Positions 1-64,000 of a DNA stretch of 64,000 nucleotides are shown here, one piece after another. The notes beneath the pieces were generated by a model that worked only from the letters and a program-made list of their open reading frames with translations, did no database searches and was not told the DNA's origin. This stretch comes from Aquabacterium sp. OR-4 (GTDB lineage: Bacteria; Pseudomonadota; Gammaproteobacteria; Burkholderiales; Burkholderiaceae_C): positions 992,001 to 1,056,000 of the forward strand of contig NZ_JAOCQD020000002.1 in the NCBI RefSeq assembly GCF_025290835.2. The letters are read 5' to 3'. A program made the translations under genes and the position numbers. Each line of letters starts with the position of its first letter. Position 1 is the first letter of the stretch.

Positions 1-1808
1 TGGTGTCCACCTGGGGCCTGCTCACCGCGCTGGTGCTGGCCAACATGCCGGTGGGCCGGCCACCGCTGGCGCGCGCCGGCGGCGTGGCGCTGCGCCTGGC
101 GCTGTTGGGGCTGCCGGTGATGGCGGTGCTGTTCCTGCTGTTTCCGCGCATCGGCCCGCTGTGGGGTCTGCCCAACGACAGCGTGGGCCGCACCGGCCTG
201 TCGGGCTCGCTGCGCCTGGGCGGCGTGGCCGAACTGGCCAAGGACGACAGCATCGCCTTTCGCGTGCGCTTTGATTCACCGGGCGGTGAACAGCCGGCGC
301 TGCGCGCGGCCGACCTGTACTTCCGCGGCCCGGTGCTGTCGCGCTTTGACGGCCTGGAGTGGACGGCCTCGGTCTCCGCCGCCACCCGCCACCCGCTGCG
401 CTGGACCGACCTGCAGATCCGGGGCCCGGGGCTAGGCTACGAGATGGTGCTCGAGCCGATCCGCCTGCCGCTGCTGCCGCTGCTGGAGGCCACACCCGAG
501 CGCGCCGGCAGCGCCCCGGTGCTGCCCGACTGGACCCTGTGGCAAGGCACCGATCTGCAGTGGCGCACCGACCGCCTGGTCACCGAGCGGCTGCGCCTGC
601 GCGCCGAGGCCTACACCCGCTTCAGCCACGGCACCAGCGCCGACCCGTTCGAGCTCGAGCTGCTGCGCCGCCTGCCCGAAGGTTTCAACCCGCGTGCCGT
701 GGCCTGGGCGCGCAGCATGCGCCGCCAGCTCGCCGACGCCGATGCGCGCACGCTGGCCGCCGCGCTGCAGGCCCAGGTGCGCCAGGGCAGTTATGCCTAC
801 ACGCTGGCCCCACCGCCCTATGGCGCCGCCAACGGCCGCCATGCGGTCGACGAGTTCTGGTTCGACGGCAAGGAGGGCTTCTGCGAGCACTACGCCAGCG
901 CCTTCGTGGTGCTGATGCGGGCCATGGGCGTGCCGGCACGCGTGGTCACCGGCTACCAGGGCGCCGAAGATCCCGATGCCGATGGCTGGCGCATCGTGCG
1001 CCAGAGCCATGCCCACGCCTGGGCCGAATACTGGCAGGCCGGCGCCGGCTGGCTGCGGGCCGATCCCACCGCCGCGGTGGCGCCGGAGCGGGTGCGCGCC
1101 AGCCGCGCATTGCAACCCGCGCCGGGCCTGGTGGCCGGCGCGCTGCGCACCATGAACCCGGCTCTGGCCAACCGCTTGCGCCGCGCCTGGGACACGCTGG
1201 ACGGCCGCTGGACGCTGTGGGTGATGGGCTGGTCGCGCACCCGCCAGATCAACCTGCTGCAGGAGCTGGGCGTGCCCCAACCCGATGCCAGCGACCTGGC
1301 CCGGGCGCTGGGCCTGGTGCTGGCCGGCACGGCGGCAGCGGGCGCGCTGTGGGCCTGGCGCGACCGCCATCGCCAGGACCCGCGCCAGCGCCTGCAGGCC
1401 CGCATGGTGCACGCCCTGCAGCAGCGCGGCGTCGGCGCTGCTGCACAGCACGCACCGCGCACGCTGGCCGCGGCCGTGCTGGCGCGCCACGGCCACGGCC
1501 AGGCCGCGGCAGCCGCCGCCGCCCTGGTGCAGGCGCTGAACACACTGGAGCACCTGCGCTACGGCCCGGGCTCCAGCCCAGGCACCGGCGCCAGCGCCAA
1601 ACCAGGCGCTGGCCATGCAGGCGCACTGCCGGCCGACGAACGCGCCGCCTGGCGCGCCGTGCTGCGCGCCGCCCGGCGCCTGCCCGTGCTTGCCCCGCAC
1701 CCGGCCAGCGGCCCGGCGCCCACGGCCAGCGGCCCGGCGCCCACAACCCCGGCCACCAGCACGGCGCCCACAAGCAGCGGCCAGCCACCGCCATCACCCC
1801 GCCGATAA
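1..1808 (+). CDS. TgpA-like transglutaminase (DUF3488), 5'-truncated
   Basis: Inner-membrane protein with a periplasmic transglutaminase-like cysteine peptidase domain. The reading frame is open to the left edge, so the N-terminal membrane helices are missing. Visible order: last transmembrane helix near residues 30-50 of the visible part, DUF3488 region, then the transglutaminase core. The catalytic triad is intact: Cys in KEGFCEHYA (codon 882-884), His in QSHAHAW (codon 1014-1016) and Asp in RADPT (codon 1062-1064). A further helix lies near 1290-1360, followed by a DUF4129-like cytoplasmic tail rich in Ala/Pro/Thr with a repeated SGPAPT motif at the end. The family usually follows a MoxR ATPase and a DUF58 gene, which would lie upstream of the window. 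The stop codon overlaps the mltB start as TAATG, which suggests translational coupling. Confidence 0.88.
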   Translation, partial: VSTWGLLTALVLANMPVGRPPLARAGGVALRLALLGLPVMAVLFLLFPRIGPLWGLPNDSVGRTGLSGSLRLGGVAELAKDDSIAFRVRFDSPGGEQPALRAADLYFRGPVLSRFDGLEWTASVSAATRHPLRWTDLQIRGPGLGYEMVLEPIRLPLLPLLEATPERAGSAPVLPDWTLWQGTDLQWRTDRLVTERLRLRAEAYTRFSHGTSADPFELELLRRLPEGFNPRAVAWARSMRRQLADADARTLAAALQAQVRQGSYAYTLAPPPYGAANGRHAVDEFWFDGKEGFCEHYASAFVVLMRAMGVPARVVTGYQGAEDPDADGWRIVRQSHAHAWAEYWQAGAGWLRADPTAAVAPERVRASRALQPAPGLVAGALRTMNPALANRLRRAWDTLDGRWTLWVMGWSRTRQINLLQELGVPQPDASDLARALGLVLAGTAAAGALWAWRDRHRQDPRQRLQARMVHALQQRGVGAAAQHAPRTLAAAVLARHGHGQAAAAAAALVQALNTLEHLRYGPGSSPGTGASAKPGAGHAGALPADERAAWRAVLRAARRLPVLAPHPASGPAPTASGPAPTTPATSTAPTSSGQPPPSPRR

Positions 1809-2998
1809 TGCCGGGCATGCGCGCACCGAACCGGCACCCCACCCTGCGTCCGCTGAGCTGGGCGCTGGCCTTCGCGCTGGCCGGCGCGGGCCTCGGCCCG
1901 GTGGCACAGGCCCAGGCAACCAGCCCGGCGGCATCGGCCCGCCCACCGGGCGCCAAGGCGGCCCCGGCACGCAAGGCAGCCAGGCCGGCCAAGCCGGCCA
2001 AGGCCGCCCAGCCCAAGCGCCCAGCCACCGATGTCGCTGCGGGCCCAAGTTATGCCGGCCGGCCCGAGGCTGCCGCACTGGCCCGCGACATTGCCGAACG
2101 CCATGGCCTCGACCCGGCCTGGGTGCAGGCGCAGCTGGCCGGCGCCCGGCTGGTGCCCGCCGTGGCGCGGCTGATCATGCCGCCACCGGCGGGCAGCGCC
2201 AAGAACTGGCAGGCCTACCGCGCGCGCTTCGTCGAACCGGCGCGGGTGCAGGCCGGCGTGGCCTTCTGGGACGCGCAGGCGCGCTGGCTGGATGCCGCGG
2301 CCGAGCGCTTTGGCGTGCCGGCTGAACTGGTCATCGGCATCATCGGCGTCGAGACCTACTACGGCCGGCTCACCGGCGGCTTTCGCGTGCTGGACGCCCT
2401 GGCCACGCTGAGCCTCGACTTTCCCAGCGGCCGCAAGGACCGCAGCGCCTTCTTCCGCGACGAGCTCGGCGAGTTCCTGAAACTGGCCCACAGCCAGGGC
2501 CTGGAGCCGAGCAGCGTGAAGGGCTCGTTCGCTGGCGCCATGGGCCTGGGTCAGTTCATGCCGGGCAGCATCAACCGCCATGCGCTCGATTTCGACGGCG
2601 ATGGGCGCATCGACATGGTGTCCAGCGCCGCCGACGTGATCGGCAGCATCGGCCACTACATGGTGCGCCACGGCTGGCAGCGCGGCATGCCCACCCACTT
2701 CGCGGTGCGCCCGCCGGTCGACACCACCGAGCGCGCCCGGCTGCTGGCACCCGACATCCTGCCCAGCTTCAGCGCCGCGCAGCTGGCCGAGCATGGCGCC
2801 GAACTCGACGCCGACGGCCGCGCACATGGCGGGCCACTGGCGCTGGTGGAACTGCAGAACGGCGACGCCGCACCCAGCCACATCGCCGGCACCACCAACT
2901 TTTATGCGGTCACGCGCTACAACTGGTCGGCCTACTACGCGCTGGCGGTCATCGAGCTGGGGCGCGCCGTGGCCACGCAACGCCAGGCCGCGCGCTGA
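1808..2998 (+). CDS. mltB: Lytic murein transglycosylase B
   Basis: Cleaves the MurNAc-GlcNAc bond of peptidoglycan with formation of 1,6-anhydro-MurNAc, acting in the periplasm. 396 residues. A signal-like segment (LSWALAFALAGAGLGPVAQAQA) is followed by an Ala/Lys/Pro-rich linker to about residue 75 and then the SLT_2 domain. The catalytic Glu lies in IGVETYYGR (about residue 182). Family motifs GAMGLGQFMPGS and DFDGDGRIDM are present. No clear lipobox Cys is visible, so this may be a soluble periplasmic form. Start chosen at the ATG that overlaps the preceding stop; an in-frame ATG nine bases later is the alternative. It converges on the OmpA-like gene through a strong terminator. Confidence 0.93.
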   Translation: MPGMRAPNRHPTLRPLSWALAFALAGAGLGPVAQAQATSPAASARPPGAKAAPARKAARPAKPAKAAQPKRPATDVAAGPSYAGRPEAAALARDIAERHGLDPAWVQAQLAGARLVPAVARLIMPPPAGSAKNWQAYRARFVEPARVQAGVAFWDAQARWLDAAAERFGVPAELVIGIIGVETYYGRLTGGFRVLDALATLSLDFPSGRKDRSAFFRDELGEFLKLAHSQGLEPSSVKGSFAGAMGLGQFMPGSINRHALDFDGDGRIDMVSSAADVIGSIGHYMVRHGWQRGMPTHFAVRPPVDTTERARLLAPDILPSFSAAQLAEHGAELDADGRAHGGPLALVELQNGDAAPSHIAGTTNFYAVTRYNWSAYYALAVIELGRAVATQRQAAR

Positions 2999-3114
2999 GG
3001 CCCGGCAGCGACCTCTTGGCCGCCACAGGCCAGCTGCCGCCGGCCTGATCCATCACCCAGGGCGCCTTCGCCCAGGCCCGTTCGCCAAGGCCCCGATGGC
3101 CTCGGCCAGAACGC

Positions 3115-3142
3115 AAAAAACCCCGCCGAGGCGGGGTTTTTT
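3115..3142. terminator. Bidirectional Rho-independent terminator
   Basis: A run of A, the stem CCCCGCC, loop GAG, stem GGCGGGG and a run of T form a symmetric hairpin. It sits between the convergent mltB and OmpA-like genes and can serve both strands. Confidence 0.9.
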
Positions 3143-3175
3143 ACTGGGTGCTGAAAGGCCCCGAGGGGCAGGTCA

Positions 3176-3874
3176 TCACTTGATGGCGCGCGTGCCAACC
3201 ACTTCGATTTCCACGCGACGATTCTTCGCGCGGCCTTCGGCGGTCTTGTTGTCGGCAACGGGGTTCTTCTCGCCCTTGCCTTCGGTGTACACGCGGTTCT
3301 TCTCGATGCCCTTGCCGGTCAGGTAGGCCTTGACGGCTTCAGCACGGCCAACCGACAGCTTCTGGTTGTAGGCGTCGGCACCGGCCGAGTCGGTGTGGCC
3401 GACGGCGATCACGACTTCCAGGCTGACGGCCGAGGTCTTGCCGACCAGGTCGTCCAGCTTGGCCTTGGCTTCGGGCTTGAGCACAGCCTTGTCGAAGTCG
3501 AAGAAGGCGTCAGCAGCGAAGGTCACCTTCTCGCTGGTGGGCTTCGGCGCGGGGGCCGGCACCGGGGCAACCGGTGCAACCGGAGCCGGGGGCGGAGCCA
3601 CCACCGGCGGCGGGGGCGGCGGGGGCGCCACACGCGGAGCGGGGGCCGGGGCCGGCGGCGGAGCCTTCTTCAGTGCGCCATCGCACTGTTCGGCCGCCGT
3701 GGCGGGCGTCCACTGCGCATCGCGCCAGCAGAGTTCATTGGTGCCGTTCTTCCACACCGTGCCATCCGTGCCGCGCCAATTGTCGCCACCCGTGCTGACC
3801 TGGGCGAAAGCCGCCAAGGGCGCAACGATTGCGGCCGACGCGAAGAGCACCGCCACCTTGTTCAGTTTCTTCAT
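3176..3874 (-). CDS. OmpA-family outer membrane protein
   Basis: Peptidoglycan-anchoring outer-envelope protein of 232 residues. A clear signal peptide ends at AAFA (about residue 24). A short mature N-terminus with a Cys pair (ELCWRD, EQCDG) follows, then a long Pro/Ala linker (about residues 70-112) and a C-terminal OmpA domain (about 115-228). The latter carries the peptidoglycan-binding signatures GHTDSAG, LSVGRAEAVK and NRRVEI. The linker and missing eight-stranded barrel are typical of the short betaproteobacterial OmpA type. A good Shine-Dalgarno (AGGAGA) precedes the ATG. Divergent from gyrA. The symbol ompA is often applied, but the N-terminal half is unlike E. coli OmpA. Confidence 0.9.
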   Translation of the reverse strand: MKKLNKVAVLFASAAIVAPLAAFAQVSTGGDNWRGTDGTVWKNGTNELCWRDAQWTPATAAEQCDGALKKAPPPAPAPAPRVAPPPPPPPVVAPPPAPVAPVAPVPAPAPKPTSEKVTFAADAFFDFDKAVLKPEAKAKLDDLVGKTSAVSLEVVIAVGHTDSAGADAYNQKLSVGRAEAVKAYLTGKGIEKNRVYTEGKGEKNPVADNKTAEGRAKNRRVEIEVVGTRAIK

Positions 3875-4074
3875 GATTCTCCTCTCGAGGAAAGCCGCAG
3901 ATCACTGCGTAACGTCCAAATCGGAAGCAAGAAAAGCCGACAAACACCTGGTTCGGCAGGCGTTTGCCACCGATGAATCATTGTGCCACGCACATTTCGG
4001 CCGACCCGCTTTTCAGCCTCCGGACGCGCCGAACGGCCCAGGATGTTGCATCGCCGCGACAACCCGGCGCCGCT

Positions 4075-4080
4075 TAGAAT
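4075..4080 (+). promoter_or_regulatory. Putative -10 element upstream of gyrA
   Basis: TAGAAT, 69 bases upstream of the chosen gyrA start, in the 275-base gap between the divergent OmpA-like gene and gyrA. No convincing -35 at 16-18 bases; the nearest TTGCAT is 23 bases away. I see no other structure in this gap. Confidence 0.35.
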
Positions 4081-4149
4081 GATGGATTGCCCGCCCGGGA
4101 CGCCGGTCAGGCCTCCTTGATGCCCGGCGCTTCAGCCCGCCGCAAACGC

Positions 4150-6806
<2,657 letters not shown>

Positions 6807-6810
<4 letters not shown>

Positions 6811-7460
6811 CGTTTTTCCGACCGCTGGCGCAGGCCATCACCGTGGCCCTGCTCACCGCCAGCGCTGGCCAGGCGCTGGCCCAGGCGGCCGCTCCGGCAG
6901 CGGCCGCCTCGGCCACCGCCAGCTCGCCGGCCAAGAAGGAACTGGTGGCCAAGGTGATGAAGCTGCAGCAAGGCGGCTTCGAGAACATCGGCAGCGCGCT
7001 GCTGGGCGAGCCGGCGCAGCTGCTGCTGCAGGGTGCCGGCCGTGCGCTGGGCCAGGTGCCGGCCGACAAGCGCGAGGCGCTGGGCAAGGACATCCAGGCC
7101 GAGGTGAAGAAGTTCTTCGACACCAATGCGCCCTACATGCGCGAGCGCGCCGTCAAGCTGGCCGCCACCACCATCGGCCCGCTGCTCGAGGAGAAGTTCA
7201 GCGAGGACGAGCTCAAGACCCTGGTGGCCTGGCTCGAGTCGCCGGTGAGCCGCAAGTTCAGCGAGATCGTGCCGCAGAGCCAGCAGCTGCTGGGCCAGAA
7301 GGTGGTGGAAGACACCCGCAGCACCATCGAGCCCAAGCTCAAGGCGCTGGAGCAATCGGTGGCCAAGAAGCTGGGCCTGCCGGCGCAGGGTGCGCAGGGC
7401 GGCGCGCCGGCCGGCGGGGGCGTCAAGCCGCCGGCCGCCGCGGCCTCGGGCAAGAAGTAA
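6807..7460 (+). CDS. DUF2059 secreted protein
   Basis: 217-residue exported protein of unknown function. A signal peptide (about residues 1-25, ending QALA) is followed by an Ala-rich stretch and a helical DUF2059-type domain over about residues 45-195. The conserved central block reads [24 protein letters not shown]. The C-terminus is Gly/Pro/Ala/Lys-rich and low-complexity. The ATG overlaps the gyrA stop by four bases, so expression is probably coupled to gyrA. The same order (gyrA, this gene, serC) is, from memory, common in Burkholderiales. Confidence 0.82.
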
Positions 7461-7488
7461 ACCGGGGCCCCCACTGCGCAGTCCGCCG

Positions 7489-8592
7489 ATGAGCACCACC
7501 CACCGCCCCTACAACTTCTCGGCCGGCCCGGCCGTGCTGCCCGAAGAAGTGCTGCGCGAAGCCGCTGCCGAGATGCTCGACTGGCACGGTTCGGGCATGG
7601 GCGTGATGGAGATGAGCCACCGCGGCAAGGAGTTCGTCTCGATCCACGAGGCCGCCGAACGCGACCTGCGTGAACTGCTCGCGGTGCCGGCGCATTTCCG
7701 CGTGCTGTTCATGCAGGGCGGTGGCCTGGGCGAAAACGCCATCGTGCCGATGAACCTGTCGCGCGGCGGGCTGGTTGATCTGGTGGTCACCGGCGCCTGG
7801 TCCAAGAAGTCGGCCGGCGAGGCGCGCAAGTACGCCGATGTGGCGATTGCCGCCAGCAACGAGGCCGACGGCCACACCTCGCTGCCGGCGCCGTCCGGCT
7901 GGCAGCTGCGCCAGGGCGCTGCCTACGTGCATGTGTGCAGCAACGAGACCATCCACGGCGTCGAGTTCGGCGCCTTGCCCGATCTGGCCGCGCTCGGCAG
8001 CGACGCGCCGCTGGTGGTGGACTGCTCCAGCCACATCCTGTCGCGCCCCATCGACTGGGCCCGCGTGGGCCTGGCCTTTGCCGGCGCGCAGAAGAACATC
8101 GGCCCGGCCGGCCTCACGCTGGTGTTCGTGCGCGAGGATCTGCTCGACCGCGCGCTGCCCATCTGCCCCAGCGCCTTCGAGTACAAGACCGTGGCCGCGC
8201 ACGGCTCGATGTTCAACACCCCGCCCACCTACGGCATCTACATCGCCGGGCTGGTGTTCCAGTGGCTCAAGCGCCAGGGCGGCGTGGCCGAGATGGAACG
8301 CCGCGCCATCGCCAAGGCCCGGCTGCTGTACGGCGCGCTCGACGGCAGCGGCGGCTTCTACCTCAACAAGGTGGCGCACGATGGCCGCTCGCGCATGAAC
8401 GTGCCCTTCTTTCTGCGCGATGAGTCGCTCAACGAGGCCTTTCTGGCCGGTGCGCGCGAGGCCGGCCTGTTGCAGCTCAAGGGCCACAAGAGCGTGGGCG
8501 GCATGCGCGCCTCGATCTACAACGCCATGCCGATCGAGGGCGTGATGGCCCTGGTCGACTACCTGAACCAATTTGCCCGCCGCCATGGCTGA
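7489..8592 (+). CDS. serC: Phosphoserine aminotransferase
   Basis: PLP enzyme converting 3-phosphohydroxypyruvate to 3-phosphoserine in serine synthesis, and 3-hydroxy-4-phosphohydroxythreonine in pyridoxal synthesis. 367 residues, normal for the family. The start is the ATG of [15 protein letters not shown]; the family N-terminus (YNFSAGPA) fits. The PLP lysine is in [10 protein letters not shown] (about residue 202). Phosphate-binding and C-terminal motifs ([15 protein letters not shown]) are present. It overlaps pheA by eight bases. Confidence 0.97.
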
Positions 8593-9724
8593 TGACACCA
8601 CCACCACCGGCACGCCGGCCCCTGGCGGCGCCACGCCCGTGCAACCCGAGCTGCTGGCGCTGCGCGAGCGCATCGACTCGGTCGATCGCGAACTGCTGGC
8701 GCTGCTGAACCGCCGCGCCGGCCTGGCGCTGGCGGTGGGCGAGCTCAAGAAGAAGGAAGGCTCGGTGGTGTTTCGCCCCGAGCGCGAGGCGCAGGTCATC
8801 GACGGCCTGAAAAGCGCCAACCCCGGCCCGCTGAAGAACGACAACGTGGCGCCGATCTGGCGCGAGATCATGAGCGCCTGCCGCGCGCTCGAGACGCCCA
8901 CCCGCGTGGCCTACCTGGGCCCGGCCGGCACCTTCAGTGAAGAGGCGGCGTTGGGCTACTTCGGCAGCTCGATCGTCAAGGTGCCCTGCGCCAGCATGGA
9001 CGAGGTGATGCGCACCACCGCCGCCGGCGCCGCCGATTTCGGCGTGATGCCGGTCGAGAACTCCACCGAGGGTGGCGTGGCCCGCACGCTGGATCTGTTT
9101 CTGACCTCGCCGCTGTTCATCATCGGCGAGACCAGCCTGATCGTGCGCCACAACCTGCTGCGCAAGGACAACGCGCTGGCCGGCATCCACACCGTGGCCG
9201 CCCATCCGCAGGCGCTGGCCCAATGCCATGGCTGGCTCAGCCACCACCTGCCCGACGTGGAGCGGCGGCCGGTGTCCAGCAATGCCGAAGGTGCCCGCCT
9301 GGCGGCACTGGATGCCGGCATCGCCGGCATTGCCAGCCTGCGTGCGGCGGCCGAGTTCGGCCTGCACGTGGTGTCGCCGGCCATCCAGGACGACGCCCAC
9401 AACCGCACCCGTTTCGCCATCGTCACCCACCCCGACCGCCATCCCGCACCCAAGGCCTCGGGCCATGACTGCACCAGCCTGGTGGTGAGCGTGCCCAACA
9501 AGCCCGGCGCCATGCACGATCTGCTGGTGCCGCTGAAGGAGCACGGCGTGTCGATGACCCGCTTCGAGTCGCGCCCGGCGCGTTCGGGCCAGTGGGAGTA
9601 CTTCTTCTACATCGACCTCGACGGCCATCCCGACGAGCCGCGCATGAACACCGCGCTGCACGCGCTGCGCGAGACCTGCGCCTTCTTCAAGGTGCTGGGC
9701 GCCTACCCCGTGGACGTGCACTGA
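8585..9724 (+). CDS. pheA: Chorismate mutase / prephenate dehydratase (P-protein)
   Basis: Bifunctional enzyme of phenylalanine synthesis: chorismate to prephenate, then prephenate to phenylpyruvate. 379 residues. AroQ-type chorismate mutase covers about residues 20-105 ([20 protein letters not shown]). Prephenate dehydratase covers about 108-285 ([31 protein letters not shown]). An ACT regulatory domain follows to the end with the Phe-binding motif FESRP, so feedback inhibition by phenylalanine is expected. The ATG lies inside the end of serC (eight-base overlap). Confidence 0.97.
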
Positions 9725-9739
9725 GATGAAACTGCCCGC

Positions 9740-9803
9740 ACGCTCGCTTCGTTCGCTGCGCCCCCAGGGGGCTCATCAGGCCCTTCGGGCGGCAGGGCGG
9801 GCC
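9740..9803. repeat. Dispersed intergenic palindromic repeat, copy 1
   Basis: Sits between pheA and tyrA. It contains CGCTTCGTTCGCTGCG, the palindrome GCCCCCAGGGGGC and the small hairpin CCCTTCGGG, then a GGCGGG-rich end. The same modules in the same order recur at 54005-54065. It could form hairpins in the pheA-tyrA message. Confidence 0.55.
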
Positions 9804-9810
9804 TGACATC

Positions 9811-10704
9811 ATGTTCAACCAGCTGGGTGTCATCGGCTGCGGCCTGATGGGCGGCTCGTTCGCGCTGGCGCTCAAGCGCGCCGGGTTGGTCAAGCGCGTG
9901 GTCGGCTACAGCAAGTCGCCGTCGACCACCGATCTGGCCAGGCGCATGGGGGTCATCGACACCGCGGCCGAGTCGGCGCTGCTGGCGATCTCGGGCTCCG
10001 ACATCGTGCTGGTGGCCGTGCCGGTGGCCGCCACCGAGGTCACCTTCAAGGCCATCATGCACCTGGTGGAGCCGCATGTGCTGGTGATGGACGTGGGCTC
10101 CACCAAGCGCGATGTGGTCGACACCGCACGCCGCGTGCTGAAAGAGCGCGTCGGCAGCTTCGTGCCCGCCCACCCGATCGCCGGCAGCGAGCACAGCGGC
10201 GTGCAGCACGCCGACGCCACGCTGTACAACAACCGCCAGGTCATCCTGACGCCGCTGCCGCAAACCCGGCCCGAGCTGGTGCAGAAGGCCTCGGATGTCT
10301 GGAACGCCATCGGCGCCCAGGTGCTGCGCATGTCGCCCGAGAACCACGACGCGGCCTTTGCCGCCGTGAGCCATCTGCCGCACCTGCTGGCCTTTGCCTA
10401 CTTCTCGGCCATCGTCAACCAGCCGGCCGGGCCGGAGTTCCTGTCGCTGGCCGGCCCGGGCTTTCGCGACTTCACGCGCATCGCGGCCAGTGATCCGGCG
10501 GTGTGGCGCGACATCCTGCTGGCCAACCGCGAAGAGGTGCTCAAGCAGAGCCAGCGCTTCCGTTATGCGCTCGAGATGATGGAGCGCGCCATGCTCAATG
10601 GCGACGGCGAGCTGCTGGAAGAGCGCATCCGCACCGCGTCGGAGCCGCGCAGCCACTGGCAGATCGGTGGCCCCGGCCGCGGCCACGGCAGCGGCACGCC
10701 CTGA
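9811..10704 (+). CDS. tyrA: Prephenate dehydrogenase
   Basis: NAD(P)-dependent oxidative decarboxylation of prephenate (or arogenate) in tyrosine synthesis. 297 residues. N-terminal Rossmann motif VIGCGLMGGS (residues 7-16); the substrate-site motifs PAHPIAGSEHSG and the helical dimerisation domain (SHLPHLLAFA, GFRDFTRIAASDP) follow. No ACT domain is visible, so allosteric control differs from the pheA product. Lies between pheA and aroA in the aromatic cluster. The C-terminus is Gly-rich and probably disordered. Confidence 0.95.
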   Translation: MFNQLGVIGCGLMGGSFALALKRAGLVKRVVGYSKSPSTTDLARRMGVIDTAAESALLAISGSDIVLVAVPVAATEVTFKAIMHLVEPHVLVMDVGSTKRDVVDTARRVLKERVGSFVPAHPIAGSEHSGVQHADATLYNNRQVILTPLPQTRPELVQKASDVWNAIGAQVLRMSPENHDAAFAAVSHLPHLLAFAYFSAIVNQPAGPEFLSLAGPGFRDFTRIAASDPAVWRDILLANREEVLKQSQRFRYALEMMERAMLNGDGELLEERIRTASEPRSHWQIGGPGRGHGSGTP

Positions 10705-10785
10705 CCGCGCCCCCAGCCCCTTCATCCCCGGCCATGCGCGGTGCCACGCTGCGCCGTGCCGCACGCGCCGTAGCCGCCCTTCGCC

Positions 10786-12846
10786 ATGTTTGACCTCCCC
10801 CACCTCGATCTGCCGCCGCTGCGCGGTGCCGCCGGCACGGTGCGCCTGCCCGGCTCGAAGAGCATCTCCAACCGCGTGCTGCTGCTGGCCGGCCTGAGCC
10901 AGGGCACCACGCTCGTGCGCGAGCTGCTGGCCAGCGACGACACGCGGGTGATGCGCGATGCGCTGCGCACGCTGGGCTGCCGGCTCGAAGACCGGGCCGA
11001 CGGCGCGCTGGCCATCACCGGCCTGGGTGGCCGCCTGCAGGTGCACGAGGCGGCGCTGTTCCTGGGCAATGCCGGCACGGCCATGCGGCCGCTGGCCGCG
11101 GCACTGGCGGTGCTGGCCGCACTGCAGGGCGGGGCCTTCACGCTGTCGGGCGTGGCGCGCATGCACGAGCGGCCCATCGGCGACCTGGTGGATGCGCTGG
11201 TGGCGCTGGGCTGCGGGGTCAGCTACCTCGGCACACCCGGCTATCCGCCGCTCAGGCTGCACGGCCAGGCCGGGGGCGCCCTGCAAACCGGGCGCGAGAT
11301 CCCGGTGCGAGGCGATGTCTCGAGCCAGTTCCTCACCGCGCTGCTGCTGGCGCTGCCGCTGGCGTCCGATGCCGGCGCCATCACCATCGCGGTCAGCGGC
11401 GAGCTGATCAGCAAGCCCTATGTCGAGATCACGCTGAACCTGCTGGCGCGCTTCGGCATCGCGGTGCAGCGCGAGGGCTGGCAGCGTTTCACCATCCCGG
11501 CCGGCAGCCGCTACCGCACGCCCGGCGAGATCCATGTCGAGGCCGATGCCTCGTCGGCCTCGTACTTCGTCGCGCTGGGGGCCATTGCGGCCACCGACCA
11601 GCCGCTGGTCATCGAAGGCGTGGGCCTGGACTCGATCCAGGGCGACATCCGCTTCATCGAGGCCGCCCAGGCCATGGGCGCCCAGGTGCAGGGCGAGCCC
11701 GGCCGCCTGCTGGTGCGCCGCGGCGCCTGGCCGCTGCGCGCCATCACGCTCGACTGCAACCACATCCCCGATGCCGCGATGACGCTGGCGGTGATGGCCC
11801 TGTATGCCGAAGGCAGCACCCGCCTGACCAACATCGCCAGCTGGCGCGTCAAGGAGACCGACCGCATCGCCGCCATGGCCGCCGAGCTGCGCAAGCTGGG
11901 CGCCAGCGTGGTGGAGGAGCCCGACGCGATCACCGTCACGCCGCCCACCGCCGGCGCCTGGCGGCCGGCCGCCATCCACACCTACGACGACCACCGCATC
12001 GCGATGTGTTTCTCGCTGGCCGCCTTCCACCCGCTGGCCGGTGACGGCACGCGGGCGGCGCCGATGCCGGTGCGCATCCTCGACCCGAAGTGCGTGGCCA
12101 AGACCTTCCCCGAGTACTTCGAGGCGCTGTTCTCGGTGGCGCAGGCGCGCACCGACGAGATCCCGGTGATCACCATCGACGGCCCCACCGCCTCGGGCAA
12201 GGGCACGCTGGCCGCCGAGGTGGCCGCGCGCCTGGGCTGGCACCAGCTCGATTCGGGCCTGCTGTACCGCGCCACCGCGCTGGCCGCGCAACGCCAGGGC
12301 GTGGCCGCCGACGACGAAGCCGCCGTGGCCGCCGTGGCCGCCGCGCTGAAGCTGCGCTTCGACGGCGAGCGCGTGCTGCTCACCAGCCCCGACGGCCACG
12401 CCACCGATGTGGCGGCCGCACTGCGCCAGGAGCAGGTGGGCTCGATGGCCTCGCGCATTGCCGCGCTGCCCGCAGTGCGCGCCGCGCTCGAGGCGTTGCA
12501 GCTCGGTTTTCGCGCCCTGCCCGGCCTGGTGGCCGACGGCCGCGACATGGGCACAGTGATTTTTCCAGCCGCGCCGCTGAAGCTGTTTCTCACCGCCAGC
12601 GCCGCGATGCGCGCCGAGCGGCGGCATAAGCAATTGATTTCCAAGGGAATTTCTGCCACACTCGCCGACCTTCGCGCCGACCTCGAGGCGCGTGACGAGC
12701 GGGACAGAAGCCGCACCGTCGCGCCGCTCAAGCCAGCCGAAGACGCGCTGCTGCTCGACAACTCGGGCCTGTCGATCGAAACCTCGGTTGATCGGGTGCT
12801 GAGCTGGTGGGACGCACGCGGGCCGTTTGCCACAGGTCAAGCCTAG
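10786..12846 (+). CDS. aroA-cmk: Fused EPSP synthase / cytidylate kinase
   Basis: One uninterrupted 686-residue frame encodes two enzymes. Residues 1 to about 450 are 5-enolpyruvylshikimate-3-phosphate synthase ([28 protein letters not shown]), step six of the shikimate pathway. From about residue 460 the chain continues as CMP/dCMP kinase with the P-loop GPTASGKG at 466-473, LDSGLLYRA, and the NMP-site motif [11 protein letters not shown]. No stop or frameshift separates them. In most bacteria cmk is a separate gene next to rpsA, and that order is kept here (aroA, cmk, rpsA). I recall such bifunctional proteins in other Burkholderiales. The linker (about [13 protein letters not shown]) is short. 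Confidence 0.95.
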
Positions 12847-13000
12847 GCAAGCCGCGTTACCCCGGTCTGCCGCGCGCCCCTGCCGCACCGCAAGGTGCAC
12901 CGCGCCGGCAGTGTGTTCAATCCACCGCAGCCTGCGCTGCATTCAACCCCGCCGGCATTCCTCACGCACTTGGTTTCCGCCGGCACCAAGGAACTCCCGC

Positions 13001-14722
<1,722 letters not shown>

Positions 14723-14734
14723 GTGGAGCCCGCC

Positions 14735-14853
14735 GCCGTCTGGCGGCGGCCCCCCGAGGGGGCAACCCAAGCCGACCGGGCAACCCGGATCGGCTTGGGC
14801 CCTTCCGAAATGACCGCGCTCCCCTGACCGCCCTTTGGGCGGTCTGTCCCCTC
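14735..14853. terminator. Cluster of four hairpins after rpsA
   Basis: Four successive inverted repeats lie in the rpsA-ihfB gap: a CCGCCG/CGGCGG stem, CCCCCGAGGGGG, a long nested stem (CCCAAGCCGA paired with TCGGCTTGGG at 14766-14799, with an inner CCGGG/CCCGG), and GACCGCCC-TTT-GGGCGGTC at 14826-14844. None is followed by a clean T-run, so attenuation, RNA protection or a dispersed repeat is as likely as true termination. Confidence 0.5.
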
Positions 14854-14909
14854 CGGGGTTTGCTGCGATCACGGTTGCTGGCTTCTTCTCCTGCTGTACC
14901 CCGCTTTTC

Positions 14910-15239
14910 ATGACCCGCAGTGACCTCGTGAACAAGCTGGCCGAACGTTTCGGTCAGCTCACCCAGCGCGACACCGAGTTCGCGGTCAAGACCATCCTGG
15001 ATGCGATGAGCGACGCCCTGGCGCGTGGCCACCGCATCGAGATCCGTGGTTTTGGCAGCTTCTCGATCAACCGTCGGCCGCCGCGGCTCGGGCGCAACCC
15101 GCGCAGCGGCGAGAAGGTCACCATCCCTGAAAAGCTGGTGCCGCACTTCAAGCCGGGCAAGGCCCTGCGCGAAGCGGTCGATCTGCAACAACCGGTCACC
15201 GACGACGAATCACCGGTGCGGCAACCCGCACTCGACTGA
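14910..15239 (+). CDS. ihfB: Integration host factor subunit beta
   Basis: DNA-bending nucleoid protein acting as a heterodimer with IhfA. 109 residues. Typical start [14 protein letters not shown], and the DNA-binding arm and signature are present ([25 protein letters not shown]). The C-terminus is about ten residues longer than E. coli IhfB and acidic. The ATG was chosen by family N-terminus; no strong Shine-Dalgarno precedes it. The place after rpsA is conserved in proteobacteria. Confidence 0.96.
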
Positions 15240-15268
15240 AGCGGCCGGCACGCTCGTGCCAAGCCCAG

Positions 15269-15298
15269 ACGGGGCCCTGCGGGGCCCCGTTGTTCTTT
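15269..15298 (+). terminator. Terminator after ihfB
   Basis: Stem ACGGGGCC / GGCCCCGT around a six-base loop, followed by the T-rich TGTTCTTT. Positioned 30 bases after the ihfB stop. Confidence 0.7.
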
Positions 15299-15354
15299 GG
15301 GCGCCGTGCGTCAAAGGCTGTGGCTTTTTCGCTGCGGGCCCCTGGGGCCCTCCG

Positions 15355-15360
15355 TAGAAT
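15355..15360 (+). promoter_or_regulatory. Putative -10 element of lapA
   Basis: TAGAAT, ten bases before the lapA ATG and just after the ihfB terminator. A start site at the usual distance would leave a leader of only a few bases. No good -35. Confidence 0.4.
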
Positions 15361-15370
15361 CGGCGCTGCA

Positions 15371-15691
15371 ATGCGACTGGCCGTCTGGCTCCTGCGAGCC
15401 TTCATCTTCTTCACCCTGTTCGCCTTCGCGCTCAACAACGAGCAGGAGGTGACGGTGCGCTGGTTCTTCGGTTACCAGTGGCGTGCGCCGCTGGTCATCG
15501 TGGTGCTGGTGGCGCTCACCGCCGGTGCCGCGCTGGGCGTGCTGGCCATGGTGCCGGCCTGGTGGCGGCACCGCCGCGTGGCCCGCCGCCACGCCCCGCC
15601 GCCACCGCCACCGCCGCGCAAGGCCAGTGATCCGCCCACCGTGGCGCCCTCGGAGTTCGGCCCCGAGCATCCGCCACGCGAAGGCCTGTGA
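15371..15691 (+). CDS. lapA: LapA family (DUF1049) membrane protein
   Basis: Small inner-membrane protein, 106 residues, with two transmembrane helices (about residues 4-22 and 39-62) separated by the family segment LNNEQEVTVRWFFGYQ. The cytoplasmic tail is basic and then Pro-rich. In E. coli LapA works beside LapB in control of LpxC turnover and LPS assembly. Directly upstream of, and overlapping, the lapB gene, as in other proteobacteria. Confidence 0.85.
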   Translation: MRLAVWLLRAFIFFTLFAFALNNEQEVTVRWFFGYQWRAPLVIVVLVALTAGAALGVLAMVPAWWRHRRVARRHAPPPPPPPRKASDPPTVAPSEFGPEHPPREGL

Positions 15692-16857
15692 GCACGATGG
15701 AGCTGGACGCCCAAAGCCTGCTGTTTGCGCTGCTGATCGCGCTGCCCGCTGCCTTTGCCATTGGCTGGGTGGCCTCGCGCATGGATCTGCGGCAGTGGAA
15801 GCGCACCGACCGCGAGGCGCCCAAGGCCTATTTCAAGGGCCTGAACCTGCTGCTCAACGAACAGCCCGACAAGGCCATCGACGCCTTCATCGAGGCCGTG
15901 CAGCACGACCCCGACACCAGCGAGCTGCATTTCGCGCTGGGCAACCTGTTTCGCCGCCGCGGTGAGTTCGAGCGCGCCGTGCGGGTGCACGAGCATCTGC
16001 TGCAGCGCGCCGACCTGAGCCAGGGCGACCGCGAACGCGCGCAATACGCGCTGGCCCATGATTTCATGAAGGCCGGCCTGTTTGACCGCGCCGAGGCCGC
16101 CTTTGCCGCGCTGGAGGGCACGCCCTTCGAGACCGAGGCGCGGCTGGCCCGGCTGAGCCTGCACGAGCGCTCGCGCGACTGGGCCGGCGCCGCCGAGGTG
16201 GCCGGACGGCTCGAGAAGACCGGCGCCGGCTCGTTTGCGACACGCATCGCCCACTACCTGTGCGAGCAGGCCACCGAGGCCGACGCGCGCGGTGACGGCA
16301 GCAGCGCCGAAACGCTGCTGCTGCAGGCCCAGGCCGCGGCACCGCAGTCGGCGCGGCCCTGGGTGCAGCGCGCCGAGCGGCTGGCACGGGCCGGCCACGC
16401 CGATGCGGCGCTGGCCGTCTACCAGACCCTGGCCCAGCGCAACCCCGATGCCTTTGCCCGCGTGGCCGGCGATGCCGTGGCCTGTGCCCAGGCTGCCGGC
16501 CAGTTGCCGGCGCTGCGCGACACGCTGAACCGCCTGTTCGAGCAGCAGCCGGGCATCGACCTGCTGCGCGCCCTGGCCCGCGCCGATGGCCACGCACCCG
16601 GCGCATCGCCGCGCCTGCCGGCCCTGCTGCGCGAACAGCCCAGCCTGACGGCCGCCATCGACCTGCTCGACCAAGCGGCCGCGCTGTGGCCCGAACAGGC
16701 GCAGGCCACCGTGCGCGAGGCCGTGGCACGCGCCGCACGGCCGCTGCAGCGCTACCGCTGCGCGGCCTGCGGCTTCGAGAGCCAGCGCCACTTCTGGCAA
16801 TGCCCGGGCTGCCTGGGCTGGGACACCTTCCCGCCGCAGCGCATCGAGGAGCTTTGA
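15688..16857 (+). CDS. lapB: LPS assembly protein LapB
   Basis: TPR protein anchored by one N-terminal helix. With FtsH it sets LpxC stability and so LPS output. 389 residues from the GTG that overlaps the lapA stop; an ATG nine bases later (15697) is equally possible. The helix (about 8-25) is followed by TPR repeats over about residues 45-350 and a C-terminal rubredoxin-like zinc knuckle (YRCAACGF ... CPGCLGW), diagnostic for LapB/YciM. Confidence 0.93.
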   Translation: MSTMELDAQSLLFALLIALPAAFAIGWVASRMDLRQWKRTDREAPKAYFKGLNLLLNEQPDKAIDAFIEAVQHDPDTSELHFALGNLFRRRGEFERAVRVHEHLLQRADLSQGDRERAQYALAHDFMKAGLFDRAEAAFAALEGTPFETEARLARLSLHERSRDWAGAAEVAGRLEKTGAGSFATRIAHYLCEQATEADARGDGSSAETLLLQAQAAAPQSARPWVQRAERLARAGHADAALAVYQTLAQRNPDAFARVAGDAVACAQAAGQLPALRDTLNRLFEQQPGIDLLRALARADGHAPGASPRLPALLREQPSLTAAIDLLDQAAALWPEQAQATVREAVARAARPLQRYRCAACGFESQRHFWQCPGCLGWDTFPPQRIEEL

Positions 16858-16893
16858 GCCCCTCGCCGGCCCCGCCCGGACGCCCCCGCGGCG

Positions 16894-17883
16894 TCAGCGC
16901 GGCCCGAGGTGCTTGTCCAGCTGCGCCATCACCTCGTCCAGCGAGGGCACCTGGCCCTTGCCGCCGAAGCTGGCCACCGGCCCCGGGCCGGTGATGCCGG
17001 CCAGGCCGGGCTCGTGGTCGCAGTAGATGCCGATGGTGGGCGCACCGAAGGCCGCCGCCAGGTGGCTGAAGCCGGTGTCCAGGCCCACGATCTGGCGCGC
17101 GCGCGACAGCACCGCCGCCATCTGCGCCACGCTGAGAAACGGCGGCACGATGCCCTCGCACGCCGCGGCGATGCGCTCGGCGCGCTGGCGCTCCTCGTCG
17201 CTGCCCCACACCACCACCGGCGTCAGCCGGGCACGGCGCAGGCGCTGGCCCAGCGCGATCCAGTGCGCCTCGGGCCACAGCTTCTCGGGCCGGCTGGCGC
17301 AGGGGATCAGGGCCGCGGCCAGCGCCGGCGGCTGCCAGTCGCCGGCCGCAAAGGCTGGCGCCACGATGCCGAAATCAGGCCGCGCCTCGGGCCACTGCTC
17401 GGGCAGCTGGTAGCCCAGCAGGCCCGACACCAGCGCCCGGCAGCGCGCCACCGCATGCGCCTCGCGCGAGACCCGCACCATGCGCCGGTAGGCCAGCGCG
17501 GCCAGCGGCTCGCGGATGCTGTCGCGGTCAAAACCGGCCAGCGGGCCGCGCGCCTGGGCGCCCCACAGCACGCTCTTGAGCAGGCCCTGCAGGTCGATCA
17601 CCAGGTCGTACTCGTCGCGCCGCAGGTCGGCCCGGGCCTGGGCGATGGCGGCACGCGTGGGCGCGGCCAGCAGGCTCTTGCGCCATTTGCGCCAGGCGAT
17701 CGGGATCACCCGCCGCACCGCCGGATGCAGGGCCGGAATGGCCGCGAACGGCGCCTCGACCAGCCAGTCGATGCCGATGCCGGGCCGGTAGTGGCGGATG
17801 TCGCTGATGGCCGGCAGCGCATGCACCACGTCGCCCATCGACGTGGTCTTGACGATCAGGACACGGCCGCTGCTGAGGTTCAA
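16894..17883 (-). CDS. waaC: Lipopolysaccharide heptosyltransferase I
   Basis: GT9 enzyme that adds the first heptose to Kdo2-lipid A at the inner membrane. 329 residues. N-terminal motif LIVKTTSMGDVVHALPA; C-terminal nucleotide-sugar motif GLDTGFSHLAAAFGAPTIGIYC. No ATG lies before the conserved N-terminus, so the start is inferred as TTG, overlapping the DUF4254 stop (TTGA). The match to the WaaC subgroup rests on the RVLIVKTTSMGD and IPIAWRKWR blocks. Encoded opposite to lapB, with which it is functionally linked in LPS biogenesis. Confidence 0.88.
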   Translation of the reverse strand: MNLSSGRVLIVKTTSMGDVVHALPAISDIRHYRPGIGIDWLVEAPFAAIPALHPAVRRVIPIAWRKWRKSLLAAPTRAAIAQARADLRRDEYDLVIDLQGLLKSVLWGAQARGPLAGFDRDSIREPLAALAYRRMVRVSREAHAVARCRALVSGLLGYQLPEQWPEARPDFGIVAPAFAAGDWQPPALAAALIPCASRPEKLWPEAHWIALGQRLRRARLTPVVVWGSDEERQRAERIAAACEGIVPPFLSVAQMAAVLSRARQIVGLDTGFSHLAAAFGAPTIGIYCDHEPGLAGITGPGPVASFGGKGQVPSLDEVMAQLDKHLGPR

Positions 17884-18548
17884 GCTTTGGCCTTCGCTTC
17901 CTTCACCAGCTCGGGGTTGAAGCGCGGATCGTTGTACATCTTGAACTGGCGGTAGACCTTGAAGTAGGCCCGCCCGGCCTGCGCATCGGCGATCAAGGCC
18001 TCCAGGCAGGCGCCCAGATCGGCACGCTGCTGCTGCAGCCGCGCCAGCTTCACGCGGCTGGCGGCGCGGTGGTCTTCGTCGACATCGCTGCGCTCGGTCT
18101 GCGCGCGCATGGCATGCACCTTCAGCGCCATGATGCTCATGCGGTCGATGATGCTGCCGGCAGTCTCGCTGTTCAGGCGCGCGCCGGCCGGCACCGTGGA
18201 CACCGGCGCGTCGGTGCGCGCCGAGGCCGCATCCACCAGGCCCAGCGCGGTGAGCAGGATCTCGTCGACGCGCTCGGTGGCGTCGTTGCGGGCCTGGTTG
18301 AAGCCGTCGATGGCGCGCTTGTTGGCGGCAATGTCGGCGGCGCCCACGGTGGTGCGGCGCGCCAGGTCTTCCTCGGCCCACAGCCGGCTGTTGAAGCAGT
18401 GGTTGGCCTGCACCCAGTGCCACAGGCCGTCGTCGGCGGCGGCCAGCGCCTGGGCGGGCCAGCCGGCGCTGGCCAGCAGGCGGTCGTGCAGGGCAATCAC
18501 GTCGGCGGCGGCCGGCAGGGCCGGCTGGGGCGGCAGGGTGTTGGACAT
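17880..18548 (-). CDS. DUF4254 protein
   Basis: 222-residue cytoplasmic protein of unknown function. All-helical appearance with conserved blocks WHWVQANHCFNSRLW-EEDLARR, NSETAGSIIDRMSIMALKVHAM and QFKMYNDPRFNPEL, which I recognise as DUF4254. The family commonly lies beside LPS glycosyltransferases, as here, where it is upstream of and coupled to waaC. A GATAAT hexamer 27 bases before the ATG (18575-18580) may be its -10. No function can be assigned from the sequence. Confidence 0.82.
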   Translation of the reverse strand: MSNTLPPQPALPAAADVIALHDRLLASAGWPAQALAAADDGLWHWVQANHCFNSRLWAEEDLARRTTVGAADIAANKRAIDGFNQARNDATERVDEILLTALGLVDAASARTDAPVSTVPAGARLNSETAGSIIDRMSIMALKVHAMRAQTERSDVDEDHRAASRVKLARLQQQRADLGACLEALIADAQAGRAYFKVYRQFKMYNDPRFNPELVKEAKAKA

Positions 18549-18635
18549 GGCGAATGGCAGAATGCAAAAACGCGATTATCGGACGGCCGCGGGCCGGGCC
18601 GACGCGCCCTCTCCCCGCCTGACACCCTGCCCTGC

Positions 18636-19583
18636 ATGCCCCCTCGTCCGCTGATCGTCCGCCTGCGCAACTGGGTGGGTGACGTGATCCTCGGCGTGCC
18701 GGCCCTGCAGCTGCTGCAGGCCCATGGCTACCAGCCGGTGCTGGTGGGCAAGGGCTGGGCCCGGCCGCTGCTGGCCGGCCAGGGCTGGCCCACCCATGGC
18801 CGCCCGGGCAAGCTGGGCGAGCGGGTGGCCCAGCTGCGCGCCTTGCGCACCGAGGCCCGCGCGCTCGACCCCGGCTTTGACCGCCGCGACAACGCACTGG
18901 TGCTGCCCACCTCGTTCTCGGGCGCGCTCGAGATGCGCCTGGCCGGCCTGCGGGCCGTGGGCTATGCGCAAGAGGCCCGTGGCCTGCTGCTCCGGCGCGC
19001 CGAGCCCATCACCTATGGCGGCCATGCGCTCACCAGCTACTGGGAGCTGGCCTGCCGCTTTCTGCGCATCGAGCAGGCGGCGCCGGCCCGCATCGGCCTG
19101 GCCACCGCGCCGGCCGACCAGGCGGCCGCCGACGCCCTGCTGGCCGCGCGCGGCATCCGTCCCGGCTTCATCGTCATCTGCCCCTTTGCCGGCGGCCTGT
19201 TCGAGAAGCAGGACAAGACCTGGCCGGCCTTTGCCGACTACACCCGCGCACTGCATGCGGCGCTGGCCGGCACACGCGACATCGTGGCCTGCCCGGGCCC
19301 GGGCGAAGAAGCCATCCTGGCCCAGCACCCCGGCGTGCTGAGCCTCGAAGGCGTGAAGCTGGGCGTCTACGGCGGCCTGCTGCGCCGCGCCGGCCTGGTG
19401 GTGAGCAACGACACCGGCCCGGCCCACCTGGCCGCCGCGGTGGACGCGCCGGTGCTCAGCGTGCTGGGCCCCACCAAACCCGAGCAGTGGGCACCCTGGG
19501 GGCCCACGGTGCGGGTCTTGCGCCACTGGCCGCGCTGGCCCACGGTGGACGAAGCCCTGCAACAAACCCTGCCACTGCCATGA
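18636..19583 (+). CDS. Glycosyltransferase family 9 (heptosyltransferase II-like)
   Basis: 315-residue GT9 protein, second heptosyltransferase of the locus. N-terminal motif LIVRLRNWVGDVILGVPALQLL; C-terminal donor site VVSNDTGPAHLAAAVDAPVLSVLGPT followed by EQWAPWG. Start at the ATG of MPPRPLIVRL. It is divergent from the DUF4254-waaC pair. Probably WaaF or another core heptosyltransferase; the acceptor cannot be told from the sequence. Confidence 0.85.
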   Translation: MPPRPLIVRLRNWVGDVILGVPALQLLQAHGYQPVLVGKGWARPLLAGQGWPTHGRPGKLGERVAQLRALRTEARALDPGFDRRDNALVLPTSFSGALEMRLAGLRAVGYAQEARGLLLRRAEPITYGGHALTSYWELACRFLRIEQAAPARIGLATAPADQAAADALLAARGIRPGFIVICPFAGGLFEKQDKTWPAFADYTRALHAALAGTRDIVACPGPGEEAILAQHPGVLSLEGVKLGVYGGLLRRAGLVVSNDTGPAHLAAAVDAPVLSVLGPTKPEQWAPWGPTVRVLRHWPRWPTVDEALQQTLPLP

Positions 19584-19628
19584 CCCCGCACCGCACCGCC
19601 CCTGGCCTGGCACCGCCAGGCGGCCACC

Positions 19629-20699
19629 ATGGCTGAGCTGCGCCACATCGGCCTGTGCCTGGGCCGGCTGGAAACCTGGCACGACGGCCTGGGCGAGGTG
19701 TCGCGCCGCCTGGGCGAGTACCTGGCCGCCCAGGCGCCGGCGCTGCGTGAAGAAGGCATCGCCCTTCACGTGCGCCTGCCGCAGGCGCTGCACGGCTGCT
19801 TTGGCGACGGGCTGCACTACATCCCCACCCACACCTGGCAGCGCCTGCCGCACTGGGGCGCGCAGCGTTTCGACCTGTGGCACACCATCCACCAGCACAT
19901 CCGGCTGCGCGCGCCGATCGGCACGCGCCAGCGCCTGCTGACGGTGCACGACCTGAACTTCGTCTACTCGAAGGCGCCGCGCAAGGTGCCGAAGTACCTG
20001 CGCAAGCTCACCCGCCTGTGCCAGCGCCAGACCGCGCTGGTGGCCATCACCCGGCATGTGGCCGACGACATGCAGCGCCATCTGGCCCTGGGCCTCGGCC
20101 TGGCGCCGCAGGTGATCCACAACGGCGTCAGCGATCTCAGCAGCGCGCCGCGCGAGCCGCTGCCCGACGCGCCGCGCCCGGGCTACCTGCTGCACCTGAG
20201 CCGCATGGCCGCGTCCAAGAACGTCAAGGCCCTGCTCGAGCTGGCCAGCGCCATGCCCGGGCAGGCCTTCGTGTTTGCCGGGCCGCGCTCGGTGGATTCG
20301 GAGCAGCTGCGCGGCGAGATCCAGCGCCGGGGCCTGGGCCATGTGCAGCTGATCGAGAACGTCAGCGAGGCGCAGAAGGCCTGGCTGTTCGCGCACTGCC
20401 GCGGCTTCCTGTTTCCGTCGCTGACCGAGGGCTTCGGCCTGCCGCCGCTGGAGGCCATGCAGTTCGGCAAGCCGGTGTTCCTGTCGCGCCTGACCTCGCT
20501 GCCCGAGGTGGGCGGTGCGGTGGCCTACTACTTCGACCGCTTCGACGGCCCGGCGATGCGCACCGTGGTGCAGGACGGCCTGGCCGACTTTGACCAGCCC
20601 GGCCGCGTCGACGCCGTGCTGGCCCACGCCCGCAGCTTCAGCTGGGCGCGCTGCGGGCAGGCGTATCTGGCGCTGTATCGGCAGCTGCTGGCGCGTTAG
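19629..20699 (+). CDS. Glycosyltransferase family 4 / group 1
   Basis: 356 residues, GT-B fold. The N-terminal acceptor domain has LLTVHDLNFVYSK; the C-terminal donor domain has LHLSRMAASKNVKALL, FVFAGP and the EX7E-type motif EGFGLPPLEAMQFGKPVFLS. Probably an LPS-core or surface-polysaccharide sugar transferase acting after the GT9 enzyme just upstream. Its last 62 bases overlap the convergent glycosyltransferase gene. Substrate not assignable. Confidence 0.88.
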   Translation: MAELRHIGLCLGRLETWHDGLGEVSRRLGEYLAAQAPALREEGIALHVRLPQALHGCFGDGLHYIPTHTWQRLPHWGAQRFDLWHTIHQHIRLRAPIGTRQRLLTVHDLNFVYSKAPRKVPKYLRKLTRLCQRQTALVAITRHVADDMQRHLALGLGLAPQVIHNGVSDLSSAPREPLPDAPRPGYLLHLSRMAASKNVKALLELASAMPGQAFVFAGPRSVDSEQLRGEIQRRGLGHVQLIENVSEAQKAWLFAHCRGFLFPSLTEGFGLPPLEAMQFGKPVFLSRLTSLPEVGGAVAYYFDRFDGPAMRTVVQDGLADFDQPGRVDAVLAHARSFSWARCGQAYLALYRQLLAR

Positions 20700-21924
20700 C
20701 GGCCACGGCCACGGCCGCCGGCGCTGTCGGCGGTTCGCCCAGCATGGCCTGCACGGCGGCACGCACCCGCGCGCCCACCACCGGCCATTGAAAGCGCGCC
20801 GCCACGGTACGTGGCCCGGCCTCTGACAGGCGGGTGTACAGCGCCGCATCGGCCAGCAGCCGGCGCAGTGCCGCCGCAAAGTCATCGCGCGGCAGCACCT
20901 GGATGCCGCTGCCGTCCAGCGGCTCGAAGCCGCGCGCACCCAGTGGCGTGGCCAGCACCGGCAGGCCGTACTGCAGGTAGTCGAACAGCTTCATGTTGAT
21001 GCCGGAGCCCAAACGCACCGGGTTCAGCGCAACGTCGGCCGCCGCCAGCTCGGCATCGAGCGCGTCCACCGGCCCCACCGCCTCGACGCCGGCGGCCAGC
21101 GGCCCCAGCGCATGCGCGCAGCTGCCAACGATGCGAAAACGCCAGCCCGGCAGGGCCGGTGCCAGGTGGCCGGCGATCCAGCGCGCCGCCTCGTCGTTGG
21201 GCGGGTGGCTGGAGCCGACGAACAAGGCCACCGGCGCGGCCCCGGGCACCCGGCCGCCACCGCACCGGGCTTTCGCCGCGGCCGCTGCAGCAGCCGTGGG
21301 TGCCGTGGTGCAGCCCTTGCTGCCCACCACAAAGCGGTCCATCGCCAGACCGGCGGCGGCCAGCTGCTGCGCGTCGGCCGCGGTGCAGCACAGCACCAGC
21401 TCGGCGTGGCGCACGATGTCGGCCTCGGCCGCCTGCACCCGGCGCACCAGGCGATCGGCCAGCCAGCCGGCGCGACAGCTGCCGCGCTTGAGCACGGCCT
21501 CGACGTTGTGGGCGTCGTAGACCAGCCTCACGCGGCGCCGCTGCATCAGCTGCGCCACCGCCGGCCACAGCCAGGGGTGGGCCAGCACCAGCACATCACC
21601 GTCGGCGCAAAGCGACTCAAGGCGCCGCGCCAGCGCGTGGTTGTGGCCGCAGCACAGCAGTGCGGCCAGGTCGCCATCGGCGCGGCCCAGCCACGGCGCC
21701 AGCCAGCGCGCCAGGCGCCGCTGCCGCCAGGCGATGGGCACGGCGCAGCCGAGCAGGTACTGACCGTCGTGCTGCAGCGCCTGCAGGCCGGCGGCGTGGC
21801 GCTCGGTCCACAGCAGCGTGGTGGGCCACTGCCGCGCCAGCTCCAGCGCCAGCCCCAGCACGGCCTGCTGACCGCCAAAACGCGCGGGCAGCACCGGAAA
21901 GTGGTTGACGACCAGAACACGCAT
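20638..21924 (-). CDS. Glycosyltransferase (GT4-like)
   Basis: 428 residues. N-terminal GT-B domain begins MRVLVVNHFPVLPARFGGQQA and contains RLVYDAHNVEAVL; the donor domain includes VALFVGSSHPPNDEAARW, ADVALNPVRLGSGINMKLFDYLQYGLPVLAT and GARGF. A low-complexity Ala-rich insertion lies near residue 235, and the tail is Ala/Pro-rich. The C-terminal 20 or so codons are antisense to the end of the plus-strand GT4 gene. The GSGINMK block resembles sugar transferases of polysaccharide loci. Substrate unknown. Confidence 0.85.
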   Translation of the reverse strand: MRVLVVNHFPVLPARFGGQQAVLGLALELARQWPTTLLWTERHAAGLQALQHDGQYLLGCAVPIAWRQRRLARWLAPWLGRADGDLAALLCCGHNHALARRLESLCADGDVLVLAHPWLWPAVAQLMQRRRVRLVYDAHNVEAVLKRGSCRAGWLADRLVRRVQAAEADIVRHAELVLCCTAADAQQLAAAGLAMDRFVVGSKGCTTAPTAAAAAAAKARCGGGRVPGAAPVALFVGSSHPPNDEAARWIAGHLAPALPGWRFRIVGSCAHALGPLAAGVEAVGPVDALDAELAAADVALNPVRLGSGINMKLFDYLQYGLPVLATPLGARGFEPLDGSGIQVLPRDDFAAALRRLLADAALYTRLSEAGPRTVAARFQWPVVGARVRAAVQAMLGEPPTAPAAVAVAANAPAAADTAPDTPARSAPS

Positions 21925-22108
21925 CGGGCAACGCGGCCAGCGGCAGACGCCACCGCAACGGCAGGGCGCACAGCACGCCACGTGAACCATTGTGAACGCC
22001 GGCCAGGCGCACGGCATGACAGCCCCCACATGCCGCCCCCAGGAGTGGGTGGAGGCCTGCGCCCCCTCCAAGCGCGGGCCATCGCTCAGACTGCGCTCAT
22101 TTCTTGTC

Positions 22109-22114
22109 GACAAT
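22109..22114 (+). promoter_or_regulatory. Putative -10 of the DUF5672 gene
   Basis: GACAAT, 11 bases upstream of the ATG. The 201-base gap between the two divergent genes shows no other clear signal. Confidence 0.3.
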
Positions 22115-22125
22115 GGGGCCTGACC

Positions 22126-22977
22126 ATGAGCGCCACCGCCCCCCGCCTGCAACTGCCCGAAGTGACCCTGGTGTGCGTGGACATGGGCCTGCCGGCGGCC
22201 AGCCTGGCCGCGTTGCAACATTGCATGCGCCTGGCCGACTTTGGCGAGGTGCTGCTGTTCACCGACCCCACGCAAGTGCAGGATGCGCCGCGCGAGGTGC
22301 ACCTGCGCGGCCTGCAGCTGACCGACGCGCGCAGCCATGCCGAGTTCATGCTCGAGGAGCTGGCGCCGCACGTCTACACCAGCCATGCACTGATCGTGCG
22401 GCACGACGCCTTTGTGCGCGACGTGGCGCAGTGGAACCCCGACTTCCTGCTCTACGACTACATCGGCGCGCCGATGCGTGGCGTGCCGGCCGCCTGCTCG
22501 GTGGGGCATGGGGCGTTTTCGCTGCGTTCACGGCGGCTGCTGGCGGCGCTGCGCAAGGCCGGCGTGGCGGCCGATCATGCCGACGACCTGGCGATCTGCC
22601 AGACCCATCGCCGCCACCTGGAGCTGGTGCACGACATCCGCTTTGCGCCGCCCGAGATGGCGCTGCGCTTCTCGCAGGCCTGGCCCGCCGAAAGCATGGC
22701 GAGCTTCGGCTTCCAGGGCCTGCAGCATCTGCCGCAGGTGCTGCCGGCCAAGGCCTTGCGGGCCCTGGTGGCCCAGCTGCCCGATGCCCTGCTGCAGGGG
22801 GCCGATGGCCTGGCGCTGTGCGCGGCCATGGTCAGGGCCGGACAGCTCGACGGCGCGGCCGATATCCTGGCCGCGCGGGGCCGCGATGGCCGTCGCGATC
22901 TGCGTTCCCTGGCCGTGCGCGCACAGCTCGCGGTGGCACGTTGGCACCATCGGCGACAATCGGCGTTCCATGCCTGA
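22126..22977 (+). CDS. DUF5672 family protein, putative glycosyltransferase
   Basis: 283 residues. Conserved blocks EVTLVCVDM near the N-terminus, SHALIVRHDAFVRDVAQWNPDFLLYDYIGAPM in the centre and SVGHGAFSLRSRRLL after it match what I know of DUF5672. That family is found among polysaccharide-synthesis genes and has GT-A-like features (a YDYIGAP block after a DxD-poor region). A later stretch (about 130-200) carries DDLAICQTHRRHLE. Overlaps the next gene by eight bases. Function is inferred only from the family and the neighbouring glycosyltransferases. Confidence 0.75.
   Translation: MSATAPRLQLPEVTLVCVDMGLPAASLAALQHCMRLADFGEVLLFTDPTQVQDAPREVHLRGLQLTDARSHAEFMLEELAPHVYTSHALIVRHDAFVRDVAQWNPDFLLYDYIGAPMRGVPAACSVGHGAFSLRSRRLLAALRKAGVAADHADDLAICQTHRRHLELVHDIRFAPPEMALRFSQAWPAESMASFGFQGLQHLPQVLPAKALRALVAQLPDALLQGADGLALCAAMVRAGQLDGAADILAARGRDGRRDLRSLAVRAQLAVARWHHRRQSAFHA
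22955..22960 (+). promoter_or_regulatory. Putative -10 of the HhH gene
   Basis: GACAAT nine bases before the ATG, inside the end of the upstream gene. Part of a recurring spacing seen across the window. Confidence 0.3.
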
Positions 22978-23410
22978 ACGCGAACCCACCCGAAGCCGCG
23001 CCAGCGGTGCCTCCATCGACCTGGCCACCCCCACCCGAGCACGCCGTCCGCGCCGTGCCGCAGCGCCGCCCGAAACCGCCGAACCGTCCGATCTGCCCGT
23101 GGCCGCCAATGCGCGCACCGTGTGGCGCGGCGACATGGCGGTCTGGCTGGATGCGCTGTGCGCGTCGGTCAAGCCGCTCGAAATCAACAACGCAACGCTC
23201 GAGGCCTTGCTGGCCTGCGAGGGCCTGGCCGGCGGCCTGGCCGAGCGCGTGGTGTCTGCGCGCAGCACCACGCCCTTCACCGACTGGTCTGACCTGATGC
23301 GGCGCGTGCGCGGCATCGGTGCACGCCTGGCGCGCCGCCTGTCCGAATCGGGCGCCACGGTCAACGGCGTGCACTACGCCGGCGCCCCCACGCGACCGTC
23401 GGTGTCCTGA
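22970..23410 (+). CDS. Helix-hairpin-helix (ComEA-like) protein
   Basis: 146 residues. The N-terminal 50 residues are basic and disordered. The C-terminal half has a double helix-hairpin-helix pattern (LEINNATLEALLACEGLAGGLAERVVSAR, then PFTDWSDLMRRVRGIGARLARRLSESG) similar to ComEA-type DNA-binding domains. No signal peptide is visible, unlike secreted ComEA, so a cytoplasmic DNA-binding role is more likely. ATG overlaps the DUF5672 stop by eight bases. Confidence 0.72.
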   Translation: MPEREPTRSRASGASIDLATPTRARRPRRAAAPPETAEPSDLPVAANARTVWRGDMAVWLDALCASVKPLEINNATLEALLACEGLAGGLAERVVSARSTTPFTDWSDLMRRVRGIGARLARRLSESGATVNGVHYAGAPTRPSVS

Positions 23411-23503
23411 CCCAGCAGGGCGCTTGAGCGCACGTTGTGCGCCCCTCATGCGTCCTCATGCGCCCATCGGTGTGCCCCGGCAACGGGCGCACACCCGCAA
23501 TCC

Positions 23504-23533
23504 AAAAGGGCCCGCCTTGCGCGGGCCCTTCTT
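23504..23533. terminator. Bidirectional terminator between HhH gene and dnaE
   Basis: AAAAGGGCCCGC, loop CTTG, then GCGGGCCCTTCTT. Strong stem between convergent genes with A/T tracts on both sides. Confidence 0.88.
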
Positions 23534-23540
23534 CATCCGG

Positions 23541-26500
23541 TCAGGCCTCGTAGACGATGGCCGCGCGGCCTTCACCGGCCAGCGCACGCACCCGCGCCAG
23601 CGCCTCGTCGCAGGGCCAGATGCGGGCCGCGTCGCCCAGCTCCAGCTCGGCCTCGGCGCCGGGCCGCCGGAGCTTCAGACGCAGCATCAGGCCCTGGGTG
23701 ATCTCGCCCTGCTCGGTGCTTTCGCGCCGCGCCGGCCAGGTGGTCACCAGTTCGTCCAGCAGGCGCGGGTCGCGCTCGGCGGCGCTGCCGTCGAGCGTGA
23801 GGCTCAGCCAGCGGCCAAAACGCGCGCGCGCCGCGGCCAGGCCCCACACCGCCTGCACATTGCAGCGCAGGCCGCCGCCATTGAAGCGGTCGGTCTGCAC
23901 CCGGCCCTGGATCAGCAGCAGTTCGTCGTCCTTCAGCAGGTCTTTCGCGCTCTCGATCAGGGCCTCGTTGGCCACGCACTCGATGCTCTCGGTCTTGTCG
24001 TCGAGCTTGAAGATGGCCACGCGGCCGCGCTGGCCGTTGATGAAGCGCAGGTCGCTGACGATGCCGGCCACCAGCTGCGGATCGCGGCTGTCCACCAGGT
24101 CGGCCACCTGGCGCTTGCAGAAGCGCCGCACCTCGGGCTCGCACTCGTCGAACAGGTGGCCCGAGAGGTAGAAGCCGATGGCCGTCTTCTCGTGCGACAG
24201 GCGCTCGCGCACGCCCCAGGGCGCGGCGGCCACCAGCGGCGGCTCCTGCGCATGCGAGCCGTGGCTGTCGTCGTCGAACAGGCCGCCCTGCGAGGCATTG
24301 GCCACCTGGGCCTCGGCAAATTCAAAACCCAGGCCCACGCTGGCCAGCAGGCGCGAGCGGCCGCGGTCGGTGTCGGCGCAGGCGGGGTCGCGCTCGATGC
24401 TGATGAGATCGAAGGCGCCGGCCTTGATCAGCGCCTCGACCACCCGCTTGTTGACGCGCTTGCGGTCGACGCGGGCGCAGAAGTCGAAGAAGCTGAGGAA
24501 GGGGCCGCCCTCGCTGCGTGCCTCGACCAGCGCCTCGATCGCGCCCTGGCCGGTGCCCTTGATGCCGCCCAGCGCATAACGAACCCGCTTGTTGTCCACC
24601 GGCTCGAAGCGCCAGGTGCCGGTGTTGACATCGGGCGCATCGAAGGCGATGTTGAAGAGCTTGGCATCGTTGAGCAACACCTTGAGCTTGTCGGTGTCGT
24701 CCATCTCGATGGTCATGTTCGCGGCGTAGAACTCGGCCGTGAAATGCACCTTCAGCCAGGCCGTGTGGTACGCCAGCAGCGAGTAGGCGGCGGCGTGGCT
24801 CTTGTTGAAGCCATAGCCGGCAAACTTCTCCATCAGGTCGAACACCTCGTCGGCCTTCTCGGCCGGGATGTCCTTCTTGGCCGCGCCCTCGCGGAAGATC
24901 TGGCGATGCTGCGCCATCTCCTCGGCCTTCTTCTTGCCCATCGCGCGGCGCAAGAGGTCGGCGCCGCCGAGGCTGTAGCCGCCCAGGATCTGGGCGCTCT
25001 GCATCACCTGCTCCTGGTAGACCATGATGCCGTAGGTCTCACCCAGCACCTGGCCCAGCAGCGGGTGCGGGTACTCCACCACCTCCTTGCCGTGCTTGCG
25101 CGCCACGAAGCTGGGGATCAGGTCCATCGGGCCCGGGCGGTACAGCGCGTTCAGCGCGATCAGGTCTTCCAGCCGGCTGGGCCGCGCCTCGCGCAGCATC
25201 TTCTGCATGCCGGTCGATTCGAACTGGAACACCGACTCGGTGAGGCCTTCGGAGAACAGCTTGTAGACACGCGGGTCATCGAGCGGCAGGGTCTCGAAGC
25301 TGAAGTCCTTTTGCGCCGGATGGCGGCGCACGATGAAGTCCTTGGCCAGCTCCAGGATCGTGAGCGTGGCCAGGCCCAGAAAGTCGAACTTGACCAGGCC
25401 GATGGCTTCGACGTCGTCCTTGTCGTACTGGCTCACCGCCGAGTCGCTGCCGGGCTGCTGGTACAGCGGGCAGAAGTCGGTGATCTTGCCCGGCGCGATC
25501 AGCACGCCACCGGCATGCATGCCGATGTTGCGCACCATGCCTTCCACGCGCATGGCCAGCTTCAGCAGCTCGGCCACCTCTTCGTCGGTCTTCTCGCGCT
25601 CGCCCAGCTCGGGCGCCTCGTGGCGCGCGTAGATGGTGGGGTCCTTGTCGGGGTTGTAGCCCTCGGGCACCGGGGCCAGCGTCACGCTCTTGCCCGGCGG
25701 CGCCGGGATCAGCTTGGCGATGCTGTCCACATGGCCGAAGCCCATGCCCAGCACACGGCCGATGTCGCGCAGCGCGGCCTTGGCGGCCATGGTGCCGAAG
25801 GTGGCGATCTGGCTGACGGCCTGGCGGCCGTACTTGTCCTTCACATAGTCGATCACCCGGTCGCGGTTGCCCTGGCAGAAGTCGATGTCGAAGTCGGGCA
25901 TCGACACGCGCTCGGGGTTCAGGAAGCGCTCGAACAGCAGGTTGTAGTGCAGCGGGTCCAGGTCGGTGATCTTCATCGCATAGGCCACCAGCGAGCCCGC
26001 GCCCGAGCCCCGGCCGGGGCCCACCGGGCAGCCGTTGGCCTTGGCCCACAGGATGAAGTCCGACACGATGAGGAAGTAGCCCGGGAAGCCCATCTTCAGG
26101 ATGGTGCCGATCTCGAACTCCAGCCGCTCGACGTAGCGCGGGCGCTCGGCATCGCGCTTGGCGGCATCGGGAAACAGCTGCCGCAGCCGGTCTTCGAGAC
26201 CCTCGAAGCTGGCCTGGCGGAAGTAGTCGCCCATCGGCATCGGCGTGCCGTCGGCCATGAGCGGCGTCGGAAAGTCGGGCAGGTAGAACTTGCCCATCTG
26301 CAGCGTCAGGCTGCAGCGCTGCGCGATCTGCAGCGTATTGGCCAGCGCCACCGGCAGGTCGGCCCACAGCGCGGCCATCTCGGCCTGGGTCTTGAAGTAC
26401 TGCTCGCGGGTGAAGCGCTTGATGCGCTTGGGGTTGGCCAGCGTCTCGCCGTCGGCCACGCACACCCGCGCCTCGTGGGCCTCGAAGTCTTCCGGCGCCG

Positions 26501-27104
26501 CAAACTGCACCGGGTGGGTGGCCACCACCGGCAGCCCCAGCTCGGCCGCCAGCGGCACGGCGGCGCGCACATGGGCCTCGTGGTTGGGCAGGCCGCCGCG
26601 CTGCAGCTCGAGGTAGAAGCGGCCCGGAAACAGCCCGGCCAGGCGCCGCGCCTGGTTTCGCGCGCGCTCCACATCGCCGGCCAGCAGGGCCATGCCCACG
26701 GCGCCCAGGTCGGCACCCGACAGCGCGATCATCCCGCCGCCCAGCTCGGCCAGCCACTCCCACTTGACCCAGGCCTGGGCGCGCTGGGCATTGAGCACCC
26801 AGCTGCGGCCCAGCAGCTCGCTCAGGTTGAGGTAGCCCTGGCGGCTTTGCACCAGCAGCAGCAGGCGGCTGGGGAGCTTGTCGGTGCCCTCGGGCTCGAG
26901 GAAGACATCGGCGCCGATGATCGGCTGCACGCCCTTGCCACGGCAGGCCTTGTAGAACTTGATCGCGCCGAACAGGTTGCTGAGGTCGGTGATGGCCAGC
27001 GCCGGCTGGCCATCGGCCTTGGCCAGCGCGGCGGCGTCATCGACGCGCAGCGTGCCGTCGACAACGGAATATTCGGAGTGGGTGCGCAGGTGGACGAAGG
27101 GCAT
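23541..27104 (-). CDS. dnaE: DNA polymerase III subunit alpha
   Basis: Replicative polymerase catalytic subunit, 1187 residues. The PHP domain opens with HLRTHSEYSVVDG. The palm has the metal-binding aspartates of PDFDIDF at residues 404 and 406 (E. coli 401/403) and a later KFDFLGL. Fingers, the helix-hairpin-helix region and a C-terminal OB fold (FINGQRGRVAIFKLDD) follow. Start at the ATG of MPFVHLRTHSEYS, which fits the family N-terminus. A TACAAT hexamer ends five bases before it. It is the DnaE1 type, not the DnaE2 of the imuB cassette. Confidence 0.97.
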   Translation of the reverse strand: MPFVHLRTHSEYSVVDGTLRVDDAAALAKADGQPALAITDLSNLFGAIKFYKACRGKGVQPIIGADVFLEPEGTDKLPSRLLLLVQSRQGYLNLSELLGRSWVLNAQRAQAWVKWEWLAELGGGMIALSGADLGAVGMALLAGDVERARNQARRLAGLFPGRFYLELQRGGLPNHEAHVRAAVPLAAELGLPVVATHPVQFAAPEDFEAHEARVCVADGETLANPKRIKRFTREQYFKTQAEMAALWADLPVALANTLQIAQRCSLTLQMGKFYLPDFPTPLMADGTPMPMGDYFRQASFEGLEDRLRQLFPDAAKRDAERPRYVERLEFEIGTILKMGFPGYFLIVSDFILWAKANGCPVGPGRGSGAGSLVAYAMKITDLDPLHYNLLFERFLNPERVSMPDFDIDFCQGNRDRVIDYVKDKYGRQAVSQIATFGTMAAKAALRDIGRVLGMGFGHVDSIAKLIPAPPGKSVTLAPVPEGYNPDKDPTIYARHEAPELGEREKTDEEVAELLKLAMRVEGMVRNIGMHAGGVLIAPGKITDFCPLYQQPGSDSAVSQYDKDDVEAIGLVKFDFLGLATLTILELAKDFIVRRHPAQKDFSFETLPLDDPRVYKLFSEGLTESVFQFESTGMQKMLREARPSRLEDLIALNALYRPGPMDLIPSFVARKHGKEVVEYPHPLLGQVLGETYGIMVYQEQVMQSAQILGGYSLGGADLLRRAMGKKKAEEMAQHRQIFREGAAKKDIPAEKADEVFDLMEKFAGYGFNKSHAAAYSLLAYHTAWLKVHFTAEFYAANMTIEMDDTDKLKVLLNDAKLFNIAFDAPDVNTGTWRFEPVDNKRVRYALGGIKGTGQGAIEALVEARSEGGPFLSFFDFCARVDRKRVNKRVVEALIKAGAFDLISIERDPACADTDRGRSRLLASVGLGFEFAEAQVANASQGGLFDDDSHGSHAQEPPLVAAAPWGVRERLSHEKTAIGFYLSGHLFDECEPEVRRFCKRQVADLVDSRDPQLVAGIVSDLRFINGQRGRVAIFKLDDKTESIECVANEALIESAKDLLKDDELLLIQGRVQTDRFNGGGLRCNVQAVWGLAAARARFGRWLSLTLDGSAAERDPRLLDELVTTWPARRESTEQGEITQGLMLRLKLRRPGAEAELELGDAARIWPCDEALARVRALAGEGRAAIVYEA

Positions 27105-27109
27105 GCGGC

Positions 27110-27115
27110 ATTGTA
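27110..27115 (-). promoter_or_regulatory. Putative -10 of dnaE
   Basis: TACAAT on the minus strand, five bases before the dnaE ATG. A start site at the usual distance falls at the A of ATG, suggesting a leaderless message. No clear -35. Confidence 0.4.
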
Positions 27116-27191
27116 GGAAGCCCCCCGCCCTTTGAGCCGCCCTGACGCAGCCCGGGGCCGGCCCGGGCACGGTCCGGGCAGCCCACGCGCG

Positions 27192-27899
27192 TTACCGGGC
27201 CGCCGTGGCCGCCGGGTCGGGCCGGCGCGGGCCGGGCAGGACGCCGTTGGGCATCGGCACCCCCAGCAGGCGCTGGTTGGCGATGGCCGCATAGCCGAAG
27301 CTGGCGTCGGTGACGGTGTTGAGCACCTGCTCGACCACCGCCTTCACCAGCAGGCCCACCAGGCCGCCCTGGTTGCTGTTGCTCTGCTCGGCCGACGAAG
27401 CGGTGGCCGCGCCCTGCCAGATCTGCACACCGCTGCGCAGGTCGACGATGCGGCCTTCCACCGTGACGCGGGTTTCGCTGCCCACCACCTGGTAGCGCGT
27501 GCCGTACTGCTTGACGCGCAGGTAGACCGCGGCGTCGGCACCGAAGATCTGGCGCAGCCGGGCGGTCGACACCTCCTGGATGTCGGCCGGCGTGCTGAGG
27601 CCGTTCTCGCGGAAGGTGTCGTGCACCAGCGCGGCCGGCAGCACGTAGTAGCCGGCCTCGGCCAGCGGCGCGGTGGCGGTGGCCAGCACGCCGTTGCTGG
27701 CCTTCACGTCGGACGAGTCGTTGATCGGCGGCAGCACCAGCAGCGAGGCCGGGCGGCTCTGGCGGTAGGCGGTGTAGTCGAACGGGGCCTTGGGCGTGGC
27801 GCAGGCGCCCAGCAGGGCCGGCAGCACGGCCAGCGCCAGGCGCTGGGCCCAGCGCGGCAGGCGGCAGCCCAAACCGCGGGGGCCGAAAGTCGGGGTCAT
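27192..27899 (-). CDS. DUF799 / GNA1162-family lipoprotein
   Basis: 235-residue outer-membrane-type lipoprotein. Signal peptide with lipobox ALLGAC (Cys about residue 33). Mature part has SLLVLPPINDSSDVKASNGVLAT and RLRQIFGADAAVYLRVKQYGTRYQV, the pattern of the GNA1162/DUF799 family. Third gene of a csgG-like, DUF4810, DUF799 set that travels together in many Gram-negative bacteria. Its exact role is unknown; these proteins resemble TolB-N/CsgG-type envelope factors. Confidence 0.85.
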   Translation of the reverse strand: MTPTFGPRGLGCRLPRWAQRLALAVLPALLGACATPKAPFDYTAYRQSRPASLLVLPPINDSSDVKASNGVLATATAPLAEAGYYVLPAALVHDTFRENGLSTPADIQEVSTARLRQIFGADAAVYLRVKQYGTRYQVVGSETRVTVEGRIVDLRSGVQIWQGAATASSAEQSNSNQGGLVGLLVKAVVEQVLNTVTDASFGYAAIANQRLLGVPMPNGVLPGPRRPDPAATAAR

Positions 27900-27922
27900 C
27901 GGGGGTGTCCTTGTACGGGGGT

Positions 27923-28447
27923 TCAGGGCGCCTTGGCTGCGGAGGCGGCCGTGGCCGGCAGCGCCGGCTTGGCCGCCGGGCTGGCTGAACCGGGTGCAGC
28001 GGGTGCAGCGGCCGGGCGCTGGTCGAGCCGGGCGAGCAGAAAGTCCATGAAGGGCGCCGCCTCGGCAAAGGCCGCCTTCTCGGCCTGCAGCTGGCGCCGC
28101 GCCTCGTCGGGGTTGCCCAGGTGCAGCTGCAGCAGGCCCACATGGGCGCGAAAGCCGGGCGGCAGCGCTGCCTGCTGGGCGCGGGCCTTCTCGGCCTGCG
28201 CCTGCAGGATGCCGAGCTGCTCGGCCGCGGTGCTGGTGTCGCTGTTCAGGTAGGCATACACCTGCCGCTCGTAGCCACCCCAGTGGTACATCGGCTTGGC
28301 CGGCTGCGCACAGCCACCCAGCCAGAGCACCGGCACCAGTGCCGCCAGCGCCGCCAGCGCCGCCAGCGCCCTCGCACCGGCCCGGCCCGGCCGTGCGCCT
28401 GACGTGCGGCCGCTCAAGGCTTGGCCCCCGACGGCGCCACCGACCAC
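27923..28447 (-). CDS. DUF4810 lipoprotein
   Basis: About 165-174 residues. A lipoprotein signal (ALVPVLWLGGC) is followed by the family signature PMYHWGGYERQVYAYL and a helical TPR-like part (GFRAHVGLLQLHLGNPDEARRQL). The tail is Ala/Pro-rich. The ATG given lies inside the end of the csgG-like gene. A TTG at 28417 that overlaps that gene's stop (TTGA) would shorten the unusually long n-region and is a real alternative. Middle gene of the three-lipoprotein operon. Confidence 0.82.
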   Translation of the reverse strand: MVGGAVGGQALSGRTSGARPGRAGARALAALAALAALVPVLWLGGCAQPAKPMYHWGGYERQVYAYLNSDTSTAAEQLGILQAQAEKARAQQAALPPGFRAHVGLLQLHLGNPDEARRQLQAEKAAFAEAAPFMDFLLARLDQRPAAAPAAPGSASPAAKPALPATAASAAKAP

Positions 28448-29151
28448 TGGCCGGCCTCGAGCCCGCTGACCAGGGCGTTGACCGCCTCGCGCATGGCCAG
28501 GTCGAGCACCTTGCCGTTGAGCGTGGCGTCATAGCCGGCCGTGCCGCCAAAGCCCACCACCTCGCGGCTGGACAGCTCGTACTCGCCGGCGCCACGGGCC
28601 GAATACACCACCTCGGAGGTGAGCGTGTTGACGATGTTGAGCGTGACCTTGGCATAGGCCACCTGGCTCTTGCCGCGGCCCAGCAGGCCGAACAGCTGCT
28701 GGTCGCCCACCTCCTTGCGGCCGAACTCGGTGACATCGCCGGTGACCACGAACTCGGCCCCCTTGATGCCCTGGGCCTTGGCCTGGAACTGCGCCTCCTG
28801 GCGCGTTTCGGCCAGGTTCTCGCGGTCGAGCACGCTGAAGCGCTGCGACTGCTGCAGGTGCGACACCAGCGTGGTCTTGGCCTGGCTGCCCAGACGGTCG
28901 ACGCCGTCGGAGAAGACACCGCGGCCGAAGCTCGAGCGGTTGTCGAACTTGCCCACCGAGACCGGCACACGCGCGCCGCGGTAGGGCGTGGAGGCCGACT
29001 CGACCTTTTGCACGGCCACGGTGCGCGAGGTTTCGGTGGCGCAGCCGGCCAGGGCCAGCATCAGCGCCAGCGCGCCCAGGCGCAACGGGTTCTGGGCCAG
29101 CGGGGCCTTGGGCAGCAGATTCCTGGGCTGCGGGTTGGTGGTTTGCATCAT
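28414..29151 (-). CDS. CsgG/HfaB-family lipoprotein
   Basis: 245-residue lipoprotein with lipobox ALAGC and a CsgG domain: VSVGKFDNRSSFGRGVFSDGVDRLGSQAKTTLVSHL, then RFSVLDRENLAETRQEAQ and AEFVVTGDVTEFG. CsgG proteins form outer-membrane export pores for curli, but no curli subunit gene is seen here, so a general envelope role with the two downstream lipoproteins is more likely. The start ATG has a good Shine-Dalgarno (AGGGAG at 29160-29165), which decides against the ATG at 29190. Confidence 0.86.
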   Translation of the reverse strand: MMQTTNPQPRNLLPKAPLAQNPLRLGALALMLALAGCATETSRTVAVQKVESASTPYRGARVPVSVGKFDNRSSFGRGVFSDGVDRLGSQAKTTLVSHLQQSQRFSVLDRENLAETRQEAQFQAKAQGIKGAEFVVTGDVTEFGRKEVGDQQLFGLLGRGKSQVAYAKVTLNIVNTLTSEVVYSARGAGEYELSSREVVGFGGTAGYDATLNGKVLDLAMREAVNALVSGLEAGQWSVAPSGAKP

Positions 29152-29267
29152 GGTGTCGACTCCCTGTTCATGGATGGCCTGCCCGGCCAACAGGCCAGGT
29201 GAGCGACAAGTCTAACCAGCGCCACCGGCCCCTCGCGAGGCGTGCTGGCGGGCCGCGGCGAGCTTTC

Positions 29268-29273
29268 TAGAAT
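29268..29273 (+). promoter_or_regulatory. Putative -10 of trhO
   Basis: TAGAAT seven bases before the chosen ATG; a start site at the usual distance gives a leaderless message. It overlaps an alternative upstream ATG (29272), which argues for the later start. Confidence 0.4.
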
Positions 29274-29280
29274 GGGCGCC

Positions 29281-30036
29281 ATGGCCGCCATCCTGAACAT
29301 CAGCAGCTACCGCTTCGTGCCCCTGGACGACCTGCCGGCGCTGCGCGACGCGCTGCACCAGCGCGCCCAGGCGCTGCAACTCACCGGCACCGTGCTGCTG
29401 GCCGAAGAAGGCATCAACCTGTTCCTGGCCGGCAGCGCCGACGGCGTGAACGCCTGGCTGGCGGCACTGCGCGCCGACGCACGCTTTGCCGGGCTCGAGG
29501 CCAAGCAGAGCTGGAGCGAGGCCCCGCCCTTCAAGCGCCTGAAGGTGAAGATCAAGCGCGAGATCATCCGCATGAACCACCCGGCCGTGCGCCCGGCAGC
29601 CGGGCGCGCCCCGGCCGTGGCCCCCGAGGTGCTGGCGCGCTGGCTCGGGCAGGGCCATGACGACGCCGGCCGCCCGGTGCGCATGCTCGACACCCGCAAT
29701 GCCTTCGAGGTGGACGACGGCGCCTTCGACAACGCCATCGACTGGCGCATCGACAAGTTCAGCGAGTTTCCGGCGGCCCTGGCCGCGCACCGCGCCGAGC
29801 TGGAAGGCGCCACCATCGTGAGCTACTGCACCGGCGGCATCCGCTGCGAAAAGGCGGCCATCGTGATGCAGGAGATGGGCCTGAGCCACAGCTACCAGCT
29901 CGAGGGCGGCATCCTGAAGTACTTCGAGGCCACCGCGGGCCAGGCGCCGGGCTGGCATGGCCGCTGTTTCGTGTTCGACGAACGCCTGGGGCTCGACCCG
30001 GCGCTGCACCCCGCCAGCGCGGCGGCCGGCGCGTGA
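29281..30036 (+). CDS. trhO: tRNA uridine 34 hydroxylase TrhO (rhodanese-like)
   Basis: 251 residues. Oxygen-dependent hydroxylation of U34 in tRNA to ho5U. The N-terminal domain shows GTVLLAEEGINLFLAGS and FKRLKVKIKREIIRM; the C-terminal rhodanese domain has the active-site loop YCTGGIRCEKA with Cys first. From memory the E. coli homologue YceA is longer (about 350 residues), so this is a short form that lacks the C-terminal zinc-binding tail. Followed with a TGATG overlap by a hydrolase gene. Confidence 0.85.
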   Translation: MAAILNISSYRFVPLDDLPALRDALHQRAQALQLTGTVLLAEEGINLFLAGSADGVNAWLAALRADARFAGLEAKQSWSEAPPFKRLKVKIKREIIRMNHPAVRPAAGRAPAVAPEVLARWLGQGHDDAGRPVRMLDTRNAFEVDDGAFDNAIDWRIDKFSEFPAALAAHRAELEGATIVSYCTGGIRCEKAAIVMQEMGLSHSYQLEGGILKYFEATAGQAPGWHGRCFVFDERLGLDPALHPASAAAGA

Positions 30037-30983
30037 TGGGCGCCCTGCTGCTGCGCCTGTTCGGCCTGTTGCTGCTGCTGAGCGCGCTGGCGCTGCCGCT
30101 GGTGCGCGCCCCCGACCGCCCGGTGGACACCCTGGTGGCCCGCTGGGCACCGCCGCCCTCGCAGTTTCTCGATCTGGGCGGCCAGCTGGTGCACTTCCGC
30201 GACGAGGGCCCGCGCCAGGATCCGGTGCCGCTGCTGCTGCTGCACGGCACCTCGGCCAGCCTGCACACCTGGGACGGCTGGGTGCGCGCGCTGCGCGGCA
30301 CGCGCCGCGTGATCAGCCTCGACCTGCCGGCCTTCGGCCTGACCGGGCCCTTCGACGGGCCCTATGCCGGCCGGCCCTACACCGGCGAGCAGTACGCGCG
30401 CTTCGTGCTCGACGTGCTCGACCAGCTCAAGCTGCCGCGCGTGAGCATTGCCGGCAACTCGCTGGGCGGCGAGGTGGCCTGGCGCATCGCCGCCAGCGCG
30501 CCGCAGCGGGTGGAGCGGCTGATCCTGGTGGATGCCGCCGGCTACCAGCGCAACGTGGCGCAGATTCCGCTGGGCTGGCGCATCGCCCGCGTGCCGGTGC
30601 TGGGCCGGGTGGCCGAGCATGTGCTGCCGCAATCGTTCATCCGCGAAGGCCTGAGCCTGGTGATGGGCGACCCGGCGCACGTCACCGAGGCCATGGTCGA
30701 GCGCTACCACGAGCTGACGCTGCGCGAGGGCAATCGCGCCGCGCTGATCGAGCGCGCGCGGCAATGGACGCCCGACGAAGGCGTGGCCCAGGTGCGTGGC
30801 GTGACCCAGCCCACGCTGGTGCTGTGGGGCGGCCGCGACCGCCTGATTCCGCCGGCCACGGCGCAGCGCTTTGCCGCCGACATCCCCGGCGCGCAAGTGC
30901 AGGTGTTCGACGACCTGGGCCACATCCCGCACGAGGAAGACCCGGCGCGCACCGTGGCGGTGGTGCAGGCGTTTCTGAAGTAG
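30036..30983 (+). CDS. Alpha/beta hydrolase
   Basis: 315 residues. One N-terminal hydrophobic helix (LLLRLFGLLLLLSALALPLV) could anchor it or export it. The fold has LLLLHGTSASLHTWDGW (oxyanion), nucleophile elbow GNSLGGE (Ser), acid Asp in LWGGRDRLIP and the catalytic His in DLGHIPHEEDP. Substrate not predictable. The ATG overlaps the trhO stop; a GTG one codon earlier is possible. Confidence 0.87.
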   Translation: MGALLLRLFGLLLLLSALALPLVRAPDRPVDTLVARWAPPPSQFLDLGGQLVHFRDEGPRQDPVPLLLLHGTSASLHTWDGWVRALRGTRRVISLDLPAFGLTGPFDGPYAGRPYTGEQYARFVLDVLDQLKLPRVSIAGNSLGGEVAWRIAASAPQRVERLILVDAAGYQRNVAQIPLGWRIARVPVLGRVAEHVLPQSFIREGLSLVMGDPAHVTEAMVERYHELTLREGNRAALIERARQWTPDEGVAQVRGVTQPTLVLWGGRDRLIPPATAQRFAADIPGAQVQVFDDLGHIPHEEDPARTVAVVQAFLK

Positions 30984-30984
30984 C

Positions 30985-31004
30985 GCGGCCGGCCGGGCGG
31001 CCGC
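30985..31004. terminator. GC hairpin between convergent genes
   Basis: GCGGCC ... GGCCGC inverted repeat fills most of the 24-base gap between the hydrolase and the DUF599 gene. No T-run. Confidence 0.4.
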
Positions 31005-31007
31005 AGC

Positions 31008-31724
31008 TCAGTCCAGGCCGGCCCGCAGCGCGTGCAGCACCTCGCTGTGGAACTCGCGCCGGTACAGCACCCACAGCACGAAGACCGTGGCGCCGATGAA
31101 GGCCCAGGCCGAGACGAACCAGGCCACCACCGCAAACGACAGGTAGTAGGCGCGCAGCCCGTCGTTGAAGGTCTCGGCCGCCAGGCCCATCACGCGGCCG
31201 GCGCGGTCGGCAAACAGCTCGCGCTCGGCATCGTTGGCGTAGCGCCTGACATCGGGCGCGGCGCCCACCATCACCACGCCAAAGCTGTACTGGCGGATGC
31301 TCCAGGTGAAGCGGAAAAACGCGAACACGAAGATCGCCGCCAGCGTGGCCAGCTTCAGGTCGAACACCAGGGCCGAGGTGCGCGCGGCAAAGGGCAGCTC
31401 CTGCACCAGCTCGGTGGCCTTCTCGGTGGAGGCCAGCGCCGCCAGCAGGCCGCCGATGATCAGGATGCTGGTGGAGGCAAAAAACGACGGGCTGGCCGAC
31501 AGGCTTTGCGCCACCGCCGAATCGACGATGCGGTTCTCGCGCCAGGTGACCTGCAGCATCCAGCGCCGCCGCCAGCGGTTGGTGGTGGCCAGGATCGACG
31601 GCCGCACCTCGGCGCGGCGCTTGGCCCACAGCGCATAGCCCACCCAGCCGGCAAAAAACAGCGCCAGTGCCAGCCAGTCCAGCGCAGGCAGCAGTTCAAA
31701 AGGTTTGGCCAGCAGCAGATTCAT
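31008..31724 (-). CDS. DUF599 membrane protein
   Basis: 238 residues with four predicted transmembrane helices (about residues 12-31, 85-100, 120-140 and 195-225). Recognisable family features are WLALALFFAGWVGYALWAKRR, a basic RWRRRWMLQ stretch and the RQYSFGVVMVGAAP segment. Function unknown. A TACAGT hexamer (31733-31738, minus strand) lies eight bases before the ATG and there is no Shine-Dalgarno. Confidence 0.8.
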   Translation of the reverse strand: MNLLLAKPFELLPALDWLALALFFAGWVGYALWAKRRAEVRPSILATTNRWRRRWMLQVTWRENRIVDSAVAQSLSASPSFFASTSILIIGGLLAALASTEKATELVQELPFAARTSALVFDLKLATLAAIFVFAFFRFTWSIRQYSFGVVMVGAAPDVRRYANDAERELFADRAGRVMGLAAETFNDGLRAYYLSFAVVAWFVSAWAFIGATVFVLWVLYRREFHSEVLHALRAGLD

Positions 31725-31766
31725 GGGGGGCGACTGTAATGGGCCGCGCAGCGGCCCGGCCCCGGC

Positions 31767-32681
31767 TCACATCTGGCGAAACAGGTGCAGAAAGCTGCGG
31801 CTGACCGGCAGCGTCTCGGCGCGGCCGCGCAGGTGCACGTCGGCCGTGTCATTGGCGCCGCGCACCACCTGGGCGATGGCGCGCAGGTTGACGATCACCG
31901 AGCGGTGCACCTGGGCAAAACTTTCGGGGTCGAGCTCGTCCACCAGCTCGCGGATGGGCTTGCGGATCAGCGCCTCGCCACCCTGCCAGACCACCAGCGT
32001 GTACTTCTCGTCGGAGCGCAGGTAGATCACCTCGTCCACCGGGATCAGGCGCACCGCCTGGCCCACCGAGGCCTTGATCCACTGCAGCCAGGCGCGGCCG
32101 CCGGCATGCTGCAGGCGCGCCGCCAGCCGGGCCAGCACCGCGTCGATGCGGCCCGAGCCGTCGTCGTCGGCCGCGGCCTCGGCGGCAGTGGCCTCGGCGG
32201 CAGTGGCCGCCGCGGCGGGCAGCGCCAGCGCGGGCGCATCGAGCCGCTCGCGCAGGCGCGCCACCGTGTCGGCCAGGCGAGCGGCCTCGAAAGGTTTCAC
32301 CAGGTAGTCGACCGCGCCCTGCTCGAAGGCCTGCACCGCGTACTGCTCGTAGGCGGTGACAAAGACCAGCTGCGCGCGCCGCACGGGCCCGCCGGTGGCA
32401 CCCCCCGCATTGCCACCGCCGCCACCGCCACCGCCAGCGCCCGGCTGCTCGGCGGCCTCGGCCTCGCGAATGGCCCGGGCCGCGTCCACCCCGCTGAGGC
32501 CGGGCATGTGCACATCGAGAAACACGATGTCGGGCTGGTGCTGGGCCTGCAGCGCCACCGCCTCGCGGCCGTTGCGCGCCTGGCCCACCACCTGCAGCGC
32601 CGGCCACAGCCGGGCCAGATGGCTGGCCAGGTGCTCGCGCAGCAGCGGCTCGTCGTCGGCGATCAGGCAGGTCGGTGTCAT
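31767..32681 (-). CDS. LytTR-family response regulator
   Basis: 304 residues. Receiver domain at the N-terminus with acidic pocket DDEP and phospho-acceptor Asp56 in FLDVHMPG, the switch residues FVTAYEQYAVQAF, and Lys in DYLVKPF. The C-terminal LytTR DNA-binding domain contains DEVIYLRSDEKYTLV and FAQVHRSVIVNL. An unusual Gly-rich insertion (about residues 80-96) interrupts the receiver domain, and an Ala-rich linker joins the two domains. Pairs with the histidine kinase directly upstream; AlgR/LytR-type regulators of envelope or surface genes are the nearest known group. Target unknown. Confidence 0.9.
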   Translation of the reverse strand: MTPTCLIADDEPLLREHLASHLARLWPALQVVGQARNGREAVALQAQHQPDIVFLDVHMPGLSGVDAARAIREAEAAEQPGAGGGGGGGGNAGGATGGPVRRAQLVFVTAYEQYAVQAFEQGAVDYLVKPFEAARLADTVARLRERLDAPALALPAAAATAAEATAAEAAADDDGSGRIDAVLARLAARLQHAGGRAWLQWIKASVGQAVRLIPVDEVIYLRSDEKYTLVVWQGGEALIRKPIRELVDELDPESFAQVHRSVIVNLRAIAQVVRGANDTADVHLRGRAETLPVSRSFLHLFRQM

Positions 32682-32726
32682 GGGGGTGGCGTCGGGCGTC
32701 GGGCGTCAGTGCGGCGGTGCGGCCGC

Positions 32727-33827
32727 TCAGGCCGGCGGCGGCACGCGGATCTCGGCGCACACGCCGTGCGGGGCCACCTCGGTCAGCTCGAGCCGCGCGC
32801 TGCTGCCGTAGACGCTGGCCAGGCGCTCGCGCAGATTGGCCAGGCCGGTGCCCGGCGCGGCGGTGGGCGCCATGCCCACGCCAGTGTCGGCCACGCGCAG
32901 CAGCAGCGTGCCATCGTCGGCGCGGGCGGCGCTCACCTCGATCAGGCCGCCGTCCTCGGCCGGGTCGATGCCGTGGCGCACGGCGTTTTCCACCAGGGTC
33001 AGCAGCGACATGGCCGGAAAGCGCACCGCCTCGACCCCGGGCGCCACCGTGACCGCATAGCGCAGCCGGTCGGGCATGCGCAGGTGCATCAGCTCGAGGT
33101 AGGCGCGCACCAGCGCCAGCTCGTTGCCCAGCGAGGGCAGACCGCCGTCCTCGTGCAGGCGCGGCAGGGCCGCGCGCAGGTAGGCGATCAGGCTGCGCAG
33201 CACCTCGGGCGCGCGCGGCGAGCCGGTTTCCACCAGCGCCTGCACATTGGCCAGGGTGTTGAACAGAAAGTGCGGCTCGATCTGCGCGGTCAGCAGCGCC
33301 AGCCGGGCGTCCACCGCCTGGCGCGCCAGCTCGGCCTGGTGCAGGTCGAGCTGCAGCCGCAGCGTGCGCGCCTGGGCCTCGCGCTCGCGCAGCAGCGAGC
33401 CCAGCGCCAGCACCAGGCCCACCAGGATGGCCGGCACCGAGATCCACAAGAAGCCGAACAGCCGCGCCTCGTTGGAGACAAAGGCACGGATGTCGCCGCG
33501 CGAGGCCACCAGGTAGACCACCAGCGTGGCCAGCGGCGCCGCCAGCGCCAGCGCCAGCGACTGCACCAGCCAGCGCGGCATGCCGCCCGGCAGCCAGCGC
33601 GGCTGCCAGTGCCCGGCCGCACTGAAGGCCAGCAGGCAGGTGAGCGCCACGAACACGGTGCGCCCCGACAGCTCGAGGAACGAGGGCTTGAAGATCGGGT
33701 TCAGCAGCGCCGCGCCCAGCACCGCCAGGCCGATCACCCAGCCCAGGGTGCGCGGGTTCAGGCCGCGCAGCCAGGCGCGCCACCCCCTGGCGGGGGCAGG
33801 GGCGATGGCAGGCGCCACGAGGCTCAC
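32727..33827 (-). CDS. Sensor histidine kinase, LytS/YehU type
   Basis: 366 residues from a GTG start. Four transmembrane helices lie in the first 150 residues; a short coiled coil (LLREREAQARTLRLQLDLHQAELARQ) follows, then a His_kinase domain with the phospho-acceptor His of EPHFLFNTLANVQ (about residue 186) and an ATPase domain (LVENAVRHGI, VADTGVGM, GTGLANLRERL). Cognate of the LytTR regulator 45 bases downstream. The start is uncertain because its first codons lie beside a GC-rich inverted repeat. No periplasmic sensor domain is visible. Confidence 0.9.
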   Translation of the reverse strand: MSLVAPAIAPAPARGWRAWLRGLNPRTLGWVIGLAVLGAALLNPIFKPSFLELSGRTVFVALTCLLAFSAAGHWQPRWLPGGMPRWLVQSLALALAAPLATLVVYLVASRGDIRAFVSNEARLFGFLWISVPAILVGLVLALGSLLREREAQARTLRLQLDLHQAELARQAVDARLALLTAQIEPHFLFNTLANVQALVETGSPRAPEVLRSLIAYLRAALPRLHEDGGLPSLGNELALVRAYLELMHLRMPDRLRYAVTVAPGVEAVRFPAMSLLTLVENAVRHGIDPAEDGGLIEVSAARADDGTLLLRVADTGVGMAPTAAPGTGLANLRERLASVYGSSARLELTEVAPHGVCAEIRVPPPA

Positions 33828-33885
33828 CGCCCCCCCCTCCGCGCAGAGCGCTGCGGGGTTCGCGCCTGGGAGCGGCCCGGCGCGC

Positions 33886-36720
33886 TCATGCCCCGCTGCG
33901 CTCCAGCTTCGCGGCCAGCGCGCTGCGCAGCGATTCGGCGCTGTCCTTCAGGTGCGCGCGGGTGTCGGCGCTGAGGCCGGCGTGGCGGCCGGCGCGCTCG
34001 ATGCGGCCCAGCAGCGCGCTGGCCTGGCTGCGCACCAGGGCACGTGCGTCGGCCCGGCCCAGCTGGCCCGGGCGCAGCACCAGCGCGGCCAGGCGGTTGA
34101 GGTGCTCGCGCTGCAGCTCGCGCCGCGCGGCGCCGATCTCGCCCGCCGCGCCGCTGCCGCCCAGCTCGCTCCAGACATCGGCCTCGAGCTGCTGGTACAG
34201 CTCGCGCAGGTGCAGGGCCTGCTCGGGCTTGTCGACCCGCTCCTCGTTGTCGAGCACGCGGCGCGAAAGATCGTCGCTCATCAGGCGGCCGAGCAGCGCG
34301 CGCTGCAGGTCGAGCACGTTCTGGGTGAGCGGAAACTCGGTCGGCGTGCTGGCCAGCAGCTCCAGGCGCTCCATGAAATCGGGCGCCAGCCGGCGCTGCA
34401 GCGCCGGGCTGACCTGGAACGCGCCGGCGGCCAGCACGCGCTTGCTCAGCAGCGCCAGCGCGGCACGCTGGGTCTCGGCGGCCACCGGTTGCAGCGGGTC
34501 GCGGCCGGTGTTGGGGTAGTCGCGCAGCGAGCGCACGCCGCCCACCTGGCGCAGCAGCACACCGGCGGCGCGGCCGGCATCGCGCAGCGCATAGGCCACC
34601 GAGCGGCGCAGGCCGGCGTAGTCTTCATCGGGCTTGAGCGGGCGGGTTTCCTGGCGCTTGAGCAGATCGGCCACGATGTCGAAGCGGCGCGCGGCAAAGG
34701 CGATCGGGTCGTCGCCCAGATCCATCTGCAGCGCGTCGGGGTCGGTGCCCAGGAAGTTGTCCTCGTCGGTGCCGTAGGCCAGCTCGCGCTCGCCGCTGCG
34801 CCCGGCAATGCGCTGCAGCTCGGCCTTCTCTTCCGCTGCGGCGATGGGCTTGTAGGCGTACTCGATGGCCCAGTAGTCGTAGGGGCCCAGCGTGGTCTGG
34901 AAGGGCGCGGCGGCCGGCTCGCCGGGGCGCGGCAGGTTGATCGCCGCGTACTCCATCACCGAGCCGGTGAAGGCGTGGTCCTTGGTGAACGCCGGGTCGC
35001 CGACCTGCTTGTCGCTGAAGATGCGCGAGGCGCGGAAGTTGTGCCGCAGGCCCAGCGTGTGGCCCACCTCGTGCATCGTGACATCGAGCAGATAGGCCAT
35101 CACGAAGGCCTGGGCCTCGGCGCTGTCGGGCTCGAGGTCGCCGCGCGCGGTGAGCACATCGAGCGCAAAGCCCAGCTGCTCGGCGGCCTGGTCGCCATGG
35201 GCGCAGGCCAGGTGCCCCGCGGCGGCATGGCCATCGGCCGGCGGCGTGGCCACCTGCATCAGCGCCGCCCATTCGGCCGGGCCGCTGGCCGCGCCCAGGA
35301 TGCGCGCGCGCGCCGCACGGATGTTGCGCGACGAGAGGCTTTCCATGCCGATGTCGGCGTCAAGGATCTCGCCGGTGCGCGGGTCGACATGCGAGGGCCC
35401 GATGGCGCCGAACACCGGCTCGCGGTTGACCATCCAGCGCACCGAGGCCACGCCGGCGTCCAGCGTGTCCCAGTCGGCGTCGTCGGGCTGCTGCTTGACC
35501 TCGATGGCGTTCTTGAAGCCGATCTTCTCGAAGGCCTTGTTCCACTCCAGCACGCCGGCGGTGATGACCGCGCGGTACTTCACCGGGATGTTGCGGTCGA
35601 GCCAGTAGGTGATCGGCTTGACCGGCTCGGACAGCTCGGCCGCCGGGTCCTTCTTGTCGAGGCGCCAGCGGTGCACGATGCGCTGGCGCGGCGAGCGGGC
35701 CAGGTCGTCGCTGAAGTCGTCGGTGGTCGACAGGAAGTAACCCACGCGCGGATCGGCCGCACGCGCGGCCATCGGCTGCTCGGGCAGGCGCGCCAACGAG
35801 TAGTGGATGCCCAGGAACAGGCTGCGTGCATCGGCCAGGCCGCGCGGCACGGTGGGCAGCGGCGCGCCCGGCGGCATGCCCGGCTGCGGCACCGCCAGGT
35901 TGGCGGTGGCGTAGTGGTTCTGCACCTCCAGCACCAGCAGCTCGGGCTTGCCGCGCACGCCCAGCACGGCCGAGTTGCGGCCGTCGAAGCTGTAACCCTG
36001 GCGGAAGGTGCGCTGCAGCGTGGCGCCCAGGCCCAGCATGTCGCCCACGAAGATGGCACCGCCGTCGATCAGCACCGACTTGCGCTCGGGGTGCGCCGCG
36101 CTGGCCACCGGAATGCTGCCCAGCAGGCTGGCCGAGATGGCGCTGGCCACCGCACGCGCCTCGGGCGTGCCGTCCTTGGCCACCTGCTGGTGGTTGATGG
36201 CCTCCAGCCGCACCACGTTGTGCACGCGCTTCCACTGCACCAGGCGCGGCGAGGGCAGCATCAGGCCGCCAAACAGCATCTGCTCGCCGATGCCCGAGCT
36301 GAGCTTGGGCGACAGGAAGAAGGGCTTGTTGAAATCCTCGGGCCGCAGCTCGAGCCACAGCTTCTCGTCCTTGCGCCAGGCGGTGAACAGGCCCTTGACC
36401 TCGGTGGCGTCCTTGATCACCGTGGCAAAGGGCGGCGGCTGGCCGGGGGCCGGCGGTGCCGGCGGGGTGGCCGCGGCGGCCGGGCCGCTGGCGGCGCGTG
36501 CCGGGCCCGCCGCCGCACGGGCACTGGCCGGCGCGCTGGCGCCCGGCGCGGCTGGCGTGGGTGGTGCGGGCGGTGCCGAGGCCGCAGCGGCCACCGGCGC
36601 GGCCGTGGCCGGGGCACCCACCTGGCCGGGCAGCTGGGCACAACCGGCCAGCAGCGTGGCCAGGGCGGCGGTGGTCAGCGCCGACAGGCGCCAGACGGAT
36701 TGCGGGTGAGCGAGCGGCAT
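33886..36720 (-). CDS. Zinc-dependent metalloprotease lipoprotein (DUF5117/DUF4953)
   Basis: 944 residues. Lipoprotein signal MPLAHPQSVWRLSALTTAALATLLAGC followed by about 90 residues of Ala/Pro linker. Then the three-part family architecture: DUF5118-like, DUF5117 (VKYRAVITAGVLEWNKAFEKIGFKNAIEV region) and DUF4953. The catalytic motif HEVGHTLGLRH (from about residue 550) is of the extended HExxHxxGxxH metzincin type. Exported, probably outer-membrane-bound. Start at the ATG with lipobox; GGAA precedes it at a fair distance. Substrate unknown. Homologues are, from memory, common in Bacteroidetes and some Proteobacteria. Confidence 0.9.
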   Translation of the reverse strand: MPLAHPQSVWRLSALTTAALATLLAGCAQLPGQVGAPATAAPVAAAASAPPAPPTPAAPGASAPASARAAAGPARAASGPAAAATPPAPPAPGQPPPFATVIKDATEVKGLFTAWRKDEKLWLELRPEDFNKPFFLSPKLSSGIGEQMLFGGLMLPSPRLVQWKRVHNVVRLEAINHQQVAKDGTPEARAVASAISASLLGSIPVASAAHPERKSVLIDGGAIFVGDMLGLGATLQRTFRQGYSFDGRNSAVLGVRGKPELLVLEVQNHYATANLAVPQPGMPPGAPLPTVPRGLADARSLFLGIHYSLARLPEQPMAARAADPRVGYFLSTTDDFSDDLARSPRQRIVHRWRLDKKDPAAELSEPVKPITYWLDRNIPVKYRAVITAGVLEWNKAFEKIGFKNAIEVKQQPDDADWDTLDAGVASVRWMVNREPVFGAIGPSHVDPRTGEILDADIGMESLSSRNIRAARARILGAASGPAEWAALMQVATPPADGHAAAGHLACAHGDQAAEQLGFALDVLTARGDLEPDSAEAQAFVMAYLLDVTMHEVGHTLGLRHNFRASRIFSDKQVGDPAFTKDHAFTGSVMEYAAINLPRPGEPAAAPFQTTLGPYDYWAIEYAYKPIAAAEEKAELQRIAGRSGERELAYGTDEDNFLGTDPDALQMDLGDDPIAFAARRFDIVADLLKRQETRPLKPDEDYAGLRRSVAYALRDAGRAAGVLLRQVGGVRSLRDYPNTGRDPLQPVAAETQRAALALLSKRVLAAGAFQVSPALQRRLAPDFMERLELLASTPTEFPLTQNVLDLQRALLGRLMSDDLSRRVLDNEERVDKPEQALHLRELYQQLEADVWSELGGSGAAGEIGAARRELQREHLNRLAALVLRPGQLGRADARALVRSQASALLGRIERAGRHAGLSADTRAHLKDSAESLRSALAAKLERSGA

Positions 36721-36924
36721 CGGCAGGGTTCCACAGTGGAGCGTCCTGACGATTGTGAGGCCATGCCGAGCGGCCACGCCGGCCCAGGGGCCGGCGATGC
36801 GATCAGTGGCGGTTTGGAGCGCCCGGCCCGCGGTGCTGACGGGCACCAGCCAGGCGGGCAAGAACCGTCGCGAGCGGGCTCAGCGTGGGTCGAGCCGCGC
36901 AGCCGCACGCCGGTACGGCAGGCA

Positions 36925-36949
36925 GCGCGGGCCCGCGATGGGCCCGCGC
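36925..36949. terminator. Perfect 10-bp hairpin after ettA
   Basis: GCGCGGGCCC, loop GCGAT, GGGCCCGCGC, 22 bases past the ettA stop. No T-run. The rest of the 250-base gap up to the protease start shows nothing else I recognise. Confidence 0.5.
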
Positions 36950-36970
36950 AGCAGGTTCAGGCGCGCCCGG

Positions 36971-38634
<1,664 letters not shown>

Positions 38635-38635
<1 letters not shown>

Positions 38636-38712
38636 TACAGGGCCCTCCCGAAGCGAAGCGTGGAGAGGCCGGCGGCGCCGGGCAGTGGTTTCGACAAGAC
38701 GTACTGGGCCAT
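38635..38712 (-). CDS. Short upstream ORF of ettA
   Basis: 25 codons, ATG to TAA, in frame to end exactly on the ettA start (TAATG). Its first residues, MAQYVLSK, mimic the EttA N-terminus MAQYVFTM, and 15 of 17 bases match at the two starts. The ORF's end encodes the ettA Shine-Dalgarno. No Shine-Dalgarno of its own is seen. It is either a leader peptide that couples translation or a relic of a duplication made when a GC-rich repeat entered the 5' region. It is too small to judge coding by composition. Confidence 0.4.
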
Positions 38713-38772
38713 GGTGTGCGGAGGGCTCGAGGTCGGGGACAAGGCGCGCCTGGGCCGGCGCGAATGGCGGGA

Positions 38773-39768
38773 TTATCCCTGCATGCGCCGGCGCGGGCCG
38801 GGCGGCGGGTGCGCGCGCTGCCGGCGCCCGGCCGCCAGCGCGGCCTCGCGCCACAGCCAGGCGGCGCCGCGCACGCCCGAGGCGTCGCCGTGCCGGGCCG
38901 GCAGCAGGCGGGTGCGCACCGGCTCCTGCAGGCCACCGGCAAACACCCAGCGCTGCCACAGCGCCGGCACCACGGCATAGGTGCTGGCGATGCGCGACAG
39001 GCCACCGCCCAGCACGATGACCTGCGGATCGAGCAGGTTGATCACGCCGGCCAGGGCTCGCGCCAGGCGCTGGTGCCAGCGCGCCAGCGTGGCCTGGGCC
39101 GCGGCTTCGCCGGCCTCGGCGGCGGCAGCGATCTGCAGCGCGCTCAGGCTGCCGCCATGCCGCAGCGCATGCTCGCGCGCCATGCCGGGGCCGCTGACCA
39201 GGGTTTCCACACAGCCCTGCTGGCCGCAGTAGCAGGGCAGCTGCGGCTCGTCGGGCGGCGCCCAGGGCAGCGGGTTGTGGCCCCATTCGCCGGCCAGGCG
39301 GTTGGGGCCGGTCAAGACGCGGCCATCAACCGCGATGCCGGCCCCGGTGCCGGTGCCCAGGATGGCGGCAAACACCACCGGCGCACCCTGCCCCGCGCCA
39401 TCGGTGGCCTCGGACAAGGCCAGGCAGTTGGCATCGTTGGCCAGGCGCACCGGCTGGCCCAGCTGCAGCTGCAGGTCGGCGGCCAGCGCGCGACCGTTCA
39501 GGCACTGGGTGTTGGCGTTCTTAATGCGGCCGTCGGCGCTCAGGCTGCCGGGCGTGCCCAGGCCGATGCTCAGGCCTTCAGGTGCCATTGCGCGCGCGGC
39601 GGCCACCAGCGCGCCGATGCTGTCGAGCATGGCCGCATAGTCGGTCGAGGGCGAGGCCCGGCGCTCGCGCCACCGCTGCGCGCCATGGGCGTCCAGCAGC
39701 ACGGCCTCGATCTTGGTGCCGCCCACGTCGATGCCCATGGCCGGCAGCCCGGCCCGGGGGGCGCTCAC
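38773..39768 (-). CDS. ROK-family sugar kinase
   Basis: 331 residues from a GTG that overlaps the aminopeptidase stop (GTGA); an ATG at 39738 is the alternative. ATP-binding motif GIDVGGTKIEAV, sugar site ANDANCLALSEA, ILGTGTGAGI, GEWGHNPLPW and the zinc motif CYCGQQGCVETLVSG, all typical of ROK fructokinases/glucokinases. The C-terminal 20 residues are Arg/Pro-rich. Likely phosphorylates fructose or glucose; specificity cannot be fixed from motifs. Confidence 0.9.
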   Translation of the reverse strand: MSAPRAGLPAMGIDVGGTKIEAVLLDAHGAQRWRERRASPSTDYAAMLDSIGALVAAARAMAPEGLSIGLGTPGSLSADGRIKNANTQCLNGRALAADLQLQLGQPVRLANDANCLALSEATDGAGQGAPVVFAAILGTGTGAGIAVDGRVLTGPNRLAGEWGHNPLPWAPPDEPQLPCYCGQQGCVETLVSGPGMAREHALRHGGSLSALQIAAAAEAGEAAAQATLARWHQRLARALAGVINLLDPQVIVLGGGLSRIASTYAVVPALWQRWVFAGGLQEPVRTRLLPARHGDASGVRGAAWLWREAALAAGRRQRAHPPPGPRRRMQG

Positions 39769-41585
39769 AAGGCCGCGGTGCGCGTGATCAGCCAGTCGAG
39801 CGCGGCCCCGCTCAGGCGCGGTGCCAGGCGCTCGCGCACCGTGGCGTGGTAGGCGTTGAGCCAGTCGACCTCGTCGCTGCGCAGCAGGCTGCGCTCGATG
39901 CAGCGGGTGTCGATCGGGCACAGGGTCAGGGTCTCGAACTCGAGCATCTCGCCAAAGGCACCGTGCTCGGGCGTGGCGGCCGGCCGGTTCATCACCAGGT
40001 TCTCGATGCGGATGCCCCACTGGCCCGAGCGGTACAGGCCGGGCTCGATGGAGGTGATCATGCCCGGCTGCATGGCCATCTGCGGCTCGGCAATGGCCTT
40101 GCTGATGCTTTGCGGGCCTTCGTGCACGGCCAGGAAGTAGCCCACGCCATGGCCGGTGCCGTGGCCGTAGTCCAGGCCCTCGGCCCACAGCGGCGCACGG
40201 GCGATGGCATCGAGCATCGGGCTCAGCGTGCCACGCGGAAAACGCGCCCGCGACAGCGCCATGGTGCCCTTGAGCACCAGCGTGTAGTCGCGCTTGTGCG
40301 CCGCGCTGACCTGGCCGATCGGCCACACGCGGGTGATGTCGGTGGTGCCGCCCAGGTACTGGCCGCCCGAGTCGATCAGCAGCAGGCCGTTGCCTTCGAT
40401 CCAGGCATAGGCGCCAGGCAGCGCCCGGTAGTGCGGCAGCGCGCCATTGGCATTGAAGCCGGCGATGGTGGAGAAGCTCAGCCCCTTGAAGCCGGCGCGC
40501 CGGGCGCGCTCGGCGCTGAGCTTCTCGTCGATGGTGAGCTCGCTGATGCGCTCGCCGCGGGCCAGCGCGGCCTCGAACCAGGCGTAGAAGTGGCACATCG
40601 CGGCGCCGTCTTCGGCCATGGCCTCGCGGATGTGCGCGGCCTCGACCTCGCCCTTGCACGACTTGGCCAGCGTGCTGGGGTTGATGGCCTCGATCACCTG
40701 CACGCCCACCGGCACCTGCTGGCGAAAGCCCAGCGTGATGCGGCGCGGGTCGACCAGCAGCACGGCCTCACCGGGCAGCGCGCGCAGCGCCGCGGCGGCG
40801 CTGTCATAGGGCGCCAGCGTGATGCCGTCGGTGGCCAGTTCGGCGGCCAGTGCGGGCGGCACCTTGGGCAGCTGCGCGCTGCCGACAAACAGCGTGGCAC
40901 CGGTCAGGGTGATCAGCAGATGGGCCAGGAACACCGGGTTGTATTCGACATCGGCGCCACGCAGGTGGGTAATCCAGGCGATGTCGTCGACGGTGGACAC
41001 GAAGTGCTGCGTGGCGCCATGCCGCGCCATGGCCTCGCGCACCCGCGCCAGGCGTGCGGCACGCGGCTCGGCCGCATAGGGCGCCTCGTGCGCATACACG
41101 CCGGCCTGCGGCAGTGCCGGCCGGTCGGGCCACACCGCGTCCATCAGGTCGGCCGTGGTGTGCAGCTGGATGCCGGCACGCTCGAGCGCGCCGCGCAGCT
41201 GCTGCGCGGCCGCCAGGCCCAGCACGTCGCCATCCACGCACACCGTGCCGCCGCGCGGTGTGTGCTGGGCCAGCCAGTCGATGTGGTGCGCGCCTGCGGC
41301 GGTGGGGATCTTCACCAGCGCAATGCCGCTGCCCTGCAGCTCGCGCTCGGCCTGCTCCCAGTAGCGGCTGTCGGCAAACAGCGCCGCCTCGTCGCGCGTG
41401 ACCACCAGCGTGCCCATCGAGCCGGTAAAGCCCGACAGCCATTCACGCGCCTGCCAGCGGCCGGGCAGGTACTCCGACAGATGCGGGTCGGCGCTGGGCA
41501 CCAGCAGTGCATGCGCGCCCTGGCCAAGCAGGGCGTCGCGCACGCGCTGCAAGCGTTCGCGGGCGGGGTGGGTGCGGGTGTCCAT
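39765..41585 (-). CDS. Aminopeptidase P family protein (M24B)
   Basis: 606 residues, the long three-domain form of Xaa-Pro aminopeptidase. Two creatinase-like N-terminal domains (about 1-310) are followed by the pita-bread catalytic domain. Metal ligands are visible: LLIDSGGQYLGGTTDITRVW (two Asp), GHGTGHGVGYFLAVHEGP (His), ITSIEPGLY (Glu) and GIRIENLVM (Glu). Cytoplasmic, removes N-terminal residues before proline. Translationally coupled to the downstream ROK kinase gene. Called PepP-like; it is longer than E. coli PepP (about 440) and closer to eukaryotic-type APP1. Confidence 0.92.
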   Translation of the reverse strand: MDTRTHPARERLQRVRDALLGQGAHALLVPSADPHLSEYLPGRWQAREWLSGFTGSMGTLVVTRDEAALFADSRYWEQAERELQGSGIALVKIPTAAGAHHIDWLAQHTPRGGTVCVDGDVLGLAAAQQLRGALERAGIQLHTTADLMDAVWPDRPALPQAGVYAHEAPYAAEPRAARLARVREAMARHGATQHFVSTVDDIAWITHLRGADVEYNPVFLAHLLITLTGATLFVGSAQLPKVPPALAAELATDGITLAPYDSAAAALRALPGEAVLLVDPRRITLGFRQQVPVGVQVIEAINPSTLAKSCKGEVEAAHIREAMAEDGAAMCHFYAWFEAALARGERISELTIDEKLSAERARRAGFKGLSFSTIAGFNANGALPHYRALPGAYAWIEGNGLLLIDSGGQYLGGTTDITRVWPIGQVSAAHKRDYTLVLKGTMALSRARFPRGTLSPMLDAIARAPLWAEGLDYGHGTGHGVGYFLAVHEGPQSISKAIAEPQMAMQPGMITSIEPGLYRSGQWGIRIENLVMNRPAATPEHGAFGEMLEFETLTLCPIDTRCIERSLLRSDEVDWLNAYHATVRERLAPRLSGAALDWLITRTAAL

Positions 41586-41685
41586 CGTGAGGCTCCGGCT
41601 GGGGGGGCCCGGGTGCGCGGCTGCGGCACGGGCCCTGTCTGGCAGCAGGCGGCCGGGTGGGCCGGGCTGCGGTGAAGGAGCGGCG

Positions 41686-41691
41686 ATTGTA
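41686..41691 (-). promoter_or_regulatory. Putative -10 of the aminopeptidase P operon
   Basis: TACAAT on the minus strand, about 100 bases before the start codon. No good -35. Confidence 0.35.
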
Positions 41692-41776
41692 AAAGTGCCC
41701 GCCCAGGCCATGACCGGGCCATGACAGCGGCCGTGGCAGTGAACTGCGCCGCGATGGCAGGCCTTGTCATCCGCTG

Positions 41777-41799
41777 GCGGGCACCCCGCCCGCTACAAT
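41777..41799 (+). promoter_or_regulatory. rhlE promoter region with palindrome
   Basis: TACAAT (41794-41799) is a good -10. It is directly preceded by the inverted repeat GCGGGC-ACCCC-GCCCGC. A TTGTCA lies 24 bases upstream, too far for a normal -35. A start just after it leaves an mRNA leader of roughly 150 bases before the helicase ATG. That leader and the divergent aminopeptidase promoter fill the 368-base gap, in which no gene is seen. Confidence 0.4.
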
Positions 41800-41953
41800 G
41801 GGCCTGTGCCAGCGCCACCAGTCACGCGGGCACAGTCGATCCGACCTCCACATCGACCTGACAGCCTCTTCCGACTGGAGCCCTCGGCAACGAGTGGTTG
41901 CGAGGCTGATCGAGCACAGCCCCACTCCCCCCGGGGCGAGCACACCCAACCCG

Positions 41954-43540
41954 ATGAAATTCACCGATCTCGGCCTTGCCGAGCCGCTGCTGCGCGCCGT
42001 CCACGAACAAGGCTACGACGCTCCCACCCCGATCCAGGCGCAAGCCATTCCCGCCGTGCTGCAGGGCGGCGACCTGCTCGCCGGCGCCCAGACCGGCACC
42101 GGCAAGACCGCCGGCTTCACGCTGCCGCTGCTGCAGCGCCTGTCGGTGGAGGCCCCGGTGCGCGACAGCCGCGGCCGCGCCATGATCCGCGCGCTGATCC
42201 TCACCCCCACGCGCGAGCTGGCGGCCCAGGTGGAAGAAAGCGTGCGCACCTACGGCAAGTACCTGCCGCTCAAGAGCATGGTGATGTTCGGCGGCGTGGG
42301 CATGCAGCCGCAGATCGACCGCCTGCGCCAGGGCATCGACATCCTGGTGGCCACGCCGGGCCGCCTGCTCGACCACCACGGCCAGGGCACGCTCGACCTG
42401 AGCAAGGTGCAGATCCTGGTGCTGGACGAAGCCGACCGCATGCTCGACATGGGCTTCATCCATGACATCAAGAAGGTGCTGGCGGTGCTGCCGCCCAAGC
42501 GCCAGAACCTGCTGTTCTCGGCCACCTTCAGCGACGACATCAAGGCCCTGGCCGACCGCCTGCTGAACCAGCCCTCGCTGATCGAGGTGGCGCGCCGCAA
42601 CCAGACCAACGACGCCATCGCGCAGAAGATCCATCCGGTCGCGCGCGACAAGAAGAAGGAGCTGCTGGCGCACCTGATCCGCGAAGGTGACTGGCACCAG
42701 GTGCTGGTGTTCACGCGCATGAAGCACGGCGCCAACCGCCTGGCCGAGTACCTGAACGACCGCGGCATCGGTGCCATGGCCATCCACGGCAACAAGAGCC
42801 AGGGCGCGCGCACCAAGGCGCTGAGCGAGTTCAAGAGCGGCGAGCTGCCGGTGCTGGTGGCCACCGACATCGCGGCGCGCGGCATCGACATCGACCAGCT
42901 GCCGCACGTGGTGAACTTCGAGCTGCCCAACATCCCCGAAGACTATGTGCACCGCATCGGCCGCACCGGCCGTGCCGGCGCGCAGGGCGAGGCCATCAGC
43001 CTGGTGTGCCTGGACGAGGAGATCTTCCTCAAGGACATCGAGAAGCTGATCAAGCGCAGCATCCCGCGTGAGGCGGTGGCCGGCTTCGAGGCCCCGGCCG
43101 ACGAGCGCGCCGAGCCCATCGTGCTGGGCCGCATGACCATCGGCGTGGGCGGCACCAAGCGCAACCCCGGCGGCGGCATGGGCCGCCCGGGTGGTGGTGG
43201 CCGGCCGGGTGGCGGCGGTGGCGGTGGCCATCGCGGTGCCCAGGGCGGCGGCCGCGGCCCTGGTGGCGGTTCGGGCGGTGGCTCGGGTGGTGGCTCGGGC
43301 GGTGGTGGCCAGGGCCGGCCGGCGCCGCAAGGTGGCCGCGGCCCGGCGCCCCAGGGTGGCCGTGGCAACGGCCCCCAGGGCGGCCAGCCGCGCCAGGCTG
43401 GCAACGGTGGTGGCAACGGCGGTGGCGGCAACGGCGGCAGCAATGGCGGTGGCCAGCGCAGCGGCGGTGGCGGCTCCGGTGGCGGCCAGCGCAGCGGCGC
43501 GGGCGGCCTGGTCTCGCGCCTGACCTCGCCCAAGCGCTGA
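41954..43540 (+). CDS. rhlE: DEAD-box RNA helicase, RhlE type
   Basis: 528 residues. ATP-dependent RNA unwinding, with roles in ribosome assembly and RNA decay. Start at [16 protein letters not shown], which fits the Q-motif spacing ([10 protein letters not shown]). Motif I AQTGTGKT (45-52), Ia [12 protein letters not shown] (158-161), SAT, and motif [12 protein letters not shown] are intact. From about residue 385 the C-terminal tail is almost only Gly with Arg/Gln/Pro/Ser (RGG-like), an RNA-binding disordered tail. The long 5' leader is typical of cold-inducible helicase genes. The subgroup is by overall resemblance. Confidence 0.93.
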
Positions 43541-43661
43541 CGCACTGAGGCCCGGCGAGGCCTGCGGCCGGCGCGCGCGTGCAGCACCTGCCGCGCCGTC
43601 CGTCCCTCCGCACTCCCCCCGCCACGGCCTGCACTGCCCACGCCATGCGCCCCTTCCTGCC

Positions 43662-44360
43662 GTGAACCGCCACCCCAGCAGCGCGCTGCGGCGCGTGGCC
43701 GTGGCCGGCGCCAGCGGCCTGGTGGGCCGGGCCCTGCTGCAGGCGCTGGCCGCCGATCCGGCCGTGACCGCGGTGCATGCCGTGCTGCGCCGCGCACCGG
43801 CGGCCGGGGTGATGCCCGACACCAAGACCCGCGCGCTGTTCGCCGACCCGGCCCGTCTGGGCCAGCCCGGCGGGCCCGTGCTGCCGGACATCGACGCGGC
43901 CTTCTGCGCGCTGGGCACCACGATCAAGACCGCAGGCTCGCAAGCCGCGTTCCGTGCGGTGGATCTCGACGCCGTCCTGTCCTTTGCCCAGGCGGCACGC
44001 GCCGCCGGCGCGCAGCGCCTGGGCCTGGTGTCGGCGCTGGGCGCCGAGGCCGGTTCGGCGGTGTTCTACAACCGCATCAAGGGCGAGGCCGAGGCAGCGC
44101 TGATCGCCATGGACTGGCCGCGCCTGGTGATCGCCCGGCCCTCGCTGCTGCTGGGTGACCGTGCGGCGCTGGGCCAGCCCGTGCGCGCCGGCGAGCAGAT
44201 CGCCCAGCGCCTGGCGCCGGCCATCGGCTGGCTGCTGCCGCGTCGGCTGCGGCCGATCCCTGCCGACTGCGTGGCGCGGGCGCTGCACCGGGCACTGGCC
44301 AGCAACGGCCCGGCGGTGCAGATCCTCGAATCCGACGCGCTGCGGGCCCTGGGCGACTGA
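43662..44360 (+). CDS. NAD(P)-binding Rossmann protein (atypical SDR)
   Basis: 232 residues from a GTG start; no ATG suits. Nucleotide-binding motif VAVAGASGLVGRAL, then CALGTTIKTAGSQAAF, LVSALGAEAGS and YNRIKGEAEAAL, a YxxxK-like pair. This is the pattern of the HTATIP2/YbjT-like atypical short-chain dehydrogenases, some of which are only NADPH sensors. Converges on the moeB-like gene with 22 bases between the stops. Confidence 0.82.
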   Translation: MNRHPSSALRRVAVAGASGLVGRALLQALAADPAVTAVHAVLRRAPAAGVMPDTKTRALFADPARLGQPGGPVLPDIDAAFCALGTTIKTAGSQAAFRAVDLDAVLSFAQAARAAGAQRLGLVSALGAEAGSAVFYNRIKGEAEAALIAMDWPRLVIARPSLLLGDRAALGQPVRAGEQIAQRLAPAIGWLLPRRLRPIPADCVARALHRALASNGPAVQILESDALRALGD

Positions 44361-44382
44361 GCGGCTGAGCGTCAGGCCGCGC

Positions 44383-45135
44383 TCAGGCGCGGTGTCCGCA
44401 CACCGTGCAGCCCTTTTGCCGCGGCATGCGGATCTCGGTCCACTCCATCGTGCGGGCGTCCAGCATCTGCAGGCGGCCAGCCAGCGAGCTGCCGGTGCCG
44501 ATCAGCAGCTTCAGCGCCTCGGCGGCCTGCATGCTGCCGATGATGCCCACCAGCGGCGCAAACACGCCCATCGTGGCGCAACGCACTTCCTCATAGGTGG
44601 CATCGGCCGGAAACACGCAGTGGTAGCACGGCGCCTGGGCCGTGCGCGTGTCGTACACCGAGATCTGGCCATCGAAGCCGATGGCCGCGCCCGAGACCAG
44701 CGGCTTGCCCGCGGCCACGCAGGCGGCGTTCACGGCATGGCGGGTGGCAAAGTTGTCGCTGCAATCGAGCACCACATCGGCCGCGGCCACGGCCTGGGCC
44801 AGAAAGGCCGCATCGGCGCGCTGCACCACCGGCAGCACCTGCACGTCGGGGTTGATCGCGGCCAGGGTGTCGCGCGCCGACTCGGCCTTGGGCTGGCCCA
44901 CACGCGCCAGGTTGTGCGCGATCTGGCGCTGCAGGTTGGTCACATCCACGGTGTCGTGGTCCACCAGCGTGATGCGGCCCACGCCGGCCGTGCCCAGGTA
45001 CAGCACCACCGGCGAGCCCAGCCCGCCGGCACCGATCACCAGCGCATGGCTGGCGAGCAGGCGTGCCTGACCCTCGATGCCGATCTCGTCAAGCAGGATG
45101 TGGCGCGAGTAGCGCAGCAGTTGGTCGTCATTCAT
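44383..45135 (-). CDS. moeB: HesA/MoeB/ThiF family adenylyltransferase
   Basis: 250 residues. E1-like enzyme that adenylates the C-terminus of a small sulfur-carrier protein (MoaD or ThiS). ATP-site motif GAGGLGS (35-41), DHDTVDVTNLQRQ, DCSDNFATRHAVN, and the zinc cysteines in YHCVFP and GCTVCG near the end. No rhodanese domain is fused. moeB is the likelier name, but thiF cannot be excluded. The nearby molybdenum hydroxylase genes are compatible with a molybdopterin role but are not linked. A TATGCT hexamer (45146-45151, minus strand) lies ten bases before the ATG. Confidence 0.87.
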   Translation of the reverse strand: MNDDQLLRYSRHILLDEIGIEGQARLLASHALVIGAGGLGSPVVLYLGTAGVGRITLVDHDTVDVTNLQRQIAHNLARVGQPKAESARDTLAAINPDVQVLPVVQRADAAFLAQAVAAADVVLDCSDNFATRHAVNAACVAAGKPLVSGAAIGFDGQISVYDTRTAQAPCYHCVFPADATYEEVRCATMGVFAPLVGIIGSMQAAEALKLLIGTGSSLAGRLQMLDARTMEWTEIRMPRQKGCTVCGHRA

Positions 45136-45164
45136 GCTGGCACGAAGCATAGCCCCCGAATGCG

Positions 45165-45187
45165 AAAGGCCCGCCGAAGCGGGCCTT
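45165..45187 (-). terminator. Terminator after ctpA
   Basis: AAGGCCCGC, loop TTCG, GCGGGCCTTT on the minus strand, between the ctpA stop and the moeB start. Stable tetraloop hairpin. Confidence 0.8.
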
Positions 45188-45230
45188 GAACTGGCGGGTG
45201 GCGCCGGTACACCGGCGCCGGGTGCTCCAG

Positions 45231-46709
45231 TTACTGCTTGTCTTCGTCCAGCGCCGCCTTGCGCTCGCTGAGCGTCTTGCTCACCGCCACCGGCTTGCCC
45301 TTGAGCTGGTTGAGGGCCTGCACCAGCGGCCAGTCTTCGGCGCTGCCGAATTCGGGCAGCGGCTTGATCGGCTCCTTGGTCTTGGCGGCCATTTCCTCGA
45401 GCTTCTTGCGCGCCTCTTCACGCGCCTCGTCGCGCGCCTTCTGCTGCGCGGCTTCGGTGGCATCGGCCCCACTTGCGGCGCCGGCGGGCTTGTTCTTCTC
45501 GCCCAGGTGCTTTTCCAGGTCGGCCTCGCGCATGCGCAGCGCGGCGAACACATTGCCCTCGGCGGTTTCGTCGATCCAGAGGTCGGGCACGATGCCCTTG
45601 GCCTGGATGCTGCGGCCGCTGGGCGTGTAGTAGCGCGCGGTGGTGATCTTCAGCGCGGTGTCGGCCGACAGCGGACGCACGGTCTGCACCGAGCCCTTGC
45701 CGAAGGTTTGCGCGCCCATGATGGTGGCGCGCTTGTGATCCTGCAGCGCGCCGGCCACGATCTCGCTGGCCGAGGCCGAACCTTCGTTGACCAGCACCAC
45801 CAGCGGCACATGCTTCAGTGCGGCGGGCAGCTTCTTGAGCGGGTCGGCACTGCCGCGGCGCACGTAGTACTCGGGCGAGGCCTTGAAGGTGGCCCGGCTC
45901 TCGGCGATCTGGCCGTTGGTGCTGACCACCGTGACCTCGCTGGGCAGGAAGGCCGCCGACAGCGCCACCGCACCCTCGAGCAGACCGCCCGGATCGTTGC
46001 GCAGATCCAGCACCAGGCCCTTGAGGTTGGGCTCGCTCTTGTACAGCTCCTCGAGCTTGCGCGCGAAGTCGTCAACCGTGCGGTCCTGGAACTGGCTGAC
46101 GCGGATCCAGGCGTAACCGGGCTCGATGAGCTTGGCGCGCACGCTCTGCACGCGGATTTCTTCGCGCGTGATGGTCACCGGGAAGCTGCGGTTCTCGAGC
46201 TTGCGGAAGATGGTGAGCGTGACCTTGGTGTTGGGCTCGCCGCGCATCTTCTTGACGGCCTGGTCCATGCTGAGGCCCTTGACCGCGCTGTCGTCGATCT
46301 TGGTCACCAGGTCGCCGGGCTTCAGGCCGGCGCGAAAGGCCGGTGAGCCCTCGATCGGCGAGACCACCTTCACCAGGCCGTCTTCCATGCCGATCTCGAT
46401 GCCCACGCCGACAAACTTGCCGGTGGTGCCTTCGCGAAATTCCTTGAAGGTCTTCTTGTCAAAGTAGACCGAGTGCGGGTCGAGCCCAGCCACCATGCCG
46501 CCGATGGCGTCGGAGATGAGCTTCTTCTCGTCCACCGACTCGACATAGTCGCTCTTGATCATGCCGAACACCGCGGCCAGCTGCTGCAGCTCTTCCAGCG
46601 GCAGCGGTGCCAGCGAGCTGCGGGCATTGGCCTGCAGTTGCATCGTGGTGAGCGCGCCAGCCAGGGCGCCCAGCGCCAGCAGGCCTGCCACCTTCAATTT
46701 GCCCGTCAT
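45231..46709 (-). CDS. ctpA: C-terminal processing peptidase, S41
   Basis: Periplasmic serine protease that trims C-termini and controls peptidoglycan hydrolases. 492 residues. Signal anchor at the N-terminus (VAGLLALGALAGAL), PDZ domain around residues 85-165 (IEGSPAFRAGLKPGDLV) and the S41 core. The catalytic dyad is Ser311 in NEGSASASE and Lys338 in FGKGSVQ. A charged Lys/Glu/Ala coiled stretch lies in the last 100 residues. The ATG at 46709 is preferred because a TATACT -10 (46759-46764) would put the RNA start only about ten bases before the alternative ATG at 46745. Confidence 0.92.
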   Translation of the reverse strand: MTGKLKVAGLLALGALAGALTTMQLQANARSSLAPLPLEELQQLAAVFGMIKSDYVESVDEKKLISDAIGGMVAGLDPHSVYFDKKTFKEFREGTTGKFVGVGIEIGMEDGLVKVVSPIEGSPAFRAGLKPGDLVTKIDDSAVKGLSMDQAVKKMRGEPNTKVTLTIFRKLENRSFPVTITREEIRVQSVRAKLIEPGYAWIRVSQFQDRTVDDFARKLEELYKSEPNLKGLVLDLRNDPGGLLEGAVALSAAFLPSEVTVVSTNGQIAESRATFKASPEYYVRRGSADPLKKLPAALKHVPLVVLVNEGSASASEIVAGALQDHKRATIMGAQTFGKGSVQTVRPLSADTALKITTARYYTPSGRSIQAKGIVPDLWIDETAEGNVFAALRMREADLEKHLGEKNKPAGAASGADATEAAQQKARDEAREEARKKLEEMAAKTKEPIKPLPEFGSAEDWPLVQALNQLKGKPVAVSKTLSERKAALDEDKQ

Positions 46710-46758
46710 CGTGTCCGCCTTGGCCCCTTCGGGCCTGCCATTCATGGGGTTCGCGGTC

Positions 46759-46764
46759 AGTATA
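46759..46764 (-). promoter_or_regulatory. Putative -10 of ctpA
   Basis: TATACT on the minus strand, 49 bases before the chosen start. Weak -35. The gap to the HAD gene holds nothing else recognised. Confidence 0.4.
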
Positions 46765-46872
46765 AGACCGCGCTTTTTCCACTGAGTGAAGACTGGCGTG
46801 AAAGTTGCACCGGGAATGCGGTCGATTTCTCGGGTGACCTCCCCAGCGCCTTTGTCCGGAGCTCTTGAAACC

Positions 46873-47562
46873 TCAGCAGCCCAGCCGCGTCACCAGCTCG
46901 GCCAGGCCGGTCACCACATGCTGCGGCGTGCGCTGTGGCGCGGCCGGCGGCGGCAGTTCGGGCCGGCGCACCCAGGCGGCCTGCAGGCCGGCGGCCAGCG
47001 CACCGTCGATGTCGGCATGGCCATCGTCGCCCACATGCAAAGTTTCGTGCGCCGCGCAACCGGCCCGGGCGCAGGCGGCGGCAAAGGCCGCGGGCGCCGG
47101 CTTGCCCACGCCCAGATCCAGCGCGCTGAGGCTGGCGCTGAAGTAGCCGGCGATCGCCGGCATGCGCCGCACATCGGCATTGCCGTTGGACAGCGCCACG
47201 ATCGGATAACGCGCCGCCAGCCGGGCCAGCGCCGGCACCACGTCGTCAAACAGCTCAACCTGCTGGCGCGCGGCCATGAAGGTGTCGAAGGCCGGCACGG
47301 CCAGCGCGGGGTCGTCGCCGGCCGCCAGCAGCGCGCGGCGGATGCTCTCGCGGCGCATGGCGCTGAGGTCGTGCGCCTGGTCGGCCAGGTCGCGGGCCAC
47401 GGCGGCGCGGATCTCGCGCAGCGCGGCCACATCGTGCGCGGCCGCGGTGGCCGGGGCGTGTTCGCGCATCCAGTCGTGCAGTCGCGCCTCGGCGCGGTGA
47501 ATGGCCGGCCACACCGGCCACAGCGTGTCGTCCAGGTCGAGCGTGATCGCGCGCAAGCCCAT
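46873..47562 (-). CDS. HAD-superfamily hydrolase
   Basis: 229 residues. Motif I LDLDDTLWP (nucleophile Asp plus acid Asp), an alpha-helical cap domain (about 25-90), motif II VALSNGNADV, motif III Lys in GVGKPAP, and motif IV HVGDDGHADIDGA. Small-molecule phosphatase, possibly phosphoglycolate- or FMN/nucleotide-directed; the substrate cannot be told. On the same strand as and upstream of ctpA. Confidence 0.9.
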   Translation of the reverse strand: MGLRAITLDLDDTLWPVWPAIHRAEARLHDWMREHAPATAAAHDVAALREIRAAVARDLADQAHDLSAMRRESIRRALLAAGDDPALAVPAFDTFMAARQQVELFDDVVPALARLAARYPIVALSNGNADVRRMPAIAGYFSASLSALDLGVGKPAPAAFAAACARAGCAAHETLHVGDDGHADIDGALAAGLQAAWVRRPELPPPAAPQRTPQHVVTGLAELVTRLGC

Positions 47563-47659
47563 CGGCGGCCCGCCTTTCCAAAGCCAAGGTTCAAGAAGCG
47601 GGTGGCATGCTAGCCCGCAACGGGTTTTCTCCGTGCCCGCAGGGCGTTAAGCTGCCACC

Positions 47660-48607
47660 ATGACCGACCCCAAGTCCGACTCCAAGTCCGATGCCAAGCC
47701 CGATGCCCGGCACCTGGGCGCGCTGACTGCGCGCAACTTTCCCACCGCCGAGCAAGACGCGCAGGCGGCACAGCCGCCCTCGCTGTACGACGGCCCGGAA
47801 AGCGCCTACCGCCTGGCCTTCACCGACACCGAGTTTCTGCTGCGCGACGAGCTGCGCCCGGTTCGCATGCAGCTCGAGCTGCTCAAGCCCGAGCTGATCC
47901 AGCGCGAGCAGGGCATCGAATCGACCATCGTGATCTTCGGCTCGGCGCGCATCCTGCCGCGCGACGAGGCCCAGGCCCGCGTGGAGGCCGCGCGGGGCGC
48001 CGACGATGCCGATGCCCTGCGCCGCGCCGAGGCCGCGCTGGCCATGAGCGCCTACTACGAGGCGGCGCGCGAGTTTGCCGCCATCGTGACCGAGCGCTCG
48101 CGGGCGCACGACACGCCGATCTACGTGGTCACCGGTGGCGGTCCCGGCATCATGGAGGCCGGCAACCGCGGTGCGCACGAGGTGGGCGGCAAGAGCATCG
48201 GCCTGAACATCGTGCTGCCGCACGAGCAGCAGCCCAACCCGTACATCACGCCGGAGCTGTGCTTCCAGTTCCACTACTTCGCGCTGCGCAAGATGCACTT
48301 CGTGATGCGCAGCATCGCGCTGGTGTGCTTTCCGGGCGGCTTTGGCACGCTCGATGAACTGTTCGAGACCATGACGCTGATCCAGACCGGCAAGAGCCGG
48401 CGCCGGCCGATCCTGCTGTTCGGGCGCGCGTTCTGGGAGAAGCTGGTGAACTTCCAGCACCTGGTGGACACCGGCATGATCAGCCCGGGCGACCTGGGGC
48501 TGTTCCACTTTGTCGAGACCGCCGAAGAGGCCTGGGGCGTGCTGGCCGCGCACTACGGCTTCAACGGCGCGGGTGCTCAGCCCGGCTCGCAGCCGGCCAC
48601 AACCTAA
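47660..48607 (+). CDS. LOG-family (TIGR00730) Rossmann protein
   Basis: 315 residues. Central motifs GGGPGIMEAGNRGA and PGGFGTLDELFE are the nucleotide-5'-monophosphate phosphoribohydrolase signature of LOG/YgdH-type enzymes, which release cytokinin-like bases or hydrolyse purine nucleotides. It has about 100 extra N-terminal residues with a charged Asp/Ser/Lys-rich start, as in the longer subgroup. Cytoplasmic. Converges on the M48 peptidase gene over a small hairpin. Confidence 0.88.
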   Translation: MTDPKSDSKSDAKPDARHLGALTARNFPTAEQDAQAAQPPSLYDGPESAYRLAFTDTEFLLRDELRPVRMQLELLKPELIQREQGIESTIVIFGSARILPRDEAQARVEAARGADDADALRRAEAALAMSAYYEAAREFAAIVTERSRAHDTPIYVVTGGGPGIMEAGNRGAHEVGGKSIGLNIVLPHEQQPNPYITPELCFQFHYFALRKMHFVMRSIALVCFPGGFGTLDELFETMTLIQTGKSRRRPILLFGRAFWEKLVNFQHLVDTGMISPGDLGLFHFVETAEEAWGVLAAHYGFNGAGAQPGSQPATT

Positions 48608-48626
48608 CGGCCCGTTGACAGGGCCG
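48608..48626. terminator. Small hairpin between convergent genes
   Basis: CGGCCC, seven-base loop, GGGCCG, in the 21-base gap between the LOG-family and M48 genes. No T-run. Confidence 0.4.
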
Positions 48627-48628
48627 GT

Positions 48629-50518
48629 TCAGCCGCCCGGTTCAGCCACCTGGATCTCGGCCCGCGCACCACCCGGCCAGTGCCGTGCCGCGCTGCGCGC
48701 CAGCACCTCGGGCAAGGCCCGCTCGGTGCTGAAGCTGATGCGGGCCAGCACCAGATCGCCGGCCATCGGGCGCGCTGCCTGCAGCAGGGTCAATGCAGCG
48801 TCGCTCAGGTCGTCGTCGAGCAGACCGGCGGCCTGCAAGGCCGCGGGGTCGACCTGCAGCACCAGCACATGCGCGTCAAATCGCCGGCCATCGCGGCTGG
48901 CCACTGGTGCATGGCCGCTCCAGGCCTGCAGCACGCCGGGCAGCTGGGCGCACAGATCGTCAAGCGCCGACAAGGCATGCGCGGGCAGGCGCGGCGGCGC
49001 CAGGCCGGCCGATTCGATGCAGGCATGCGCCTGCTGCAAGGCCTGGGCGCGGCGCTCGCCGGCGCGGCTGAGCCGGGCGGCCAGGTGCTGCATGGCCGGG
49101 CCGTCGGCCTGCGCCTGGGCCTCGGCCAGTGCCGCGGCGCGTGCCGACCAGGCCAGGGCCGGCTCGGCCTGCACCGCCGCCTCCAGCAGCGCCAGCGCCG
49201 CGGCCACGCGCGCGGCCGGCGCCCCGGGCTGCGCCAGCCAGGCCAGGGCCAGCGCATGGTCGCGCTGCGGGTCGGCGCCGCCCAATGCCGCCAGCGCCTC
49301 CAGCATGGCCAGGGCCGGCCCGGGCTGACCCAGCTGCTGCAGGGCCTCGGCATGGGCCAGGCTGGCAGGCAGCCCCGCCGGCCGCGCCTGGCCATCGAGC
49401 CAGGCGCGCAGCCGGGCCAGCCACAGGTGGCGCGCCAGCGTGCACCAGTGCATCGCGGCCATGGCCCGCTGGGCACAGCCCGCCAGCGCACCCGGCCAGT
49501 CGGCCAGCCAGGCCGCGCCGGCACAGTGGCCCGGCGCCAGGGCCGGCAGCGCCAGGGTCTCGGGCCCGGCCAGGCCCAGCGCGGCGGCCCGCTGCGGCAG
49601 GCTGGGGTGGGTGTCGTTCGCACCGGGGGGCCGGCCCCAGGCGGCGGCGCGCTCACCGGCGTCGGGGGCCCGGGCCAGCAGTGCCGGCAGGTGTTCGTGC
49701 CAGCCCAGCACCATGGCGTCGGCGCGCTGGCTCAGCAGGCCCGGGTAGACGTGGTGCCGCCAGGCCTGCATGCGGCCCTCGGCCACGCGCAGCAGGGCCA
49801 GCGCGGCCACCACGTCGGCCGGAGACACCAGGCGTGCGGCGTCAGCATCGGCCTCGTATTCGCAGCGCCGCGAATGGGCGAAGGCCAGGCGCGAGAACCA
49901 TGGCGCGAAGCGGCGTGCAAACCAGCTCACCAGTCGATCGAAGGCCGAACCATCGCCCGGCGGCGCCTGCTGCAACGCCAGCCAGCCCAGCCGGGCCCGG
50001 TAGACCCACTGGCCCAGGCTGCCGTGGCGGCGCGACAGGTGCCCCAGCTCATGGGCCAGCACGGCACGGGCCTGGGCCTCGTTCAGCACCGCCAGCAGCG
50101 GCACGCCGATCACCAGGCTGTGGCGCACACGGCGCGGCCAGCGCCGCGCCCCGCCGTCCACCACGCCGGCATTGAACTCGCTGCCCAGCAGCACCTGCGC
50201 CACCGGGCGGCAGTCGAGCTGGCGCTGGATCTCGTCAAGCCGGGCAAACAGCCCCGGCGCCTGTGCACGCGTGATCGGCTCGCCGGCCAGCGGCTGCAGC
50301 GGCATCAGCGCCCAGCCCAGCAGCAGCAGCACCGCCACGGCCAGCCAGGCGGCCCAGGGCTGCTGCCACCACAGGGCGCCCAGCAGCAGAAAAAACGCCC
50401 AGGGCGCCAGCGCCAGCGCGCGCCAGGCCAGATCGGCGGCCACGGCCAGCGCGCCCAGCACCCAGGCCGGCGGGCCCGCCGCGGCGGCCGCCGGTGTGTC
50501 GTGACCGGCCTGCGGCAT
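48629..50518 (-). CDS. M48-family membrane metallopeptidase
   Basis: 629 residues. Two hydrophobic helices near the N-terminus (about residues 20-70), then the peptidase domain with HELGH at 156-160 and the downstream Glu in CEYEADADAARL. The rest (about residues 330-620) is an Ala-rich helical, TPR-like region (LAHAEALQQLGQPGPALAMLEALAALGG), unusual in length for HtpX-like proteins. Start chosen at the ATG of MPQAGHD with a strong Shine-Dalgarno (GGGAGG). Related to YcaL/BepA-type proteins by general design; role unknown. Confidence 0.85.
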   Translation of the reverse strand: MPQAGHDTPAAAAAGPPAWVLGALAVAADLAWRALALAPWAFFLLLGALWWQQPWAAWLAVAVLLLLGWALMPLQPLAGEPITRAQAPGLFARLDEIQRQLDCRPVAQVLLGSEFNAGVVDGGARRWPRRVRHSLVIGVPLLAVLNEAQARAVLAHELGHLSRRHGSLGQWVYRARLGWLALQQAPPGDGSAFDRLVSWFARRFAPWFSRLAFAHSRRCEYEADADAARLVSPADVVAALALLRVAEGRMQAWRHHVYPGLLSQRADAMVLGWHEHLPALLARAPDAGERAAAWGRPPGANDTHPSLPQRAAALGLAGPETLALPALAPGHCAGAAWLADWPGALAGCAQRAMAAMHWCTLARHLWLARLRAWLDGQARPAGLPASLAHAEALQQLGQPGPALAMLEALAALGGADPQRDHALALAWLAQPGAPAARVAAALALLEAAVQAEPALAWSARAAALAEAQAQADGPAMQHLAARLSRAGERRAQALQQAHACIESAGLAPPRLPAHALSALDDLCAQLPGVLQAWSGHAPVASRDGRRFDAHVLVLQVDPAALQAAGLLDDDLSDAALTLLQAARPMAGDLVLARISFSTERALPEVLARSAARHWPGGARAEIQVAEPGG

Positions 50519-50612
50519 GTGATCACCCTCCCTTGCTGTGCTGCGGCCCGGATTCGCGCCGGGGCCTGCGGCGATGATAGGCAGCCCAGGCCACGCCACT
50601 ACCATCGCGCCC

Positions 50613-51542
50613 ATGAACACCCCCAACCTGCCGATCAGCCTGATCGGCGCCCCCACCGACATCGGCGCCGGCAGCCGTGGCGCCAGCATGGGCCCCGAGG
50701 CCTTGCGCGTGGCGCAGCTGCAGCCCACGCTCGAAAGCCATGGCCTCGAGGTGGTCGACCGCGGCAACCTCAGCGGCCCCTACAACCCCTGGCAACCGCC
50801 GGTGGACGGCTACCGCCACCTGGCCGAGGTGACGGCCTGGAACCGGGCGGTGCACGACGCCGTGCTGGCCGAGCTGTCGCTGGGGCGGCTGCCCATCCTG
50901 CTGGGTGGCGACCACTGCCTGGGCATCGGTTCGATCAGCGCCGTGGCGCGCCACTGCCGCGAGGCCGGCAAGAAGCTGCGCGTGCTGTGGCTGGACGCCC
51001 ATGCCGACTTCAACACCGACGCGCTGACGCCCAGCGGCAACATCCACGGCATGCCGGTGGCCTGCCTGTGCGGCCACGGCCCGCAGCAGCTGATCGAGAT
51101 CGGCGGCATGGTGCCGGCCATCCAGCCGAAGTGGGTGCGGCAGATCGGCATCCGCTCGGTCGATGCCGGTGAAAAGCGCTTCGTGCACCAGGTGGGTCTG
51201 GAGGTGTTCGACATGCGCTTCATCGACGAACACGGCATGCGCCACGCCATGGCGCTGGCCCTGGCCACACTGGACGCCAATACCCACCTGCATGTGAGCT
51301 TTGACGTCGACTTTCTCGACCCCGGCATCGCCCCGGGCGTGGGCACCACGGTGCGCGGCGGCCCCAGCTACCGCGAGGCCCAGCTGTGCATGGAGATGAT
51401 CGCCGACACCGGCCGCCTGGCCAGCCTGGACGTGATGGAGCTGAACCCGGCCCTCGACCTGCGCAACCAGACCGCCGAGCTGGCGGTCGACCTGATCGAG
51501 AGCCTGTTCGGCAAGAGCACGCTGATGCGTGCTCCGGGCTGA
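50613..51542 (+). CDS. rocF: Arginase
   Basis: 309 residues. Hydrolyses arginine to ornithine and urea at a binuclear manganese site. Metal ligands are in LGGDHCLG, WLDAHADFNT and SFDVDFLDP; GNIHGMPVA and the late glutamate in VMELNPALD are also present. The N-terminus (ISLIGAPTDIGAGSRGASMGPEALR) is typical. Start at the ATG of MNTPNLP. Stands alone, divergent from the M48 gene. The last seven codons are repeated just after the stop. Confidence 0.95.
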   Translation: MNTPNLPISLIGAPTDIGAGSRGASMGPEALRVAQLQPTLESHGLEVVDRGNLSGPYNPWQPPVDGYRHLAEVTAWNRAVHDAVLAELSLGRLPILLGGDHCLGIGSISAVARHCREAGKKLRVLWLDAHADFNTDALTPSGNIHGMPVACLCGHGPQQLIEIGGMVPAIQPKWVRQIGIRSVDAGEKRFVHQVGLEVFDMRFIDEHGMRHAMALALATLDANTHLHVSFDVDFLDPGIAPGVGTTVRGGPSYREAQLCMEMIADTGRLASLDVMELNPALDLRNQTAELAVDLIESLFGKSTLMRAPG

Positions 51543-51571
51543 GTCACACGCTGATGCGCGCCCCGGGTTGA
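51519..51571 (+). repeat. Tandem near-repeat at the arginase 3' end
   Basis: Two 24-base units (51519-51542 and 51548-51571), 21 of 24 identical, offset by 29 bases. Both read TLMRAPG and a TGA stop; the three differences are silent transitions. The second copy lies outside the gene. The rest of the 135-base gap shows nothing more. Confidence 0.7.
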
Positions 51572-51677
51572 TCCCGATCTGGATGGGGCTCTCCACCTTG
51601 GCGCCGGCCACCCGCCGGCACGTAAGCTTGCCAACCATGCGCCACACCACCCCACACCCCGCCGAGGCCCGCCTGCC

Positions 51678-53990
51678 ATGGTGAGCCGCCGCCGCATCCT
51701 GCTGGGCACGCTGGCGGCCAGCGGCGCGCTGGTGGTGGGCTGGGGCGCGCTGCCGCCGCGCCAGCGCCTCACCGGCAGCCAGCCGCTGCCCGCCGCCGCG
51801 GGCGAGCAGGCCTTCAACGGCTGGGTCAAGATCGGCCGCGACGACGCGGTGAGCATCGTGCTGGCGCGCAGCGAGATGGGCCAGGGCGTGAGCACCGCGC
51901 TGGCCATGGTGCTGGCCGACGAGCTGGACGCCGACTGGGCCCAGGTGCGCACCGAGATGGCCCCGGTGGACGCGATCTACAACAACCTGGCCACCGTGGT
52001 CGACGGCCTGCCCTTCCACCCCGACGACCAGGGCAGCCTCAAGCGCCTGGCCGGCTGGCTGACCGCCAAGACCATGCGCGAGGTCGGGCTGATGGTCACC
52101 GGCGGCTCGTCGAGCATCAAGGATCTGTGGCTGCCGATGCGCCAGGCCGGCGCCGCCGCCCGTGCCATGCTGGTGGCCGCCGCCGCCGCGCAGTGGGGCG
52201 TGCCGGCCGACGAGGTGCTGGTGCAGCGCGGCCTGGTGCTGCATGCGCGCTCGAAGCGCCAGCTGCGCTTTGGCGAGCTGGCCGAACGTGCCGCGGCGCT
52301 GCCGCTGCCCAAGGCGCCGGTGCTGAAGACGCCCAGCCAGTTCACGCTGATCGGCCGCACGCCGCCGCGGCGCGACGCCGCCGCCAAGCACGACGGCACG
52401 GCGCGCTTCGGGCTCGATGTCACGCCGGCGGGCCTGCTGTATGCGAGCCTGGTGATGAACCCGCAGCTCGGGGGTGGCCTGGGCGGCTTCGACGCCCGCG
52501 CGGCCCTGGCCCTGCCCGGCGTGAAGACGGTGGTGGCGGTGCCGGCGCTGCGCGGTGCCACCGCCGGTTATGCCGCGGTGGCCGACACGCCCTGGCATGC
52601 CATGCAGGCCGCGGCAGCCGTCCAGCCGCAATGGACCGACGGCCCGGCCGCCACGCTGGACAGCGCCGGCATCCGCCGCCAGCTGGGCGAGGCGCTCACG
52701 GCCGATGCCGGCTTTGCGTACCACACGGTCGGCGATGCCGAGCAGGCCTTGCAGAGCGCCAGCAAGACCCTGCAGGCCGAGTACCACGCGCCGCTGCTGG
52801 CCCATGCCACGCTGGAGCCGCAGAACTGCACCGTGCTGTTCCAGCCCGCGGCGCCTGGCTCGGCCCCGGCCGACCAGGCCATCCAGGCCACCGTCTGGGC
52901 GCCCACCCAGGTGCCGGGCCTGGCGCGTTATGTGGCGGCCCAGGCGCTGGGGCTCGAGAGCGAGCAGGTGGCGGTGCAGGTCACGCTGCTGGGCGGCGGT
53001 TTCGGCCGGCGGCTGGATGTCGACTTCGTGGCCCAGGCCGCGGCCATTGCCCGCGCGCTGCCGGGCGTGCCGGTGCAGACCTTCTGGAGCCGAGCGCAGG
53101 ACAGCACCCATGATTTCTACCGCCCGCCCTGCGTGGCGCGCTACCGCGCCGGGCTCGATGCCCAGGGCCGCGTGACGGCCTGGCAGGCCGCGTCGGCCGG
53201 GCCGTCGATCGTGCACCAGTACCTGCAGCGGGTGTTCGGCCTGGCCGGCGCCGGCCCCGACAAGACCACCTGCGAAGGCGCCTTCGACCAGGCCTATGAG
53301 TGGCCGGCCGCGCGCATCAGCCACCACATCGTGGCGCTGCCGGTGCCGGTGGGTTTCTGGCGCTCGGTGGGGCATTCGCACCAGGCCTTCTTCAAGGAAA
53401 GCTTTCTTGACGAATGCGCCCACGCCGCGGGCCAGGACCCGCTGGCCTATCGCCTGGCCCTGCTGCAGCGGCACCCGCGCCATGCCGCGGTGCTGCGCCG
53501 TGCCGCCGAGCTGGGCCACTGGGGTGCACCGCCGGCCGCCGCTGCCGACGGCGCCAAGACCGCCCGCGGCCTGGCCCTGCACCAGAGCTTTGGCGCCATC
53601 GTGGCCCAGGTGGCCGAGGTCTCGCTCGACCCGGGCGATGCCCAACGCATCCGCGTGCACCGCGTGACGGCGGTGATCGACTGCGGCACCGTGGTGCACC
53701 CGGGCATCGTGCGCCAGCAGATGGAAAGCGCCATCGTCAACGGCCTGGGCGCGGCGCTGTACGGCGAGATCACGCTGCTCAAGGGCCAGGTGCAGCAGGC
53801 CAACTTTGACCAGCAGCCGCTGCTGCGCGGCGCCGACTGCCCGCAGATCCACACCGAGATCATCGCCAGCACCGAGCCGCCCGAAGGCGTGGGCGAGCCC
53901 GGCCTGCCGCCGCTGGCGCCGGCGGTGGCCAATGCCCTGTTCGCACTGACCGGCCAGCGCCTGCGCAGCCTGCCGCTGAAGCTGGCCTGA
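51678..53990 (+). CDS. Molybdenum hydroxylase large subunit (IorB-like)
   Basis: 770 residues, molybdopterin-cytosine-dinucleotide-binding subunit of the xanthine dehydrogenase family. A twin-arginine signal (SRRRILLGTLAASGALVVGWG) indicates Tat export or membrane association. Cofactor motifs are SEMGQGVSTALAMVLADEL, LLGGGFGRRLDVDF and the C-terminal EGVGEPGLPPLAPAVANAL with the catalytic Glu. This matches isoquinoline 1-oxidoreductase-type aldehyde/N-heterocycle dehydrogenases. The iron-sulfur subunit follows 97 bases downstream. No FAD subunit, XdhC chaperone or cytochrome c gene is adjacent. Substrate unknown. Confidence 0.9.
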   Translation: MVSRRRILLGTLAASGALVVGWGALPPRQRLTGSQPLPAAAGEQAFNGWVKIGRDDAVSIVLARSEMGQGVSTALAMVLADELDADWAQVRTEMAPVDAIYNNLATVVDGLPFHPDDQGSLKRLAGWLTAKTMREVGLMVTGGSSSIKDLWLPMRQAGAAARAMLVAAAAAQWGVPADEVLVQRGLVLHARSKRQLRFGELAERAAALPLPKAPVLKTPSQFTLIGRTPPRRDAAAKHDGTARFGLDVTPAGLLYASLVMNPQLGGGLGGFDARAALALPGVKTVVAVPALRGATAGYAAVADTPWHAMQAAAAVQPQWTDGPAATLDSAGIRRQLGEALTADAGFAYHTVGDAEQALQSASKTLQAEYHAPLLAHATLEPQNCTVLFQPAAPGSAPADQAIQATVWAPTQVPGLARYVAAQALGLESEQVAVQVTLLGGGFGRRLDVDFVAQAAAIARALPGVPVQTFWSRAQDSTHDFYRPPCVARYRAGLDAQGRVTAWQAASAGPSIVHQYLQRVFGLAGAGPDKTTCEGAFDQAYEWPAARISHHIVALPVPVGFWRSVGHSHQAFFKESFLDECAHAAGQDPLAYRLALLQRHPRHAAVLRRAAELGHWGAPPAAAADGAKTARGLALHQSFGAIVAQVAEVSLDPGDAQRIRVHRVTAVIDCGTVVHPGIVRQQMESAIVNGLGAALYGEITLLKGQVQQANFDQQPLLRGADCPQIHTEIIASTEPPEGVGEPGLPPLAPAVANALFALTGQRLRSLPLKLA

Positions 53991-54004
53991 TGCCCATGCG
54001 CCGC

Positions 54005-54065
54005 CACGTCGCTTCGCCTGTGCCCCCCGAGGGGCCATTCAGACCCTTGGGGCAGCCCGGCGGCC
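54005..54065. repeat. Dispersed intergenic palindromic repeat, copy 2
   Basis: Between the two molybdenum-hydroxylase genes. CGTCGCTTCG, CCCCCCGAGGGG, ATTCAG, CCCTTGGGG and a CCCGGCGG end follow the same order as the copy at 9740-9803. Related GC palindromes without the full set lie near 14750 and 33785. Confidence 0.55.
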
Positions 54066-54087
54066 CTGCAGCCCGGAAAGCCCCAAC

Positions 54088-54573
54088 ATGACCACCTCGC
54101 TCCATCTGAACGGCCAGCCGGTCAGCGTGCAGGCCGAATCCGAGACCCCGCTGCTGTGGGTGCTGCGCGGCGAGCTCAAGCTCACCGGCACCAAGTTCGG
54201 CTGCGGCATCGCGCAGTGCGGCGCCTGCACCGTGCTGCTGGGCGATGCCCAGGGCGCGGCGGTGGGCCAGCCGGTGCGCAGCTGCAGCCTGCCGCTGTCG
54301 GCCGTGGGCGAGCAGACCGTGGCCACCATCGAAGGCCTGAAGGGCCGTGAGATCGACGCGCTGCGCGCCGCCTGGGCCGCACTCGACGTGGTGCAGTGCG
54401 GCTGGTGCCAGAGCGGCCAGCTGCTGGCCGCCGCCGCACTGCTGGCCCGCACGCCGCAGCCCAGCGACGCGCAGATCGACGCAGCGATGAACGGCAACCT
54501 GTGCCGCTGCGGCACCTACCCGCGCATCCGGGCGGCCATCCACCAGGCCGGCCAGGCGCTGGCCAAGGGCTGA
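54088..54573 (+). CDS. Molybdenum hydroxylase (2Fe-2S) subunit (IorA-like)
   Basis: 161 residues. Plant-type ferredoxin domain with CGIAQCGACTVLL and a later Cys in VRSCSLP; second helical domain with CGWCQSGQ and NLCRCGTYPRI. These give two 2Fe-2S centres that pass electrons from the molybdenum site. No signal peptide; probably co-exported with the Tat-tagged large subunit. In most related loci this gene comes first. Confidence 0.93.
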   Translation: MTTSLHLNGQPVSVQAESETPLLWVLRGELKLTGTKFGCGIAQCGACTVLLGDAQGAAVGQPVRSCSLPLSAVGEQTVATIEGLKGREIDALRAAWAALDVVQCGWCQSGQLLAAAALLARTPQPSDAQIDAAMNGNLCRCGTYPRIRAAIHQAGQALAKG

Positions 54574-54609
54574 GGGCACCCGTCATCGACTCCCTCAAAC
54601 CAATGCTGT

Positions 54610-54628
54610 AACGCAACTACGTTGCGTT
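54610..54628. promoter_or_regulatory. Palindromic operator (Zur-like), site A
   Basis: AACGCAACTACGTTGCGTT, a perfect 8-3-8 inverted repeat 39 bases before the start of the PEP-CTERM gene. Counted from 54611, 21 of 29 bases match site B at 59578, including a downstream CATGC. Because the gene it precedes resembles a Zur-repressed family, I infer a zinc-uptake-regulator box. Confidence 0.65.
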
Positions 54629-54667
54629 TAACATGCCACTCCGCTTGTTTCTTGAAGGAGTGTTCGC

Positions 54668-55555
54668 ATGGCGTTCCCGTTTGTTATCCAGGCCCGGCTG
54701 CCGGCCCTCGGCCCGCTGTGGCGGCTGACCGCACTGGCCTGCGCGGCCTGGGCCTGCAGTGCACCGGCGCAGGCTGCCGTGCGGGCGGCCGATGGCATTG
54801 GCTACTACATCGCTGTGGACAGCCTGGCCACCGTGGCCAGTGGCAGCTTCGCCGGCCTGGCCAACCCCAATGCCGGCCGGCTGACCCTGTTGTTCGACCA
54901 TGGCAACCACTTTCATGGCATCGGGGCCTACAGCCTCGGCGGCAGCAGCAGCGCGCCGCTGGTGCAGGACACCAACAGCAACAACCGCCTGCCCGAGACC
55001 TACACCCGCGTGTCGCCGCAGACCAGCGCCATCACGCTGCAGGCCGGCAGCGGCGCCTACAGCGGCTACTGGACCAGCCTGGGCGTGCCGGCCAGCGACC
55101 CGACCCACGAGTACGCGCTGCTGGGCATGGCCGGCATCCAGTCCCTGGCCGGGCTGGGGGCCGAGGCCGAGGTGTTGCGCAACAGCAGCGCCCAGCGCTG
55201 GAACGCCGCGCCGGCGGATGTGCAGGTCGGCCTGCGGCTGTTGAGCGCGACGCCCGGCCTGCAGTTCACCCTGGACGGCACGGCGGGCCATGCCTTTGCC
55301 GCCAGCGACACCGTGGCGCTGGGCAGCCTGGACAGCCTGGACGCGCTGCCGGTGGCCCAGGTGCTGATGGGCGCCGCGGCCGGCGTCTACACCGCCCAGT
55401 TCCAGCTGCTGCAGCTGGGTGGCAATGGCGCGGTGCTGGATGGCGGACGCTTTTATCTGGATGTGCAGGTGCCGGCCGTGCCGGAACCGCAGGCCGCCCT
55501 GCTGCTGGCCTTGGGGCTGGCCGGCCTGGCCTGGCGTCGCCGCGCGGCACACTGA
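54668..55555 (+). CDS. PEP-CTERM protein, All3515-like (Zur-repressed family)
   Basis: 295-residue exported surface protein. Signal peptide to about residue 36 (SAPAQA). The mature part has YYIAVDSLATVASGSFAGLANPNAGRLTLLF, HGNHFHGIGAYS, LPETYTR and GIQSLAGLG, which I recognise as the family annotated as all3515-type Zur-repressed PEP-CTERM proteins. The C-terminal sorting tag is VPEPQAAL, a hydrophobic helix and WRRR, for exosortase processing. The His-rich HGNHFH could bind zinc. Good Shine-Dalgarno (AAGGAG). The operator just upstream fits zinc control. Function unknown beyond that. Confidence 0.82.
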   Translation: MAFPFVIQARLPALGPLWRLTALACAAWACSAPAQAAVRAADGIGYYIAVDSLATVASGSFAGLANPNAGRLTLLFDHGNHFHGIGAYSLGGSSSAPLVQDTNSNNRLPETYTRVSPQTSAITLQAGSGAYSGYWTSLGVPASDPTHEYALLGMAGIQSLAGLGAEAEVLRNSSAQRWNAAPADVQVGLRLLSATPGLQFTLDGTAGHAFAASDTVALGSLDSLDALPVAQVLMGAAAGVYTAQFQLLQLGGNGAVLDGGRFYLDVQVPAVPEPQAALLLALGLAGLAWRRRAAH

Positions 55556-55570
55556 GGCATCACCCGGGCG

Positions 55571-58500
55571 CTACCAGGCGGCCCAGGGCGGCCGCGGTGG
55601 CGCCTGCCACGGCGATGGCGGGCGACGCCGCAGCGTCGCCTGCGCGGCTGCGCTGCAGCTGAGCGGGGTGCCCAGGCGCCACTGGCCGTCCTCGCAGAGG
55701 GCGGTGGCGCGGCCCAGGCTGGGGCTGCTGCCGTCGTCCAGCATGCGTTGCTGGCCCGATTCGGCCGCCAAGACCTCGGCCTCACAGCCCACCTCGCCCA
55801 CCCGCCAGCTCAGGCGCTGCGCGCTGCAGGCGCGTGGCGGCACCGGCTCGCAACGCGCCGGGCCGGTGTCGGCCAGCAGCCATTGGCCGTCGTCGCAGCG
55901 CCACTGGGCCTCGCCCAGCGCCGGCCGGTCCGCATCGACCAGGCTGACGCTGACGCCGGCCGCGCTGGCCGGGGCATTGGCCTCGCACTGCACGGCGCTG
56001 TGGGCGCCGCGGCCGGCCCAGCGCAGCAGGCGCGCCGCGCAGGCCGCCGGCACATGGCGCTCGCAGCGTGCGCTGTGCGGCGCGCTCCAGGCGCCGTTGC
56101 TGCAGTTGAACAAGGCGCTGCCCAGCGTGGGCCTGGCCTCGTCCACGGCCAGCGCCTGGGCGCCGTGGGCGGTGCTGGCCGGGCGGCCCTGGCACTGCTC
56201 GGTGCCCACGCGCCAGTCCAGGTCCTGCGCGACGCAGGGGCGCATCGGCGGCTGCGAGCAGGCCGCGTCCTGTGGGCCCTGCCACTGGCCGTCCACGCAG
56301 CTGAACGCCGCCTGGCCCAGCCCGCTGTCGAGCTGGCTGCTCACGGCCAGGCGCGTGCCCGAGGCGCTGGCCGCCAGGCTGGCCGCGCAGTAGGCGCCGC
56401 CCAGCTGCCAGGCCACCGACTGCGCCGCGCAGGCCGCCGGCGCCTGCGCCACGCAGCTGGCCGCGCCAGGCGCCGACCAGGCACCGTCGCGGCAGGAGAA
56501 CAGTGCCGAGCCCAGCGTCGGCCGGCCCAGGTCGGTGAGCACCACCGATTGCTCCGAGGCCGTGGTGGCCACGGCGGCCTCGCAACGCTCGGCACCCGCC
56601 TGCCAACCCAGGGTCTGGGCCAGACAGGGGCGCGGCGGCGGCGGCAGTGTGCAGGTGGCGGCGCCGGGGCCGCTCCAGGCCCCGTTGTCGCAGTGCCAGC
56701 TGGCCACCCCCACGCCGGCCGTGCCCTGGGCATTGCCATGGGCCGTGGCGGTGGCGCTGCGGCCCGATGCCGCGCCGGGCAGCAGGCCCTCGCAGCGCTG
56801 CTCGCCCACCTGCCAGGCCTGGGCCTGGGCGCTGCAGGCGGCGGGCGGCGGGGCCTCGCACTGTGCCGACTGCGGCACGCTCCATTGCCCGTCGTGGCAC
56901 TCGAAGCGCGCGCTGCCCAGCATCGGTGCCAGCGCGGCCAGCAGCGCGCCGCTGCCCGCGGCCGTGCCCGGCGCATCGCCGGTGCAGCGCTGGCCGCCCA
57001 CCTGCCAGGTCAGGCGCGCCGCCACGCAAGGCTCGGGCGCGTGGGTGCAGCGCGGTGCCTGCGTGCTGTGCCACTGGCCATCCAGGCATTGCAGGCTGGC
57101 GGCACCGGTGGCCGGGGCCAGCCGATCTTCCAGCAGCAGGGCCGTGCCTGCCGCAGCCGCCGGCGCACCGGCACTGCACTGCGCCGCGCCTTCGCTCCAG
57201 CTGAGGCTTTGTGCCGCACAGTCGGCCGCAGGCGCCAGGCTGCAGCTGGCCTGCGACGGGCCCTCGAAGCGGCCGTTGCTGCAGCTGAAGCTGGCGCTGC
57301 CGGTGGCCGGGCCGCTGGCATCCACCACCTGCAGCGTGCTGCCCGAGGCCTGGGCCGCCACCGTGGCCGTGCATTGCAGCGTGCCCACACGCCAGCTCAG
57401 GGCCTGCGCGGCGCAGGGCTGGGGCTCGCTGCAGCTGAGCTGGCCAGCCACCAGCTGCCAGCTGCCGGCCTCGCAGCGCGCCAGCGCCTGGCCCAGCGTG
57501 GGCGCACCGCTGTCGCTGAGCAGCAGCTCACGCGACGAAGGCGCGCCTGGCGCCGTGGCCTCGCAGCGGGCGTTGCCCACGCTCCAGCCCAGTGTGGCGG
57601 CGGCGCAGTCGGGGGGCGGTGGCAGCGCGCAGCGGGTGGCCGTGGCTGGGCTCCACTGGCCGGCCTCGCAGCGCAGCGTGGCCTCGCCCAGGTAGGGTGC
57701 GCGGGTGTTGCCCAGGGTCAGCTGCACGCCGTCGTCGCTGGCCGGCGCGGGCGCCTCGCAGGCCAGGCCGGCCACGCTCCAGGCGATGGTCTGGGCCGCG
57801 CAGCGCGGCGGCGGCGGCAGCGCACAGCTGGCCTGCTGCGGCGCCGACCATTGGCCGGCCTGGCAGCTGAAGCCGGCCGTGCCCACGGCCGGCGCGTCGC
57901 GGTCGGTGAGCTGAAGCTGCTGGCCCGGTTCGGTTTCAGCCACGCTGGCGCTGCAGGTGGCATCGGCCACGCTCCAGCGCAGCGTGGCGGCAGCGCAGGG
58001 CGGTGGCGGCGGATTGACCCGCGCCAGGATGGCCTGCTGCATCTGCGCCTCGCTGATGCCGCGCTCGAAGGCCACCATCAACGGCTCGGACGGCAGGTAT
58101 TTGGGCTGGCCGTCCACCGTGGCGCTGGACCACAGCGACAAGGTCACCAGATAGGCCCCGGCCGGCGGCTCGGCCGCAGCGCCGGCGCTGATCTTCCAGT
58201 CAAGATGGGCGTGGAAGGCGCCGGTGCGCGAGGCGGCGTCGATGAAGGCCGCCAGCGGGCCGCTGACGCCGTCGCGGCCAAAGCGCGTGCCACCGGCCCA
58301 ATGCTCGTACTGCGTGCGCCAGACGGCGGGGTTGTCCTCGTAGCCCAGCAGCACCTCGGCCGGCACGCCGCCAAACAGCGCCAGCTGCACGCCCGCCGGC
58401 GCCGGGCCCCAGCGGCCGCTGGCCGGGTTCCAGTACAGCAGCGTGCCATGGGCCTGGAAGTGGATGACCTCGTTGCGGGCGAAGGTGCCCGCAAAGGCCT

Positions 58501-58804
58501 GGAAGCCGGGATCGTCGGTCTGCAGGGGCCCGCCTTCGAGATCGCCGAACCAGCCCGGAAAGATCCGGTAGCCGGTGGCCGCATCGATCGGCAGCACGCC
58601 GTTCAGACCGGGGTCGCCATAGAAGGCGGTGAGGATGCGGCTGCCGGCCACCGGGCCGGCGCTGGTGCGCAGCTCGACATCGAAGTGCACCGCCTGCGCT
58701 GCCGTGGTGGCCAGGCCCAGACACCAGCCCAGGCACCAGCCCAGACACCAGCCCGGCAGCGCGCCCCGGCAGGCCCGCAGCCCGCGCCACAGCACAGCGG
58801 CCAT
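55571..58804 (-). CDS. Secreted protein with twelve four-Cys repeats
   Basis: 1077 residues; not a family I can name. A signal peptide with the tandem GWCLGWCLGWCLG is followed by an N-terminal domain (about residues 40-260) paralogous to the PEP-CTERM protein encoded just upstream (shared FGDLEGGP-x-x-TDDPGF, AHLDW, AYLV-x-L, MVAFERG). Residues 270-1050 are twelve repeats of about 65 residues, each with four cysteines: C-x-A-x-x-L-x-W-x-V-G-x-x-x-C, then P-x-L-G-x-A-x-F-x-C, then G-x-W-x-x-P and C. The second half recalls sushi/CCP modules. Pro-rich linkers join the units. No PEP-CTERM tag or other anchor; the C-terminus is Arg/Pro-rich. Second gene of the minus-strand arm of the operator B promoter, 28 bases after its partner. 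Confidence 0.85.
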   Translation of the reverse strand: MAAVLWRGLRACRGALPGWCLGWCLGWCLGLATTAAQAVHFDVELRTSAGPVAGSRILTAFYGDPGLNGVLPIDAATGYRIFPGWFGDLEGGPLQTDDPGFQAFAGTFARNEVIHFQAHGTLLYWNPASGRWGPAPAGVQLALFGGVPAEVLLGYEDNPAVWRTQYEHWAGGTRFGRDGVSGPLAAFIDAASRTGAFHAHLDWKISAGAAAEPPAGAYLVTLSLWSSATVDGQPKYLPSEPLMVAFERGISEAQMQQAILARVNPPPPPCAAATLRWSVADATCSASVAETEPGQQLQLTDRDAPAVGTAGFSCQAGQWSAPQQASCALPPPPRCAAQTIAWSVAGLACEAPAPASDDGVQLTLGNTRAPYLGEATLRCEAGQWSPATATRCALPPPPDCAAATLGWSVGNARCEATAPGAPSSRELLLSDSGAPTLGQALARCEAGSWQLVAGQLSCSEPQPCAAQALSWRVGTLQCTATVAAQASGSTLQVVDASGPATGSASFSCSNGRFEGPSQASCSLAPAADCAAQSLSWSEGAAQCSAGAPAAAAGTALLLEDRLAPATGAASLQCLDGQWHSTQAPRCTHAPEPCVAARLTWQVGGQRCTGDAPGTAAGSGALLAALAPMLGSARFECHDGQWSVPQSAQCEAPPPAACSAQAQAWQVGEQRCEGLLPGAASGRSATATAHGNAQGTAGVGVASWHCDNGAWSGPGAATCTLPPPPRPCLAQTLGWQAGAERCEAAVATTASEQSVVLTDLGRPTLGSALFSCRDGAWSAPGAASCVAQAPAACAAQSVAWQLGGAYCAASLAASASGTRLAVSSQLDSGLGQAAFSCVDGQWQGPQDAACSQPPMRPCVAQDLDWRVGTEQCQGRPASTAHGAQALAVDEARPTLGSALFNCSNGAWSAPHSARCERHVPAACAARLLRWAGRGAHSAVQCEANAPASAAGVSVSLVDADRPALGEAQWRCDDGQWLLADTGPARCEPVPPRACSAQRLSWRVGEVGCEAEVLAAESGQQRMLDDGSSPSLGRATALCEDGQWRLGTPLSCSAAAQATLRRRPPSPWQAPPRPPWAAW
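55655..57997 (-). repeat. Twelve tandem coding repeats of about 195 bp
   Basis: Coding repeats of the Cys-rich protein, from the first Cys of unit 1 to the last Cys of unit 12. The units diverge at DNA level but keep the four Cys codons and the W and G codons, so the array is old rather than freshly expanded. Confidence 0.85.
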
Positions 58805-58832
58805 CAAGTTTGTGCCGGGCGCGAGGGCAGGC

Positions 58833-59528
58833 TCAGCGCGCGCCGCGGCGAAGGCGCAGCAGGCCCAGGCCGGCCAGGCCGAGCGCCAGCATCAGCGCGG
58901 CCTGGGGCTCGGGCACGGCGCTCAGGCTGTGCACCGCGGCCTCGAAGCCCGCTTCGTCCATGCCCCGGTTGAAGGCCATGTAGAAGGGCGTGGAGTCCTG
59001 CAGGCTGCCGGCCTCGAGCTGCAGCTGCACCAGGTAGGCCGCCACGGCCACGCGGCCGCTGCCGGTGAGGGTGAAGTCCAGGTGCTCGTGGATCTTGCCG
59101 GTGCTGCCGGCCTGGCCGATCAGCCCGGTCACGTCGCCGCTCACACCCGCGGCCTGCCACAGCGTCTCTTCGCCCAGATTGCCGGTCAGGCGCAGGCTCA
59201 GCGCGGCCGGCGCGGCCGTCCAGGCGCTGCCGTTCCAGGCCAGCAGGCTGCCGATGGCGCGGTAGTTGACGAGGGTGCCGGCGGCAAACGAAGCGTCCTC
59301 GCTGTCGAAGCCCGGGTCGTCGGTGCTGTAGGGGCCACCGGCCAGATCGCCGAGGTCGCCCTCGAAGATCCGAGCGCCGTCGGCGTGCACCCCATGCCCG
59401 CCCAGCACCACCAGGCGGCCAGCCGTGACGGCCACCTCGATATCACCCTCGTGCAGATGCTGCGCCTGCGCCGGCAGCGCGGCGGCCAGCGCCAGCGCGA
59501 GCGCCGGAATCCAGTGAGCGAACTTCAT
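58833..59528 (-). CDS. PEP-CTERM surface protein
   Basis: 231 residues. The ATG with GGAGG seven bases upstream is chosen over the ATG at 59555. Signal peptide to AQA (about residue 23). The mature part begins HLHEGDIEV and holds GARIFEGDLGDLAGGPYSTDDPGFDS, KIHEHLDF and FYMAFNRGMDEAGFEAAV; the end is VPEPQAAL plus a hydrophobic helix and RLRRG, an exosortase tag. His/Asp/Glu clusters suggest metal binding. First gene of the minus arm facing the TonB receptor over operator B. Paralogous to the N-terminal domain of the Cys-repeat protein downstream. Function unknown. Confidence 0.82.
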   Translation of the reverse strand: MKFAHWIPALALALAAALPAQAQHLHEGDIEVAVTAGRLVVLGGHGVHADGARIFEGDLGDLAGGPYSTDDPGFDSEDASFAAGTLVNYRAIGSLLAWNGSAWTAAPAALSLRLTGNLGEETLWQAAGVSGDVTGLIGQAGSTGKIHEHLDFTLTGSGRVAVAAYLVQLQLEAGSLQDSTPFYMAFNRGMDEAGFEAAVHSLSAVPEPQAALMLALGLAGLGLLRLRRGAR

Positions 59529-59577
59529 GAAACCTCCACCAATGAACATAGACATCCCCTGATCGGGGCTCCTGCAG

Positions 59578-59594
59578 ACGCAACAGTATTGCGT
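59578..59594. promoter_or_regulatory. Palindromic operator (Zur-like), site B
   Basis: ACGCAACAGTATTGCGT, an inverted repeat with ACGCAA/TTGCGT arms in the 105-base divergent gap between the PEP-CTERM gene and the TonB receptor. It lies 49 bases from the minus-strand ATG and 39 from the plus-strand ATG, placed to control both. It matches site A at 54610. Confidence 0.65.
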
Positions 59595-59633
59595 ATTTCA
59601 TGCAACACTGTGTCGTCTTACCCCCTTGTTCGA

Positions 59634-61955
59634 ATGGCAATCGACCTTCTTTGTGCCGCGCCCTTTGCGCGCTGTGTCATGGCCTTTCCGACCGCGCTGA
59701 TGGCCGCGCTGATGGCCGCTCCGGCCGCCGCCCAGGTCGTTGCCCAGATGGCCGCTGCGGCGGCCGCCCAGGCGCTGCCCCCAGCGGCCGCCGCCTCGGC
59801 CGCCGCAGCGCCTGCGGCCGCGCAGCAGGTCACCATCGAGGGCCGGCGCGCGCCCGACGAGCTGGCGCCGCAAGGCCAGCTGCGCGGCACCGCGCTGCAG
59901 CGCGCGGTGTCGGCCACGCTGGGCGCCACGCTGGCCGACGAGCTGGGCGTGGCCAATGCCAGCTTCGGCCCCGGCGTGGGCCTGCCGATGGTGCGCGGGC
60001 AAGGAGGCTCGCGGCTGCGCACCCTGGTCAACGGCCTGGGCAGCAACGACGCGTCGACCGTCAGCGCCGACCACGGCGCGATGCTCGAATCGGCGCTGGC
60101 CGAGCGCGTGACCATCTGGCGCGGGCCGGCCACCATCCGCTTTGGTGGCGGCGCCATCGGTGGTGCGGTGGAGGTCGACGACGGCCGCGTTCCCACCCAG
60201 CGCCACGAGCAGCTGCGCAGCCGGGGCCAGGCCCGCCTGGCCTGGGGCGACCAGCAATTGCTGGTGCTCAGCGCCGACGGGCCCGCGCCGGCCGGGCTGC
60301 CGCTGGCCTGGCATGCCGATCTGCATGGCCGGCGCCAGGGCCTGGTGCCGATCCGCGGCGCGGCGGTGGACGAAGCGGCCGTGCTGCGCCAATACCAGCT
60401 GCGCACCCAGCGCAACAGCTGGGGCCACATCGACAACAGCCAGTCGGCCAGCGAAGGCGGCGCGCTGGGCCTGGCCTGGCTGGGCGAGGCCGGCCAGGCC
60501 GGGCTGGCGCTGTCGCGGCTGAGGCAGGTGTACGGCATTCCGCCCGGCGGGCACAGCCACGCCCACACCCCGGCACCGGGCGAGGTGGCCAGCGGCGGCG
60601 AGGTGCGCATCGATGCCCGCCAGCAACGCCTGGAGCTGCGCGCCGACCTCGACCTCACGCAGCTGCCACCGGCCGTGGCCCATGCCGGCGCCGGCCAGCT
60701 GCAGCTGCGCGCCAGCGCCAGCCGCTATGGCCATGACGAGCGCGAGGGCCCGCGCCTGTCCACCACCTTCCGCAACGATGTCGATGAGCTCCGCCTCGAA
60801 TGGCAGCACCGCTGGTGGCGCCAATGGCCCGGCACGCTGGGGCTGCAATGGCAGCAGCGCGAGTTTGCGGCGCTGGGCGAGGAGGCCTTCGTGCCCCGCA
60901 GCCGCGGCCGCATGGTGGGCCTGTTTGCGCTGCAGCGCTGGCAGGCCGCACCCTGGCACCTGGAGGCCGGCTGGCGCACCGACCACCAGCGCTGGCAGCC
61001 CGATGCCAGCTTCAGCGTGCTGGGCCAGCCGCGCGCCATGCCGGCGCGGCGCTTCTGGCCACGCAGCGGCTCGCTGGCCCTGCAGCGCGACTACGCCTGG
61101 CACGCCCCGGCCAGCGCCGCCACCGCCGATCCCATCGCCCCGATGCCCGCCCCCTGGGCGCAGGGCAGCTTCACGCTCACGCACTGGCGCGTGGGCCGCG
61201 CACCCGACGTGCAGGAGCTGTACGCCGGCGGCCCGCACATCGCCACCCGCAGCTTCGACCTGGGCAACCCGGGCCTGGTCAACGAAACACTGCAGGCCTG
61301 GGATCTGGCCTGGCAGCACCAGCACGGCGCCTGGCAGTGGCGCGCCAATGCCTATGTCTACCGCAGCGCGCACTACATCTACCAGCGCACGCTGGGCTGG
61401 TTCTACGAAGCCGAGGAGCAGCAGGCGCAGATCGTCTGCACCCGGCTCGACCGCTGCCTGCCGGCCACCAAGCGCGAGCAGTCGCCGGCCCGCTTCTTTG
61501 GCCACGAACTGGAGCTGGCACGCCAGTTCAGGCCCGATGACAACCTGCGCCTGCGCCTGGCCGTGCAGGGCGATGCCGTGCGCGGCCGCCTGGACGACGG
61601 CAGCGACGTGCCGCGCCTGCCGCCCAGGCGCTGGGCCCTGGTGCTGGACGCCGCACACGGCGCCTGGACAGCCCAGTGGCGCCTGACCCGAGGGCTGGCG
61701 CAAGACCGCCCGGGCCGCAACGAGCAGCCCACGCCGGGCTACCTGAGGCTGGATGCCAGCCTGCACTGGACGGCCCCGGCCGCTGACGGCGTCGGCGCCG
61801 GCGCCGCCCAGCCCGGCCGGCCTGCGCCGTGGACGGCCTTTGCCGTGGCGCGCAACCTGGGCAACCAGAGCATCCGCAGCAGCACCTCGTTTCTGCGGCT
61901 GATGGCGCCCGAACCCGGCCGCAGCCTCGAGCTGGGCCTGGAGTGGCGGCTGTGA
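59634..61955 (+). CDS. TonB-dependent receptor, ZnuD-like
   Basis: 773 residues, outer-membrane barrel with N-terminal plug. Signal region MAFPTALMAALMAAPAAAQ; an internal ATG at 59679 is an alternative start. The plug has VGLPMVRGQGGSRLRTLVNGLGSNDASTVSADHG, then ERVTIWRGPATIRFGGGAIGGAVEVDDGRVP, the pattern of the ZnuD zinc-receptor group. HSHAH at 307-311 lies in a likely surface loop, which fits zinc capture. A Cys pair (VCTRLDRCLP) sits in another loop. The C-terminal barrel strand ends in LELGLEWRL. No TonB/ExbBD or ABC transporter genes are in the window. Confidence 0.88.
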   Translation: MAIDLLCAAPFARCVMAFPTALMAALMAAPAAAQVVAQMAAAAAAQALPPAAAASAAAAPAAAQQVTIEGRRAPDELAPQGQLRGTALQRAVSATLGATLADELGVANASFGPGVGLPMVRGQGGSRLRTLVNGLGSNDASTVSADHGAMLESALAERVTIWRGPATIRFGGGAIGGAVEVDDGRVPTQRHEQLRSRGQARLAWGDQQLLVLSADGPAPAGLPLAWHADLHGRRQGLVPIRGAAVDEAAVLRQYQLRTQRNSWGHIDNSQSASEGGALGLAWLGEAGQAGLALSRLRQVYGIPPGGHSHAHTPAPGEVASGGEVRIDARQQRLELRADLDLTQLPPAVAHAGAGQLQLRASASRYGHDEREGPRLSTTFRNDVDELRLEWQHRWWRQWPGTLGLQWQQREFAALGEEAFVPRSRGRMVGLFALQRWQAAPWHLEAGWRTDHQRWQPDASFSVLGQPRAMPARRFWPRSGSLALQRDYAWHAPASAATADPIAPMPAPWAQGSFTLTHWRVGRAPDVQELYAGGPHIATRSFDLGNPGLVNETLQAWDLAWQHQHGAWQWRANAYVYRSAHYIYQRTLGWFYEAEEQQAQIVCTRLDRCLPATKREQSPARFFGHELELARQFRPDDNLRLRLAVQGDAVRGRLDDGSDVPRLPPRRWALVLDAAHGAWTAQWRLTRGLAQDRPGRNEQPTPGYLRLDASLHWTAPAADGVGAGAAQPGRPAPWTAFAVARNLGNQSIRSSTSFLRLMAPEPGRSLELGLEWRL

Positions 61956-62017
61956 GGCGCCGGCCGGTGCCGGCCCTGCGGCTGGCTGCGCGGCTGCCCG
62001 CACGGCTCGCTGCAGTG

Positions 62018-64000
62018 ATGCCCACACTGCGGCCCGCCCTGCGGCCCGCCCTGCTGCCGGCACTGCTCGCCGCCGTGGTGGCCGGCTGCGGCGGCGGCAG
62101 CGACAGCGCGCCCGACAGCCTGGCCGCGCCCGACGCCCAGCAGCTCGACGGCGCGCCCTGCGGCGATTGCCGGCCTGGCGTGCTCAGCGGCCAGGCCGCC
62201 AGCGGGCAGCCGCTGGCCGACGCCGCGGTGCTGGCCGTGGCCGCCGATGGCCGCCGTGTTGAAGGCCGCACCGATGCGCAGGGCCGCTTCGCGCTCGGCG
62301 TGGGTTCGCCCGGCACCGCCTGGCTGCTGCAGGTGCGCGGCCAGGCCGGCGGCCGCGCAGTGACCTGGCATGCGCTGTGCCGCGGTGCCGAGGTGGGCAC
62401 CCGGCATGTCACCGTGACCGCCATCAGCGAGCTGGTGGCCGCGCAGGTGCTGGGCGGTCGTCCGGCCGAGCTGCTGCAGGCCGGCACGCTGGATCTGCTG
62501 CGCGTGGATGCCGACAGCCTGCGCCGCGCCGAAGCCCTGGCCGAGGCCGTGCTGCGCCCGCTGCTCGACGCCGCCGGCGTGGCGGCGGCCGTGGATCTGC
62601 GCGTCACCGCCTTCAGCACCGACCGCAGCGGCCTCGACCTGGTGCTCGAGCTGCTCGATGTGCAGCCCCATGGCGCGCAGGGCTACCGCCTGCGCCATGC
62701 CGGACAGCCCAGCGACGCCCCGGACCTGGTGCTCGAGCAGGCCCAGCAACTGGCACTGGCCGCCCCGCTGCCGGCCATGGCCGGCACGGCGGCGCGTCGG
62801 GCCGCCGACACCCTGGCCGAACTCGAGGCCCAGCTGCGGCAGTGGACCGCCTGGCTGGCGCCGGCCCGGCCCGACCGCCAGCAGCTGCTGGCCGAGCTGC
62901 CCGCCGGTTTTCGCGACGGCGGCCTGGACGCCAGCGGCTTTGTCGATCGCGTGCTGCTGCGCCAGGACCCGGCCGATGAAGGTGGCTGGCGCATGGCCGG
63001 CGCCCGCTGGAGCGCGCCACGCCTGCTGGCCCAGCCGGCGGCCGACCGTGCGCTGCTGCAATGGCAGGTCAGTCCGTCGGCGCCGCAGGCCGCCTACAGC
63101 GAGACCATGTGGTGGCAGCGGCACAACGGCCGCTGGCAGCCGCTGGGCGATGGCGCCATGGCGCGTGTGCAGTGGCGCGCACTGTCGGTGCTGGGCCCGC
63201 AGCCGCTGGCCGAGGCCGCCGTGCGTTCGCTGCCCGGCTTCCGCTGCCCGACCGGCTTCGACTGGCTGCCCGAGACCGACCTGGCCCAGCGCTGCCATCT
63301 GCTGCAGCCGGCGCTGGGCGGCGTGCTCGATGCCGGCCGGCCCGGTGACGGCCTGTTCGGCAGCCTGGCGCTGCACTGGTCGCTGAGCGCCGACCCCGCC
63401 CTGCGCCTGCAGGCCCAAGGCCAGCACAGCCAGCTGCTGGGCCAGCCCAGCCAGGGCGTGAGCCAGCACCTGGCCCTGCAGATCGACGCGCGGCGGGTCG
63501 ATGCACGCGCCCGCTCGGCACGCCTGTTCGGGGCGGGGCTGCCCGCCGACGGCGTGCTGCTGGTGCCACCGCCCCTGTGGGCCGGCCGGCCGCTGTGGCC
63601 GCACTGGGCCCTGGCCGATGCCGACGGACGCGCCCGCGACGACTGGCAGGCACTGCCGCTCGGCTGGTGCGACTGGGCCGCCGACACGGCCGCCCAGCGC
63701 CAATGCCAGGCCGACTGGGCCACGCTGGCACCCGGCCGGTCATGGCAACTGCGGTGGCTCGACGCCCAGGGCCAGACCCTGGGCGAGCAGGCGGTCACGC
63801 TGCCGCTGCTGCCGCGGCCACAGGCCCAGCTGCAGGCCGACCCGGGGCGCTGGTTCGCACGCTGGCAACCCACGCCGGCCAGCGACACCCTGGCGGCCCT
63901 GCCGGCCCTGAACGCCGTGCTCGACGACCGCCACGCCCAGGCCCTGGCGCTGCAGTGGCCGGCGCTGGCGCCTGCCGAGGCGGGCCTGCTGCCGGTGGAG
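62018..64000 (+). CDS. Large lipoprotein, 3'-truncated by window edge
   Basis: Open frame to the right edge, at least 661 residues; not a protein I recognise. The ATG gives an ideal lipoprotein signal (LLPALLAAVVAGC). A GTG at 61952 overlapping the receptor stop is in frame and would couple translation but give a very long n-region. After the lipid Cys come a CGDC pair and a carboxypeptidase-regulatory-like beta domain (LSGQAASGQPLADAAVLAVAADGRRVEGRTDAQGRFALGV). A helical region follows, then a long beta-rich part with many Trp and few scattered Cys. Lies directly downstream of the ZnuD-like receptor, so probably shares its promoter. Confidence 0.78.
   Translation, partial: MPTLRPALRPALLPALLAAVVAGCGGGSDSAPDSLAAPDAQQLDGAPCGDCRPGVLSGQAASGQPLADAAVLAVAADGRRVEGRTDAQGRFALGVGSPGTAWLLQVRGQAGGRAVTWHALCRGAEVGTRHVTVTAISELVAAQVLGGRPAELLQAGTLDLLRVDADSLRRAEALAEAVLRPLLDAAGVAAAVDLRVTAFSTDRSGLDLVLELLDVQPHGAQGYRLRHAGQPSDAPDLVLEQAQQLALAAPLPAMAGTAARRAADTLAELEAQLRQWTAWLAPARPDRQQLLAELPAGFRDGGLDASGFVDRVLLRQDPADEGGWRMAGARWSAPRLLAQPAADRALLQWQVSPSAPQAAYSETMWWQRHNGRWQPLGDGAMARVQWRALSVLGPQPLAEAAVRSLPGFRCPTGFDWLPETDLAQRCHLLQPALGGVLDAGRPGDGLFGSLALHWSLSADPALRLQAQGQHSQLLGQPSQGVSQHLALQIDARRVDARARSARLFGAGLPADGVLLVPPPLWAGRPLWPHWALADADGRARDDWQALPLGWCDWAADTAAQRQCQADWATLAPGRSWQLRWLDAQGQTLGEQAVTLPLLPRPQAQLQADPGRWFARWQPTPASDTLAALPALNAVLDDRHAQALALQWPALAPAEAGLLPVE

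Follow-up and report, generated by a model that had tools for sequence, protein, structure and literature searches.

A predicted Zur-controlled gene cluster of the ZepA zinc-capture kind, with its own ZnuD-like receptor, in Aquabacterium sp. OR-4

The window analyzed here is a stretch of 64,000 nucleotides from Aquabacterium sp. OR-4 (contig NZ_JAOCQD020000002.1, positions 992,001 to 1,056,000). Its last part carries genes for a ZepA/All3515 homologue, two proteins of an unnamed family that we designate PEP2, a TonB-dependent receptor and a lipoprotein. A first-pass annotation, made from the sequence alone, had called PEP-CTERM genes, a Cys-repeat protein, a ZnuD-like receptor and a lipoprotein, and these protein calls were borne out. 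Its cluster of exported proteins also stood as called, but the end of the window is not the end of the cluster, which continues through the lipoprotein gene to 64270 and then to a regulator gene, designated FURW. The features are as follows, in window numbering.

54610-54628, no strand: operator 1, AACGCAACTACGTTGCGTT, a perfect 8-3-8 palindrome (AACGCAAC-TAC-GTTGCGTT) upstream of zepA; predicted Zur box.
54668..55555, plus strand: ZepA/All3515 homologue, 295 aa, predicted exported, with PEP-CTERM and H78-G-N-H81-F-H83.
55571..58807, minus strand: Cys-repeat protein; a PEP2-family domain (HxHLDW), a run of 12 four-Cys repeats and, at the C terminus, an SPW..PP..PW tail.
58833..59555, minus strand: PEP2, 240 aa, predicted exported, unnamed family, with a C-terminal VPEP sorting tail.
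59578-59594, no strand: operator 2 and predicted Zur box, ACGCAACAGTATTGCGT, between the divergent PEP2 and receptor genes.
59600-59616, no strand: degenerate extra copy of operator 2, ATGCAACACTGTGTCGT, with 3 mismatches; weak alone.
59634..61955, plus strand: ZnuD-like TonB-dependent receptor, 773 aa, PF07715 and PF00593.
62018..64000 in the window, running on to 64270, plus strand: lipoprotein, 750 aa, with a lipobox-like LLAAVVAGC.
64390-64902 (contig 1056390-1056902), plus strand: FURW, a FUR-family regulator of 170 aa, whose gene starts 390 bp beyond the window end and 119 bp past the lipoprotein gene.

Two near-identical palindromes had been said to bracket the cluster, and we confirmed them at the positions listed. 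Operator 1 is separated by a 39-bp gap from the ATG of the first PEP-CTERM gene (54668), and operator 2 lies between the divergent gene starts at 59555 (minus) and 59634 (plus). No sigma-70-like promoter was found in a promoter scan of both boxes. Exact ACGCAACNNNRTTGCGT occurs in the window at operators 1 and 2 only. The whole genome (6,634,285 bp, or 6.63 Mb, in 7 contigs) was scanned as well, and ACGCAACNNNGTTGCGT (ACGCAAC-N3-GTTGCGT) with at most one mismatch was found only at the same two operators. A first-order Markov model with the composition of the window predicts about 0.04 sites per genome for this full-arm pattern, which was itself derived from the sites. With up to three mismatches the pattern was found at 138 places in the genome, compared with 284 for the pattern reversed. 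For the looser core, GCAAYNNNRTTGC, the genome has 13 sites, against 7 for the reversed control and about 34 expected from the Markov model; the core by itself is therefore uninformative, and the full arms are the unusual part. On these pattern scans and the Markov estimate, chance and repeats were rejected as explanations of the palindromes.

The placement of the 13 core sites led us to reject the box as the mark of an extensive zinc regulon here. Two are the cluster operators, seven fall within called genes (one of these overlapping the first codons), two are more than 400 bp from any called gene, and one falls where a TonB receptor gene begins on contig 4. The last sits 17 bp upstream of a gene whose product we take to resemble a MarR/OhrR-type regulator. 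In the cobW, ZIP and zrgA loci that were examined, no site matched more than 9/12 letters, and ZnuA was not found in the genome. Further sites before zinc genes had been looked to as support for zinc control, and here the own genome supplied no further good one, and the case for zinc as the signal comes from the orthologues of the regulator and from ZepA. The regulon in this genome seems to be the cluster itself.

The first gene of the cluster encodes a homologue of ZepA/All3515, the Zur-repressed zinc exoprotein of the Anabaena system (PMC10957091, PLoS Biol 2024). Over the full profile (1-227) it scored 217.3 bits against NF040463, above the curated cut-off of 75, and its C terminus matched PF07589 (PEP-CTERM) at 27.1 bits (cut-off, 20.7). 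Two exosortases are encoded in the genome. The zinc-site motif H-X2-9-H-F/Y-H described in PMC10957091 is present, with the histidines invariant in 12/12 aligned sequences, and ZepA homologues were zinc specific in the assays published there. This homology supports the earlier reading of the locus as one of zinc capture. In PMC10957091, metal delivery from ZepA and its outer membrane receptor are stated to be unknown, and zepA neighborhoods in Proteobacteria in general are described as holding TBDT, other PEP-CTERM and FUR genes.

The PEP2 family has no Pfam or NCBIfam model, these being the two libraries searched. An HxH is invariant among its members, and an N-terminal His is conserved; in the window protein the conserved residues are H35, D38, H156, H158 and D160. 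PEP-CTERM was matched (E <= 0.1) in 41/42 aligned members and was the sole recurrent family match. The tail of the window protein scored 18.2 bits against PF07589, below the cut-off of 20.7, with the VPEP, hydrophobic stretch and Arg cluster all present. PEP2 was considered as a divergent ZepA and rejected, because profile comparison aligned only the ends of the two (columns 168-249), that is, the PEP-CTERM tail and its flank. A search for a solved structure resembling PEP2 by sequence gave best matches of E 0.37 or worse, and these also were rejected.

The Cys-repeat protein comprises 1078 aa from a TTG start, with an ATG immediately after, and carries 48 Cys in its 12 repeats; the SPW..PP..PW tail takes the place of PEP-CTERM. 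The PEP2 profile matched it at 193.4 bits over frame residues 62-304, and judged by this match PEP2 and the N-terminal part of the Cys-repeat protein are one family. No Pfam or NCBIfam family was found for the Cys-repeat protein at E up to 0.01, and no Pfam family for the Cys repeats of P0047, P0048 and P0050 at E up to 0.1. Relatives carry the tag PF27521 in the protein database.

The receptor has TonB plug and barrel domains and a His-rich stretch, which is presumably a surface loop as in ZnuD. Its His and Cys features, GGHSHAH (H309, H311), GPH (H535) and the Cys pair C602/C608, are invariant in 6 sequences. The best family match was NF038289 (ZnuD) at 218.5 bits, far from the cut-off of 950, and the nearest solved structure to the receptor family profile was ZnuD (4rdr; E 9.6e-106). 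The label "ZnuD-like" given by the first-pass annotation therefore holds as a resemblance, but the protein is not ZnuD by the curated cut-off. The haem/haemoglobin receptor model TIGR01786 also was matched, at 62.5 bits, and ZnuD-type receptors are known for haem as well as zinc. Homologues of the lipoprotein adjoin the receptor in four further loci (L105, L107, L109 and L111).

Within the order, at least 11 of the 12 genomes with ZepA and at least 3 of the 387 others encode PEP2-family proteins, counting domain-spanning matches (>=98 bits); because at most 6 candidates per genome were scored, some PEP2 gene may have been missed. At least 118 further genomes were weakly matched by the profile, among the matches listed by the C-terminal part only. 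These counts ignore kinship, and 5 of the 12 ZepA genomes belong to one family. PEP2 adjoins a ZnuD-like receptor in all 14 PEP2-bearing genomes, and one metagenome-assembled genome (MAG; G005) holds an apparent natural fusion of a PEP2 domain to the receptor via an autotransporter. The 80 named ZepA loci were split by hand from their record titles into 39 from Pseudomonadota and 41 others, some of the latter being MAGs with no phylum in the title. Neither PEP2 nor the ZnuD-like receptor was seen at the loci outside Pseudomonadota (0/41), which excludes the receptor as a universal partner of ZepA. The order search and the named set share some loci (for example, L041/L116 and L045/L112), and counts from the two are therefore not additive. 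We regard the receptor as a concrete candidate, on these sequence grounds, for the missing outer membrane receptor of ZepA.

The same counts bear on a different reading, in which ZepA and the box constitute a Zur-regulated zinc scavenger, and PEP2, the Cys-repeat protein and the receptor serve some other surface role, such as adhesion or biofilm formation, that is induced by zinc shortage. PEP-CTERM and Cys-repeat proteins are commonly matrix or surface proteins, and zinc binding by PEP2 is a prediction. This reading is nonetheless unlikely, given the pairing of PEP2 with the receptor in every PEP2-bearing genome, its near exclusivity to ZepA genomes, its invariant HxH and conserved N-terminal His, and the one fusion of its domain to the receptor.

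FURW matched PF01475 (FUR domain) at 34.4 bits, above the cut-off of 23.1, and fell below the cut-off of 167 for the enterobacterial Zur PRK11639 (26.5 bits), a model from a distant lineage. Its CxxC...CxxC residues (C124, C127, C161 and C164) are invariant in 5/5 sequences, and its clade is supported at 100/99; L178 was left out of the clade profile (A4). Orthologues of FURW (>=137 bits; the next FUR proteins scored 96.5) were present in 12/12 ZepA genomes and in 5/12 others of our choosing. Zinc-type neighbors (znuABC, zrgA, ZIP or cobW) were found in 8/14 fetched orthologue loci and were absent from the other 6. They comprise znuC-znuB-znuA with two cobW genes (L199), zrgA-cobW-dksA (L197), ZIP (L206) and cobW (L202, L203, L204, L209 and L210). 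The own FURW gene has no zinc-uptake neighbors outside the ZepA cluster. Boxes of at least 11/12 letters occurred in 7/14 of the orthologue loci, 11 boxes in all compared with 0.2 in shuffles and 0 for the control pattern. At the level of >=10/12, 19 were seen over the 14 loci against 3.7 expected, a match that is weak alone in a 10-kb locus; 4/14 loci had no box of even 10 letters, including L197 and L203 despite their zrgA or cobW genes.

The arrangement recurs in Aquincola tertiaricarbonis (L105), which has the receptor-lipoprotein-regulator order seen here, CAAATGCAACTGAGTTGCATAAT at the position of operator 1, and two TGCAAC-type boxes in the divergent PEP2/receptor promoter. In that genome exact TGCAACNNNGTTGCA (TGCAAC-N3-GTTGCA) is found twice only, before zepA and between PEP2 and the receptor. 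Over 22 genomes the exact string yielded 13 sites, compared with 1 for the control; 10 of the 13 are at zinc genes, FURW genes or the ZepA cluster, and 2 have no linkable zinc gene (L213 and L215). Where zepA and the PEP2-receptor pair are on separate contigs (G029, G284, G272 and G254), boxes of >=10/12 were found upstream of both. Rows with <150 bases upstream and duplicate promoters were left out of the promoter motif test, and 28/1220 control windows, drawn from these loci themselves and perhaps including true sites, reached >=10/12. Zur-type boxes of other kinds, judged by the known Zur consensus, lie upstream of zepA in cyanobacteria and some gammaproteobacteria. A literature search by subject for a betaproteobacterial or Cupriavidus Zur motif gave nothing usable in the sources that were available, and the GCAAC string is absent from the main-text passages of the COG0523 paper and the Zur review. 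The TGCAAC-N3-GTTGCA consensus was put forward earlier, also by prediction, as the Zur box upstream of znuABC-zur in Desulfovibrio (PMC545781, 2004). Control by a Zur-type repressor, as proposed earlier, is supported by the presence of FURW in the cluster, the zinc-type neighbors of its orthologues, the Aquincola boxes, the other Zur-type boxes before zepA and this published prediction. FURW is likely the Zur of the cluster.

Alternatively, the repressor of the cluster could be a second Zur-like regulator, ZUR2 (L026), encoded on contig 1 beside a ZrgA-like gene and a metallophore-type ABC transporter, with FURW in a different role. Among the fetched loci, 17 have a ZUR2-clade gene close to zepA (in Nitrosospira, Methyloversatilis, Aquabacterium and others); two genes of this clade are in genomes with a TGCAAC box in the zepA cluster (L043 and L095). 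However, the TGCAAC box precedes zepA at >=10/12 in only 1 of these 17 loci (L043), in a genome that encodes a FURW orthologue as well (185 bits), compared with 5/5 loci of FURW-clade regulators (the own locus, L105, G005, G052 and L178). Several ZUR2-clade loci (L041, L106, L117 and L120) carry another box, GATAAY-N2-RTTATC (extended, TGATAA-N4-TTATCA), and upstream of the ZUR2 operon in the present genome stands CGTTATTGATAACG instead of the palindrome. We therefore consider ZUR2 distinctly unlikely as the repressor and retain FURW; ZUR2 could still contribute alongside it. That the cluster is a FUR-family system for iron, haem, manganese or cobalt, as the haem receptor match and the apparent NiCoT-type and CDF transporter genes near two FURW orthologues (L200 and L201) might suggest, is highly improbable in view of the zinc specificity of ZepA homologues, the zinc-type genes near 8 of the 14 orthologues, and a separate gene (L001; 190.9 bits, cut-off 146) for the iron Fur of the genome.

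The genes, the boxes, conservation and co-occurrence are established here. With a probability of roughly 0.78, we read the locus as a self-contained system for zinc capture of the ZepA kind under Zur control. We infer that transcription is repressed, that zinc is the signal, and that the proteins bind zinc and hand it off, as follows. When zinc is plentiful, FURW, the product of the last gene in the receptor operon, would bind both palindromes and switch off three transcripts: zepA, PEP2 with the Cys-repeat protein, and receptor-lipoprotein-FURW. Scarcity of zinc would release all three. ZepA and the two PEP2-family proteins would then be exported, and processed at the PEP-CTERM tail where one is present, ending up either displayed on the outer surface or shed from it, where they may gather zinc via their conserved His sites and hand it over to the ZnuD-like receptor, which would bring it into the periplasm, energized by TonB.

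A broader proposal, which we hold tentatively and at slightly under even odds, is that PEP2 represents a new class of surface zinc carriers and forms, with its dedicated ZnuD-like receptor, the missing outer membrane half of ZepA in Proteobacteria. ZepA would collect zinc, the two PEP2-family proteins would relay it, and the receptor would import it. Lineages would differ in how the second PEP2 domain is displayed: by a PEP-CTERM tail; by a stalk of Cys repeats that ends in a new PW tail and has a lipoprotein as partner; or, in the one MAG, by an autotransporter fused to the receptor.

Extracellular carriers that serve a TonB-dependent receptor have a precedent in the HasA-HasR haemophore. Azurin-OprC copper delivery, cited in PMC10957091, is of the same type; the likeness involves no sequence relation, and hand-off would be the shared step. 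Like Neisseria ZnuD (4rdr), the receptor has NF038289 and the ZnuD structure as its best matches and a putative His-rich loop; it differs in its score (218 bits, cut-off 950) and in being paired with PEP2 proteins, and Neisseria is not known to carry ZepA. The predicted Desulfovibrio Zur regulon has the consensus ATGCAACNNNGTTGCAT, with the same core as the ACGCAACNNNRTTGCGT sites but with outer arms that here change T to C and A to G (PMC545781). That box precedes znuABC-zur, whereas here zepA and the PEP2/receptor genes are preceded, in a genome where ZnuA was not found. As in the ZepA/All3515 system, the homologue has a signal peptide, PEP-CTERM and the H-X2-9-H-F/Y-H site, with a predicted Zur box in the promoter. 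Unlike the system of PMC10957091, in the available parts of which the PEP2 family is not defined, a receptor, two PEP2-family proteins, a lipoprotein and a regulator here form one unit, and one PEP2 domain bears 12 Cys repeats and a PW tail in place of PEP-CTERM.

ZepA is of a recently described kind; the newer element is the PEP2 family that accompanies it. The cluster supplies a named receptor candidate, a probable regulator and its predicted operator for the ZepA system. If the reading is true, bacteria would have a protein-based zinc counterpart of siderophore uptake, in which a single portable cassette provides carriers at the surface, a receptor matched to them and a repressor of its own.

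Two palindromes had been reported to flank a cluster of genes for exported proteins at the end of the window. Both sites were confirmed, and the genes of the cluster were verified by translation.

Layout of the cluster and the adjacent regulator gene (window numbering)
54610-54628: perfect palindrome, before zepA
54668-55555, plus strand: zepA, translation checked
55571-58807, minus strand: Cys-repeat gene, following PEP2 on the same strand, translation checked
58833-59555, minus strand: PEP2, translation checked
59578-59594: second palindrome, in the promoter common to the PEP2 and receptor genes
59634-61955, plus strand: TonB-dependent receptor gene, translation checked
62018-64270, plus strand: lipoprotein gene, 3' of the receptor gene, translation checked
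64390-64902, plus strand: frame of the FUR-family regulator FURW, TTG start, 3' of the lipoprotein gene

The window corresponds to G000:C2:992001-1056000. A FUR protein search of the 6.63-Mb genome (G000) returned three proteins: a standard Fur (L001), a Zur-like protein on contig 1 (L002), and FURW, whose match starts 516 bp beyond the window end. Directly 5' of zepA are genes for a molybdopterin oxidoreductase large subunit and a 2Fe-2S subunit (51678-54573), with no visible zinc link; an arginase-family gene lies at 50595-51542 and an M48 peptidase gene at 48629-50767.

Genome-wide, ACGCAACNNNGTTGCGT with at most one mismatch occurred only at the two cluster sites, and CGCAAYNNNRTTGCG had two extra sites, both intragenic. 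The Markov estimate for the full pattern was 0.04 per genome; as the pattern was derived from the sites, this is a description rather than a test. The independent test came from other genomes, in which the box reads TGCAAC-N3-GTTGCA. Across 22 chosen genomes, 13 exact sites were found, compared with 1 for a backward-read control. Inspection of their contexts placed 10 of the 13 at zepA, PEP2/receptor, FURW, FURW-dksA/cobW, or a ZIP zinc transporter gene; one precedes a TonB receptor without a known substrate (L218), and two have no explanation (L213 and L215). In Aquincola tertiaricarbonis (G399; 6.3 Mb), the exact box occurs twice genome-wide, once upstream of zepA and once in the PEP2-receptor intergenic region; the two window sites lie in the corresponding promoters. 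On contig 4 (G000:C4:60764-60776; L062), a TonB-dependent receptor gene has the core palindrome GCAACAACGTTGC at its start and is a possible further target.

FURW clusters with the zepA-locus regulators of Aquincola, Methylocucumis, and two further genomes, G005 and G052 (tree support, 100/99), and placement inside this clade is unsure because several branches are long. A TGCAAC-type box of at least 10/12 precedes zepA in all five FURW-clade loci (own locus counted), compared with 1 of the 17 fetched zepA loci that hold a gene of the clade of ZUR2, the second Zur-like gene of the genome; that locus (L043) belongs to a genome that also carries a FURW orthologue. Among 24 selected genomes, a FURW orthologue (at least 137 bits; next match, 96.5 bits) was present in 12/12 ZepA genomes and 5/12 non-ZepA genomes. 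Zinc-type genes were recognized at 8 of the 14 fetched orthologue loci and, when looked for at the other 6, were not.

Zinc-type genes at FURW orthologue loci
L199: znuC-znuB-znuA-cobW-cobW
L197: zrgA-cobW-dksA
L206: ZIP
L202, L203, L204, L209, and L210: cobW

Boxes of at least 11/12 numbered 11, in 7 of these 14 loci (shuffles, 0.2; control pattern, 0), and boxes of at least 10/12 numbered 19 (shuffles, 3.7; control pattern, 1), with none at this threshold in 4 loci. Comparative evidence gives good support to the prediction that a Zur-type repressor, with FURW the likeliest candidate, controls the cluster. The zepA loci of Nitrosospira, Nitrosovibrio, and Methyloversatilis (L106, L117, and L120) have the same gene cluster with a ZUR2-clade regulator nearby and carry a GATAAY-N2-RTTATC palindrome instead, as if two Zur lineages had exchanged control of it.

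The first-pass annotation had also named motif sites before zinc genes elsewhere in the genome as a test that would support its reading. As worded, this test failed: the best site at the cobW, ZIP, and zrgA loci examined matched TGCAAC-N3-GTTGCA at 9/12, and no ZnuA (PF01297) was found in the whole genome, which is rated 99.99% complete. Inner-membrane zinc import may proceed via ZIP proteins or the ABC transporter of the contig-1 metal system described next. A second metal system on contig 1 (G000:C1:2090000-2101500; L026), behind the different palindrome CGTTATTGATAACG, comprises ZUR2, a siderophore-type TonB receptor, a nickel/opine-type ABC transporter, and a ZrgA-like protein (86 bits against a cut-off of 185). 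With ZnuA not found, no site above 9/12 at the loci examined, and a separate ZUR2 system, the regulon of FURW in this genome probably does not extend beyond the cluster, which would make FURW a dedicated repressor of a dedicated zinc system; this reason for the failed test fits the zinc-capture reading.

PMC10957091 describes ZepA of Anabaena as a zinc exoprotein under Zur repression and reports that homologues from other phyla acted alike in a zinc assay; by sequence, the window protein is a member of this family. We compared 82 zepA promoters with 1,220 control windows. TGATAATNATTATCA at 12/14 or better was present in 25 promoters, nearly all cyanobacterial by title (controls, 11), TGTTATANTATAACA at 12/14 or better in 6, four of them gammaproteobacterial (controls, 4), and the TGCAAC box at 10/12 or better in 12, mostly from Burkholderiales (controls, 28). 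We take TGATAATNATTATCA and TGTTATANTATAACA to be the Zur boxes of cyanobacteria and gammaproteobacteria, respectively. These matches indicate that zepA carries different Zur-type boxes in different lineages. A 2004 study (PMC545781) predicted the TGCAAC consensus to be the Zur box upstream of znuABC-zur in two Desulfovibrio species. In four genomes (G029, G284, G272, and G254), zepA is unlinked to a PEP2-receptor pair and boxes of at least 10/12 lie upstream of both, which speaks for control in trans.

At its N terminus, the Cys-repeat protein carries a domain of the same family as PEP2 (alignments A1 and A5), a family with no recurrent Pfam or NCBIfam match except the PEP-CTERM tail and no solved structure found to be related by sequence. 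Among the His and acidic residues of 42 aligned members, D38, H156, and H158 are invariant, D160 is present in 90%, and H35 is present in 74%. Of 399 genomes of the order, 12 have ZepA and 14 have the full PEP2 domain, with 11 in common; PEP2 is therefore found in 11/12 ZepA genomes versus 3/387 others (Fisher P = 5e-18, kinship ignored). A PEP2 gene adjoins a window-type receptor gene in 14/14 PEP2 genomes, one receptor being cut by a contig end. Among the 80 named loci, two PEP2 genes plus the receptor were present in the fetched stretch of 20/39 Pseudomonadota zepA loci versus 0/41 others, counts in which many contigs end early. The receptor scored 218 bits against a ZnuD cut-off of 950, its nearest structure is ZnuD, and H309/H311, H535, and C602/C608 are invariant in six sequences; judged by these features, it is ZnuD-like.

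Proteins with the second (HxH-DW) type of PEP2 domain, as in the Cys-repeat protein, end in a PEP motif in 14 of the 27 listed; others have near variants such as VPEA. The window protein, with 12 Cys repeats, and nine database relatives combine domain, repeats, and a PW..PW tail, which was present in 9/9 relatives with the domain versus 0/3 repeat proteins without it. A PW..P...PW tail replaces PEP-CTERM in the 55571-58807 product, in database proteins P0048-P0055 and P0057, and at loci L105 (Aquincola, after a Pro-Ala linker) and L108 (a form of it), with spacers ranging from that linker to 12 Cys repeats. The tail may represent a new signal for sorting or docking. The lipoprotein was found only in L105, L107, L109, and L111 among 101 loci searched (Aquincola, two Aquabacterium, and a Rubrivivax MAG); docking of the tail on this lipoprotein is a speculation. 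The four-Cys repeat of P0047, P0048, and P0050 had no match in the Pfam copy searched; the protein database tags it PF27521. A single open frame of 2,145 amino acids in G005 (L104:2223-8660; contig 1) begins with a PEP2-family domain and continues with the repeats and barrel of an autotransporter; a ZnuD-like TonB receptor follows, complete and with its N-terminal linker repeated about three times. If not an assembly error, this fusion is direct evidence that the PEP2 domain and the receptor act together at the surface.

No literature pairing PEP-CTERM with ZnuD was found, and PEP-CTERM, Zur, TonB-dependent, and zinc together returned the ZepA paper only, in searches with most subscription journals outside their scope. 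That paper (PMC10957091) already reports genes for TonB-dependent receptors, PEP-CTERM proteins, and FUR regulators around zepA; the gene neighborhood as such is therefore known. The proposed hand-off to the receptor gives the hypothesis of that paper a concrete form, and the PEP2-family part of the system is what is new here.
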